A stretch of DNA of 64,000 bases, from positions 3,906,001 through 3,970,000 of the forward strand of contig JAPNXP010000013.1 in assembly GCA_028753945.1 (NCBI GenBank), read 5' to 3'. Positions within the stretch are counted from its first letter, which is position 1. Every line of letters starts with the position of its first letter. Source of the stretch: Hexactinellida sp. DTS-2022 (lineage: Eukaryota > Porifera > Hexactinellida). Below the pieces are notes generated by a model that saw only the letters and a list, made by a program, of their open reading frames with translations, was not told the DNA's origin and did not search any database. The position numbers and the translations under genes are program-made. Shown piece after piece: positions 1 through 64,000 of the stretch.

Positions 1-19
1 TGACATGGCGAAAAAAAAA

Positions 20-133
20 TCCAAAATTGCAGCTGTGCCGACAGCATGTTCCATTGGAGGCACTATCAATAAGCCACCACCAAAATATAGTGCCACCAAA
101 GGAACATGCTGTCGGCACAGCTGCAATTTTGGA
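20..133. repeat. 115-bp hairpin repeat (reference description)
   Basis: About 48 bp on each side form a stem around a loop of about 20 nt that contains 'CACCACCAAAATA'. Nineteen clear copies occur at 20, 1299, 2930, 25011, 26263, 30651, 31850 (left half only), 35746, 37728, 38495, 39712, 40745, 42568, 43877, 44720, 45620, 47089, 58066 and 59517, with decayed ones near 18087 and 20283. In most copies one arm lacks an A in the GCCGACAGC/GCCGACGC segment and the arms differ G/A in TTTGGTGGC/TTTGGAGGC. The hairpin therefore has a direction and a conserved bulge. This first copy lacks the bulge. Function unknown. Confidence 0.85.
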
Positions 134-1601
134 TTTTTTATTATTATTATCCTTCCGTATCCTCTCCATAGAACAGAGTATTATTAACCAAGTGCCTAAA
201 TTTTCAGGATATGTGTCTCATGGGTTACAGAAGTGCACCTGGGGTCACGATTTTTTATCACATTTTTTTGAACACAATTTTAGACGTGTTTAATGTTAGA
301 AAAAGAACAATAAATAGTGCGCGAATAATCAATTTATATGCATTCGATGGAGAATTTAATTCTACACCTTGTCACAGTGCACGAATTTTCAAATCGCGCT
401 TCATTTGTGCCACAATTGAGTTGCAAATTCCCTTTGTTTACTAACACTTCAGTTCAATTGAAAGTGTTAAATCTAATTCAATTGTTTCAACTTGTGATCA
501 TTATATTGATTCCACTTGTGAGATCGAGTAGGCTTCTATTTTCTCATTGAAATCTAAGATTATATATTTCATAACAACGACAGATTATGTGATTATATTT
601 ATTTCTGCTTAGAATATTCTTGCACAATGGATACATGACATATTTAATTCTAATTAATTCCCTCTAAACCATCTAGAGTTTAATGCCATTCATTCATTAT
701 GTATTGATAATAAATTATATTATTAGTTAATTATTTTAGCAATGTTATCCACGGTGAATTGAGTTTAGTCAACAAATTACTTATATTATTATATTCTATT
801 TAATCCATTGTATAGTAATACTACAGTTAAATAGAAGCCAGCTGGAATTTATAAGATGAATCAATATATTTATCGCAAGTTGAACAATTGAGTAAGATTT
901 AACAAGTTAAATCACTATAATTATTACAAGTTGAAACAATAGAACTAGATTTAACAGTTTTACTGAAATTGAAGTGTGAGTAAACAAAGAGATTTCAACC
1001 CCCAATTATGGCAGAAATTAAACCCTTTATTGAAAATTCTCTTATCCCATCAGACGCAGAATTTTATGATGAATCCAATGGTAAAATATAAATTGGGGGT
1101 TTAGTAAAAAAAAATTGAGTTATGGACCAGACAAAATTTGAAAGGTGTTAAAGATGTGTCAAAAATTTGTTAATCAAAAATCGTAACCCCAGGTGCAAAT
1201 TAGACGGTCCCATCGCACCTACATGCCAAGTTTCAGCCCATCAACAATTAAGCTCTGGCCAGGGTACCGTCTACGTAGAAATAATTATAATAATAAAATC
1301 CAAAATTGCAGCCTGTGCCGACGCATATTCCTTTTGTGGCACTATATTTTGGTGGTGGTTTATTGATAGTGCCTCCAAAGGAACATGCTGTCGGCACAGG
1401 CTGCAATTTTGGATTTTTTTTTCGCCATGTCATCATCACCATGAAGGTGTTAAATTATTTCAAAAAGGTGTTTCAGAAGGCAACGACCCTTAGAGTGGTG
1501 GAAGTTCCCATTTTGCTCACTTCGTTTCAAAGATATTCAAGTTTCAGTAGAATATGATATGTGATGACTCAGCATTTTTTATCTGCGTGTTGGGTATTCA
1601 C

Positions 1602-1902
1602 CAGTGCTCGACAAATTAGGTGGTTTGGTGGCGTTAGCCACCAAAAATCTTTCTTAAGCCACCAAATTTAAACTTTGGTGGCTTAACTAATCCACCATTA
1701 ATTGTGGAATTATTTAATGTTGTGTAGATTAAATTGTTCGTTGAATTATTGGTTATGAATATTATTGTTGTTCTACGGCATCAGAATTTTCTCAAGCCAT
1801 CAGTTATCAGTTAAACCGGCCGTTGATTATTCTTTAGCCACCAGAAAAAGTGAGATGGTGGCTTAATTAGCCACCATCTAAATTTCATTTTGTCGAGCAC
1901 TG
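1602..1902. mobile_element. hAT-type MITE, 301 bp
   Basis: Terminal inverted repeats begin CAGTGCTCGACAAA and end with the complement. The 8-bp target duplication GTATTCAC lies at 1594-1601 and 1903-1910. The CAGTG start and 8-bp duplication are hAT hallmarks. Inside, 'GCCACCA' motifs alternate on both strands. It has no coding capacity and sits in a repeat module whose uninterrupted form is seen elsewhere (for example near 3225). Confidence 0.93.
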
Positions 1903-2809
1903 GTATTCACCCAACTCCAACCAACCCATGCGAAATATTTAATTCACAAAATTGTAAAAATACATTTTTTTAACGATGTCATCATCACCTCAAGGTGTCA
2001 AGATCCACTTGTATAGGTGGAAGGTACCACAAGGACCAATTGATAAATTGAAATTTTGTTTCTATCTTGTAACATCTCTGAGATTAATGAAATTTAGGTA
2101 ATTAGTATTAATATTTAACAAATTTATTAATTATTTAACACCATTATTATGTACAGCAAATAAATTAAGTTCAATTATTTGCAATTATTATTAATTTTAA
2201 TTTAATTTCACTATGATATTTGAATTCAGCGCACTCGATAACCCCAATAATCTAATTCGAACCGTCTCTATAAGTTAAACAGAGAGCGAATTAATTTGAA
2301 TTAAATATGTCATGTATCCATTGTTCAAGGATATTCTATGCAGAAATAAATATAATCATATAATCTGTCGTTATTAAGGAATGTAGAATCTTAGTTTTCA
2401 ATTGGAAAATAGAAGCCTACTCGATCTCACAAGTTGAATCAATATAATAATAACGAGTTGAAACAATAGAATTAGATTTAACACTCAATTGTACTGAAGT
2501 GTTAGTAAACAAAGGAAACTTGCAACTCAATTGTGGCACAAACTAAGTACAATTTGAAAATTCGTGCATTGTGAAAAGGTGTAGAATTTAATTCTCTATC
2601 AAATGCATATAAATTTAATTTTCGGGTACTATTTATTGTTCCTGTTTCAATATTAAACAGGTGCAAAAATGTGTCCAAAAAAACATAATTAAAAATCGTG
2701 ACCCCAGGTGCACATCTGTAACCCATGAGACACATATCCTGAAAATTTGGGCTCTTAGTTAACAAAACTCTGTTCTGTGGACGATCTACGGACTAATAAT
2801 AATAACCAA

Positions 2810-2928
2810 GGCAGTAAGATTAGAACTGGGCCACTATACTATAGTATAGTCGGCACAGTAATAATAATATTAAAGGCAGTAAGATTAGAACTGGGCCACT
2901 ATACTATAGTATAGTCGGCACAGTAAAA
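2810..2928. repeat. Two TATACTATAGTATA palindrome cassettes
   Basis: Two copies of a cassette of about 54 bp (AAGGCAGT... GGGCCA, the perfect palindrome CTATACTATAGTATAG, then TCGGCACAGTAAA) directly precede the hairpin at 2930. Other copies: 40560-40742 (3), 42691-43135 (7), 44838-44892 (1), 60955-61210 (4), and worn ones near 16130, 18835, 18901 and 33622. Confidence 0.85.
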
Positions 2929-3340
2929 ATCCAAAATTGCAGCCTGTGCCGATGCATGTTCCTTTGGTGGCACTATATTTTGATGGTGGTTTATTGATAG
3001 TGCCTCCAATGGAACATGCTGTCGGCACAGGCTGCAATTTTGGATTTTATTTCCGCCAAGTCATCATCACTATAAAGGTGTTAAATTATTTCAAAAAGGT
3101 GTTACAGAAGGCTACGACCCTTAGAGTGGTGGTAGTTTCCATTTAGCTCACTTCATTTGAGAGATATTCAAGTTCCAGTAGAATATAATATGTGCTGAGT
3201 CAGCTTTTTTTAAGTGCGTGTTGGGTATTCACCCAACTCCAACCAACCCATGCGAATTATTTAATTCACAAAATTGTAAAAATACATTTCTTTGACGATG
3301 TCATCATCACCTCAAGGTGTCAATACCCACTTGTATAGGT

Positions 3341-3692
3341 TTAGTCGGGTCAAAATATGAAGCAAATACCCGCAACCCCAAAAAAATTGCAAGAATTTGT
3401 TTTATTACATTTTTCCGTAGTATCATGTATGGAGAATAAGATACTAAAAGTCTAGCGAAATCGGACAACCAAAAGTATAAGAAAATGGGGTCCAAAGGTT
3501 TATGTCCGGTCGAAAATCGCCGGTTTTGTGTATCCACGTTAGCCAATTTTAATCCATTAAAAACAACCCATTGTTGTCATATTCGTACTCAGCATCAAAT
3601 TTCCGGCAATTTAATATATATTTTGACCAATTTTTTTTGAATCCTCCCTAACAACGGCCTGGTATGTGAAAATTTATGATCTCCATTTTGGT
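3341..3692. repeat. 350-bp dispersed repeat, copy 1
   Basis: Nearly identical to 34411-34757 in the same orientation, starting TTAGTCGGGTCAAAATATG and ending GTGAAAATTTATGATC. Flanks differ completely outside these limits, so both look like insertions. No terminal inverted repeat or coding capacity is evident. Confidence 0.85.
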
Positions 3693-3825
3693 AGAAACCA
3701 TATCGAGTGACCCCTTGTTTTTCTCGGCTATGCTTACTGAGTACGAATTAGCTAATATAAATACTCAAACGGTTTAATTTGGAAATATTATAGTTTACGG
3801 ATGGGGGATATTAAATTCTTAATTA

Positions 3826-4368
3826 CAGTCTACTCCGCTTAATTGGGACACGTTTGTTCCAGGCCTCTTGTCCCAATAAAGCGGAGATCCCAATTAACCG
3901 AAAATATTTTGTCAAGTAGTGATCTACCTACGATTTACAACAATTTAGTTTTAAACATGTTACAACGATTCCTCCAATGCCTGCGGACACTTGATTCTAC
4001 TCAAACCCATAGTATGACCCTCAATATTCCGTGGACCGTTTTAAACTATGCCTGAACCAAAGTTCATATCCCTGGTGAATTTCGATTTACACAATTCAAT
4101 AATAATATTGGCCCTATTTAGATATTTTGTCATGCCTTAATGAGAATTGACCAAGATTATTAAAATTTGTTTTGATCAATATTAACTTTATATTTTTCGA
4201 GCACAATTTTGTTCCAAATTTGTTGAGTTTGTCCCAATTAAGCGGAGTTTGTCCCGATTAACCGAATATTTAGTATTAGCTTCTATGGAAGGATTCGGTT
4301 CTTGGAGAGTTGTCCCAATTAAGCGGCTGTCCCGATTAACCGGTGTCCCAATTAAGCGGAGTACACTG
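3826..4368. mobile_element. pogo/Tigger-like MITE, 543 bp
   Basis: Inverted termini CAGTCTACTCCGCTTAATTG and its partner ending AAGCGGAGTACACTG are flanked by TA on both sides (3824-3825, 4369-4370). CAGT-type ends with TA duplication and 'CCGCTTAATTGGGACA' are typical of pogo/Tigger derivatives. The same motif recurs inside the element. No transposase is encoded. Confidence 0.88.
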
Positions 4369-4482
4369 TAAATGGAAATAAATAATAAAACTCGTTATAT
4401 TTTGTATTGTTTTTCCAATTTTGTCTAAAAAATTATTTCCAAATAATTTACTAATATTTGTATTAGCATATTAGATATTGAT

Positions 4483-5211
4483 ATGAGCGCGAGCCAAGAA
4501 ATTTGCCCTTTGTGTGAGAATGAGGTAGAAGGATACGCAAGAGTGGTCATTGGTGAGAAAGGAGCAGAAGGCATCAACAGGGCAAGCATTGAGAGAGGTG
4601 ACACCATCGTGGTAATAGCGGGGACAGGCGTTCACAAGTTATGTCGGAAAAATTATGTCAACAACACATACATCGAGTTATATAAGAAGAATGCCAATCT
4701 AAGAACACCAAAACAATTAAAAAGAAGTGCACGTGTTTCCACAGGACCATATGATAGTAAGATAGACTGTCTGTTCTGTGGAAATGAAGTAGTGAAGAGC
4801 ACTATTAGTGCGAATTATGACTACTTTAGCTATGTCAAAACTGATTCATTCGTGCAGTCGATTTTGTCACATTGTAATCAACGAAATGATGAATGGGGCT
4901 TTACTGTGCTAGGGCGAATCGAGTACTTTGGGAGAGACATGCACGCTGCTGATAGTTTGTACCATCGTTCATGTGATATACATTTTCGAACAACCCGGGA
5001 TATTCCTATACAGCACAAAGCAGACGACCCTATTCACAAGAAACAAAGGAAGATTGGGAGGCCAAAGGACAGTGACCAAGATGCGAGGAGCAGAGACACC
5101 TGCGTCTCGAAAGAAATAGAACAGTTACTGCAGCTATTCGTAGCAACGAATGCGATGAACAGAGACACCTGCGTCTCGAAAGAAATAGAACAGTACTACA
5201 GCTATTCGTAG
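4483..5211 (+). CDS. Zinc-ligand N-terminal frame of the Helitron-associated protein
   Basis: An open frame of 242 codons from ATG. Two C2HC-type ligand sets are visible: C8-x2-C11 with H51-x2-C54, and C96-x2-C99 with H161-x2-C164. This Cys/His spacing resembles uncharacterised proteins found with invertebrate transposons; I do not know a function. The last 45 residues come from a 68-69-bp tandem repeat and the stop lies inside its second copy, so the frame is probably a truncated part of the longer protein that continues after 5500. It may no longer be made. Confidence 0.6.
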   Translation: MSASQEICPLCENEVEGYARVVIGEKGAEGINRASIERGDTIVVIAGTGVHKLCRKNYVNNTYIELYKKNANLRTPKQLKRSARVSTGPYDSKIDCLFCGNEVVKSTISANYDYFSYVKTDSFVQSILSHCNQRNDEWGFTVLGRIEYFGRDMHAADSLYHRSCDIHFRTTRDIPIQHKADDPIHKKQRKIGRPKDSDQDARSRDTCVSKEIEQLLQLFVATNAMNRDTCVSKEIEQYYSYS

Positions 5212-5370
5212 CAACGAATGCGAGGAACAGAGACACCTGCGTCTCGAAAGAAATAGAACAGTACTACAGCTATTCGTAGCAACGAATGCGAGGAACAGAG
5301 ACACCTTCGCCTCGAAAGAGATAGAACAGCTACTGCATCAATTCGTAGCAACGAATCGGAAGAGCAAAGA
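5088..5370 (+). repeat. 68-69-bp tandem repeat, about 4 copies
   Basis: CAGAGACACC recurs at 5091, 5160, 5228 and 5296, with a worn copy near 5365. The first step is 69 bp (in frame). The next two are 68 bp because copies 2 and 3 lack one base in ACAGTTACTGCAG (they read ACAGTACTACAG). Expansion and base loss together broke the reading frame. Confidence 0.85.
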
Positions 5371-6949
5371 CAATCCCACATTCAAACACAAAGGACAACT
5401 ACTGCATCCTCTAGATCTAAGAAGTACGAAGACCTTACTCATATTGCCTTCAGCTACCATGCCAGTACTGGCGATTATGACCATCCATTAACTGCAAATC
5501 AATTCAATGGTAGAAATTTGCAACTTTGTAAGGCAAAAATTCGAGGGAGAGACTCTAGGCATCTGCTGTTCTGGAGGTAAAGTGAGCTTGGAACCATTCC
5601 CTGCACCACCACCACTACTCCAAGAACTGCTCTCTGGAGAAGGCCCAATAAGCAAGTTGTTCCTAGCACATATTATCGAATACAACGGTTGCTTCGCCAT
5701 GACCAGCTTTGGTCACCAGGATGCCTCCGTACAGGGCTGGAATCCCGTCTTCAGGATCCAAGGCCAGGTAATTAATAAATATATTTACGATCACGATCGT
5801 GGTCATATAATGATATAAACTTTGTAGGTGTTTCACCGTATTGGTAACATTCTTCCACCCGAGGAAATTCAACCCAAGTTCCTACAAGTATACTTCTTGG
5901 ATTCCTTTGCTGAACAGGCTGCTGTTAGGGGCGGTCAAGGATTAAACGAACAAATCCTCAGAATTATTACCGAATGGTTCCATCACAACAACCACTACGT
6001 TCGTGAGCTCAAGACGGCAAAGGACATCATCGAGGAGGGAAACATTGAAGAGCGTAAGATCGTGATCCGAGAGGACAGACGTCCCAGGGTGAACACGAGC
6101 GACGCTATAACATCCAGACGGCTGCAGAAGTGGCAATCCTCATGGAGAATGAACCAACAGAGACCAGAGATATCATCATCCGCCTCAAGGATGGCCACCT
6201 TAAGCGCATCTCTGAACTGCACCCAGGATACGATCCGCTACAATACCCGTTGCTCTTCCCACATGGTACTGATGGCTATCATGTATATATGCAGGGGAAG
6301 AACGGACGCAAGGTTACACAACAGCAGTACTACAGTTTCCACATGATGATCAGGGACGGAAACTACCTGCTACAGGGTGTGCGCCTCTTCCAGCAGTACT
6401 TGGTTGATGCCTACTGCAAGATTGAGACTGAGCGCTTGCAGTTCCTACGGCGTGAGCAGCAGACCCTAAGATCGGACAACTACATGAGCCTGCGAGACAG
6501 CCTACTGCCTACTAGCAGGAGATGGTGATCCCCGCCAAGTCGGCCAGAAGGTGGTACCCCCAACAACTTACACAGGTGGACCGAGGTACATGCATGAAAA
6601 ACAGAGCGATGCCTTGGCCTACGTCAGACGCATGGGACGCGCGGACTTATTCATTACTATAACATGCAATCCAAAGTGACCCGAGATTGTGGGCAACCTG
6701 CTGCTTGGCCAGAAGTTCCAGGATAGTCGGCCAGACTTAGTGGCCAGGGTGTTTCGACAGAAGCTAAGAAAAATGATTACCTTACTCAAGAAGGGCGCCT
6801 TCGACAAAGTACAGACATGGCTTTATTCAATCGAGTACCAAAAACGTGGACTTCCTCATGCTCATATCCTGACCTGGCAGTACCCGGAGGAAAAAATAAG
6901 GAGTGTCATAGCCTACTACACTAACCAGCCAAAAGTATTTGAACAATAG

Positions 6950-7592
6950 GGATTTTAATGCCCACACAATACTCGTCTGGTAACTTACTAACGGCTATCT
7001 AAACTACTCTGAAATGAATATAAATATCTTAATATAGATATACATTACAAAATATTGTGATTTCAATTCAATTTAGAAAATATCCACGAAGTGGCATAAA
7101 TGTTTCTGCCACGTGCCACTTGTGCCATAAGTGGCACAAATGGAAATGTGGTTGTGTCACAGTAGGAAATTTTCGGATTGATGTGAAATTAAGCACTTGG
7201 AGTAATTTAACCACGTGGAATTCAAATCTTCCATCAGAATTTATATATTAACATTGCATCTTAATGATCACAAATTAATTATTTAATTAGCTAATTATAT
7301 ATTTAATGAGTTTAACGCCTCCATAAAATGTAAATTCGAAAATTTTGCTGTTTTATTTAACTTTACATATCGTTTCATGTAATTAGACGTTTTATAGCAT
7401 CTACTAATGTTATTATGCTGGTATAACCTCAAATGTCTGAATACAATTTATTGCTGTTCAAATACTTTTGGCCGGTTAGTGTATATATATATATATACAG
7501 CTGTGCAACTTACCGAATACAAGGCCAAAATAGAAGGCCAGTTTCTATTTTTAATGATATTCTTACTTATGTTAAATTACTCACTTCGATGT
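6950..7592. other. AT-rich spacer, no gene seen
   Basis: Between the Helitron remnant and the P-element remnant. It contains a (TA)n tract near 7482-7497 and a small CCACGTGCCAC-like inverted motif near 7110. No coding or terminal-repeat signal was found. Confidence 0.5.
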
Positions 7593-9690
7593 TTATAATA
7601 GCAATATTACCACATGAACTAACGAATTTACATTAATCGTGGTTAATTTTTCAATAATTCGCTGTCGGGTCTTGAATTGCTTCAATTCATCATCCTTTCT
7701 TTTAGCGTCAATTTTTTTTTTTCGCTTGGTTTCAGAGAGACACCTTGCTAGATTGGAGAAGTAAACGTTAGAGATAGTAGTATTAATCATCGAGCGAAAT
7801 TTTACTTGAGTGTGCAGAGCAAATAAAATGAGCATCCCAATTCTGCGAGATTTCATTGAGCAACCTGTGACCCAAGATTTTCCATGGAACTTTAAAACTT
7901 CGAATTTGAGATTCATAAGTGTCCAATATAGCGAAAGCAGTGTAAGTGTAATGGTTGAGAGCAGATGGTGGTAATGTCAGGCCATGGTTTAGTGATTGTA
8001 CGTAGTTATTGGTCACAGGATCCTGCTTCAGCTTTTTCCGACACATTCAGTCCAACTTACTTTTTTTTAGCAAAGAATAGGAAATATATCCTGCAACTTA
8101 AGTGATAACTTCTGCGGTATCGTTCGATAATAAAATATGGTCATGGTCTTCAAAGCGAGCTTCTGATAAGAATTTTGATACCTGTTCGTCGTCCAATTCC
8201 TCAGAGGAGGTTAGTTCTTCTACCCTCAATTCATTCTTAAGAATAGTTTTTTAAGGAAATTATAGACTCGGAGTCCAAGCTCAAGCCCTTAATAAAGGGC
8301 TTAAGTCCGGACTTAAGTCTTTTACTCTAATTATTTAGAAATCCAAACCGTTTTTTATTGAATAAGTGCTTGAAAAGAGCTTGAAGAAGGGCTTGAAAAG
8401 GGCTTGAAGCTCATCTATAAAGGGCTTAAGTCCAAGTCCGGACTTAAGCCCTTTTATTAAAGGAGGACTTAAGTCCGGATTTAAGCCCTCTCAAAAAAGG
8501 GCTTAAGTCCAAAGGGCTTAAGCCCTTATGGGCTTGGCCCCATGCCTGTTCCTTAGCATTAATAACTACTAACCACCAGGCATGGATAAGTTCGAGGAAG
8601 GCGATAGTGGTATACTCTTCGGGTAAATAACTACGAATCGCAGAAGTGGTAGTTGGTTCAAATACTGCGAGAGCAAGTGACACTGATTGATTGCTTATTG
8701 TTTCCAGGATGGAGAACAGAATAAGATAACTTTGGCGCTTTCTTTAGATGAGCATTCAAGGTTAAATCGTGGGTGTGCACTTGGTGAAGATGAGACCAAA
8801 TAACGAAGCCTGGAGGAATGTGGAAAACTGTATCTTGTAGATTAAAGATAAATTGTGGAACCTGGAAAAATCGGGAAGATATAAGATTATTTCGAATATT
8901 CTTAACTAACTGTACTGTATCGCACATCAAGAAAATATGCTGAGCAGAATTAGAAGGGTTCTTGATGCAATATTCTCTATTATCAAGAGGGAAATTCTTT
9001 ACTAAAACTCTACTATATGCTTTCACGTTAGTTGAATGGTTGTCTGCAATTACTCCTCGAATGTGAAAATTTCCTTCGTTTAGGATTGAAATACAGTTCA
9101 AGATTCCATTGTAAACATCAAGGAAAGTAAGCTTAACAATAGGTATTGCTTTTATAACATAAGGAATAGTTTTCTTCAACGAAACGACCATGAAGCACAA
9201 TATACTCTTGAACATGTTTAGATCACCGTCACAACCGATTACACTTTTTCCATCGAATTGGACTTGAGTTTGGAGGTACATCTCATCTAGTAGGATAACA
9301 ACGTCATTTCCAATTAGTGATTTATTTCTAAGTGTACAGAGAGCTTTACTACTATCAATTGTGTGTGAGTTAAGCATTTTGAGTAAACGTTCACTAGGCA
9401 AATATATTTGTTGAAAAGTTTGTAAGCAGCATTAGAAGTATACCGAAGCAGTAAAGAAAATCTTAAAACTACTGAAGGATAGTGACGCCCACGGGGATGA
9501 TAAAAACGCAACTTTATCAACTCTTTGATTACTTCGATATGGTAGTTGTGTTGACGCATTTCTACAGTAGTTTGGGAGGTTAGTGAGCATGTCTAAGGAA
9601 GTCAATTTGCATCCGGCTGCTGTGGATATGTAGTCAGGAAGGGGAATAGGAGATGATTCAAAACTGAGTATAACGTGCAAACGCCCACAA
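7593..9690 (-). pseudogene. P-element/THAP9-like transposase, broken
   Basis: Reads right to left. The N-proximal part at 9560-9400 has 'YPSVVLRFSLLLRYTS'. The RNase H-like core at 9401-8658 has 'LLDEMYLQTQ' (first catalytic Asp), a conserved DGDLNMFKS segment, DNHSTNVKA and 'LVKNIRNNL'. Then come a piece at 8683-8545, an acidic stretch and 'GYISYSLLKK' (8200-8050), and the C-terminal 'GLTLPPSAL' segment (8046-7940). Several frameshifts, a stop near 8105 and a palindrome-rich insertion at 8250-8543 destroy it. No THAP zinc finger is seen; homology stops at about 9688, where repeat R begins. It belongs to the same superfamily as the copy at 10896-14307 but is clearly older. Confidence 0.85.
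8250..8543. mobile_element. GGCTTAAG palindrome-rich insertion
   Basis: Many direct and inverted copies of AAGGGCTTAAGTCCGGACTT-type sequence interrupt the transposase pseudogene; coding similarity resumes on both sides. Several short hairpins are nested within it. No clear target duplication was found, so the exact ends and family are unknown. Confidence 0.7.
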
Positions 9691-9714
9691 TTTTAGATGG
9701 TAACACAATGAGAG

Positions 9715-10329
9715 CAGGGCCGCTAAGAGGGGGCAGGGGGGACAGTTGCCCCGGGGCCCCCGTGAAAATTCCTAAACAAAGTTATTAATTTAAGAATGTA
9801 AGTATAATGTTACCGCCAAATGCTGCTTTCAGATAACATAATTGAATGAAATATAGTTAACTGAAACTTTAATTATAAAGAGATAAGGAAATCGTGTAAA
9901 ATGAACATTTGGGTTTGGGAAAGGTTCCAGAGGGGCCTGTCAATGAAAAATTGGTTCTTAGGACCATTTTTCCATGGAATATTGATTCCCGGACCATTTT
10001 TTCGGGAAAAATTGGTCCTGGGGGGCAATATTCCATGGAAAATGGTTCTAGGACCAGTTTTCCATGCAATTTTGGTCCAGAATCAATTTTCTTGGCACAA
10101 TTTTCCAGTGACAGGCTTATTAATAAAGTTTTGGATCCATTATGGCGAAAAATCGCCTAGACTACTATCTAGAAAATACGGAAACTAAATAAACACAAAC
10201 CTCAGAGGGACCAATTTTCCACAGAAGGACCAATTTTCATGAAAAATTTGGTCCACGAGGACCAATCTTTCGTGACAGGCCCATCATTATTGTTTGCCCT
10301 GGGCCCCGCAAAACCTCTCGGCGGCCCTG
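9715..10329. mobile_element. hAT-type MITE, 615 bp
   Basis: The ends CAGGGCCGCTAAGAGG and CCTCTCGGCGGCCCTG are inverted. Flanking octamers AATGAGAG (9707-9714) and AATGAGAC (10330-10337) match at 7 of 8 bases. The uninterrupted R copy near 49345 has this site once, confirming the insertion. A second palindromic element is nested inside. Confidence 0.88.
9933..10282. mobile_element. Nested palindromic element (GGGCCTGTCA ends)
   Basis: Starts GGGCCTGTCAATGAAAAATT and ends TTTCGTGACAGGCCC. The interior repeats 'TTTTCCATGG' and 'GGACCA' on both strands, giving long snap-back potential. It lies wholly inside the hAT MITE at 9715-10329. No coding capacity; family not recognised. Confidence 0.7.
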
Positions 10330-10516
10330 AATGAGACACACGTACGGTATACCGATTTATGGGAATGTGACGTCACGTAAGAACTAATTTGGATTCAGCT
10401 CTTACATTTTGGTTCAATCGTCAAACAATTTTGTCACATTATAAAACAGAATTTATTGCATGTCTCCAGAAATTTTTATAATTTTCGCAGTTAATCTGAG
10501 CCAGGCAATAACAAAA

Positions 10517-10670
10517 CAAAATACATATATGGAGCGGAGTCACTGGTAACTGAAGTAGGTTTTTATTTATATCTAAATTTCATTTCTGAGCTTATGGTTC
10601 TTTTAGAATTGAAACACCTCCTTATATGGCAGTTCAGTTACCAGTAACTGAGCTCCATATAAGTAATCTG
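10517..10670. mobile_element. MITE with 9-bp target duplication, 154 bp
   Basis: Insertion in repeat R. ATAACAAAA at 10508-10516 recurs at 10671-10679, and the R copy near 49170 has it once. The ends share an imperfect inverted repeat containing TATATGGAGC and CAGTTACCAGTAACTG. A 9-bp duplication is typical of Mutator-like elements, so a MULE-derived MITE is possible (inference). Confidence 0.8.
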
Positions 10671-10895
10671 ATAACAAAAATGTAACCTCCAAGTGCTGCG
10701 TCATTGCACATATTGAGGTTTGATGATTTAATCTTCACCTACATTATTTTCGAAATTGCATACTTGATTAATCCAGTTTGGCTTCCATCAGTTTATTTTT
10801 CTATTCGTGATGTATTTAGTTACGTCAATCACATAAGCATGCATAATATTACTATCAAAGAAATTCAACTATTTACTACCTATATCTTCATGCCA

Positions 10896-10922
10896 TAGCC
10901 TACTCTACATAAGGCCTACCAT
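10896..10922. repeat. Terminal inverted repeat, P-element-like transposon, left
   Basis: 27 bp, identical in inverse to 14281-14307. Confidence 0.9.
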
Positions 10923-11110
10923 CAAATGTACCATGGATGAAGTAGTGTACGATATGAATTACTATGTTACAATACATAATGGTAGGAATGTGTTATTTGT
11001 TCTCTTGTTGAGAGAAACACATACTACTGTGTTTCTTAATTGTAATAATTTCACAAATAATGAAAACAAAACATAGAATAATAAAGGTGTTCAATGAGTA
11101 TATATCCTTC

Positions 11111-12218
11111 TTAGTGAGCGAATTTTTTTAATTTACGCTTTTCTATACCTTTAGAAATAAAAGCGGAGTTATAATTCTTGACTTTATTTGCAAGGAGACA
11201 ATTGGAAGATGTGAAAATAATTTTCTTTATGATAATAATCAGAGAGACACCACAAGATATGCAACTTGAGTCACCAATCATACTAGTGTCTTCTAAGAAT
11301 ATCAACGTAAGCTGGACAAGAGACTTTCTGAATGATCCTTGCATGATCATCGCCGTCAAGTTGTCTTTGCTCTCAATCGCAGTCAGAGTCTTCCATAAAG
11401 TTATTATAGAGTCTAGTATAACCTCGGATGGATATTTTAGACCTCCACGGTCGGTTAATCTTATAAGTGTAAGCTCAGGTTGTGAATCTTCATCAAAAAG
11501 AAAATCCTTATCAATAGTTAAAAATTCATTGCAAACATGACATGACTGAGTGTTTTTCAAATACTTATGTACTGAATATCCAGCGATAAAAGCCAATGAC
11601 TGAACTATTTGTCTACTACATTCAATGGAGTTAAATCACCTATTTCATCCATGACCAGTTGCACATCTATTTCGCTATCATTACAAGTATCACACGTTGT
11701 TGAGTATGAATCGATAAATGTTTGAAGTGAATTAAACCCAGATTCTTGTTGGGACGAAAATATCTTCAAAATGTTGGATAATTTTAGGCGGCGTTCAGTT
11801 TCAAGAATCTGAAGATATGTAATATGATAATTCGAACCTGACATCATACGATATAGGCCAAATGATGTTCTAACGGATCTGTCTGTAAAAAGGAACTCAA
11901 GAGATATTTAAATCCACAAAACTCAGTTAAATAGTTGGTAATCTCAAGCAAGACAGTACACGAATGTTTGATGCTGGTAAAAGTTTGCTTACTTAATTTT
12001 CCATTATCGCCTGGTAATGCTTGCCAAGCTTCTAACCAAGTTACAACACAAGCTAAGAAGGAAAATCGTTCGTCCTGGAATATTAAAGGTCTTGAGATAT
12101 CATCATTTAAACGTTGACCTTTAAATGGTGTGTTTATATTGAATATTTTCCCAATTTTAAGGAGGATATCAACAAACTCATGAGTATTTGTTCCTGGTTT
12201 CTGGCTGACGAAGTTCAT
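11111..12218 (-). pseudogene. C-terminal part of the THAP transposase, frameshifted
   Basis: Continues the transposase of 13977-12178 in three successive frames. 12218-11844 has 'GKLSKQTFTSIKHS' and 'LQTDPLEHH'. 11847-11605 has 'YRMMSGSNYH'. 11596-11111 has 'FIAGYSVHKYL', a CxxC pair, 'DRGGLKYPSEV', a CxxC pair (CISC) and a Lys/Arg-rich end. All are in the order expected of P-element/THAP9 transposases. Shifts fall near 12185, 11870 and 11610. Each looks like a one- or two-base slip rather than an intron, since the domains overlap or abut without a gap. Confidence 0.85.
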
Positions 12219-13977
12219 TTTGTAATTTCAAAGCTGCAATAGTCAATTCATTGATTACTTTCAGAACCAGTTTCACATTTTGGCGCTCAATGATAGAAGG
12301 AAAGCATGCTTTGATAGTTAAGTTTGGAGCTAATTTAGCTAAGGATTGTTTCTCTGAAATGTAGAGGAGGCGCACATCATTGAAAGATGCTGATAGAACT
12401 TGAACTGGATCTTCATAAGAACTTAACTGAATGTTTTGAAAGTTGGGGAAGTGAAAAGTTTTAGGAAAATCTTGCTGATTTAACCAGTTGTTTCGAACTG
12501 ATTTCAAGAGGTGTACAGAATAAAAAATAAAAAAGAGCTTTCTTTGGTGGCAAGAAGGGTGTGGTACATGAGTTTCTAACTTCTTATTTGGAGAGAATTG
12601 CTTGAATAAATTCACATTTAAGGGGTAATTACCTGTAGAAATAATTTGTACTTTCAAATCGCAAGATTCAATTTCCAAAATACAAGATCTGATTATGGGA
12701 AAGAGAAATTCAGCAGTGATGGATGCACAAGGTATTAAACGAGCTATACAGGACCATTTCTTATGTAAACTTGAAATCATGATGGTAAAAACAGTTCTTG
12801 TCGGGTTATCAGGGGATAGGTTAGGACCAAATATTTTACCACCTTTATATGAGATATCAGACTTAACGTGTATCTCATCCATCTGAATGATTACATTCTT
12901 CTCTTGAGGGCTAAAAGAAGAAGTAACCTGGCTAAGGTATGTACTAAAATAATTTTCCAGGCCGAAGGATGAGTACAACTTCTCTAGCGTATGAACATGT
13001 GGTAGAGAAATGCATTCTGAACTTTGAAGAAAACTGTAACTCGCGGGAAAAATTAAATGCGTTTTTAAAGCCAAAATCTGAGTAATAACATTATATCTTC
13101 TTCTCTTCTTAGGAATATCAGAGTTCTCTAATTGCCCAAGGATAAATTGCAATTTTGTCACTAAATCAGAATAATTAGATCCTAATTCATCATCATCAAC
13201 AAGATCAATTATTGCTTCATCAATATGTTCTTTTGCTTTAGATATATGTTGTGAATATCTCTCGTTAGGAAAAGAGTTTTGCTTAAGAGTAATCTCTGAT
13301 AATAGAGTTTCAATCTGTCGAATATCAGTGATAGAGTTATGGGAATGAGAACAAACTTGCCCATATAGATAGCCAATCACTGATAAATAGGTATTTATTT
13401 CAAGCGAAACATCTACAGAAATCTTATGATTATCCATCTTTGGTAAGAATAATCTAATACAGTTATCTTTTGAAAACCAAACTAGCCAGTCAGTTGGGAG
13501 TGTAATTAAACTTGACTTATCTCGAATTTCTTGTACACAAAGAACACGAAACTTTTCCAACACTTCATTCTCTGATTTCAGACTGAGATTAATTGCTTGG
13601 TTTAAGAAATCTTGCTCCTTGGAGTCAAAAGAAAGACGAGTGCGTTTGACCCCGGTTGATAGAGTGGAGGAGTAATAGGGGGGACAACCTGGAAGTAGAG
13701 AAGGAACAGCGCCAAGTTTCAATTTTGGTCTTCCGCGCGGTACCTCATAGAATGTGCCATCTCCTTTGGGTACTGTGTGAAACAGTTCAATATCTTCCTC
13801 CAGAAAATGCTTAGAACAAACATACACATTTTTGAGATCACAAATATCTTCACGATGGAGAGCACGTATCCAAGCCTGGCGAATCTCAGGTGGACCTTCA
13901 GGGAGTTTAAATACTGGAACACGTTCTTCAGGGGTATAATAATTACCCTTACATCCGGGAGCAGAACAGTTAGGCAT
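12178..13977 (-). CDS. THAP-domain P-element-like transposase, main frame
   Basis: 599 codons from the ATG at 13977. Residues 1-90 form a THAP zinc finger: C4-x4-C9, the FKLP segment, a Trp in 'QAWIRAL', and the C-x2-H pair of 'VCSKHF'. THAP domains bind the transposon ends in this superfamily. A helical middle part follows, then an RNase H-like core beginning at D367 (MDEIHVK), with 'HLLKSVRNNWL' later, as in P-element and THAP9 transposases. The frame then stops, while the family's conserved C-terminus continues in other frames (11111-12218), so the protein is truncated and is probably inactive unless the shifts are sequencing errors. It could instead be a DNA-binding THAP protein surviving after loss of catalysis. 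Confidence 0.9.
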   Translation of the reverse strand: MPNCSAPGCKGNYYTPEERVPVFKLPEGPPEIRQAWIRALHREDICDLKNVYVCSKHFLEEDIELFHTVPKGDGTFYEVPRGRPKLKLGAVPSLLPGCPPYYSSTLSTGVKRTRLSFDSKEQDFLNQAINLSLKSENEVLEKFRVLCVQEIRDKSSLITLPTDWLVWFSKDNCIRLFLPKMDNHKISVDVSLEINTYLSVIGYLYGQVCSHSHNSITDIRQIETLLSEITLKQNSFPNERYSQHISKAKEHIDEAIIDLVDDDELGSNYSDLVTKLQFILGQLENSDIPKKRRRYNVITQILALKTHLIFPASYSFLQSSECISLPHVHTLEKLYSSFGLENYFSTYLSQVTSSFSPQEKNVIIQMDEIHVKSDISYKGGKIFGPNLSPDNPTRTVFTIMISSLHKKWSCIARLIPCASITAEFLFPIIRSCILEIESCDLKVQIISTGNYPLNVNLFKQFSPNKKLETHVPHPSCHQRKLFFIFYSVHLLKSVRNNWLNQQDFPKTFHFPNFQNIQLSSYEDPVQVLSASFNDVRLLYISEKQSLAKLAPNLTIKACFPSIIERQNVKLVLKVINELTIAALKLQNELRQPETRNKYS

Positions 13978-14280
13978 TGAAAAACTAGTTCTAATTATAA
14001 ATGTTGGGGAAAATGTTAATTAAATAAGACATTGTTTACTCTGGCCTAAACAGAGCAAACAAAGGGGGTGAATAAGGAATTGACAACCCACAAAGGTTGG
14101 GAAAGACAGGGAAGCCTGGTTGAATACTTAATCGGGTGATTACTGGGAAAAATATATACAAACGTATTTGAAAGTTGATGAAAGTATTTTGTAATATATA
14201 ATACTTGTATAAAACTAATATTTCAATTTATGGGTTGATAATAATATCGTACACTGCTTTATCCCAGATTTTCGAGGTTG

Positions 14281-14307
14281 ATGGTAGGCCTTATGTAGAG
14301 TAGGCTA
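14281..14307. repeat. Terminal inverted repeat, P-element-like transposon, right
   Basis: 27 bp, identical in inverse to 10896-10922; about 300 bp upstream of the transposase ATG. Confidence 0.9.
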
Positions 14308-14439
14308 TACGGCTATGCTTCTGCTAATAAAAGATATTGATGAAGCAGCGAATTAATAATAATTAAACAATTCACTATGCAGTAAATAGGTTAGTAAATA
14401 ACATATATTAATTAATTAATTAGTTGAAATACTTGGGTC

Positions 14440-14757
14440 CAGGGGTTTATCTAGGATTTACGTGGCTGGCACTTTATTAAAGAGGTATAAATTTTATGGC
14501 ACCCTAAAGGTATTAGCCATAACACACAATCAGTATAATTCAATGATTCGGCACTATTTTAAGGAAGTAAATTACTACGGTGCACAAACATTGGTTTGTC
14601 CAAGCATTTCTGGACGAGAAAATGTGGCCATACACTCGGCACCTAATTAAGTGCCAACCCAGCACATAAATCGAATCGCAATTCACGCACTTTTTCACGA
14701 CAACTGATGCCTGGCCGGCACCTAAAAGTGCCGGTCAGGCACCTAGATAAACCCCTG
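14440..14757. mobile_element. hAT-type MITE, 318 bp
   Basis: The ends CAGGGGTTTATCTAGG and CCTAGATAAACCCCTG are near-perfect inverted repeats. The target duplication CTTGGGTC lies at 14432-14439 and 14758-14765. The R copy near 48890 carries the site once. Confidence 0.94.
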
Positions 14758-14892
14758 CTTGGGTCCCATATAGCAGCATACTGAATTGAGTACGTATAAT
14801 TTACAAGTCACAGGTTTAACTTATTTAATATGAGTTATATTTGTGGAGAGTAAGGCCGCGAAGCGGCCGTTAAATAATTGTGTTGCGTAGTG

Positions 14893-15166
14893 CAGCGTTT
14901 CTCAAACATATTTAAGCTCCGCCCCCCTCTATCAAATTTAGAAATGTCACGCCCCCCTTCCAAATATTCACACTTCAACTAATGTTATATAGCAAAGTTC
15001 TACACCTCTACTGTTATAACACAAATATTTATGTGTGTAGTGTGTATATATATAAGTGATAACAAGGGCTTATGAATCTACTATATAAATCACCATTGAT
15101 TAAGTTGCCCACAAAATTACTAGTGTGTTCGCCAGAGTTTCGCGCCCCCCAGTTTGAGAACCACTG
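14893..15166. mobile_element. hAT-type MITE, 274 bp
   Basis: The ends CAGCGTTTCTCAAAC and GTTTGAGAACCACTG match the common hAT terminus CAGTGGTTCTCAAAC. The target duplication GCGTAGTG lies at 14885-14892 and 15167-15174; the R copy near 48770 has it once. C-rich stretches flank both ends internally. Confidence 0.94.
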
Positions 15167-15436
15167 GCGTAGTGTCTAACACGAGCGAACAAAAGTCGCA
15201 AAGCGACTTTTGTGAGAGTGATCCGTCGCGAAGCGACCGAGACCGAAGGGCTCGTGATTACAAATAGAAATAGGAATTTGCGGAGTATTTACGTTACTAT
15301 ATTTTGAATCATTAATTAACACTGTAAAATGTTTAAAGTGTGTCTTATGAAACACATATTCACTTACAAACAACTAACATAATAATAATAACAGTCATTA
15401 TCAAAGCATAGTAGGTATGTAAAGTGATCTTTATAC

Positions 15437-15850
15437 AGGTTTAGGTCTTATTCAACTGAAAAATATTTTAGGCCTTATTCCTACTTAACAAGTTTTAGGT
15501 CTTATTCCTACAAAATATGTTTTACGTCTTATTCCAACTTCAAAATATTTTAGGCCTTATTCCTACTTACCAAGTTTTAGGTCTTATTCCAACAAAATAT
15601 GTTTTAGGTCTTATTCCAACTTCAAAATATTTTAGGCCTTATTCCTACTTACCAGTTTTAGGTCTTATTCCAACAAAATATGTTTTAGGTCTTATTCAAC
15701 TGAAAAATATTTTAGGCCTTATTCCTACTTAACAAGTTTTAGGTCTTATTCCAACAAAATATGTTTTAGGTCTTATTCCAACTTCAAAATATTTTAGGCC
15801 TTATACCTACTTACCAAGTTTTAGGTCTTATTCCAACAATAAATTAGGTC
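15437..15850. repeat. Tandem array built on GGTCTTATTCC
   Basis: Units of about 27-28 bp (TTTTAGGTCTTATTCCAAC with variants AAAATATG, TTCAAAATA and TACTTACCAAG) arranged in a higher-order unit of about 80 bp. A frame reading LGLIPT repeats passes through it by chance and is not taken as a gene. Confidence 0.88.
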
Positions 15851-15989
15851 TTAATCCGGCGACTCCTCTATCACCAATGGTCTAGTCAGGCCAGCCAGCC
15901 GGCCGGAAGTCCGACAGAGGTAAATTCAATACTGTGCACTTATAATATAAAACTATAGTAGGACCCTACTATAGCGTTTTTACTAGAAG

Positions 15990-16185
15990 CACACTAAAAA
16001 ATCGTGACCCCAGGTGAACATCTGTAACCCTGAGACACTTCTCCTTTAAATTAGGACACTTTGTTAATAAAACTCTGTTCTGTGGATAGGTTTCGGACTA
16101 ATAATAATAATAATAACGAAGCAAGGCGGTCATTTCAATACTGTGCCACTTTACTATAGTATAGTCGGCATATTAAATACAGTCT
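15990..16185 (+). repeat. Module fragment with one palindrome cassette
   Basis: Contains the module end 'ATCGTGACCCCAGGTG', CTCTGTTCTGTGGA, a (TAA)n run and a worn CTATAGTATAG cassette, but no 115-bp hairpin. Confidence 0.75.
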
Positions 16186-16213
16186 AGAGCCTTTAGGAAT
16201 AAGTATGTTACTA

Positions 16214-16680
16214 CAGTAAAACCGTCATAAAGTGAACACCCTGTGCCCAGCCAAAATGTTCACATTTGAGATGTGTTCACTCTCCATGATGTATCATAAA
16301 ATATCCTGTCCAGATTCAACCTCCAATAGTAACTTATCACATATTGTCTAATGAAGCCACATCATGAATTATCTGTGCATTTACAACAAGTATGAAAACA
16401 TAGCTGACAGTTAGCCACCAGAAAGTCCATCTCAAGCAGATCAAATAACAACTCCACTCCAACATGGCAAAATCCTCCAAAAGTTATAGAGGTCGTCATA
16501 TCCATACAATTTGGACAATTGGGACCAGAATAGGTGTCACATTTCACTTTTCAGAGGTGTTCATCAGTAGGAGGGTAAACACTGTGTAAAACAATGGGGA
16601 AAATTGGGACCGAGAAAAAGTGTTAATATTTTGGAGTTATTCATTCATTGAAGGTGTTCACTTTTGGAGGTTTTTTACTG
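16214..16680. mobile_element. pogo/Tigger-like MITE, 467 bp
   Basis: Ends CAGTAAAACC and GGTTTTTTACTG with further inverted matches (GTGAACACC / GGTGTTCAC), flanked by TA (16212-16213 and 16681-16682). No transposase frame. Confidence 0.85.
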
Positions 16681-16753
16681 TAGTTATACAACTTTTACTA
16701 GTTACTCACTTCTATTTGATAATATTTTTATAAGGATGAACTACATACACAGA

Positions 16754-16932
16754 CATAGGCGCCAAGTTTGGGATTTTTTGGGGGGGACGACTCCTGGGCC
16801 TGTCGGTGGATGTATATTTTATATTAAAGTAGTCCTTTTGATCGACCAAGGGATGATAGAGTCTGAAGAAACAAATCTGGAAATATTTAGTAACCCCCCC
16901 CCCCCCATCTTTGATTATATTTTTCCAAAAAC
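16754..16932. repeat. Dispersed repeat starting CATAGGCGCCAAGTTTGGG, copy 1
   Basis: Resembles 27923-28193, which has extra sequence between the G-rich and C-rich tracts. The long G and C runs are slippage-prone. The start looks like a hAT end, but no matching opposite end was found. Confidence 0.7.
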
Positions 16933-17488
16933 ACAGGGTAACTTTTTAGAATTGTGGTAAACTCTTTTGCAAGCATAAAACAGTAGAAGTTGTCAATGAA
17001 ATGTATTTTGGATGTACCATTCCTAGCAGCAAATTGTCAATATGGTAACTCATCAAATAATTCAAATTGGCACATTTTAACTTGAGATAGCAGGTGAAAC
17101 TTGGGTCCATCTCTTATTTGGATGAAGAGTTCGTAAATATAGTATTGTTAAGAAACATGCAAAATTAATGCTCCTAAATTACCTAACACAAGGCAAATAA
17201 AATTAAATCTGAGTAGAATATCCATTACAATAAAAAACAGATGAATAAGTAACTTGATAATTACAAATAATAAAACTCATATAATTTAATACTATGTATA
17301 AATATAATTTACTTAAAATATGAAAAACGAAGTGATTCATATTGTAGTAAATATTATTCTTTTTCCGGTAGAAAAACAACGCTACTTTGTACAAAATGTG
17401 TAGTTGGTATTATTTACAAAACCTTCCTAGGCTTCAAATAGAGTCAAAGTTAAAAAAGAAATCTATTTTTGAGCTTCGAACAAGGAAT
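16933..17488. other. 3' flank of the DAPK-like gene
   Basis: AT-rich; probably 3' untranslated and intergenic sequence. No clear AATAAA signal on the minus strand was seen within the first 150 bases after the stop. No other gene recognised. Confidence 0.4.
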
Positions 17489-18028
17489 TTAGCATATATA
17501 TGATGTCACTTCGACACCGGTGATGTTAACGATAACTGAGCTTTCTGCATTCATCACTAGATTACTGCTCTCTATGGTGTGCCGCACCACGTCCTCTCTG
17601 CCCAGCTTACGCAGCGTGTCTACTAACACAATGAGGGTGCTGCTGGCCTGCGTCTCCCATTTTTTCAGGATATAGTCCGTTGGACTCATAAAATTCTCAA
17701 TCATTTCCACATTCGGAATTTCGTCTGCTAGCCCCAGCAAGAGGGTCAGTAGGCACCAGTCTCTCCCGAATGGATCTTGATTGTCCAGAAGTCTGCACAG
17801 GTGCCACCGGGCCCGTCGAGTGAGATGGCGGATGTGCAGGAGAGGCGCACTGTGCGCTAGACTCGATAGATCCTCGGATCCGCAACAGATCAGGTCTACC
17901 AGTCTCTCCACTTCACCACTAACTCTATTCACAAGATCTGAGTGATTCCTCTGAGACTCGAATATCTCTACTGGCTCGTACCAGTGCGGGTAGCGCTTGT
18001 GCTGTTCCAGATCACGCGCGCTTAGAAC
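17489..18028 (-). CDS. DAPK1-like: DAPK-like gene, exon 8 (death domain, stop)
   Basis: 540 nt including stop; acceptor ATTGTAG|GT. Begins 'VLSARDLEQHKRYPHWYEP', then a linker and the six-helix death domain with 'DPFGRDWCLLTLLLGL' (W999), 'LKKWET' (W1032) and 'LRKLGREDVV'. A 25-residue tail follows. Confidence 0.94.
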   Translation of the reverse strand, partial: VLSARDLEQHKRYPHWYEPVEIFESQRNHSDLVNRVSGEVERLVDLICCGSEDLSSLAHSAPLLHIRHLTRRARWHLCRLLDNQDPFGRDWCLLTLLLGLADEIPNVEMIENFMSPTDYILKKWETQASSTLIVLVDTLRKLGREDVVRHTIESSNLVMNAESSVIVNITGVEVTSYIC

Positions 18029-21000
18029 CTACAATACCGTAATAAAATTGTATAATCAGTGGAAGCCACTGCCACTTATCATTAGAAATCCAAATTACAA
18101 CTGTGCCGACGGCATTTTTTATGGAGGCATTATATATTGGTGGTTTAATGATAGTGCCTCATGAGAAAATACTGCTGCATAGATGTAATTTTTAGATTTC
18201 TCCCGTCAAATCATCATAATTGTAAAGGTGTTAAACCATTTGTTCGGAAGGTAATGGTCATTTCTAGGATTGCAAGTTTCCTAACCCATTGCATTACCGA
18301 ATTATTTGACTTTCTGTAATAAAATAGTAAGTGATGAGTCTATATATTTCTGAACAGATTCGGTTATCTCCAAACACTGGCCAATTCTTTGGATAATAAA
18401 ATCTAAAATTGTAAAAACATATTTTATGACGATGTCATCATCACTTCAATCTGTCAAGAGTCAAGACCCATATGTAAAGGTGTTGCTTGCCTTAAGGAAC
18501 AATTACCTCAAAACATTAAGCACCCTTAAATTGGCCTTAATGTTCCCTTTATTAGTTTACTTGACATTCAATATACTATTTCTCCTGTCAATATTATGAT
18601 CATATGAACTAAAATACTTTCATGTGAACTAAAATAATACTTGTGCAGCAATGAAATCGGACTATTTATGCGTTACTTTAATTTTTCGTAATTCTTTTAT
18701 TTATTTTATTAATAACTTAGATTGTAAATAACGCAAAAACGATCTAGATCTGATGGGTGATTGTTTCAATTTAAGGATCGAGATCGAGATAGGCGATCAT
18801 TTTTTGTGATCGATTAAAGCTCTATAATTAACCAAGGCAGTGATTTAAATACTGGCTCACTACATAGTATGCTACGGCATAGTAAATACTTACAAAATGT
18901 AATTTCAATACTGGGCGGCTATACTAAAGTATAGTAGGCAGGCCTTCATCTGGGTGCTTCTAAGGGAAAATGCTAGAAGGGTACGTGAAATTGGAATTAA
19001 TTTGGGTGCGCAGTGCGCACCCAGAGTATTGTAAATACTAATTTTGGTCTTTAGTGGGTAAATTTGGGTGAACGATTGTAAATCAACATCCCCTAGGGTG
19101 TGCGGATCCAGAGGCGTGCTGGGTCCAAGGAGCCCAGACGGGATTATCTTCCAAAAGGGCCCGAAATTTTTTCGTGGGCCAGTAGGGCCCACGGTAAGCA
19201 ACTTTCCGGGTGATCCGGGCGGGTAGCCCGGGCGGAATTCCCGCCTGCCATGTATGGCCAGCACGCCCCTGTGCGGATCTCTTAGGGATAGATGAAGGCC
19301 TGATAGTCGGCACAGTAAAATGTCAGTATTTTTATTAAACATTATTCTAGGGTCATGACGAGTTATCTAACATATAATTCTTCAATGGTAAATCGATATA
19401 ATCAATTAAGTAATCCCGAGCTGGCCGATTAAGCTGCCTACACTTGATTTCGTCACACTATATCTCAATGGTATTTAAAAGAACTTACTTGTGTCAGTAT
19501 CTCTGTCCCCGGGCATATATCCTGAAGTGCGTGGGATATAACTTCATAGAACTGTCGTATCAATGCCATGCACTCATTCCTTGTGTGGTCCGCACCTCTT
19601 ACACAAATGTGAATAGCTCTCTCGAAATCTGTCAGCTCTGTCTTCACCTGCACTTCTCCTCTGCAGCAGATGAGTCCCTCACTCCATATGGTTAGTTCCT
19701 GATCCTCGAAATCCTCCTTGAAGGTGCGTCTCAGCCGTATCTGCAGTCGCTGGAACAGACCGGGGGGGAACACGTCCGCCTCTGTCCTGCATTGGAGGCG
19801 AAGACCGGTATAGCATGTGTAGGTAGGCTCAGGTGCCCAGATACCTGAAAGAGAAGTAATAGTAATCACATATTTCGATGTTTACATAAACCTTGACAAG
19901 TTGATACACAAAACTACAGCTGTGCCTAAAGCATGTTCGTTACGTTCATAGAAACAAACTTCAAATTTATAAATTGATCGGTATGCCGGTATGCCACGTA
20001 CTACCTCTACAAATCGGTCATAACATCATGAGGTGATGATGACATCTCCAAAAAAGTGTTTTTAGTGAATTCGATATTTCGAGTGAGTTTGTTAGCGTTG
20101 TGTGAACACCCAACGTGCACAGAAAAAATGCAGGCTCATCGCGCATTCTATTCCACTGAAACAAGAATATATTTGAAACGAAGTGGGCAAAAAGGAAACT
20201 TTCAACAAACTAAGGGACGTTTCCTTCCGAAACACCTATCTAAAATGGTTTAACACCTTTATAGAGAGATGTGAGGAAAAAGTCTGAAATTACATCTGTG
20301 CCGACAGCATGTTCTTTTGGAGGCACTATCAATCCACCAACCACCAAAATATAGTGCCACCAATGGAGGATTTTCTCCGTATACGATGCCCTGGTCAGAA
20401 CCCTATAGTTGATATAGTTGACTGACTATACATAGCGAGAAATTGTCCAGCCAAAGTAAATCATGAATGATATGCTGTAAATTCTTATGCCCCCTTTGGC
20501 TGTACACGACCGTATGGAACATAGATATGAACTTTAGTAGTTACTCAACTACTATCGACCAGTGAAATTGGAGGATGCCATAATTTGGGGATACAAGTAA
20601 ATCCGGTAAGAATATATATTTAAATCCCCCTGATTTCATTGTAGCTAATTATATTAGGTTACCTTCAAGGGTTTTCCCCCCTAGGGCTGTGGGATTTCTG
20701 AACCACAGATCCTAACTGGGTTAGCGGTAAGAGAAGGGAGTTTTTTTTAATTAAGAATTTTTAACGAAAAAATCTTGAACTAATTGTAAATTTTAGCACT
20801 TAGAATTGAGCTAATAATTAACATAAAATGTTTAGTTAATAAGACCCCAAGTATGGAACCAAAGTTTAATTTAATTATACAAAGAGACTTCACTAATCTG
20901 TAAACGAATACTAACTAATGGCTTTATCTGGACTACATATTAAAACACTTCTTTCCCAGATGACATTTTGTGTTACGTTCGGAAAGTGCGGAACGATTTT

Positions 21001-24000
21001 CTACATGGACATGGGTTGGTTTTTTCAGAAACCTGTTAGAAGAACACAAATCAAACTGGTTTCTCGTGTAGCTGCTGTTCAGTGTACCAGATTTAGTTCC
21101 ATTGTGTAATTATCATCAGAAATTCTAGATACCACTCCTAAAGTATTCTGTTGCCCTAAGGAATTCATCTGATCTGGCCTTTCAATGGGAATGATGATAT
21201 TGTTGTCTCCAACATGTGCCGGCTCAAATCTTTTAGCAGCAGAATTCAACATGCGTCGGTGGAGTTGCTCCTGCTCTCTCTTGTGCCCCTCCTCACCGAT
21301 TCACGTTGATCCCTATTTGACTCAATGTTGCACTTGGGACACCACACACTGGATCCATATCCCTCTTCTCCAGCTCACGACCCCATATCAAGTGAATTGG
21401 GCAACAACATTCAGGACACTGGTGTACGCCACTTGTCTGAATATTGCTGACAACACAGTCGAGATTATTGCTCGACGAAGAAGCGGAAGTGGAAGGAGAG
21501 AAGATTCCTTCCGGCTGTGGCTGTGAGATTTCATCCAAATAAGAATCTTGTATGAAAAGCTCTTTTTGTACGAGTGCACTCTCAAATGGCGATTCAACCT
21601 CATCAATTACGTTGTTCACATTGGGTTGAGTGAATTCATTATCAAGAATTTCAAAACACGTGGTGTGCTTTAAGTGAGCGATGGAAGAACACTCAGAGTT
21701 AGGTGGAAGGTTGATCTAATCGATAATTCTTTTCAGATCTTCCTCCATATGAATTTCTGAAGCTAACTCAATGGAATTCCCAAATCTGAGAGACAAAAAT
21801 ATGGCTTTCGATTGTAGAGAGCTTCATACGGAGTCATCCAAATCGTCGAATGAAAGGTGGAGTTCTTTTCTAAATTTTAAGACTTTAGTGCCAAGCTTAA
21901 GTCATCCAAATTGTCTCTCATTTTCGAAGCCAGAGCATTTTTCAGCTCACGATTAGCGCGCTCTACCGAACTTTGACTTTCAGGGTTTAGAGGCTTTCCA
22001 TGACAATCTTGGTATCCGGCCAGTTTTTGTTCAGGAGGGAGAATAGGATGTTGTTTCTGAACTCACCCCCAATGTTCGCTTTGAAGGATATGAGGAGGGC
22101 CAAGTTCATAAAAATATGTTCTAATAGTAGGGGCGGCGGGAGGGTGGGGCCTGTGCCCCACCTCAACTTGAGCGAGCCCCACCTCATGCCCCACTTGAGG
22201 TTGGGCACATGCCTAAATTAATGATAGTGTGTCCCATTTGAGGTAGGCTATGCCCCACCTGTGCCCCACCAGTGGTACCGCGCTATCGCCGCGACTGTCT
22301 AATAGTGTTGTAAAAATTTCAAAAAAAATTGTTTTCCATGGAAATTTCTGGAAAGATTACATATTTCAAATTGTGCTTAGGAACTTTATTTGAAATTGCT
22401 AAAAAAATTTGTGCTAAATAAGTTAATTAATTCCGAGGAAAAATAACAAGCGCACAGTAACAACTCTACATTATAGCAGGGACTTCTTTAATGTAGGGAC
22501 TGTAAACTTCATTTTACGGTAAAATTAGCGTAGGCCTAAAACAGTATTGTTACTTATTGATATCCCGTAATCCGCTAAAAAATGCTAGACACAGGAAATG
22601 TATTATTGTCGTATAGGAAGTCATATTTTGGGAGTCCAACGGTCTTATTGGTTTATCGAAAATATTTGTGGAATGTAAGTATGCGATTTTCACACCCTTC
22701 CATATATGGTAATATTGTTAAAATTTCGAGGTCAGTTAACTTTATCCATATGAAATTTATTATTGGCGAATGGGAAATGGGAATTCATATTTAGGGACTC
22801 AGTAGATCACATTGATTTAACTAAGGCGTTCCCCTTGGCCTATATTATTCTTTTGGCACTCTCCACAGGAGGATTGCCCCGACCCTGTTTTGTAGTTTAA
22901 ATAAATTCAGATAATAAATAATCCCATATATAATCAACATACCCTGAATTTATTTAACATAATCATTAGGATTAGTCAGAATAAAAAGGAATAGATTTGA
23001 AAGAAACTTATCAAGATTTTTTAATAAACAACATAATGACAGATATCTGATAGGTAAGAATTAGCTAAACTACAAAACAGGGTCGGGGCAATCCTCCTGT
23101 GGAGAGTGCCAAATAATAATATAGGCTAAGGGGAACGCCTTAGGTAAATCAATGTGATCTACTGAGTCCCTAAATATGAATTCCCATTTCCCATTCGCCA
23201 ATAATAAATTTCATATGGATAAAGTTAACTAATCTCTAGATTTTAACAATATTACCATATATGGAAGGGTGTGAAAATCGCATAACTTACATTCCACAAA
23301 TATTTTCGATAAACCAATATGACCGTTGGACTCCCAAAATCTGACTTCCTATACGACAATAATACATTTCCTGTGTCTAGCGTTAGCGGATTACGGGATA
23401 TCAATAAGTAACAATACTGTTTTAGGCCTACGCTAATTTTACCGTTAAACGAAGTTTACAGTCCCTATATTAAAGAAGTCCCTGATTATAGATATCGTTT
23501 ATCAAAATTTCAAAACTAGGTATATGTATATAATAATTTTTCCATGTAAAATTTCCTGAAATTTGGGAATTTTTGGGAAATTTCCCGAGCTTACAACACT
23601 ATTCTAACACCTCAGGAACCTCCTCCGCAGACTTATGTTTCAGGGGACGAAGACGTATAGATTAGTGAAGTGGTCTTGATAATCCAGAAGTCACCGGTAT
23701 GGAACTCTAGACTCTGACATGTTGTGCTCTTGTCACTGTCTTGTGTCATATCCCTGAAGTCGACAAGATCCACTTGACATCGGGAAACGAATCTTGTGGA
23801 AGGGATAGGTTTGACGACTAAAGAGTTAATGCTCTTTCTAGCCTTCCTGAGGTGGCCACCTCAGGAAGGCAAAGAAAAATTGAAAAATTGTGAAAATTAA
23901 GGTTGATAAAAATAAATTAATTGTACTTCTTTTGGATTTAGCATAGTCAAAAACCTAGAAAAACGTTTCAATAGTGGAGAATCATTAAGGATACATTCCA

Positions 24001-27000
24001 ATTTCACCTACTGAAGTCATAGATATGATATCAACTTGTTGGTTTAAATTTAAGTTGGTAAAAATACCATTTTCTCTTATATAAATAGTAACAACAATGT
24101 GATGACATGTTTCGAAAGTATTATCTTTTCCTCTTTCTAATGATAATAACATTCAACGCGCAACGAATTATACCAACTTTGCTCTTCTCCACATTTCCCT
24201 TCGTTCGAATTAATTTACTTGTATTGTTAGATTATCAAAAGTCAAAAATATACAATTGAGGGCAATTGAGAAATGCAGTATCAACATGAATCATTAGTCT
24301 TTCATCTACCATATTAATTAAAACAATGTTTAGACCCGCAGACATTATTATTTTTACGACTAAGTCCGAGAAAATACACGATTATCGAATCTTTCTCACT
24401 TAGTAACATTATTATTACGAGCCCTTTGGTCTCGGTCGCTTTGCGACGGTTCGGCGCTCCACGCCTCAATTGACGACCGCTGCGCGGCGCGCGGCCTTAC
24501 TACGCCTTGAAACTAATCGTTTAGAATTATACATCTTTGTGGTGAATTAAATATATTCCTCATAAAGTCCCCTCAATAAGAATGCTAAGCGCTACACAAT
24601 GTAATTTGTTTGGGAAATTCAAATCCTCCCATTAGTAGCTCAATAAATTTCAGTTGCACGATAAGGATAGCTCGATTCCAAATAATACTAAAAGAAAAAC
24701 ATGCAATAGAATAGACAAATGATTGATTGGTTGAATGAATTTATTTCAACTCAATCAAATTGCAGCCTCAGAAAATCTTTCTATTACGCACAGTCTATTT
24801 ATACTAATTGAATAAGTTAGCTAATCCATACTAACAAACGCTCGAATTCAATTGGCTAACATATTTTGTCACCTTTAAATGTGAATATTTCTCTTCAAAA
24901 ACCAATAGATCGTACAAAATTACCCCGTATACAAATTTTCAGCTTTCTGGGACTCGTAGTCTTTCCAATTAACTCTGGACAATAAACAAACACACAAACA
25001 AACAAAATAAAAAATTGGAGCCTGTGCCGACGCATGTTCCTTTGGTGGCACTATATTTTGTTGGTTGTTTATTGATAGTGCCTCCAAAGGAACATGCTGT
25101 CGGCACAGGCTGCAATTTTGGATTTTTTTCGCCATGTCATCATCACTATGAAGGTGTTAAATTATTTCAGAAAGGTGTTTCAGAAGGCATCGACCCTTAG
25201 AGTGCCGGAAGTTTCCATTTTAGTTCACTTCATTTTAGAGGTATTCAAGTTTCAGTAGAATATAATAGGTGATGACTCAGCGTTTTTAATGTGCGTGTTG
25301 GGTCATCACCCAACACCAGCCAACCCATTTTTAATATAGAATTCACAAATTGTAAAAACTAATTTTTTTAACGATGAAATCATCACCTTAAGGTGTCAAG
25401 ACCCACTTGTATAGGTGGTAAGTGGCATAAGGACCAATTGATAAATTGAAAGTTTGTTTCTATCTTATGTCATTTGTGAGATTAATGAAATTTAGCAAAT
25501 CAGTATAAATAATTATTCAAATTATTAATAATTTAGCACCATCATTATGTACAACAAATTAAATTAAGTTCAATTATATGCAAAATTATTAATTTAAATT
25601 GAATTTCACTATAATACTTGAATTTAGCGCACTCGATAACCCCAATAATTTAATTGGAACAGTCTCTATAAGTTAAAGACAGCGAATTAATTATGTCAGT
25701 GTATTCATTGTGTAGAATATTCACGCAGAAGTAAATATAATCACATAATCTGTTGTTGTTATGGAATGTAAAATCTTAGTTTCAATTATCAAATAGAAGC
25801 CTACTCGATTTCACAAGTGGAATCAATATGATTATCGCAAGTTTAAACAATAGTGTAAGATTTAACAAGTTTAATCAATATATTTATTACAAGTTGAAAC
25901 AATTGAATTAGATTTAACAGTTTTACTGAAACTGAAGTGTGAGTAAACAAAGAAATTTTAACCCCCATTAATGGCAGAAATTAAACCCTTTGTTGAAAAT
26001 TTTCTTCTCCTGTCAGACGCAGAATTTTATGGTGAATCCAAATGTGAAATAAAATTTGGGGGTTTAGTAAAACATTTTTTTAGATAAGGACCAGACAATT
26101 TTGAAAGGTGTTAAAGATGTGTCCAAAATTTGTTAATTAAAAATCGTAACCCCAGGTGCAAATTAGACGGTCCCATCGCACCTACATGCCAAGTTTCAGA
26201 CCATCAACTATAAAGCTCTGGCCAGGGCACCGTCTACGGAGAAAAATAAGATAAAAATAAAATCCAAAATAGCTGCCTGTGCCGACGCATGTTCCTTTGG
26301 TGGCACAATATTTTGATGGTGGTTTATTGATAGTGCCTCCAAAGGAACATGCTGTCGGCACAGGCTGCAATTTTGGATTTTTTTTCGCCAAGTCATCATC
26401 ACTATAAAGGTGTTAAATTATTTCAGAAAGGTGTTTCAGAAGGCATCGACCCTTAGAGTGGTGGAAGTTTCCATTTAGTTCAGAGATATTCTAGTTTCAG
26501 TAGAATATAATAAGTGATGACTCAGCATTTTTTATGTATGTGTTGGGTCATCACCCAACACCAACCAACCCATTCGAATTCTATAATTAACAAAATTGTA
26601 AAAACACATTTTTTTGACGATGTCATCATCACCTCAAGGTGTCAAGACCCACTTGTATAGGTGGTACGTGGCATAAGGACCAATTGATAAATTGAAAGTT
26701 TGTTTCTATCTTGTAGTAGGGCAGATTAGCTGAAGCAAGGGTGGGGTTGGTCAACCGATCCGAGGCTACGGTTACAATTCGATTTCTCGCAACGGTTAAC
26801 CGGTTAACCGCCCATCCTACTCAATACAATAAATCCTTTGTAAAAATTTGATTAGTGGCCAGGCACGTAGCTACGGGGGGGGCGAGGGTGGCGACTGCTC
26901 CCCCTCCCAACAGTACTTCTCGCCCCCCCTCCCAAGAGAATTTAGGAAGTGTTCGTTATAGTAAATAGAGTGATTCGTCCCCCCCTTTTCCCTCCGACTC

Positions 27001-30000
27001 CCTGCACTTGCCCCCCTGAATTACATACACTAGCTACGTGCCTGGATTATACTACAGAATAAGACTCAGCTGTATAAAGTATAACAGCATAAGTATATTA
27101 ACTCATACATTTCGTGCTTTAGGTAAATTTAAACGAATGTTGTCTAAGAAAATTTAATAAGTGGTGATGAGAAATGGGTTTAGGACTACATATTCTGATA
27201 AAATTCAAAGAATTTTAATACTTTATACATTAATTTCTCAATAAATCTGCTGATATTCAACAGACCGGCTAACTGATTAATAAATTTCTAACCGTTAACC
27301 GATGTCAGCAACGGTTAACCGGTTAGCCGGTTAACCGAATCCAGCCTTGGCTGAAGGATGTGGACATCCCGGACCAAAGCACCAAATTTTTTCCACATAT
27401 AGACCATTGCTTGGGCACTCGATTTTTGGTAGGATCCACTTCCGCCGGATACATTATGACCTCCATAAGGCATTTTCAAAATGACCATTTTAATATTATT
27501 CGGACCAAAGTCCGCATTCACTAACTCATGTCAAATGACTTCGTATAAGTATATTATATGCATAGTTGTAATCAATACAGTGTGCGCTGTCGAAAGATGG
27601 GTCACTTGGTAGGGTTGCTATAATTTCTGAGAATGGAATGTTCAACATTCCACCGTTGTCAAGGAAACTTTTTAATCTGAATATGGTCATGTGACCCCTC
27701 TAATTAACGGAAATTCCATGCTGATTACGAATATCTCATTTCCAGATTGGAATAGATATCACTTGAAAAGTTATATTACATTGAGTGCTTAATGATTAGC
27801 TAGCTTAAGAATGAAAAGTGGATACGCCATAAATTTATCTATCATGTCCCTTCGTTTCAATTTTCTATGTAGCTCAAATAAAATAAAGCGGACTTTATGC
27901 TAATCAAGTATTTGTCCCATCATAGGCGCCAAGTTTGGGGTTTTGGGGGGGGGGGCCCATTATTGTAATTGTGGGGGGGGACGACTCCCGGGCCTGTCGG
28001 CTGATTTATATTTTATATGAAAGTGGTCATTTTGATCGACCAAGGGATGATAGAGGGTGAGAATCACGTTTGTTTACTCATTATATCCAGATTTAGTTTC
28101 TGAAGAAACAAATCTGGAAATATTTAGTAAACCTCCGGTGGCCCCCCCAGACCCCCCAAGTGGCCCCACATCTTTGATTATATTTTCCAAAACTTGATTA
28201 ACCAACTATCAAACACCAAAAGAGTTGATATAGTATTAGTATGGGACATATACATCCTCAGGAGCATCAAAGAATCTACTATAAAAAAGAGAGGTAAAGG
28301 TTACGGAAAAAGGTTGCAAGTAGAAATAAGCTTCCAAGAAATTGGACAGATTTCTTACGTGATCCAACTATTAAACAAGAACTGTTTGCATTTCTTTCCA
28401 ACAAAATTGTCCCGAAGGCAAGGAAATAATCATCACGACTGGTGTCACAGCTATTCTTCGAGGAAGTGATCGTTCTATGGCGCTATGTGATCATGGGGAA
28501 GCTGACACTAGACTTCTGATCCATTTACAGGATGCCATTTTTAATAACTATACTAAATGTCTAGTGCGCGCAGTAGACATGGAAAGTTACACCACTTGAT
28601 TACCATATGCAAAGATGTGAACATTTGGGTTAGCTTTGGTACAGGAAATAACTTTACATACTATCATATCATAGCAATCTACGAAGAACTAGGAAGGGAG
28701 AAATCTCTGGCCCTTCCTGTTTTCCATTGTTTCACGGATGTGATACTACATCTGCATTCTTTTGGAGAGGCAAGTGGTCAGCATGGGAGGTTTGAAACTG
28801 TTATCATGATGTGACATTTGCCTTTACCTACATGGCACTCAACCCTTATACAAAAGTAGAATTCGATGCTCAGCATTTTTAGCTGGTGGAACGCTTTACA
28901 GTTATTCTTTATGATAAAGCAAGTAATTTGCAGTATGTGGATGAAGGAAGAAAAGAAATGATTTGTCAGGAGAAAACAATGGAGAGAATACCGCTTACCC
29001 GGGATGCACTACTACAACAATCAAAACGAGTTGCATATCAGTCTGGGATATGGTGCACCAGTGAGCAAATTGGACAACGTGTACCTACTCCAGAAGGTCG
29101 GGGTTGGACTATTGATGATAAAATCCAATCATGGGTTCCTGTGTGGAACAGTTTACCTGTGGCTTCAAAAGCATGCAGTGGATTCGTAAAATGTAGATTT
29201 AAGAGTAGAAGTGACTTTGGCGGTAGATGCGCGTGCAGAAAAGCGCGTTGGATATGCACAGAACTTTTTTTGTAGTTGTAAATGTGAGAAGCAATATTTT
29301 TAGTGACATGGTACGAACCATAATTTTTAGTATACAATCACAGTATTCACACAATTCTCACTTTATTACATTTAGTAATTAATCATTAAGCACTAAATGT
29401 AATATAACTTTTCAAGTGATATTTATTCCAATCTGGAAATGAGATATTCGTAATCAGCATGGAATTTCCGTTAATTAGAGGGGTCACATGACCATATTCA
29501 GATTAAAAAGTTTCCTTGACAACGGTGGAATGTTGAACATTCCATTCTCAGAAATTATAGCAACCCTACCAAGTGACCCATCTTTCGACAGCGCACACTG
29601 TATTGATTACAACTATGCATATAATATACTTATACGAAGTCATTTGACATGAGTTAGTGAATGCGGACTTTGGTCCGAATAATATTAAAATGGTCATTTT
29701 GAAAATGCCTTATGGAGGTCATAATGTATCCGGCGGAAGTGGATCCTACCAAAAATCGAGTGCCCAAGCAATGGTCTATATGTGGAAAAAATTTGGTGCT
29801 TTGGTCCGGGATGTCCACATCCTTCCAAAATATGGACTTAAGCTGCCCTACTATTGTATCATCTCTGAGATTAATGAAATTTAGCAAATTAGTATAAATA
29901 TTTAATTAATTTATTACAATTTAACACCATTATTATGTACAGCAAAATAAATTAAGTTCAATTATTTGTAATAATTATGAATCTAAATTAAATTAAATAT

Positions 30001-33000
30001 AATATTTGAATTCAGCGCACTCGAATTCCCCAATAATCTAATTGGAAGCGTCCCTCTATGGTAAATACAGACTGAATTAATTATAATTATAATTACGTCA
30101 GTATATTATTAGTACAAGAGTATTCTTGCAGAAGTAAATATATTCACTTAATCTGTCGTTGTTATGGAATGTAAAATCTTAGTTTTCAATTGGAAAATAG
30201 AAGCCTATTCGATTTCATAAGTGGAATCAATATAATTGTCGCAAGTTGAAAAAATAGTGTAAGATTTAACAAGTTTAATCAATATAAGTATTACAAGTTG
30301 AAACAATGGAATTAGATTTAACAGTTTTACTGAATCTGAAGTGTGAGGAAACACAGGGGATTGGCACCCCAATAATGGCACAAACCTAGGCTAAATTAAA
30401 TATTTGTGATTTGCCAAAAGGTGTAGAATTTATTTCTCTATCCGTACATGTAAATTTTATCAAGCTCAATATTAATTATTTCATGTTATGAGAAATAATT
30501 AGTTTAAATAGGTGTTTGAATCATTTGATAAAAAATCGTAACCCCAGGTGCAAATTAGACGGTCCCTCCTCAAATACATGCCAAGTTTCAGCCCTCAATG
30601 GATACAAGTGTGGCCAGGGCACCTGCTACGGAGAAAATAAAATAAAAAAATCCAAAATTGCAACCTGTGCCGACGCATGTCCTTTGGTGGCACTATATTT
30701 GGGAGGTGGTTCATTGATAGTGCCTCCAAAGGAACATGCTGTCGGCACAGGCTGCAATTTTGGATTTTTTTTCGCATTGTCATCATCACTATTAAGGTGT
30801 TAAATTATTTCAAAAAGGTGTTACAGAAGGCATCGACCCTTAGAGTGGTGGAAGGTTCAATTTAGTTCACTTCATTTTAGAGATATTCAAGTTTGAGTAG
30901 AATATAATAGCTGATGACTCAGCATTTTTTATGTGAGTGTTGGGTCATCACCCAACATCAACTAACGCATTTTAAATATCGAATTAAGAAAATTGTAAAA
31001 ACACATTTTTTTAACGATGTCATCATCACCTCAAGGTGTCAAGACCCACTTGTATAGGTGGCACATGCCATAAGGACCAATTGATAAATTGAAAGTTTGT
31101 TTCTATCTTCTATGATCTCTGAGATTTATGATATTTAATTAATTAGTATAAATAATTATTAATATTATATATAATTTAACACACATTTCATTGTCAACTT
31201 ATATTTATTAAGTTTAATTATTTTGTCATAAATAATTAATTAATTAATTTGGCTATCAAATTTCAATCCCGCACACTCGATATAACCCCTAATAAACAAA
31301 TTGGGAGCATCTATATAAGTCATATACTGACTTAATTAATTATAATTAATTACGTCAGTATATTAACAGTGCAAGAGTATTCTTGCAGAAGGAGATATAA
31401 TCAAATAATCTGTTGTTGTTATGGAATGTAGAATCTTAGTTTTCAATTGGAAAATAGAAGCCTACTCGATCTCACAGGTTGAATCAATATAATAATAACG
31501 AGTTGAAACAATAGAATTAGATTTAACACTTTCAATTGAACTGAAGTGTTAGTAAACAAAGGAAACTTGCAAAACAATTGTGGCACAAACTAAGTACAAT
31601 TTGAAAATTCGTGCACTGTGAAAAGGTGTAGAATTTAATTTTCTATCGAATGCATATAAATTTAATTTTCGGGTACTATTTATTGTGCTTTTTCTAACAT
31701 TAAACAGGTTGAAAAATGTGTCCAAAAAAATGTAATCAAAAATCGTGACCCCAGGTGCACATCTGTAACCCATGAGACACATATCCTGAAAATTTGGGCT
31801 CTTAGTTAACAAAACTCTGTTCTGTGGAGAGGATACGGAAGGATAAAAATCCACAATTGCAACCTGTGCCGACGCAAGTTCCTTTGGTGGCACTATATTT
31901 TGATGATGGTTTATTGATAGTGACATTTTTACCACTGTGGGTGGCACTCTTCACAGCCTTGTAGAAAATCTTTGCAGGCTTTTTCAGTGATACCGTGGTA
32001 CTCCTGAGATATACAATTATAAAGTAGGGTTGCCGTGGGTATGGGAATCAAGTTTCTCCTGTGGGGATTCCATATATGGATCCCCATAGGACACCCTTAT
32101 GGATATAAATACAAGTGATACAAGGCCGTTACAACCAGGTACGACATTTTCAATACTATTTTTTCTGAATTGTATAGCAGCCTATTTGTACGTGTGGAAA
32201 GTTGCAAATGGCGTACCAATGCAATGTTGCGACTGAAATGGCCATCAAATCTTGCATATTGATTTACCAGTTTAATTTTGATCCCTCCGACCCTCCGGAC
32301 CTGTCATATTGAGGATAGGATCCGAGATTATAAAATTTGAATTCTCACAATATAAATTGGTCTCTAAAATTCAGTTTTGATATGGTTTGCTCAGAATTTA
32401 AGTATCAGCTATCCATTCTAACCCAACAGTCAACCTTCTAGCTTTAATGGGCGTAAGTTATACCCACAATGTGACAATTAAGTAATAATTTGGTGTGGAA
32501 TTCTACTACATTCCCATGAATCCCATCTTATTACCACAGGATTTATTTGCTGATTCATATGTGTATATATACGTATATACGTGTACGGTATATATTTGTT
32601 TGTATGCTACGAGTTGATTGAAGAAAGTGGACGGTTTCCAAATGTGATTTTTGGCATATAGGGGTAACTTTTGGCACCCGCCAACAAGTTGAGGTTTCCA
32701 CTCAAAATTTCTCACACCTGGACAAGTTATGACGTCATTGTCACATTTCGAGAAGCCAGAAAATTCACTTAATCGCACATAATTCGCGTCCTTTGAGAGA
32801 TAAAAATCTGAAAATTTAATAGAATATGTACATTAATGATGCGGACAGGTTGGTCACACCAGATCGCCACTATGCTAACTCATTATCACATGATGACGTA
32901 TTCATTAAAATTTCACATTGTTAAATTTGACTATTTAGGCCTATTTAGTATATAAACCACACACCAACCGCGAAGCGGTTGGACTGTGGTTGTGTTCTGC

Positions 33001-36000
33001 CGCGAAGCGACCTAGCAAGCGAAGCGCGCTAGTATTATATAAAGGCCAATCCTTCTTACATGATTAAACTGTAAGTGAATCCTCTGAGTAACATCAAACA
33101 ATTCCTCAACCGAGAGTACTCGCTTATCTTACATATCGCTCTCCTTATTCCTCAGATAAAGTGGTCTCACGCTCTGATCTTATAACTTTAGTGGAGTCTT
33201 TGCCAACGCAATAGAGATGAATGTTCTGTCTCCATAATGTCACCAATGAAAACAGTTCTGATCTGTTAGTCATTGGAAGAGAACGGATTGTTTCAAGAAA
33301 CTCCAGTTTCGCCATTAGAAGTTTAATTGACTGATTGTTAGTTAGTATAGTTTATTCCTTATATAATTATTTGCAATATTAGTTTAAACTAAGCACGTGT
33401 ACTCTGTTTTACCTATCACAATTTGTTTACAGCTGATAAGCTTACTTCCCTCACGCCAAGTTTCTTCGTTGGAGGTAATGTTATTGCTGATCAACAGTTT
33501 TTTTGTTTACCCATAATCAATAAATACTAAACCATAGTACATACAATAACATTGTGTATTCGCGAATACACATTGTGTTCTTGAATACACAAGTTTTATA
33601 ATACACTGTAATATAGATATACCAAGGCAGTGGTTTCAGAACTGGCACACTACAATAGTAAGTAATCGGCACAGTAAAAATATATAAAGTGAATACTAAT
33701 TTTAGAAATTGTTTAATCTGCATCGGCAAAAATACAAAACTAACCATATAAGCTCTGCATATCCACTAATAGAGGGAACTCGTACATATCAATCTTGTTA
33801 AGGAGCGGCAAACACATCTCAAAGTGCTCGAAAATCCGCGCGACTGAAAGGGGATTGCACTCGAAATATACTCGCTTGAACTCGTCCAGGTGGATTCTAC
33901 CAGTCACAGAACGGAGTTTTGCAATGAATGAGTTGTCATTGGCCAGAGCAGGTGCGAATATTCGCGTTCCTAACCAGCCAGGATCAAGCACGACCAGACT
34001 TGTGTTTGAAAATCGATTGATGAAAACAATCTCTCCCATTCTATCCAGGTCCTCTGAAATGTTGAACAAATCTGTTTTGGCCACGAGAGGATTCACAAAC
34101 TCTTTAGTCTTCTGCAGGTAATGATGCCAGGGTAAGACTGGAAAGTTGTGGTACTCGTTCCTCCAGTCCTTGAGCACACCGGCCATTGTGTCTACCATAC
34201 CAGAATGGTAGCCATGACTCTCCACCGACTTTATACGGAGCTGACTCAGATGGTCCTATACATAAAATATCGAAAGTTACATACAACATATAAAGAACCA
34301 ATTATCAAGGAATACGCATCACAAAATCATGAACCAAATAAATTACAATTGTTGATTCATTTTGTGGAAACTAGCTATGGTTTTTATAGGGCTGATACGA
34401 ATATACCGAATTAGTCGGGTCAAAATATGAAGCAAATACCCGCAACCCCAAAAAAATTGCAAGAAATTGTTTTATTACATTTTTCCGTAGTATCATGTAT
34501 GGAGAATAACATACTAAAAGTCTAGCGAAATCGGACAACCAAAAGTATAAGAAAATGGGGTCCAAAAGTTTATGTCCGGTCGAAAATCGCCGGTTTTGTG
34601 TATCCACGTTAGCCAATTTTAATCCATTAAAAACAACCCATTGTTGTCATATTCGTACTCAGCATCAAATTTCCGGCAATTTAATATATATTTTGACCAA
34701 TTTTTTCTTGAATCCTCCCTAACAACGGCCTGGTATGTGAAAATTTATGATCCAAATAGTATATCTAACTTACCTACATTACATATATACGTTAATCAAT
34801 AAGACGATTTAGTATAGAATAAATCCTACTCTATTGATTCAACTTGCCATAATTATATTGATTCAACTTATAAATTCCAGCTGGCTTCTATTTAATTGTA
34901 GCATTACTATACAATGGATTAAATTAAATTAATTTATATAAGGAATTTGTTGACTTTACTCAACTCACCGTGGATAACATTGCTAAAATAAATCACTAAT
35001 AATTTAATTTATTATCAATATGAATGAATGGCATTAAACTAAAGATGGTTTATGATAGAACCGTTAAGATTTTACATTCCACAACAACGACAGATTAAGT
35101 GATTATATTTATTTCGCCGAGAATATTCTTGCACAATTAATGTACTGACGTAATTAAATATAATTAATTCCTTTTGTATTTAACTTATAGACGGTTCCAA
35201 TTGGATTATTGGGGTTATCGAGTGCGTTGAATTCAAATATGATAGTGAAATTCGATTTAAATTAATAATAAGTGCAAATAATTGAACTTTATTTATTTTG
35301 CTGTACATAATAATGGTGTTAATTAAATTATTAATTTATTAATTAAATATTTATACAAATTAGCTAAATTTCATTAATCTCAGAGATGATACAAGATACA
35401 AACAAACTTTCAATTTATCAATTGGTCCTTATGCCACGTACCACCTATACAAGTGGGTCTTGAGTCTCTTGACACATTGAGGTGATGATGACATCGTCAA
35501 AGAAATTTATTTTTACAATTTTGTGAATTAAACAATTCGCATGGGTTGGTTGGAGTTGGGTGAATACCCAACACGCACTTTAAAATGCTGAGTCATCTGC
35601 AATTATATTATACTGAAACTTGAATATCTCTCAAATAAAGTGATCTAAATGGAAACTTCCACGACTCTAAGGGTCGTTGCCTACTGAAACACCTTTCTGT
35701 AATAATTTAACACCTTCATAGTGATGATGACTAGGCGAAAAAAAATCCAAAATTGCAGCTTGTGCCGACAGCATGTTCCTTTGGAGGCACTATCAATAAA
35801 CCAACATCAAAATATAGTGCCACCAAAGGAACATGCTGTCGGCACAAGCTGCAATTTTGGATTTTATTATTATCCTTCCGTATCCTCTCCACAGAACAGA
35901 GTTTAATTAACTAAGAACCCAAAATTTCAGGATATGTGTCTCGTGGGTTACAGATGTGCACCTGGGGTCACGATTTTTTATTACATTTATTTGGACACAT

Positions 36001-39000
36001 TTTTGCACCTGTTTAATATTGAAACAGGAACAATAAATAGAACCCGAATATTAAATTTATATGCATTCGATAGAGAATTAAATTCTACACCTTTTCACAG
36101 TGCACGAATTTTCAAATTGAGCTTCGTTTGTGCCACAATTGAGTTGCAAGCTTCCTTTGTTTACTAACACTTCAGTTCAATTGAAAGTATTAAATCTAAT
36201 TCTATTGTTTCAACTTGTTATTATAATATTGATTCAACTTGTGAGATCGAGTAGGCTTCTATTTTCCAATTGAAAACTAAGATTATATATTTCATAACAA
36301 CGACAGTTTATGTGATTATATTTCCTTCTGCAAGAATATTTTTGCACAATGGATACATGACATATTTAATTCTAATTAATTCGCTCTGTGTTTAACTTAT
36401 AGAGACGGTTCCAAAGGGAAACCTGAATAAGACCGAATGGAATAAGACCGAATGGAATAAGACCGAAAAAAAATCAGTACTGGAATAAGACCGAATGGAA
36501 TAAGACCGAAAAAAAATCAATACTGGAATAAGACCGAATGGAATAAGACCGAAAAAAAATCAGTACTGGAATAAGACCGAATGGAATAAGACCGAAAAAA
36601 AATCAATACTGGAATAAGACCGAATGGAATAAGACCGAAAAAAAATCAGTACTGGAATAAGACCGAATGGAATAAGACCGAAAAAATATAAGGGCTGCTT
36701 TTCACCCTGATCAATATTAGACACTTAGAAAGGCGAGCGTTTTAACCATTCTCCATAAAAGACAATTAGAGTGGCCAGTGTTTTCCCCATGATACATATA
36801 TCACACTTAAAAAGGCGAGTATTTTCTCCATTAATCACATAGTCGGGTGTTTTCTCAATGAACCATAATTCACGCTTAGAAAGTCGAGGTTTCACTTTTA
36901 TTCTTACCAATAGATACGTATTTCAGAGTAGTCCTTATATTATTCGGTCTTATTCCAGTACTGATTTTTTTTCGGTCTTATTCCATTCGGTCTTATTCCA
37001 GTACTGATTTTTTTTCGGTCTTATTCCATTCGGTCTTATTCCAGTATTGATTTTTTTTCGGTCTTATTCCATTCGGTCTTATTCCAGTCCTGATTTTTTT
37101 TCGGTCTTATTCCATTCGGTCTTATTCCAGTCTTAGAAAATCAGATTTTCTGCCTAGATTTTCGGTCTAATTCAGTCAACTCGTTCCAAATTCCAATTAG
37201 ATTATTGGGGTTAAGGAGTGCGCAGAATTTAAATAATATAATGAAATTCAATTTAGATTAATAATTATTGCAAATAATTGAACTTAATTTATTTTGATGT
37301 ACATAATATTGGTGTTACTTATTAGTAGATTAATTAAATATTTATACTAATTATCTAAATTTCATTAATCTCAGAAATTATAGCAGATGGAAACAAACTT
37401 TCAATTTATCAATGGGTCCTTATGCCACGTACCACCTATACAAGTGGGTCTTGACACCTTGAGGTGATTATGACATCGTCAAAGGAATGCATTTTTATAA
37501 TTTTGAGAATTATAAAATTCAAATGGGTCGGTTGGTTTTGGGTGATCACCCAACACGCACATTAAAAATGCTGACTCATCACTTATTATTTTGTACTGAA
37601 ACTTGAATATCTTTGAAACGAAGTGAGCAAAATGGGAACTTCCACCACTCTAAGGGTCGTTGCCTTCTGAAACACCTTTCTGAAATAATTTAACACCTTC
37701 ATAGTGATGATGACATGGCGAAAAAAATCCAAAATTGCAGCCTGTGGCGATAGCATGTTCCATTGGAGGCACTATCAATAAACCACCATCAAAATATAGT
37801 GCCACCAAAGGAACATGCATCGGCACAGGCTGCAATTTTCGATTTTATTTTCTCCGTAGACGGTGCCCTGGCCACACCTTTATACATAGAGAGCTGAAAC
37901 TTGGCATGTAGGTGCGATGGGACCGTCTAATTTGCACCTGGGGTTACGAATTTTGATCAAATTATTTTAACACCTATTTAAACTAGTTATGGCTCATAAA
38001 ATGAAATAATTATTTTTGAGCTTGATAAATATTACATGTACGGATAGAGAATTAAATTCTACACCTTTTCACAGTGCACGAAATTTTAAATTGGGTTTCG
38101 TTAGTGCCACAATAGAGTTTCAAGTTTCCTTTGTGTACTAACACTTCAGTTCCATTGAAAGTGTACACTTTTACTGAAATTGAAGTGTGAGTAAACAAAG
38201 AAATTTCAACCCCCATTTATGGCAGAAATTAAACCATTTATTGAAAATCTTCTTCACCCATCAGACGCAGAATTTTATGGTGAATCCAAATGTGAAATAA
38301 AATTTGGGGGTTTAGTAAAATATTTTTAGTTATGGACCAGACAAATTTTGAAAGGTGTCAAAAATGTGTCCAAAATTGGTTAATCAAAAATCGTAACCCC
38401 AGGTGCAAATTAGACGGTCCATACGCACCTACATGCCAAGTTTTAGCCAATCAAATCTAAAGCTCTGGCCTGGGCACCGTCTACGGAGAAAAAATCCAAA
38501 ATTGCAGCCTGAGCCGACGAATGTTCCTTTGGTGGCACTATATTTTGATGGTAGTTTATTGATAGTGCCTCCAAAGGAACATGCTGTCGGCACGGGCTGC
38601 AATTTTGGATTTTTTTTTCGCCATGTCATCATCACTATGAAGATGTTGAATTATTTCAGAAAGGTTTTTCAGAAGGCATCGACCCTTAGAGTGGTGGAAG
38701 TTTCCATCTAGTTCACTTCATTTTAGAGATATTTGAGTTTGAGTAGAATATAATAGCTGATGACTCAGCATTTTTTATGTGAGTGTCAGGTCACCCAAAA
38801 TAAACTAACTCATTTTAAATATCGAATTAACAAAATTGTAAAAAAACATTTTTTTAACGATGTCATCATCACCTCAAGGTGTCAGGACCCACTTGTATAG
38901 GTGGCACGTGCCATAAGGACCAATTGATAAATTGAAAGTTTGTTTCTATCTTCTATGATCTCTGAGATTTATGATATTTAATTAATTAGTATATATAATT

Positions 39001-42000
39001 TTTAATATTATTTATAATTTAACACCAATTTCAATATCAACTTATATTCATTAAGTTTAATTATTTTGTCATAAATAATTAATTAATTAATAAGGCTATC
39101 AAATTTCAATTCCGCACACTCGAAAACCCCTAATAAACAAATTGGGAGCATCTATATAAGTCATACACTACTGAAATAATTATAATTAATTACGTCAGTA
39201 TATTAACAGTGCAATAATATTCTCGCAGAAGTAAATATAATCACATAATCTGTCATTGTTATGGAATGTAAAATCTCGGTTTTAATTGGAAAATAGAAGC
39301 CTACTCGATATCACAAGTTGAATCAATATAATAATAACGAGTTGAAACAATAGAATTAGATTTAACACTTTCAATTGAACTGAAGTGTTAGTAAACAAAG
39401 AACTTTCAACTCCCATTTATGGCAGAAATAAAACTCTTTATTGAAAGTTTTCTTCTCCCATCAGACGCAGAATTTTATGGTGAATCCAAATATGAAATAA
39501 AATTTGGGGGTTTAGTAACATTTTTTGAGTTATGGAACAGACAAACTTTGTAAGGTGTTAAAAATGTGTCCAAAATGTGTTGATAAAAAATCGTAACCCC
39601 AGGTGCAAATTAGACGGTCCATACCCACCTACATGCCAAGTTTCAGGCAATCAAATATAAAACTCTGGCCAGGGCACCGTCTACGGAGAAAAAATATAAA
39701 TATAAATAAAATCCAAAATTGCAGCCTGTGCCGACGCATGTTCCTTTGGTGGCACTATATTTTTGTGTTGTTTATTGATAGTGCCTCCAAAGCAACATGC
39801 TGTCGGCGCAGGCTGCAATTTTGGATTTTTTTCGCCAAGTCATCAACGCCCAAGGTGTGAAGAACCATTCCTTAATTGGTCGGAGTCACAAGGAACGGTA
39901 GATAAATTTGAAGTTTGTTTCTATCATAAACCATCTTGAGTTTAATGCCATTCATTCATTATGTATTGATAATAAGTTATATTATTAGTTATTTATTTTA
40001 GCAATGTTATCCACGGTGATTTGAGTTTAGTCAACAAATTCCTTATATTATTATATTTTATTTAATGCATTGTATAGTAATACTACAATTAAATAGATGC
40101 CAGCTGGAATTTATAAATTGAATCAATTTAATTATCGCAAGTTGAAACAATAGTGAAAGATTTAACAAGTTAAATCAATATAATTATTACAAGTTGAAAC
40201 AATGGAATTAGATTTCACAGTTTTACTGAAATTGAAGTGTGAGTAAACAAAGAAATTTCAACCCCCATTTATGGCAGAAATAAAACTCCTTTTTGAAAGT
40301 TTTCTTCTCCCATCAGACGCAGAGTTTTATGGTGAATCCAAATATGAAATAAAAATTGGGGGTTTAGTAAAACATTTTTTGAGTTATGGACCAGACAAAT
40401 TTTGAAAGGTGTTAAAGATGTGTCCAAAATTTGTTAATCAAAAATCGTAACCCCAGGTGCAAATTAGACGGTCCCATCGCACCTACATGCCAAGTTTCAG
40501 CCCATCAACTATAAAGCTCTGGCCAGCGCACCGTCTACGGAGAAAAAATAAAAATAATAAAGGCAGTGATTCCAATACTGGGCCACTATACTATAGTATA
40601 GTCGGCACAGTAATAAAGGCAGTGATTCCAATACTGGGCCACTATACTATAGTATAGTCGGCACAGTAAAAATAAATAAATACAAATAAAGGCAGTGATT
40701 CCAATACTGGGCCACTATACTATAGTATAGTCGGCACAGTAAAATCCAAAATTGCAGTTGTGCCGACGCATGTTCCTTTGGTGGCACTATATTTTGATGG
40801 TGGTTTATTGATAGTGCCTCCAAGGAAAATGCTGTCGGCACAGCTGCAATTTTGGATTTTTTCGCCAAGTCATCATCACTATGAAGGTCTGAAATTATTT
40901 CAGAAAGGTCTTTCAGAAGGCAACGACCCTTAGAGTGGTGGAAGTTTCCATTTAGCTCACTTCATTTGAGAGATATTCAAGTTTCAAGTAGAATCTAATA
41001 TTTATTGAGTCAGCATTTTTAAAGTGCGTGTTGGGTATTCATCCAACTCCAACCAACCCATGCGAAATGTAGAATTCACAATATTGTGAAAACACCTTTT
41101 TTACGATGTTATCAACACCTCAAGGTGTCAAGACACATTTGTATAGGTGGTACCTGGCATAAGGACCAATTGATAAATTGAAAGTTTGTTTCTATCTTGT
41201 ATCATCTCTGAGATTAATGAAATTTAGCTAATTAGTATAAATATTTAATTGATTTATTTATCATTTAACACCATTATTATATACAGCAAAATAAATTAAG
41301 CTCAATTATTTGCAATTATTATTAATTTAAATTGAATTTCACTATAATATTTGAATTCCACGCACTCGATAACCCCAATAATCTAATTGGAACCGTCTAT
41401 AAGTTAAATACAAGATGAATTAATTATAATTAATTACGTCAGTACATTAATTGTGCAAGAATATTATCACCGAAATAAATATAATCACTTAATCTGTCGT
41501 TGTTGTGGAATGTAAAATCTTAACAGTTCTATCATAAACCATCTTTAGTTTAATGCCATTCATTCATTACTTATTGATAATAAATTAAATTATTAGTTAT
41601 GTATTTTCGCAATGTTATCCACGGTGAGTTGAGTAAAGTCAACAAATTCCTTATATAAATTAGTTAATTTAATCCATTGTATAGTAATGCTACAATTAAA
41701 TAGAAGCCAGCTGGAATTTATAAGTTGAATCAATATAATTATGGCAAGTTGAATCAATAGAGTAGGATTTAACAAGTTAAATCAATATAATTATTACAAG
41801 TTGAAACAATGGAATTAGATCTAAATTTAATTTATTATCAATAAGTAATGAATGAATGGCATTAAACTAAAGATGGTTTATGATAGAACTGTTAAGATTT
41901 TACATTCCACAACAACGACAGATTAAGTGATTATATTTATTTCGGCGAGAATATTCTTGCACAATTAATGTACTGACGTAATTAATTATAATTAATTCCT

Positions 42001-45000
42001 TTTGTATTTAACTTATAGATTGTTCCAATTAGATTATTGGGGTTATCGAGTGCGTGGAATTCAAATATTATAGTGAAATTCAATTTAAATTAATAATAAT
42101 TGCAAATAATTGAACTAAATATATTTTTCTGTATAGCTGTATATAATAATGGTGTTAAATAATTAATAAATTAATTAAATAGTATACTAATGAGCTAAAT
42201 TTCATTAATCTCAGAGATGATTCAAGATAGAAACAAACTTTCAATTTATCAATTGGTCCTTATGCCAGGTACCACCTATACAAGTGGGTCTTGACACCTT
42301 GAGGTGATTATGACATCGTCAAAAAAATGTATTTTTACAATTTTGTGATTTAAATAATGCGCATGGGTTGGTTGGAGTTGGGTGAATACCCAACACGCAC
42401 TTAAAAAAAGCTGACTCAGCACATATTAAATTCTACTGAAACTTGAATATCTCTCAAATTAAGTGAGCAAGATGGAAACTTCTACCACTCTAAGGGTCGT
42501 GGCCTTCTGAAACACCTTTCTGAAATAATTTAACACCTTCATTGTGATGATGACTTGGCGAAAAAAATCCAAAATTGCAGCCTGTGCCGACAGCATGTTC
42601 CATTGGAGGGACTATCAATAAACCACCACCAAAATATAGTGCCACCAAAGGAACATCCGTCGGCACAGGCTGCAATTTTGGATTTTTTTATTGTGCCGAC
42701 TATACTATAGTATAGTGGCCCAGTATTAGAATCACTGCCTGTATTACTGTGCCGACTATACTATAGTATAGTGGCCCAGTATTGGAATCACTGCCTTTAT
42801 TTTTAATATTATTACTGTACCGACTATACTATAGTATAGTGGCCCAGTATTGGAATCACTTCCTTTATTTTACTGTGCCGACTATACTATAGTATAGTGG
42901 CCCAGTTCTAATCTTACTGCCTTAAATAATATTATTATTATTATTACTGTGCCGACTATACTATAGTATAGTGGCCCAGTATTGGAATCACTGCCTTTAT
43001 TTTTACTGTGCCGACTATACTATAGTATAGTGGCCCAGTTCTAATCTCACTGCCTTTATTTTTTTATTTTTATTACTGTGCCGACTATACTATAGTATAG
43101 TGGCCCAGTATTAGAATCACTGCCTTTATTATTATTTTTATTATTTTTTTTTTTTTTCTCCGTAGACGGTGCCCTGGCCTGAGCTTTATAGTTGATGGGC
43201 TGAAACTTGGCATGTAGGTGCGATGGGACCGTCTAATTTGCACCTGGGGTTACGATTTTTGATTAACAAATTTTTGACACCTCTTTGACACCTTTCAAAT
43301 TTTGTCTGGTCCATAACTTAAAAATTGTTTTACTAAACCCCCAAATTTTATTTCACATTTGGATTCGCCATAAAATTCTGCGTCTGATGGGAGAAGAAAA
43401 CCTTCAATAAAGGGTTTAATTTCTGCAATAAATGGGGGTTGAAATTTCTTTGTTTACACACACTTCATTTTTAGTAAAACTGTGAAATCTAATTCCATTG
43501 TTTCAACTTGTAATAATTATATTGATTTAACTTGTTAAATCCTACTCTATTGTCTCAACTTGCAATAATTAAATTGATTTAACTTATAAATTCCAGCTGG
43601 CTTCTATTTAATTGTAGTATTACTATAAAATGGATTAAATATAATAATATAATATAAGGAATTTGTTGACTTAATTCAACTCAACCGTGGATAACATTGC
43701 TAAAATAAATAACTAATAATATAATTTATTATCAATACATAAAGGATTAATGGCATCAAACTCAAGATGGTTTAAGATAGAAACAAACTTCAAATTTATC
43801 TACCGTTCCTTGTGACTAGGACCAATAAACAAATGGTTCTTCACACCTTGGGCGTTGATGACTTGGCTAAAAAAAATCCAAAATTGCAGCCTGCGCCGAC
43901 AGCATGTTCCTTTGGAGGCACTATCAATAAACAACCAACAAAATATAGTGCCACCAAAGGAACATGCGTCGGCACAGGGTGCAATTTTGGATTTTTTTTT
44001 TCTCCGTAGACGGTGCCCTGGCCTGAGCTTTATTGTTGATGGGCTGAAACTTGGCATGTAGGTGCGATGGGACCGTCTAATTTGCACCTGGGGTTACGAT
44101 TTTGTATTAACAAATTTTTGACACATCTTTAACACCTTTCAAAATTTGTCTGGTCCATAACTCAAAAAATGTTTTACTAAACCCCAAAATTTTATTACAC
44201 ATTTGGATTCACCATAAAATTCTGCGTCTGATGGGAGAAGAAAATTTGTTAAAATTGGTTTAATTTCTGCCATAAATGGGGGTTGAAATTCCTTTGTTTA
44301 CTCAACACTTCAATTTCAATAAAACTGTGAAATCTAATTCCATTGTTTCAACTTGTAATAATTATATTGATTTAACTTGTTAAATCTTTCACTATTGTTT
44401 CAACTTGCGATAATTAAATTGATTCAACTTATAAATTCCAGCTGGCTTCTATTTAATTCTAGTATTACTATACAATGGATTAAATATAATATAATAATAT
44501 AAGGAAATTGTTGACTAAACTCAAATCACCGTGGATAACATTGCTAAAATATATAACTAATAATATAATTTATTATCAATACATAATGAATGAATGGCAT
44601 TAAACTCTAGATGGTTTATGATAGAAACAAACATCAAATTCAACAATCGTTCCTTGTGACTCCGACCACTTAACAAATGGTTCTTCACACCTTGGGCGTT
44701 GATGACTTGGCGAAAAAAATACAAAATTGCAGCCTGCGGCCGACAGCATGTTCCTTTGGAGGCACTATCAATAAACCACCAACAAAATATAGTGCCACCC
44801 AAGGAACATGCGTCGGCACAGGATGCAATTTTTTTTTTTACTGTGCCGACTATACTATAGTATAGTGGCCCAGTATTAGAATCACTGCCTTTATTTTTAT
44901 TATTTTTTCTCCGTAGACGGTGCCCTGGCCAGAGCTTTATAGTTGATGGGCTTAAACTTTGCATGTAGGTGCGATGGGACCGTCTAATTTGCACCTGGGG

Positions 45001-48000
45001 TAACGATTTTTGATTAAGAAATTTTTGACACATCTTTAACACCTTTCAAAATTTGTCTGGTCCATAACACAAAATATGTTTTACTAAACCCCCAAATTTT
45101 ATTTCACATTTGGATTCACCATAAAATTCCGCGTCTGATGGGAGAAGAAAACTTTCAATAAAGAGTTTTATTTCTGCCATAAATGGGGGTTGAAATTTCT
45201 TTGTTTACTCACACTTCAGTTTCAGTATAATTGTTAAATCTAATTCCATTGTTTCAACTTGTAATAATTATATTGATTTAACTTGTTAAATCTTACTCTA
45301 TTGATTCAACTTGCGATAATTAAATTGATCTAACTTATAAATTGCAGCTGGCTTCTATTTAATTTACCATACAATGGATTAAATAAAACAATATAATATA
45401 AGGAATTTGTTGACTTAATTCAACTCAACCGTGGATAACAATGCTAAGATAAATAACTAATAATATAATTTATTATCAATACATAATGAATGAATGGCAT
45501 CAAACTCAAGATGGTTTAAGATAGAAACAAACTTCAAATTTATCTACCGTTCCTTGTGACTCGGACCAATTAACAAATGCTTCTTCACACCTTGGGCGTT
45601 GATGACTTGGCAAAAAAAATCCAAAATTGCAGCCTGCGCCGACAGCATGTTCCTTTGGAGGCACTATCAATAAACAACCAACAAAATATAGTGCCACCAA
45701 AGGAACATGCGTCGGCACAGGGTGCAATTTTGGATTTTTCTTTTTTCTCCGTAGACGGTGCCCTGGCCAGAGCTTTATTGTTAATGGGCTGAAACTTGGC
45801 ATGTAGGTGCGATGGGACCGTCTAATTTGCACCTGGGGTTACGATTTTTGATTAACAAATTTTGGACACATCTTTAACACCTTTCAAAATTTGTCTGGTC
45901 CATAACTCAAAATATGTTTTACTAAACCCCCAAATTTTATTTCATATTTGGATTCGCCATAAAATTCTGCGTCTGATGGGAGAATAAATTTTCCAATAAA
46001 GGGATCAATTTCTGCCAAAAAAGGGGGTATAAATTTCTTTGTTTACTCACACTTCAATTTCAGTAAAGTGTTAAATCTAATTCTATTGTTTCAGCTTGTA
46101 ATAATTATATTGATTTAACTTGTTAAATCCTACTCTAGTGATTCAACTTGCGATAATTATATTGATTTAACTTGTTAAATCCTACTCTAGTGATTCAACT
46201 TGCGATAATTATATTGATTTAACTTATAAATTCCAGCTGGCTTCTATTTAATTCTAGCATTACTATACAATGGATTAAATTATATTAATTTATATAAGGA
46301 ATTTGATGACTTTACTCAACTCACCGTGGATAACATTGCTAAAATAAATAACTAATAATTTAATTTACTATCAATAAGTAATGAATGGCATTAAACTAAA
46401 GATGGTTTATGATAGAACCGTTAACATTTTACATTCCACAACAACGACAGATAAAGTGATTATATTTATTTCGCGAGAATATTCTTGCACAATTAATGTA
46501 CTGACGTAATTTATTATAATTAATTCCTTTTGTATTTAACTTATAGATTGTTCCAATTAGATTATTGGGGTTATCGAGTGCGCTGAATTCAAATATGATA
46601 GTGAAATTCGATTTAAATTAATAATAAGTGCAAATAATTGAACTTTATTTATTTTGCTGTACATAATAATGGTGTTAAATTATTAATTTATTAATTAAAT
46701 ATTTATACTAACTAGCTAAATTTCAATAATCTCAGAGATGATACAAGATAGAAACAAACTTTCAATTTATCAATTAGTCCTTATGCCACGTACCACCTAT
46801 ACAAGTGAGTCTTGACACCTTGAGGTGATGATGACATCGTATAAAAAATGTATTTTTACAATTTTGTGAATTAAATAATTCGCATGGGTTGGTTGGAGTT
46901 GGGTGAATACCCAATTAGCACTTTAAAAATGATGAGTCATCACAGATTATATTCTTCTGAAACCTGAATATCTCTCAAATGAAGTGAGCTAAATGGAAAC
47001 TTGCACCACTCTAAGGGTCGTTGCCTACTGAAACACCTTTTGATATATTTTAACACCTTCATAGTGATGATGACATGGCGAAAAAAAATCCAAAATTGCA
47101 GCTGTGCTGACAGCATGTCCCATTGGAGGCACTATCAATAAACCACGACCAAAATATAGTGCCACCAAAGGAACATGCGTCGGCACAGCTGCAATTTTGG
47201 ATTTTTTTTTTTCTCCGTAGACGGTGCCCTGGCAACACCTTTTACATAGAGAGCTGAAACTTGGCATGTAGGTGCGATAGGACCGTCTAATTTGCACCTG
47301 GGGTTACGATTTTTGATTAACAAATTTTTGACACATCTTTAACACCTTTCAAAATTTGTCTGGTCCATAACTCAAAATATGTTTTACTAAACCCCCAAAT
47401 TTTATTTCACATTTGGATTCACCATAAAATTCTGCGTCTGATGGGAGAAGAATATTTTCAAAAATATGTTTAATTTATATAATGGGGTTTGAAATTTCTT
47501 TGTTTACTCACACTTCAATTTCAGTAAAAGTGTTAAATCTAATTCTATTGTTTCAACTTGTAATAATTATATTGATTTAACTTGTTAAATCCTACTCTAT
47601 TGATTCAACTTGCCATAATTATATTGATTCAACTTATAAATTCCAGCTGGCTTCTATTTAATTGTAGTATTACTATACAATGGATTAAATAAAATATAAT
47701 GATATAAGGAATTTGTTGACTAAACTCAAATCACCGTGGATAACATTGCTAAAATAAATAACTAATAATTTAATTTATTATCAATAAGTAGTGAATGAAT
47801 GGCATTAAACTAAAGATGGTTTATGATAGAACTGTTAAGATTTTACATTCCACAACAACGACAGATTAAGTGATTATATTTATTTCGGCGAGAATATTCT
47901 TGCACAATTAATGTACTGACATAATTAATTATAATTAATTCCTTTTGTATTTAACTTATAGACGGTTCCAATTGGATTATTGGGGTTATCGAGTGCGTGG

Positions 48001-51000
48001 AATTCAAATATTATAGTGAAATTCAATTTAAATTAATAATAATTGCAAATAATTGGACTAAATTTATTTTGCTGTACATAATAATAATGGTGTTATATTA
48101 CTTATTTATTAATTGAATATTTATACTAATTAGCTAAATTCATTAATCTCAGAGATGATACAAGATAGAAACAAACTTTCAATTTATCAATTGGTCCTTA
48201 TGCCACGTAGCACCTATACAAGTGGGTGTTGACACCTTGAGGTGATGATGACATCGTATAAAAAATGTATTTTTACAATTTTGTTAATTAAATAATTCGC
48301 ATGGGTTAGTTGGAGTTGGGTGAATACCCAACAAGCACTTTAAAATGCTGAGTCATCACAGATTATATTCTACTGAAACTTGAATATCTCTCAAATGAAG
48401 TGAGCTAAATGGAAACTTCCACCACTCTAAGGGTCGTTGACTACTGAAACACCTTTTATTTATACTAATTGATGAAATCTGCTAATCCATACTAACAAAC
48501 CCTCGAATTTAATTGGCTAACATATTTTGTCACCTTCAAATGTGAATATTTCTCTTCAAAAACCAATAGATCGTTGTCGCAGTACAAAATTACCCCTGTA
48601 TACAAATTTTCAGCTTTCTGGGACTCGTAGTCTTTCCAATTAATTCTGGACAAACACACAAACACACAAAACATTCCTCTTTTAATATACGAGCCCTTCG
48701 GTCTCGGTCGCTTCGCGACGGATCACTCTCTCACAAAGGTCGCTTCGCGACCTTTGTTCGTTCGTATTAGACACTACGCAAAATAATTAACGGCCGCTTC
48801 GCTGCCTTACTCTCCTCAAATATAACTCATATTAAATAAGTTAAGCCTGTGACTGGTAAATTACACGTACTCAATTCAGTATGCTGCTATTTGGGACCCC
48901 AGTATGTCAAGTAATTAATTAATTCATTCATGTTATTTACTAACCCAGGATTTTAACAGCATAGTAGTAAATTGTTTGTAAATAGTTGAATTACTTTGAT
49001 AGTAATATTATGCTTATGTGATTGACGTAAATACATCACGAATAGAAATAAACTGATGGAAGCCAAACTGGATTAATCAAGTATGCAATTTCGGAAATAA
49101 TGTAGGTGAGATTAAATCATCAAACCTCAATATGTGCAATGACGCAGCAATTGTAGGTTACATTTTTGTTATTGCCTGGCTCAGATTAAATGCGAAAATT
49201 ATAAAAATTTCTAGAGACATGCAACACATTCTGTTTTATAACGTGACAAAATTGTTTGACTATTGAATCAAAAATGTAAGAGCTGAATCCAAATTAGTTC
49301 GTACGTGACGTCACAATCCCATAAATCGGTATACGTGTGTCTCATTGTATGTTGTGTTATCATCTAAAATTGTGAGCGAATCGAGTAAAAACTGAAAGAG
49401 TTACTCCCAAATATGTGCCTTTATGACGTCATAATCCCGTTATTTCGCTTAGAAAACCAATAGATCGTTGTCGCAGTACAAAATTACCCCTGCATCCCAA
49501 TTTTCTGCTTTCTGGGACTCGTAGTCTTTCCAATTAATTCTGGACAAACACACACACACACACACACACAACAATTGCGCTTTTAATATAGAGATAGATA
49601 GATAGATAGTTAGATAGATAGATGTAATCTTTCCAGAAATTTCCATAGAAACAAATTTTTTGGAAATTTTATAACACTAGTATAGAGTAATAATTACAAT
49701 ATATGAGTATGTATATTTGATTACGTCATTGCGGTTAAATCCCGTGAGAAATCATCACCAAAAGTGTTCTAGATGTTTCCAGTCTATTTGAAAATTTAAG
49801 TCTAATAGATTCCATGACTATAGGTGATTATATTTACGAGCAATTAGAAAGTAAACACTGGCCTGGAAATGAAATGAGCAAATACTTGACTTACCTTATT
49901 ATAGAAAATTAACGCGCCATGAAATTAACGCAAATTGGAGCAATTCGCGTTAATGTCATGGCGCGTTAATTTCCGGAAATAAGGTATACCCCAGAGTATA
50001 TAATGTCCTAGTCTAATTATACTCCTGGGTATATTATGTCCTAGCCTAATTATACTCCCGGATATATTCTGTCCTAGTCTAATGACCCAGGCCTTCATCT
50101 GGGACCCCCAGGGGTGCGTGATTTTAAGGAAAATTCTGGAAGGGTGCGTGAAATTGGAATTAATTTGGGTGCGCATTGCGCACCCAGAGTATTTCTAATA
50201 CTATTTTTGGTCTTTTTGGTAAATGTACAATTTTTGGCAAATTTGGGTGCGCGATTGAAAAATCAACATCTCCTAGGGTGCGCGGATCTCTTAGGGCAAG
50301 ATGAATGCCTGTAATGACCTTATTATAGGAAATTAACGCGGCATGAAATTAATACGACGGAAATTAACGCGTAACGCGAATTGGAGCAATTCGCGTTAAT
50401 TTCATGGCGCGTTAATTTCCTATAATAAGGTATCTAGCCGTATAATATAGTAGGCCTTGGGTGATGTTAGTTTCGGCTATCCAGGATAGAAAGTAGGAGT
50501 ACACAAGCACACAAGTAATCAATTACAGTGGAGTTTGCTGATTAGCAACTCCCCTATTAGCAATATTGCTTTATTAGAAACCGATTTTCATATCCAAAAG
50601 CGTGATAACCTGTTAATTCATCTCTCTATTAGCAACTTCGCCCATTAGCAACCATATTTAGTGCCAAACAAGGGTTGCTATTAAGCGAACTCCACTGAAC
50701 TCAAAAAAGGATTAAGTTACTGTATAACATTATTACCTTGAGGGCAACAAGCCTTGAAGATCTAGGATTCAGTGCGTTGATTGTAAAAGTTTGATTTGAA
50801 AATGAAAAGAATTGCTGGAATTCCTCCCTTAGAGTGAATAGGATCGATTGCGCAATTTCCTTAGCAGGTGCTGCCTCCTGGCTCGAAATTGAAGGAGCGA
50901 AGGTCTGACTGGAGTTTAGCGAGAGAGAGCTTCCGAGTGTAGAGTCGTCGCTAGAGCAGACGGAAGAGAAGGAGTTACGTCTTGCCAGCTTTCCAGACGA

Positions 51001-53180
51001 AGCGCCTATAACCTGTGCATCTAGGATATAGTCCATCTGATCGAGGTGCGTGCCCACTAACAGGACCAGAGGCTTGTTTATGGCATCCCCTCCTCTCAAT
51101 AGCACGTGATCCACGCAGAGCTTGGATTTGATGAGAGAGAGGTTGTAGCGCAGCTGCGACAGCTGCTCCTCCATAGGGTCGGGCAGGCGGTACGCCAGCA
51201 AATAGATAGTGTTGCTGCTTGTGAAGAAATTGACGTGAGCAGGATAGAACTCTTTAGAGCCAGACATGTCCCACACACTGAATTGATCCTGTATAAAGGT
51301 AATAATCATAATACGTATAATGTTTTCATTAGAGGTTTTATAACATCTACCTAGAAAATATATTATTTCGAATTAGTAGAGGAAGTCAAAGCTACTTTGA
51401 TGAAATTAAATAAGAATTATAATAACAACTTGAATTTGATAAGTAACGTAAAGTTAGTAAGAATTCAGATACAATGCATTAAAAAAAATTACAAACTAAA
51501 ATGGGTGGCAGTAGATGGTACACAAACCTGGTAACCTGATAAAGTTATATTCTGCACGTATATGCCGTAAGTCTTTTTGTAGTTCAGGTGTTCAAAAGCT
51601 AACTCCCTCTCACTATCCACAATTCCAGAACTGTGACCGTGAGAAGCGATGTTCCTCTTCTTCATAAATCCCCGGACAAGATTACACACAAGACTGTCTA
51701 CGAGCTCTGTCTTGCCAACAGCTGGGAATCCACAGACCATAAGCTTCACGCGCTTCAGAGGGGTGGATCGCTGGATCAGCTGGTCGACCAGGATATCTCT
51801 ATGTGGATAGTTTATCTCAACTAAGGAATCTGCATACTAGTGATTGTAATTTATACACGTATTATACGTAGAATATTCTTAACACGTCGTTCAATAATTA
51901 TCCGTAAAATATAACTTAATATTACAGGACCGTAGGTGCAGGTTCGACCGGAGCCGCACCACTATACGAGCAGCTTTTCTCTAAGTGCGGCAGGTCTAAT
52001 GTGACGTCACTTCGACGCAACAGTAATAATTTGCTTACTACGAGCCTGTATTATCATACTGCACCTTCTGTTTCCAACTTTCAGGTCTGCAAGCAGCTCG
52101 GCTATCTTATTATATCCCTTATTGATAGCGACCATCTCTGGTGTGTTGCCGTGAGGGGTTCTAGGCTCCATGTTGCAGCCGTAGAGACATAGCAAACGGA
52201 CAATCTCATAGTAGTTGTATTTAGCTGCCAGGTGCAGTCCAGATATCCCATTGTTATCCTGTACGTCTAGATCTGCTTCGTGAGCATACAGAGTCTGCAG
52301 GATACTCTCATTCCCCTCTCTACATGCCTATAACAAGCTAACAGTAGTATAGCTGCATTCGCATCTGCGATCTACTATACACAGTAGATAAGGTCCAACT
52401 CCTACCTCGTGCAGTGCAGTTATCCCCTTTACATCTCTGACATTGACATCTGCTCCTTTCATGCACAGGTACTGCACTATCTCCACGTGTCCCCTCTTAC
52501 AAGCAAGCTGTAGTGCAGTGAATCCGTCAATATCGGCAGTGTCAAGAGGAGAGTCGTGCTCACATAATATTGTCACAATGTCCATATATCCCCTCACCGC
52601 AGCCACATGCAGCGCAGTCTCTCCCTCCATGCTAGTGATGCCCAGACTGGCTCCCGCGGCACACACTACCCTGACCACCTCGATATATCCGTGCCAAGTT
52701 CCTGCGTGCAGCGGTGTCTCCAGATCCTTGTCCTGCAGGTTAGGAGACGCTCCGTGCTCGCAGAGATACGCTACCACTTCTGTGTGGCCATACCGCGATG
52801 CCACGTGCAGCGGTGTCTCGCCTATGCAGCAGTTTAATACGCAGAACAAATAAATATTGTGGGTACTCACCTGCTCTGTCTTTGGCATTGACCGAGACAG
52901 CAGGATGCTGTAAAAGCCACTTTACCACATTCAAGTGCGCGTGTCTCGCTGCCCAGTAGAGCGGCGTATCTCCGTGCTTGTCTTTGATACTGAGATCGGC
53001 GTTCAACTCTCCCAAGTATTGCACAATCTCCAAGTACCCATAACCAGCTGATACGTGCAGGAGAGACTCCCCGTGTTTGTCGGTCGTGTCAGGAAATATT
53101 TCGCCCGCCTGGAAAATCTCCTTCAGGAGGTAGAGGTCGTCGTTATCGACTGCCTGGAAGGCTGTAGCGATTGCATTCAT
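17489..53180 (-). CDS. DAPK1-like: Kinase-less DAPK1-like protein (ankyrin-ROC-COR-death)
   Basis: Eight exons: 53180-52871, 52821-52406, 52327-52042, 51820-51528, 51288-50737, 34255-33745, 19844-19489, 18028-17489. All boundaries are GT...AG, all phases match, and the sum is 3264 nt (1087 residues). Order: nine ankyrin repeats (about 34-335), a ROC GTPase-like domain with P-loop GFPAVGKT (368-375), COR (about 620-900) and a death domain (976-1062). The match to animal death-associated protein kinase 1 is clear along the whole length, yet no kinase or calmodulin segment precedes it. An in-frame TAA at 53186-53184 lies two codons before the ATG with no AG between, so translation starts here. 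By family, ROC-COR binds GTP and controls assembly, and death domains recruit signalling partners in apoptosis or autophagy. Without a kinase it would act as a scaffold or regulator (inference). Confidence 0.93.
18060..18500 (+). repeat. Decayed module and hairpin in intron 7
   Basis: The hairpin at 18087-18203 has lost parts of its right arm (CATGAGAAAATACTG replaces the usual GGAACATGC). Beyond it follow the module landmarks GTCAAATCATCAT, GGTGTTAAA and GATGTCATCATCAC. More divergent than the main blocks, hence older. Confidence 0.75.
18835..18938 (+). repeat. Two worn palindrome cassettes in intron 7
   Basis: AAGGCAGTGATTTAAATACTG with CATAGTATG, and a second with CTATACTAAAGTATAG. The second copy was split by the hAT MITE at 18939 and resumes at 19303 with ATAGTCGGCACAGTAAAA. 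Confidence 0.75.
18939..19302. mobile_element. hAT-type MITE in a cassette, 364 bp
   Basis: The ends CAGGCCTTCATCT and AGATGAAGGCCTG are inverted. Flanking octamers ATAGTAGG and ATAGTCGG match at 7 of 8 bases. It is the same family as the copy at 50088-50311. It is inserted inside a palindrome cassette and is itself interrupted at 19109. Confidence 0.92.
19109..19271. mobile_element. Nested hAT-type MITE, 163 bp
   Basis: Ends CAGAGGCGTGCTGG and CCAGCACGCCCCTG; target duplication TGCGGATC at 19101-19108 and 19272-19279. The sister MITE at 50088 has the site once. Third insertion layer at this spot. Confidence 0.93.
19489..19844 (-). CDS. DAPK1-like: DAPK-like gene, exon 7 (COR, second part)
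   Basis: 356 nt; acceptor CTTTCAG|GT, donor CAA|GTAAGT. Similarity to DAPK1 runs through 'PPGLFQRLQIRL', 'IWSEGLICCRGE' and 'AIHICVRGAD'. Phase matches exon 6 and exon 8. Confidence 0.92.
19960..20440 (-). repeat. Decayed module in intron 6
   Basis: Module landmarks appear in reverse orientation (TGATGATGACATC, GAACACCCAACGTGCAC, AACACC), followed by a hairpin of which only 20283-20372 remains, then CTCCGTATACGATGCCCTGG. Divergent from the main blocks. Confidence 0.75.
20441..21074. other. Intron 6 sequence, nothing recognised
   Basis: AT-rich with an A-rich stretch near 20740-20830. No terminal repeats or credible coding sequence were seen. Confidence 0.4.
22128..22297. mobile_element. Small hAT-like MITE at the edge of a foldback element
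   Basis: 170 bp, G/C-rich with repeated TGCCCCACCT and inverse. TCTAATAG at 22120-22127 recurs at 22298-22305. The ends TAGGGGCGGCG and CGCCGCGACTG are only partly inverted. It inserted exactly at the left border of the foldback element at 22303, so it is younger. Confidence 0.8.
22303..23601. mobile_element. Foldback element, 1.3 kb, arms about 450-590 bp
   Basis: Ends TAGTGTTGTAA and TTACAACACTA. The arms (about 22305-22895 and 23070-23600) are inverted copies with small differences around a loop of about 170 bp. TTCTAA flanks it (22119-22124 before the MITE, 23602-23607). No coding capacity. It interrupts the integrase pseudogene. Confidence 0.88.
23841..23870. repeat. 30-bp perfect palindrome
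   Basis: GCCTTCCTGAGGTGG followed directly by its complement, at the point where integrase similarity ends. Confidence 0.75.
23871..24719. other. Intron 6 spacer with an R-like GC-rich fragment
   Basis: Mostly AT-rich without features. At 24418-24510 CGAGCCCTTTGGTCTCGGTC and TGCGCGGCGCGCGGCC resemble the GC-rich end of repeat R (48692-48800), so this is probably a fragment of R or a relative. Confidence 0.6.
26736..27349. mobile_element. hAT-like MITE, 614 bp, in the foldback arm
   Basis: Ends CAAGGGTGGGGTTGGT and the inverse of CCAAGGCTGG, with repeated GGTTAACCGG palindromes near both ends. GCTGAAG flanks it (26729-26735, 27350-27356), a 7-bp duplication. A further MITE is nested at 26860. 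Confidence 0.82.
26860..27044. mobile_element. Nested hAT-like MITE, 185 bp
   Basis: Ends CAGGCACGTAGCTACGG and TAGCTACGTGCCTG; the interior has opposed runs of G and C. The flanks GATTAGTG / GATTATAC agree only partly, so the duplication is uncertain. Confidence 0.72.
27923..28193. repeat. Dispersed repeat starting CATAGGCGCCAAGTTTGGG, copy 2
   Basis: Same landmarks as 16754-16932 (CGACTCC.GGGCCTGTCGG, GATCGACCAAGGGATGATAG, CATCTTTGATTATATTT) with longer G and C tracts. It lies inside the 3.1-kb foldback element, ahead of the orphan protein remnant. Confidence 0.7.
28190..29275 (+). pseudogene. Orphan repetitive-family protein (DHxEADTR type), broken
   Basis: Four pieces in changing frames: 'VWDIYILRSIKES', 'NKLPRNWTDFLRDP', then 'ALCDHGEADTRLLIHLQD' (near 28480) and 'IWVSFGTGNNFTYYHI', and finally 28886-29275 with 'LERFTVILYDKASNLQYVD', 'RVAYQSGIWCTS' and a Cys-rich end 'CACRKARW'. 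I recognise the pattern as a multi-copy uncharacterised protein seen in cnidarian and other invertebrate genomes. The EADTR and following VRAVD segments recall the acidic motifs of FEN1/PIN-like nucleases (inference). At least three frameshifts make it inactive. It is carried between the arms of a foldback element. Confidence 0.7.
31924..32574. other. Intron 6 spacer, nothing recognised
   Basis: Apparently low-copy sequence after the truncated hairpin. A short inverted motif TCCATATATGGATCCCCATA is near 32070. No gene or terminal repeats seen. Confidence 0.4.
32575..32948. repeat. 370-bp dispersed repeat, copy 1
   Basis: Matches 61889-62253 in the same orientation at high identity (TTTGTTTGTATG through GACTATTTAGGCCTATTTA). 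A piece of about 45 bp also recurs at 54180-54225. No coding capacity. Confidence 0.85.
32949..33744. other. Intron 6 end: GC palindromes and a worn cassette
   Basis: 32955-33030 has ACCGCGAAGCGGTT, GCCGCGAAGCGACC and AGCGAAGCGCGCT, like the GC-rich end of repeat R. 33545-33600 has GTGTATTCGCGAATACAC, a palindrome. 33622-33680 is a decayed AAGGCAGT...CGGCACAGTAAAA cassette. Nothing else recognised. Confidence 0.55.
33745..34255 (-). CDS. DAPK1-like: DAPK-like gene, exon 6 (COR, first part)
   Basis: 511 nt; acceptor TGTATAG|GAC, donor TATG|GTTAGT, phase 1 at its end. Contains 'GEIVFINRF' and 'LVVLDPGWLGTRIF', the COR segment that in DAPK and LRRK proteins follows ROC. It lies as a lone exon between 16.5-kb and 13.9-kb introns. 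Confidence 0.93.
34411..34757. repeat. 350-bp dispersed repeat, copy 2
   Basis: Near-identical to 3341-3692 in the same direction; here inside intron 5, about 160 bp from exon 6. Confidence 0.85.
36414..37190. mobile_element. Foldback element with arms made of 43-bp tandem repeats
   Basis: Left arm (36427-36690): about six 43-bp units of GGAATAAGACCGAAT plus GGAATAAGACCGAAAAAAAA and TCAGTACT. Right arm (36950-37135): about four to five inverted units. The middle holds four diverged 'ACACTTAGAAAGGCGAG' motifs. Outer ends share CTGAATAAGACCGA / CTGAATTAGACCGA. TTCCA(A) is repeated at both borders, and uninterrupted modules read GACGGTTCCAATTAG, so it is an insertion; the duplication length (5-7) is unclear. 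Confidence 0.85.
40560..40742 (+). repeat. Array of three palindrome cassettes
   Basis: Three near-identical AAGGCAGTGATTCCAATACT... units between the module end (CGGAGAAAAAATAAAAATAA) and the hairpin at 40745. Confidence 0.87.
40745..42682. repeat. 1.9-kb palindrome of two opposed modules
   Basis: 40745-41600 and 41825-42682 are inverted copies, each ending in a 115-bp hairpin; a spacer of about 225 bp lies between them. Arms differ by scattered substitutions and small gaps, so this is an old inverted duplication rather than an assembly echo. Confidence 0.82.
42691..43135 (-). repeat. Array of seven palindrome cassettes
   Basis: Seven copies of TGTGCCGACTATACTATAG...GGCCCAG (starts near 42692, 42746, 42814, 42871, 42945, 43006 and 43076), separated by variable T-rich or (TAA)n spacers. 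Copies differ at TATTGGAATCACTG/TTCTAATCTCACTG, so at least two variants are intermixed. Sits between a hairpin (42568-42682) and the module end CTCCGTAGACGG. Confidence 0.88.
48555..48685. repeat. Retroposon-like 3' fragment, copy 1
   Basis: AACCAATAGATCGTTGTCGC through CTGGACAAACACACAAACAC and TTTTAATATA. The same piece occurs at 49450-49622, where it ends in a (GATA)n tail, and at 24895-25000. The CA-rich and GATA tails suggest the 3' end of a SINE or LINE; no coding part is present. Confidence 0.7.
48686..49385. repeat. Repeat R, copy 2, uninterrupted
   Basis: About 700 bp in inverse orientation to 9688-15262. Starts with the GC-rich CGAGCCCTTCGGTCTCGG and GGTCGCTTCGCGACC palindromes and runs to CAATTTTAGATGATAACAC-type sequence near 49370. 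It lacks all the insertions present in copy 1 and so defines their empty sites. Flanked on both sides by retroposon-like fragments. Confidence 0.88.
49450..49622. repeat. Retroposon-like 3' fragment, copy 2, with GATA tail
   Basis: Matches 48555-48685, then (CA)n at 49549-49570, TTTTAATATAGAGA and (GATA)n to 49622. Confidence 0.75.
49892..49986. mobile_element. Fully palindromic MITE (TACCTTATTATAG ends), copy 1
   Basis: 95 bp that read almost the same on both strands, with AATTAACGCG repeated in both arms around TTGGAGCAATTCGCG. Copy 2 is at 50317-50432. Confidence 0.85.
49987..50080. repeat. Short tandem repeat, unit about 38-40 bp
   Basis: GTATATAATGTCCTAGTCTAAT and variants three times (49992, 50030 and 50069 regions), between the two palindromic MITEs. 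Confidence 0.7.
50088..50311. mobile_element. hAT-type MITE, 224 bp
   Basis: Ends CAGGCCTTCATCT and AGATGAATGCCTG; target duplication TAATGACC at 50080-50087 and 50312-50319. Same family as 18939-19302. The interior has the palindrome GGGTGCGCATTGCGCACCC. Confidence 0.94.
50317..50432. mobile_element. Fully palindromic MITE, copy 2
   Basis: 116 bp; same ends as 49892-49986 (left end one base short), with a 25-bp duplication in the left arm (AATTAATACGACGG). Its left edge overlaps the target duplication of the hAT MITE, so the hAT copy landed at its border. Confidence 0.85.
50526..50697. mobile_element. pogo/Tigger-like MITE, 172 bp
   Basis: Ends CAGTGGAGTTTGCTGATTAG and AAGCGAACTCCACTG with internal CTATTAGCAAC repeats. 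TA precedes it; the right flank is AA, so one duplication is altered. It lies in intron 5, only 39 bp from the exon 5 donor. Confidence 0.82.
50737..51288 (-). CDS. DAPK1-like: DAPK-like gene, exon 5 (rest of ROC)
   Basis: 552 nt, 184 full codons. Starts 'DQFSVWDMSGSKEFY' (the switch II-like DxxG region, here WDMSG) and includes 'LVLLVGTHLDQM', where THLD replaces the G4 NKxD motif, as in DAPK (T-H-A-D). A Ser-rich stretch of about 45 residues (near 51000-50890) is an insertion relative to the family. The donor AAG|GTAATA opens a 16.5-kb intron. Confidence 0.93.
51528..51820 (-). CDS. DAPK1-like: DAPK-like gene, exon 4 (ROC, P-loop)
   Basis: 293 nt; acceptor CCTTAG|TT, donor CAG|GTTTGT. It holds 'VKLMVCGFPAVGKTELVDSL': the Walker A motif is complete, with Gly, Lys and Thr in place. 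Intron 3 (221 bp) contains a short inverted GGTGC...GCACC motif. Confidence 0.93.
52042..52327 (-). CDS. DAPK1-like: DAPK-like gene, exon 3 (ankyrin repeats 7-9)
   Basis: 286 nt; acceptor TTATAG|GC. The donor GGCTC|GTAGTA was chosen because it is the only choice near the end of similarity that keeps phase with exon 4. The open frame reads on to a stop at 52007 if unspliced. The last repeat (HGNTPEMVAINKG) is a capping-type repeat. Confidence 0.85.
52406..52821 (-). CDS. DAPK1-like: DAPK-like gene, exon 2 (ankyrin repeats 3-6)
   Basis: 416 nt; acceptor GCATAG|GC, donor GAG|GTAGGA. Four 33-residue repeats with the TPLH/TALH and GADVN-type signatures. Intron 2 is 78 bp. Confidence 0.93.
52871..53180 (-). 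CDS. DAPK1-like: DAPK-like gene, exon 1 (ankyrin repeats 1-2)
   Basis: Start exon, 310 nt, phase 1 at its end. After the first ATG comes a helical segment and two ankyrin repeats ('DKHGESLLHVSAGYG', 'DKHGDTPLYWAARHA'). The donor is CAG|GTGAGT. The first intron is only 49 bp. Confidence 0.92.
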
Positions 53181-53186
53181 TGATTA

Positions 53187-53743
53187 CTAGTAAATTGGTA
53201 TATTATTTTACATGTTAGTGGCTAATGAGACAAAGCTATTTATATTGCACACGGTAGAGAACAATGTTAATGCCATTAAGTGGCATTGTGTTCAAGATTG
53301 AATAGAAAATAGAAAACATGTACAACTAGGTCTTAGAGTGCAATAATGAAAAATATAATTTTCGAATATTGAATGTGACAAAACTGTCAAGTATTATTAA
53401 CCATGGACGCTAGACAAAATGTATAATTAGATACTCACTAAATTCAATAAGTTGGAAAATGAATATAACTAAGTAATTAATTAATTACTGACAATTGATG
53501 AGATAAGAACGAGTAATTGATATGCAAATCTGTCATCTATACAGATCCCCATGAAACTAATTAAAATGTGAGGTTATTATTTGGAGCGGAGTAGAAGGAT
53601 TGATGTCAGGTGAATTCAAATATACAACATATTAATTAATTGTGTCTTCCTGAAATGTATATGTATTGTTTTAACAAAAATGGTCCGGGGGACAATTTTT
53701 GTAAAATATCCATGGGATTGAACAAAAATGGTCCCCCCACTAG
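53187..53743. other. Immediate upstream region of the DAPK-like gene
   Basis: No kinase exon, TATA-box pattern at a convincing distance, or other gene was recognised. AT-rich; AACAAAAATGGTCC occurs twice at 53676 and 53724. The promoter presumably lies here, but nothing specific supports a position. Confidence 0.4.
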
Positions 53744-53967
53744 CAGTGATGGATCTAGACTTTCACCTCAGGGGGGGGTTAACGAAGTCCAATTGAAGTC
53801 AGGGGGGGGGGGGGGGGGGGGTAATTTACATTTCGCTATAGTTATAGCTATACCCCCCCCCTGAGAGGGGGGTCAGAAAAAATCTCAGGGGGGTCTTTTT
53901 TCTCAAAAAATAATTTCAGGGGGGGCTAACCCCCCCCTCAGTGAGGGGGGGTATAGATGAAACCCTG
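53744..53967. mobile_element. hAT-type MITE, 224 bp
   Basis: Starts CAGTGATGGATCTAG and ends CTAT(A)GATGAAACCCTG-like; target duplication CCCACTAG at 53736-53743 and 53968-53975. Built around many CTCAGGGGGGG and CCCCCCCTGAG blocks on both strands, including a run of about 20 G. Confidence 0.9.
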
Positions 53968-54020
53968 CCCACTAGTGATTACTCAATTATTTTTTATATT
54001 ATTCATAACTAATATATATA

Positions 54021-54161
54021 CATAGGCGTAGCACGCGGTCCGGCTGGTCCATGGCCGGACCAGTTTTCATTTATTCTACTATATTATATAGGACGGTCCG
54101 GTTTGGCCGGACCACTTTAACTGTTTGGCCGGAGATTTTTCAGAGCCGTGCGACGCCCGTG
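54021..54161. mobile_element. hAT-like MITE, about 141 bp
   Basis: Ends CATAGGCGTAGCACG and CGTGCGACGCCCGTG are imperfectly inverted. Internal GGTCCGG/CCGGACC repeats. The flanks are (TA)n, so a duplication cannot be assigned. Confidence 0.7.
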
Positions 54162-54235
54162 ATATATGTATATTTAAATTTAAGAGATATAAATCTGAAA
54201 ATTTAATAGAACATGAACCTTAATGGATGGATAAG

Positions 54236-54545
54236 GAGGATGTCCATAACTAGTTTAACTACAATAATTTTTGAGATAATGAGTGTATTACCTCATAAGG
54301 AATTAAGTGCTAATTATTATATTATCTCACAAATTATTGTAGTTAGGCATATATAATGTATTATCAATTAATAGGAAGTTACCTATTTCGGATAGATCAG
54401 TACTAGCCTATAGTTTACATAAAATCGATAGTTTTTGAGTTATGGCTCATTTTAGGAAATATACATATCCATGGCAACCGAGGAATGTGTCAACATTCCA
54501 TTTATAATTTAAATATATTTCTTTTAACTAGTTATGGACATCCTC
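54236..54545. mobile_element. Inverted-repeat element, 310 bp
   Basis: Ends GAGGATGTCCATAACTAGTT and AACTAGTTATGGACATCCTC are perfect inverses. It contains GGCAACCGAGGAATGTG...ACATTCC, a motif also seen in the arms of the large palindrome at 54818, so the two may be related. Confidence 0.83.
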
Positions 54546-54817
54546 AAGTTCAAATCTTGAACATTTATAACGCGTCTAACTATGTTAAAAGCAGGCTATA
54601 TAAACACCATAATACCCACCAAAAATAGCGATGACGTAATCAAATGATGACATAGCTCAATTCTGAAGGGTGCTATGTATACCTTGATACCATGTTCCTA
54701 TATAGTTATAGAACATTTATGAGGTCTATCACTACTAGTTATTTAGATAACGATAATTAACCTATTTATCAATAGCCTTCTATTAATCCATGGTCCAGTT
54801 TCACAAAGTTGGTGCAT

Positions 54818-56447
54818 AGGCCTGTTTCGCACGATTATGATTCACTGTATGATCGTGATTCATATACGATTATGATTCACTGTACGATTATGATTCAACC
54901 TTTGCTAATATTATAGGTTGTTAAAACCATACAAAGTTTAGACAAATCATGCTCACAATTACTTGTCAACAGGATTTTAGTTTCAGATTCACATATTTGG
55001 CTGTAACTTGGTAAGCATATGAGCTACAAGAATAATTTTGTTCACAAACGTTTTTAAAGTTAGAATTTCATTTTTTAATAATGTGTATTTCCATAGCATT
55101 CTATACATAAGGCAATGATACGCACTCAAATTTCTGGACCAGGGATTGATTAGTATAGTCAACTAAATAGATGCAATTCAATTATTCTTCGAAATAAGTA
55201 ATCCAGGGTGCTTCTACTTATGTAATTGTTTTTTATAAAGGTGGTCATGTACAAGACGCATATTTTTGAGGTGTCACTTGGTCGAAATGACGTCACAGTT
55301 TTGTCTAATAAGCCAAATATGCTAAAACTTTGAACGCATGTAAAATGTTCAATTTCGCTTTTTCAAACAAATTGCTTTGAGTCTTTGACTAACCCATATA
55401 GGAGTCATTTACATAAAATATCTCAGAATCAATAATGGAATATTACCACATTCCTCTGTTGCCTTGGAAACGTGATTTCAATGCTTGAGGTCATATCTCG
55501 AGAAGAAATATAGTTACAGCTTAGTCAATGGATCCAATTGATAGCCAGTCCTAAATTTCCTATTCAATGATAATACATTTCGATGCTCTATCTCAAACCA
55601 ATTTTGCGCAAAATGTGTAGAACCGTTTGAATGTATATTACAATAATCACAATTTTCAGAAAATTGGTTTGAGATAGAGCATCGAAATGTATTATCATTG
55701 AATAGGAAATTTAGGACTGGCTATCAATTGGATCCATTGACTAAGCTGTAACTATATTTCTTCTCGAGATATGACCTCAAGCATTGAAATCACGTTTCCA
55801 AGGCAACAGAGGAATGTGGTAATATTCCATTATTGATTCTGAGATATTTTATGTAAATGACTCCTATATGGGTTAGTCAAAGACTCAAAGCAATTTGTTT
55901 GAAAAAGCGAAATTGAACATTTTACATGCGTTCAAAGTTTTAGCATATTTGGCTTATTAGACAAAACTGTGACGTCATTTCGACCAAGTGACACCTCAAA
56001 AATATGCGTCTTGTACATGACCACCTTTATAAAAAACAATTACATAAGTAGAAGCACCCTGGATTACTTATTTCGAAGAATAATTGAATTGCATCTATTT
56101 AGTTGACTATACTAATCAATCCCTGGTCCAGAAATTTGAGTGCGTATCATTGCCTTATGTATAGAATGCTATGGAAATACACATTATTAAAAAATGAAAT
56201 TCTAACTTTAAAAACGTTTGTGAACAAAATTATTCTTGTAGCTCATATGCTTACCAAGTTACAGCCAAATATGTGAATCTGAAACTAAAATCCTGTTGAC
56301 AAGTAATTGTGAGCATGATTTGTCTAAACTTTGTATGGTTTTAACAACCTATAATATTAGCAAAGGTTGAATCATAATCGTACAGTGAATCATAATCGTA
56401 TATGAATCACGATCATACAGTGAATCATAATCGTACGAAACAGGCCT
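54818..56447. repeat. Large near-perfect palindrome, 788-bp arms
   Basis: Arms 54818-55605 and 55660-56447 are equal in length (788 bp) and complementary with a single mismatch noticed (54830 against 56435); the spacer is 54 bp. No indel was seen. Outermost bases are AGGCCTGTTTCG. Neither arm has a credible reading frame. It may be a young foldback element, a recent inverted duplication, or an assembly artefact. Confidence 0.92.
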
Positions 56448-56450
56448 GTT

Positions 56451-57071
56451 GTATGCCAGAATGACTCGCATGCTAGAATGACACAAACCATGGATATTCA
56501 CTATCTATGCTAGAATGACACGCTCTACTAATCATCTAATGACTGTTAGAACTTCACAGGTTTCTCAGTTCATTCAGACAATTACATTTCACTTTTTGAT
56601 ATGGCTTCTTTATCTTTAGATTTTAAAATACAGTAGTATGCCAGAATGACTCGCATGCTAGAATGACACAAACCATGGATATTCACTATCTATGCTAGAA
56701 TGACACGCTCTACTAATCATCTAATGACTGTTAGAACTTCACAGGTTTCTCAGTTCATTCAGACAATTACATTTCACTTTTTGATATGGCTTCTTTATCT
56801 TTAGATTTTAAAATACAGTAGTATGCCAGAATGACTCGCATGCTAGAATGACACAAACCATGGATATTCACTATCTATGCTAGAATGACACGCTCTACTA
56901 ATCATCTAATGACTGTTAGAACTTCACAGGTTTCTCAGTTCATTCAGACAATTACATTTCACTTTTTGATATGGCTTCTTTATCTTTAGATTTTAAAATA
57001 CAGTAGTATGCCCGAATGACTCGCATGCTAGAATGACACAAACCATGGATATTCACTATCTATGCTAGAAT
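56451..57071. repeat. 185-bp tandem repeat, 3.4 copies
   Basis: Units start at 56451, 56636, 56821 and 57006 (partial, 66 bp). The period is exactly 185 and only one substitution was noticed (GCCAGA to GCCCGA in the last). Within each unit ATGCTAGAATGACAC occurs repeatedly. It abuts the right end of the large palindrome. Confidence 0.93.
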
Positions 57072-57604
57072 TTTGATAGAATTGAATTATAACAATATAA
57101 CTGGTTATTGAAAGGAATCTTACTGTATGTATGCCTTAATCTAGTAAATCTACAAGCACAGGAATATTAATTAGAACAGTATTCTACCAAACAATTTAAA
57201 TACCGAATAATCGGTGTTAATGTTGCAGTGTATTAGAGAACTTAGTGAGTACGCGTACACACCATTTAAGTTTGGTGTGTCCGCGTACTCACCAAACTGT
57301 GTAGTGAGTACGCGTACACACTAAATGTAATTTGTGTGTTAGAGTATTTTTCATGTAATGAGTTGTTTTCTCCGATTCTAAGCTCATTTATATTAGTAAT
57401 AATTATTGTCTCAATCATTAACTTAATTTAGGTAAAACCTCTGAATATAGTTAATTAAAAAGCCGTAAACATTCAAATGAAAGTTGAAGTTACTGATTAG
57501 AATTCTGTTTAGAATCCCTTAATATCTCACTTCATGATTTCCAGCTTCTTAATTAAAGCCCTGTTTATTAGCAATTATTCAAGACAAAGTTTGACTCTCT
57601 AGCT
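57072..57604. other. Spacer with a small GTGAGTACGCG hairpin
   Basis: At 57243-57330 GTGAGTACGCGTACACAC occurs twice and its inverse GTGTGTCCGCGTACTCAC once. Otherwise AT-rich and featureless. Confidence 0.55.
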
Positions 57605-57758
57605 CAGGGCTCTTCAATTAGTTTTATCCCCGGGCCACTTTTGGAAAATCAGGCAAGGCCCCCGGGCCACTATTCATTGATCTTCTACATTACTTAACAT
57701 CACCAAATTTACGCGGCGGGCCACTTTTGGCCCGCGGGCCGCTAATTGAAGAGGCCTG
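57605..57758. mobile_element. hAT-type MITE, 154 bp
   Basis: Ends CAGGGCTCTTCAATTAG and CTAATTGAAGAGGCCTG; target duplication CTCTAGCT at 57597-57604 and 57759-57766. Internal CGGGCCACTTTTGG repeats. Confidence 0.94.
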
Positions 57759-57959
57759 CTCTAGCTCATATACTTTCCAAGTTACAGTCAAATATTTGAA
57801 TATGGAACCTACTGACGTGCTATTATTATGTAAGTTACCACTAATTGAGATTTGACTATAAACTAAGTGATAACAGAAATTTGGGTAGTTATCAATGCGA
57901 TGTCAATGCGTATATAGATAGCACTACCTAGTAGGGGCAATGAACAGCATTTTTTGATA

Positions 57960-60923
57960 TGATGTTTACTTTCAATATTGTGGCAATGACTAATCGGAAT
58001 TTTCTGCATTCAAGAAATAATGAAATTTATCTAATTACGTGTAGTATAAATCTATACTATAAAAATCCAAAATTGCAGCCTGTGCCGACGCATGTTCCTT
58101 TGGTGGCACTATATTTTGGTGGTGGTCTATTGATAGTGCCTCCAATGGAACATTCTGTCGCACAGCTGCAATTTTGGATTTTTTTTTTCACCATGTCATG
58201 AACGCCTCATGGTGTTGAGCCTCATGGTGTTGAGACTCATTTAACAAGTTGTTACGGGACAAAGGAACGATTGTTGAATTTGAAGTGTATTTCTATCTAG
58301 AACCATCTTGAGTTTAATGCTATTCATTCATTATGTATTGATAATAAATTATATTATTTAGTTAATTATTTTAGCAATGTTATCCACTGTGAGTTGAGTT
58401 AAGTAAATAAATTCCCAATTTAATTTAATTTGCTTTAATCCATTGAATATTAATACACTGTTAAAAATTGGAAATCAGCATACTTGTTTACTTCGAATAC
58501 AAAAGGGATTAAGTTTATATTCCCATTATAACCCCCTATCACTCTAATACAATTCGGGCACCAAACACGTACACAGTCGAATACTCATTTAATAGATATT
58601 CAATTTCATTAATCCATTGTTTGTATATCAGTCATCTTTTTAAAATTGAAATCAGCATACTCGCTTACTTTGAATGACATATGGGATTAAGTTTATATTT
58701 CCATTATAAATGCGATATAAACCCCCCCCTTACACTCTGATATATTTCGGGCACCAAGCACACACATAGAAAAATATTTATACAAATTGATATTCCATCT
58801 CATTAATCCATTGTTTGAATATCAGAAATCGTTCTCAAATTGAATAATTGTTGAGTGAAAATGAATTTTCATATAGGAAAAAACTTCAATACAACTAGTA
58901 TTAGAAATTGCTTTATATAGTAGCAGCTATTGAATCAAATTGAATTATTCATTTACAATATAATAACTTATTGTAACTTTGATATCAGAAATAGATTTGT
59001 ATAGTAATAGCTATTGAATGTAAATTAGTTATTCATATATACTAGAATTCTTTATTGTGATTATAATATCAACAATAACTTGAATCGAAATAACACTGAA
59101 TCTAATTGAATTATTCATAAATATTAAATAGTAGTTATTCATCGAAACCACGAAATAATTGCATAATTGAATATTAATGAATTTACGATTTTAGAAAGTT
59201 AAGGGTCAATTGTGGCAACTTTGAGCCTAATTCTCAGGAAAATGAGGACGGATTAAAAAGATCGTGAAGAGGTATCAGTTGCAAAATACTTTTCTGATAC
59301 TAATGATGCTAAAAATTTTCTTGTTATTGCATTTATTTTCTTGTGGGACAAAAAAAGCTAAAAGTCCCGTTAAAAATTTTCCCAAGTCGAAATTGAAAAA
59401 TCAGGCCACGAAGTGCACATTAATCAACAACCAGACACCTATCCTGAAAATCTCAGAGCTCTAGCACTTATGGTTTAGCCTGGGGAGGCGACACGGAGAA
59501 ATAAAAAAAAAAAAAATCCAAAATTGCAGCTGTGCCGACGCATGTTCCTTTTGTGGCACTATATTTTGGTGGTGGTTTATTGATAGTGCCTCCAAAGGAA
59601 CACGCTTGTGGCACAGCTGCAATTTTGGATTTTTTTCGCCATGTCATGAACACCTCATAGTGTTTAGTCACATTTAACAAGTTGTACGGGACAAAGGAAC
59701 CATTGTTGATTTTAAATTATTTCTATCTTGAACCATCTTGGGTTTAATGCCATTCATTCATTATGTATAGATAATAAATGATATAAATAGTTAATTATTT
59801 TAGCAATGTGAGTTGAGTTGAGTTAAGTAAACAAATTTCCAATTTAATTTAATTTGCTTTAATCCATTGAATATTAATATACTGTTTAAAATTGGAAATC
59901 AGCATACTTGTTTACTTAGAATGACAAAAGGGATCTAGTTTATATTCCTATTATAACCCCCTATCACTCTAATACAATTCGACCACCAAACACGCACACA
60001 GACGAATAGTCATTTAATAGATATTCCATTTCATTAATCCATTGTTTGTATATCAGTCATCGTTTTAAAATTGAAATCAGCATACTCGCTTACTTTGAAT
60101 GACATATGGGATTAAGTTTATATTTCCATTATACGTAAATGCTTTATAAACCCCCCCCCCTTACACTCTAATACATTTCGGGCACCAAGCACACAAATAG
60201 ACAAATATTTATACAAATAGATATCCCATCTCATTAATCCATTGTTTGAATATCAGAAATCGTTCTGAAATTGAATAACTGTTGAGTGAAATTGAATTTT
60301 CATATAGGAGAAAACTTTAATACAACTATTGTATTAGAAATCGATTTATATACTAATGAATCAAATTGAATTATTCATATAAATAGAATAAATTATTGTA
60401 ACTATGATATCAGAAATAGATTTGTATAGTAATAGCTATTGAATGTAAATTAGTTATTCATATATACTAGAATTCTTTATTGTGATTATAATATCAACAA
60501 TAACTTGAATCGAAATAACACTGAATCTAATTGAATTATTCATAAATATTAAATAGTAGTTATTCATCGAAACCACGAAATAATTGCATAATTGAATATT
60601 AATGAATTTACGATTTTAGAAAGTTAAGGGTGAATTGTGGCAACTTTGAGCCTAATTCTCAGGAAAATGAGGACGGATTAAAAAGATCGTGAAGAGCTAT
60701 CAGTTGCAAAATACTTTTCTAATACTAATGATTCTAAAAATTTTCTTGTTATTGCATTTATTTTCTTGTGGGACAAAAAAAGCTAAAAGTCCCGTTAAAA
60801 GATTTTCCAAGTCGAAATTGAAAAATCAGGCCACGAAGTGCACATTAATCAACAACCAGACACCTATCCTGAAAATCTCATAGCTCTAGCACTTATGGTT
60901 TAGCCTGGGGAGGCGACACGGAG

Positions 60924-60955
<32 letters not shown>
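57960..60955 (+). repeat. Repeat block D: two direct modules of about 1.45 kb
   Basis: Hairpins at 58066-58178 and 59517-59629; the modules after them (58179-59516 and 59630-60925) are direct copies at high identity. The module ends 'GAAGTGCACATTAATCAAC' ... 'GGCGACACGGAGAAA' correspond to the ends in the other blocks, but most of the interior differs, so this is a separate subfamily. The first has four, the second about twenty-nine A before the next junction. Frames of about 65 codons near 59264 and 60689 are conserved between the copies only because the DNA is duplicated. Confidence 0.85.
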
Positions 60956-61216
60956 ATCCAAGGCACTAAGACCAATACTGGGCCACTATACTATAGTATA
61001 GTCGGCACAGTAAAAATCCAAGGCACTAAGACCAATACTGGGCCACTATACTATAGTATAGTCGGCACAGTAAAAAAAACAAAAAAACATCCAAGGCACT
61101 AAGACCAATACTGGGCCACTATACTATAGTATAGTCGGCACAGTAAAAAACATCCAAGGCACTAAGACCAATACTGGGCCACTATACTATAGTATAGTCG
61201 GCACAGTAAAAACACA
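60956..61216 (+). repeat. Array of four palindrome cassettes after a poly-A run
   Basis: Four near-identical units AAGGCACTAAGACCAATACT...CGGCACAGTAAAAA follow a run of about 29 A. No 115-bp hairpin is present at this junction. Confidence 0.87.
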
Positions 61217-61240
61217 AGCCTTGGGTGGGTGTGTGTATAT

Positions 61241-61683
61241 CAGAGATGCAGCGGTCCGGAAATTTCATGGACCGGACCGGACCGTCATGATTTTTTCTGG
61301 ACAGTCCGGACCGGTCCAGACCGTATGATCAAAATATTGGATCGGTCTGGACCGATGTACTGGTCCAGACCGTTATATCCCTTATTTGGACCGTTACAGA
61401 CCGCAAAGTAGGGTGGATAATTATATCCACTTGTGTTTATAAGATACTTATACTTATGTGCTTGTAAACAATGGGTAATAACGGATTTGAGCCCGATCGC
61501 TTGTCCAATCTAGGATGAGTCCAGACCGATGAACGGTCCAGACCGATGGACCGGTTCAGACCGATGAACGGTCCAGACCGTTATATTGTTAATTTGGACC
61601 GGTCCATACCGCACTTGAAAACAAGCAGACCGGACCGACCTGAGACCGGTCGGTCCGGTCCGGTCCAGACCGCTGCATCTCTG
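61241..61683. mobile_element. hAT-type MITE, 443 bp, GGTCC-rich
   Basis: Ends CAGAGATGCAGCGGTCCGG and CCAGACCGCTGCATCTCTG; target duplication GTGTATAT at 61233-61240 and 61684-61691. Interior filled with GGTCCAGACCG and GGACCGG motifs on both strands, including a short tandem array at 61510-61580. Confidence 0.93.
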
Positions 61684-61888
61684 GTGTATATATATCAAGG
61701 AATTATTCAGGAGCACGAGACGCTCCTTATGGAGCATAATTTTTAGAAAATTTTAATTAGGAGCGCGAAAATTTGGATTCCTCTCCTATACCGTAACATT
61801 AATTTGTGATTTAGGCGTATTAAAATCGGATCAGACGAGGATTAGGGCATATTTACAATTGGCTGTATAATACACTGATATATATAAT

Positions 61889-62253
61889 ATACGTGTATAT
61901 ATTTGTTTGTATGTTACGAGTTGATTGAAGAAATTGGACGGTTTCCAAATGAGACTTTTGACATATAGGAGTAACTTTTGGCACCCACCAACAAGTTGAG
62001 GTTTCCACTCAAAATTTCTCACACCTTGACAAGTTATTACGTCATTGTCACGTTTCGAGAACCCTTAAAATTCACTTAATCGCACATAATTCGCGCCCTT
62101 TAAGAGATAAAAATCTGAAAATTTAATAGAACATGTACATTAATGATGCGGACACGTTGGCCACACCAGATCACCAATATGTTTACACATTATCGCATGA
62201 TGACGTGATCATTAAAATTTCACATTGTTAAATTTGACTATTTAGGCCTATTT
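61889..62253. repeat. 370-bp dispersed repeat, copy 2
   Basis: See 32575-32948; same orientation, different flanks beyond TTTAGGCCTATTTA. Confidence 0.85.
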
Positions 62254-62269
62254 ACGCTTTATAATTAGG

Positions 62270-62345
62270 GTTTTTAATCCCGGGATCCCGGCTTGTTTTA
62301 GCCCGGGATTGAATCCCGGGATTCATTTTTCAATCCCGGGATACT
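62270..62345. repeat. CCCGGGATT palindrome cluster
   Basis: AATCCCGGGAT occurs repeatedly in both directions within 76 bp, starting TAGGGTTTTTAATCCCGG. Possibly a fragment of a hAT MITE; no opposite end or duplication found. Confidence 0.55.
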
Positions 62346-62577
62346 GATGATTAATGCAGTTTATATATCACACATTTGTTGTAATGTCTATTGGTTTGTA
62401 TATATAGGGTTTCCCATAATTGGATGAAATAGTGATTCAATATATATAACACACTTTGATTAATATATACAAAGTGTGATACTAATAATATGGTCAAATT
62501 GAACTTACAAGGACCTTCTGATGTAGTATAAAAGTGTTTGTATGTGACTCTTACACTTCAAATTTACAAATATCTAT

Positions 62578-64000
62578 ATGATAGCTGAGAAAAACGTTTT
62601 TCAAAATTTTGCAGGTGCACCCATTTGGAAATATTTCAAGCGTTCCCTATGTGGGAAATTAGCTCAGTGTAATTCATGTAGTAAACAGCTTAAGTGCGAA
62701 GGTGGTTCGACCAAAGGATTGCACATTCATTTAAGAACGATCCACAAAATCGACCTATCTAAACGCACTGATACGAAAGAAATAAGCGCGGAGGTCTCTA
62801 ACTCTGAAGTGCCCATCTCAAATGCTAATAGGAAACTAGATATTTACATGAACGACGCCAGTCTATCTGCTGTATTAGCTAGAATGACAGCTTGTGATGG
62901 CCTTTCCTTCAACATCTTCACTACATCTCCCGACCTTAGAAAATCTCTTACTGCTCTAGGTCACTCATTACCTAAATCAGTTGTGGGAATAAGAGATCAT
63001 GTGCTCAGATATGGAAGCCAATTACGCGAAAAGGTTAGCAGTTATTTGAGTAATATTAAATCTAAAGGAGGATATTTCAGTCTCACTCTAGATGAATGGA
63101 CATCCTTGCAAAATAAGAGATACCTAAATATAAATATTCATGGGATTGGATTTTTTGGACTCTAGGGTTAATTCGAATAAAGGGACGATTTTCTTCAGAA
63201 GCATGTTCCGGGGCAATCTCACAAAAGCTCAAAGAATTTGGGATAGATTTTGAAACAGATATTATTGCCATCACAACCAGGGTTGGGTTCAAGTACAATT
63301 TACTTAAGTACTTCTGTAATTAAGTACATTTTCTGAGTACTTGTACTTGTACTTAAGTACTTTCACCATTTTTCCGTTGTACTTGTACTTAATTACTTTC
63401 CTCATTTTTCTAAAGTACTTGCACTTGTACTTGAGTACTTGTTACTCGTGACTTTTTTTATCATTCAATATATTTCCAACACACATCATTGATGTTCCTC
63501 AAATCCCATCTCAAATAAAGTAGTGTTACTTAATACTTAGTATATTAGGAATTGTGTTCGTGTCAAGGACTACTGCTAAATCAATTAAATAGATTTGGAT
63601 GATACTATATAAACTATGTATTTAGCAATTTCTACTATTAGTACGAGAGATTTATCTTAAGAGCTTGGGAAGTACTTGTACTTGTACTTAAGTATTTTCC
63701 TAATTTTTTCATTGTACTTGTACTTGTATTGTACTTGAATATCTGAAAAGTAGTAGTACTTGTCTTAAGTACTTTCAAATGTACTTGAACCCAACCCTGA
63801 TCACAACAGATGGGTGTGCAATGATGAAGAAGTTGGGACGAATAATTCCCAATTATCAACAATTATGCTATGCCCATGGGCTCCAGCTTGTAATACAGGA
63901 TGTCTTTTACCAGAAGCAGCCAAAAGCACCTGAAGATCAAGAGGTTTGGTCTAGTACAAGTGAAACTGATAATGAAGACGAAATAGAGATATTCGACGAC
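62578..64000 (+). pseudogene. hAT transposase, 5' part, split by a MITE and continuing past the window
   Basis: 62578-63165: BED zinc finger with W17, C31-x2-C34, H51-x4-H56, then a helical region and 'LTLDEWTS' (D172, first catalytic Asp of hAT transposases) followed by 'RYLNINIHGI'. At about 63155 the frame slips: 'LGLIRIKGRF' continues one base over to 'DFETDIIAITT', where a 522-bp MITE is inserted. After it, from 63808, the frame resumes 'DGCAMMKKLGRIIPNY' (second Asp) and 'LCYAHGLQLVIQDVF' (the C-x2-H motif), then an acidic linker to the window end. With a frameshift and an insertion this copy is inactive unless the slip is a sequencing error. TTTTGCAG|GT near 62613 could be a splice acceptor, so the true start is uncertain. 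Confidence 0.88.
63278..63799. mobile_element. hAT-type MITE inside a hAT transposase gene, 522 bp
   Basis: Ends CAGGGTTGGGTTCAAGTAC and GTACTTGAACCCAACCCTG; target duplication ATCACAAC at 63270-63277 and 63800-63807. Many AAGTACTTGTACTTGTACTT repeats near both ends. Removing the MITE and one duplication joins the transposase similarity without loss. Confidence 0.95.

Follow-up and report, generated by a model that had tools for sequence, protein, structure and literature searches.

The 64,000-nucleotide stretch analysed here (the window), which belongs to contig JAPNXP010000013.1 of Hexactinellida sp. DTS-2022, raises the question of what kind of element its hairpin-bearing tandem modules are and how these modules came to stand in arrays. 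Very probably, the modules are non-autonomous Helentron derivatives (HINEs) of an autonomous Helentron that is present in the same genome, and the arrays have arisen via self-nesting. The initial annotation had described tandem modules of two size classes with hairpins of about 115 nt in several blocks, and this description was confirmed. According to the repeat spacings, the long-class module exceeds the short-class module by about 560 bp. Instead of the four blocks described before, the following were found:

18..3340: array with minus-strand cassettes at 2862 and 2927; the module after them, near 1280, lacks a cassette
about 16.0-20.4 kb of the window: old module fragments
25004..26715, minus strand: array that ends with a hairpin next to a different repeat
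29854..31922, minus strand: array
34820..48457, plus strand from 34820 to about 38162, minus strand from about 38165 to about 41824, plus strand to 48457: main array of probable non-autonomous Helentron copies
58061..61210, minus strand: array of a related family (type C, about 1.45 kb)

The type C array is bordered on either side by non-module DNA and comprises four cassettes, all of one type, one module with its own cassette and one module lacking a cassette ('decapitated'). Death, Roc and THAP domains, which may point to an animal, were also detected. The 3' terminal hairpins of the main array are located as follows:

35744..35863, plus strand: near-perfect arms of about 50 bp each
37726..37844, plus strand
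38493..38611, minus strand
39710..39827, minus strand
40743..40858, minus strand
42566..42684, plus strand
43875..43993, plus strand
44718..44832, plus strand
45618..45736, plus strand
47087..47203, plus strand

Folds were predicted for three of them (35744..35863, 42566..42684 and 45618..45736); their energies, sorted from weakest to strongest fold, are -46.3, -51.7 and -60.8 kcal/mol, and none was equalled by any of 200 shuffles of each. A hairpin does not mark every break, as had been assumed, because the main array both begins (34820) and ends (48457) inside modules and also changes direction inside modules (near 38163 and 41824).

The 5' end of the element consists of a T followed by ACTGTGCCGAC, a palindrome and GGCCCAGT, which together are referred to as the palindrome cassette. 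This boundary is visible in copies outside arrays, which start at ...T + ACTGTGCC. The cassette is followed by a 15-nt box, a T/(TTA)n spacer, TCCGTAG and 52-bp central repeats, after which the autonomous copies carry coding genes and the HINEs none, and then by the 3' region. The element ends with the hairpin, a palindrome of about 115 nt near the 3' end as in Helentrons, which closes in GGATTT(TT) and is followed by T. The cassettes, (TAA)n and poly-A, which had been taken for other inserts, are parts of the element because they form its own 5' terminus and spacer. Moreover, a 10-mer from the 5' end, CTGTGCCGAC, reappears inverted as GTCGGCACAG in the 3' hairpin, and the element thus has the 10-bp subterminal inverted repeats at both ends that are expected of a Helentron. 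Two copies illustrate the layout with and without a cassette:

43072..43999, plus strand: short-class element with its own cassette at 43072, a T-rich spacer, the TCCGTAGACGG module, the hairpin at 43875-43993 and a T-run
45737..47208, plus strand: long-class module, decapitated, ending in the hairpin at 47087-47203

In the latter copy, the T-run of the previous hairpin runs directly into CTCCGTAGACGG. Cassettes occur singly or in rows, in which some have no module of their own (orphans):

40576..40743, minus strand: three 5'-terminal cassettes, two orphans and one own
42687..43142, plus strand: run of seven 5'-terminal cassettes whose boxes differ in sequence; one is the module's own and six are orphans
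44837..44902, plus strand: single own 5' cassette, belonging to the module that starts at 44907

The three cassettes at 40576..40743 are followed by two decapitated modules, at 39690 and 38490, which are of the same type as the cassettes. A pattern search of the window and the fetched loci, which misses degenerate starts (e.g. L042, L004 and window position ~1280), revealed that a hairpin and T-rich spacer precede 36 of 55 module starts, whereas 17 follow one or more cassettes and two follow neither; junctions other than a bare hairpin thus occur, contrary to what had been stated. Direct 3'-to-5' junctions, in which GGATTTTT is joined to ACTGTGCC, were also found.

Empty sites were identified for two insertions. 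A 1493-bp copy in L025 is inserted at TTATT|TCG of another copy, a site that is found intact in four other places. In L010, a copy of 1244 bp lies inside a T-run of another repeat; this site is empty from end to end in 16 of 19 places among the matches listed, and two of these were read and have T6. Cassette, module and hairpin are all missing together from the empty sites, and no target duplication was present at either of the two. Insertion into T-rich DNA without target duplication, as in Helentrons, was observed at these two sites, with exact T positions being ambiguous within the T-runs. A LINE/SINE-like element with a constant 3' end, truncated 5' ends and a (TTA)n tail, as well as TCCGTAG as a Helitron-like TC 5' end, were also considered, and both were rejected because the cassette is the 5' terminus and the empty sites lack a target duplication.

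The empty sites without target duplication, together with coding copies that have the same ends, also uphold the earlier view that the repeats are not a simple satellite or a MITE cluster. A conventional satellite, in which one long palindrome-containing monomer is homogenised by unequal exchange, would be tandem, AT-rich and in one orientation within runs, as is observed here, and the longest stop-to-stop frame among those listed in the main array comprises only 162 aa. However, one part of the module gave 40 scored matches on 13 contigs (from 2843 first-look candidates), whole copies have been inserted, coding copies share the module ends, and local homogenisation is not clear, with only a slight same-locus excess for the 3' region (mod3). 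This explanation can be almost entirely discounted. It is highly improbable, too, that the hairpin is a separate MITE that was repeatedly inserted at one spot of unrelated modules. The hairpin resembles a fold-back element, and 20 sampled 10-kb stretches contained 19 hairpins, five of which have no module end, but the other 14 are joined at one fixed point to the module 3' end, the C2 autonomous copy ends with the hairpin, and the empty sites lack the hairpin along with cassette and module. The combination of terminal inverted repeats and target duplication around the hairpin alone was not found, duplication having been checked at the two empty sites. In the sampled stretches, isolated hairpins are therefore the minority; a predominance of isolated hairpins with their own target duplications had been named in the initial annotation as speaking against its module system.

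The autonomous partner that had been proposed as a search target is present in the same 112-Mb genome. Among the 151 PF14214 matches, open frames of 1652-1709 aa occur in at least 20 of those listed. P0001 (1699 aa, read unchanged), the only protein that was domain-tested, contains Helitron_like_N (8e-29) and PIF1 (1e-24) and, C-terminal to the helicase, an endonuclease (Exo_endo_phos, 3.4e-6 at 1244-1428; Exo_endo_phos_2, 1.9e-6; both above the cut-off). Its helicase part matches Helraiser 7lcc (3.6e-19), and a match to OTU (E 0.073) is below the cut-off. The OTU protease is an occasional additional domain of Helentrons. As in HINEs, both ends are shared with the autonomous element: the module 5' region is present in all four autonomous copies read there (L041-L044), and the hairpin 3' end was observed in one of two, namely the C2 copy (L046), in which the 3' region is directly joined to the hairpin. 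The 3' part of the C13 copy (L039/L045) is interrupted by other sequence and rearranged, and no own hairpin was seen before the next module begins. The 3' end was taken from L045/L046, the probe L039:210-640 having been dropped because it matched its own locus only. Class A Helitrons with a full PF14214 match (L029-L038) contained no module sequence in BLAST comparisons with two window blocks, which covered only about 3.5 kb per locus. Most loci were picked by similarity, and L047-L049 were linked to their autonomous copies by coordinates, with about 350-400 bp unread between.

The membership of the protein in its family suggests that the element is copied by a rolling-circle route, and the arrays may have been built by repeated self-targeted insertion. 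Each full copy has two T-rich sites of the same polarity, the T-run past the hairpin and the spacer behind the cassette. Insertion into the post-hairpin T-run would generate the order hairpin-cassette-module, head to tail, and insertion into the spacer would split the host, leaving an orphan cassette upstream and a decapitated module right behind the hairpin of the newcomer. If the T-strand orients insertion, the copies would face the same way. Cassette type and module type agree in all 17 direct pairs. Where the types of the orphan and the own cassette differ, the orphan type matches the first decapitated module in three of four arrays (L008, L048+L051 and w2927); in the fourth (L020), it is found in the second decapitated module. 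In L047 and L051+L048, moreover, the array starts next to non-module DNA and consists of a single orphan, a single own cassette and a single module, after which a decapitated start occupies the expected position of the autonomous copy. L052 and L053 speak neither for nor against nesting. The numbers of orphans and decapitated modules differ in the type C array (3 vs 1), the array at 42687 (6 vs 3 visible) and L020 (1 vs 2). Composites with several 5' ends, as proposed for Fusarium in the accessible part of PMC5148889, could account for the surplus cassettes. A cassette core by itself was found within the autonomous copy L043, and 5' pieces can thus arise by a route other than nesting.

These disagreeing counts also suit the idea that slippage between T-rich spacers gains and loses cassettes, with hairpin-TCCGTAG junctions being slippage deletions and the arrays otherwise ordinary clustered insertions. 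T-rich stretches do flank the cassettes, spacer lengths vary, and the uniform cassettes of the type C array would be expected. However, neighbouring cassettes often have different boxes (42687-43142, L008 and L020), and orphans can mismatch the module that they precede yet match a later decapitated module, which makes slippage rather unlikely. Rolling-circle concatemers, in which copying runs past the 3' hairpin and one event yields several head-to-tail units, would suit an element of the rolling-circle kind and the direct GGATTTTT to ACTGTGCC junctions, and the accessible part of PMC5148889 discusses both tandem insertion and circular intermediates for Helitrons. However, neighbouring modules resemble each other about as much as modules of different loci do (hairpin 94.1 vs 93.7%, mod5 91.1 vs 89.6%, mod3 87.0 vs 86.4%), which disfavours both concatemers and local duplication. 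Of 58 hairpins, two had their best match within their own locus (6.5 expected); for mod3, the figure was 7 of 31 (4.3 expected), a slight excess. Furthermore, subfamilies and autonomous copies are mixed within arrays, and spacers and cassette numbers vary from junction to junction. Concatemers are quite improbable; of the rolling-circle idea in the initial annotation, the link to this element type stands, but growth by concatemers or by recombination at the hairpin is not borne out by the hairpin identities.

A further reading concerns the hairpin itself. The symmetric 3' hairpin contains the end motif both ways (CTGTGCCGAC and GTCGGCACAG) and might double as the 5' end of the next unit; modules without a cassette, decapitated autonomous copies among them, would in that case remain able to move as hairpin-module-hairpin units, and the whole array would be transposable. 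Eight autonomous copies, drawn from the nine best of 46 matches, were examined for their 5' side. A hairpin-bearing module sits ahead of all seven copies that could be placed (the eighth, L050, could not), and four of the seven have no cassette of their own at the hairpin junction. Both observations are in keeping with a dual terminus, which we nevertheless consider unlikely.

If nesting holds, orphan cassettes and decapitated modules can be read as opening and closing brackets from which the order of insertions in an array is recoverable, and what looked like a new repeat system becomes a legible history of Helentron insertions. With its many open-frame copies and outsized hairpins, the element would also be useful for studying end recognition and apparent self-targeting in a little-tested class.

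Since termini, coding capacity and target all fit, the repeats, which had been left unclassified, are a known kind of element, Helentron/HINE, with unusually large end hairpins. As far as the available text of PMC4067079 goes, such elements are known from Metaseiulus, Culex and Drosophila (DINE-1) and share with those described here a Rep/helicase with a C-terminal endonuclease, palindromic subterminal inverted repeats, a 3' palindrome, central tandem repeats, a T-rich/TT target with variable T strings, and derivatives that have the ends of the autonomous element. However, the hairpin arms are about 50 bp long here, whereas the mite palindromes measure 5-10 bp; the hairpin contains the 3' subterminal repeat; the inverted repeat is a 10-mer instead of 12-15 bp; and apparent self-nesting into arrays is frequent. 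The Helitron2-type elements FoHeli1/2 of Fusarium, in the accessible part of PMC5148889, likewise have hairpins at both termini and end in ATTTT at the 3' side, and both self-insertion and several 5' termini ahead of a single 3' terminus are reported there, but FoHeli1/2 prefer TNAT/A sites, and only one tandem-like case is described; moreover, Helitron2 is characterised in the available text of PMC4067079 as being without the endonuclease. The Pacific oyster Cg_HINE, in the part of PMC7492417 at hand, resembles the sponge element in its 5' subTIR with complementary inverted repeat, microsatellite, central satellite-like repeats, 3' subTIR and palindrome; there, however, the tandem part is the central repeat, whereas here whole elements are in tandem. 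Canonical Helitrons such as Helraiser have a related helicase part, but their 5' TC, 3' CTRR and A|T target contrast with the ends ACTG... and ...GGATTT(TT) and the target T|T found here, and the hairpin of the sponge element is much larger.

The tandem modules and hairpins described in the initial annotation were confirmed at 34820-48457 and in further blocks of the window (G000:C5:3906001-3970000; genome of 112.4 Mb in 18 contigs) by repeat finding, self-BLAST and sequence reading. The long module class exceeds the short one by about 560 bp, and the three 3' terminal hairpins that were folded gave -46 to -61 kcal/mol (z-scores -13.7 to -18.8). Module starts of the TCCGTAG type and its variants are mostly preceded by a hairpin or by a palindromic cassette. 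The reason is seen in copies outside arrays, where a flank ending in T is followed by ACTGTGCCGACTATACTATAGTATAGTGGCCCAGT, then by a box and a T/(TTA)n spacer, and TCCGTAG comes after these. The cassette is the 5' terminus of the element. Its 10-mer CTGTGCCGAC is present again, inverted, in the 3' hairpin, and the one cassette that was folded forms a small hairpin (-9 kcal/mol, z -5.5). A lone cassette core, with no other element part beside it, lies within the 52-bp repeats of an autonomous copy (L043:1420-1465). The window also contains the following features:

3414 and 34484: AAATACCCGCAACCCC...TCCGTAGTATCATG, a flanking sequence shared by two different arrays, close to their edges
6058-6871: Helitron Rep gene fragment (Helitron_like_N), close to the first array
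12181-14019 and 8661-9431 (minus): two P-element-like genes, one with THAP and TNP-like RNase H (613-aa frame), the second an RNase H fragment
15440-15839: 82-bp tandem repeats with the motif TTTAGGTCTTATTCCAAC, which resembles that of the fold-back element at 36425
17492-18028 and 50704-53183 (minus): gene pieces encoding Death domain and ankyrin repeats, with a weak Roc match below cut-off
36425-37134: fold-back insertion inside one module, its arms (199 nt, 97% complementary, about 300 nt apart) made of 43-bp tandem repeats (GGAATAAGACCGAA...); we take it to lie outside the Helentron family
38150-38180: flip in array direction, coinciding with a short palindrome (AGTGTACACT) within a module, which may mark a junction formed by fold-back or inversion
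54831 and 56368: arrays of 18/35-bp repeats, near the following feature, with units that are mutual reverse complements
56451-57071: 185-bp tandem repeat, 3.4 copies, 99% matches

The autonomous partner that had been sought, namely Rep/helicase/endonuclease copies sharing the module ends, was found within the genome. PF14214 has at least 151 genome matches in two classes (150 of 292 candidates scored), and open frames of 1652-1709 aa occur in at least 20 entries of one class. In the 1699-aa frame of L039 on contig C13, read unchanged, the domains scoring above curated cut-offs are Helitron_like_N, PIF1 helicase and endonuclease/exonuclease, and OTU scores below its cut-off. At the sequence level, the protein matches PIF1 helicases and, in the helicase part, Helraiser. 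The 5' side of the modules is that of the L039 copy (the eight best matches in the window are 88-91% identical to it across about 470-570 bp) and is also present in all three other autonomous copies that were cut out (L042-L044), with TCCGTTG instead of TCCGTAG at the start of L042. In the C2 copy (L046), the element's own 3' region leads directly into the module 3' region and hairpin, while the 3' part of the C13 copy (L039/L045) is broken by other sequence and another module begins ahead of the next hairpin. Because the 5' side is shared and the 3' region and hairpin are joined in the C2 copy, the modules are best read as deletion derivatives of an autonomous Helentron. The second Helitron class (L029-L038) has a full PF14214 match, and its open frames reach 1930 aa among the matches listed; repeated RLEY-type coding units were recognised by eye in the DNA of some copies.

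Most loci were picked by similarity. Twenty 10-kb stretches at even spacing (17 from contig C1, 3 from C2) served as a sample. The queries cover 10,840 of their 200,000 bases, or about 10,060 bases, roughly 5% of the sample, when the 778 bases matched by two queries taken from the 36425 fold-back element are left out. The module 3' end adjoins 14 of the 19 hairpin matches in these stretches.

Two loci revealed insertion sites. At L025, a 1493-bp copy sits within another copy of the related type C family, and the joined flanks are uninterrupted at four other places with 92-95% identity: one in L020, two in the window and another in L025; compared with these copies, the insertion at TTATT|TCG caused neither duplication nor loss. 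At L010, a 1244-bp copy sits within a different repeat, whose joined flanks match end to end at 16 of 19 places listed (85-98% identity), the other three being L010's own two halves and a partial match. Both empty copies of this repeat that were read have T6 at the site, while L010 has T3 ahead of the copy and T6 behind its final GGA; thus, three Ts are assignable to the element.

The initial annotation proposed that rolling-circle replication or recombination at the hairpin would explain head-to-tail growth. Growth by concatemers or local recombination was not supported, as adjacent units are about as alike as units across loci. Among 58 hairpins, 22 5' regions and 31 3' regions (overlapping L001, L039 and L040 left out), adjacent same-strand pairs and pairs across different loci scored 0.941 vs 0.937 for hairpins (22 adjacent pairs), 0.911 vs 0.896 for 5' regions (7) and 0.870 vs 0.864 for 3' regions (8). 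The best match lay at the same locus for 2/58 hairpins (6.5 expected), 4/22 5' regions (4.4) and 7/31 3' regions (4.3). The array units thus appear to be separate arrivals and not concatemers or local duplicates; gene conversion between arrays could also blur a signal of this kind.

For separate arrival, the transposition steps that we infer are that a new copy would insert into the spacer of an older one; an orphan cassette would then remain upstream, and downstream a decapitated module matching the orphan in type. A pattern search gave 55 module starts (L001, L039 and L040 left out; degenerate starts such as those in L042, L004 and near window position 1280 missed), of which 17 have their own cassette, 36 lie directly behind a hairpin and two behind something else. 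Cassettes with a TTTA spacer are paired with AGACGG/AGCAGG modules (8/8) and TTGG cassettes with other module types (9/9). Four arrays were informative: in each, a decapitated module is visible and an orphan precedes a module of another type. The orphan's type is that of the first decapitated module in L008, in L048+L051 and in the window array with a cassette at 2927, whose decapitated start near 1280 was read from the sequence; in L020, the second decapitated module is of this type and the first is not. L051 was read after the prediction had been recorded, and the fit of L047 had already been seen; in L052 and L053, the array continues without cassettes. In the 40743 run, which the direction flip at 38163 interrupts, two orphans are balanced by two decapitated modules. 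The numbers differ in three arrays: the type C array has three orphans and one decapitated module, the 42687 array has six and three (visible), and L020 has one and two. On C13, two orphans stand ahead of the autonomous copy; seen downstream of it were a single decapitated start and another start that follows a different insert. Composites with several 5' ends, as excerpts of PMC5148889 describe for Fusarium, may account for surplus cassettes.

Autonomous copies also lie within arrays. The autonomous 5' region has 46 matches, nine of them strong, and the 5' side was read for eight of these nine. Seven copies were placed, four directly (L041-L044) and three from coordinates (L047-L049, leaving about 350-400 bp unread in between); L050, with a spacing other than expected, was left out. 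A hairpin-bearing module precedes all seven (from the best nine of 46 matches), and four lack a cassette at this junction.

According to the parts of the literature consulted, Helentrons and their non-autonomous derivatives (HINEs) have subterminal inverted repeats, a 3' palindrome and central repeats, target TT or T-rich sites with variable T strings, and encode an endonuclease and sometimes OTU (PMC4067079; PMC7492417). With its OTU match below cut-off, the sponge element fits the other features except in size: the 3' palindromes of the mite Helentron are given as 5-10 bp (PMC4067079), whereas the hairpin arms are about 50 bp here. For Fusarium, the same excerpts of PMC5148889 report hairpins at both termini of FoHeli1 and 2, and ATTTT ends, self-insertion and multiple 5' termini of FoHeli, and name earlier tandem insertions in bat, fly, rice and maize. 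We judge the element to be a new member of an already known kind, Helentron/HINE.
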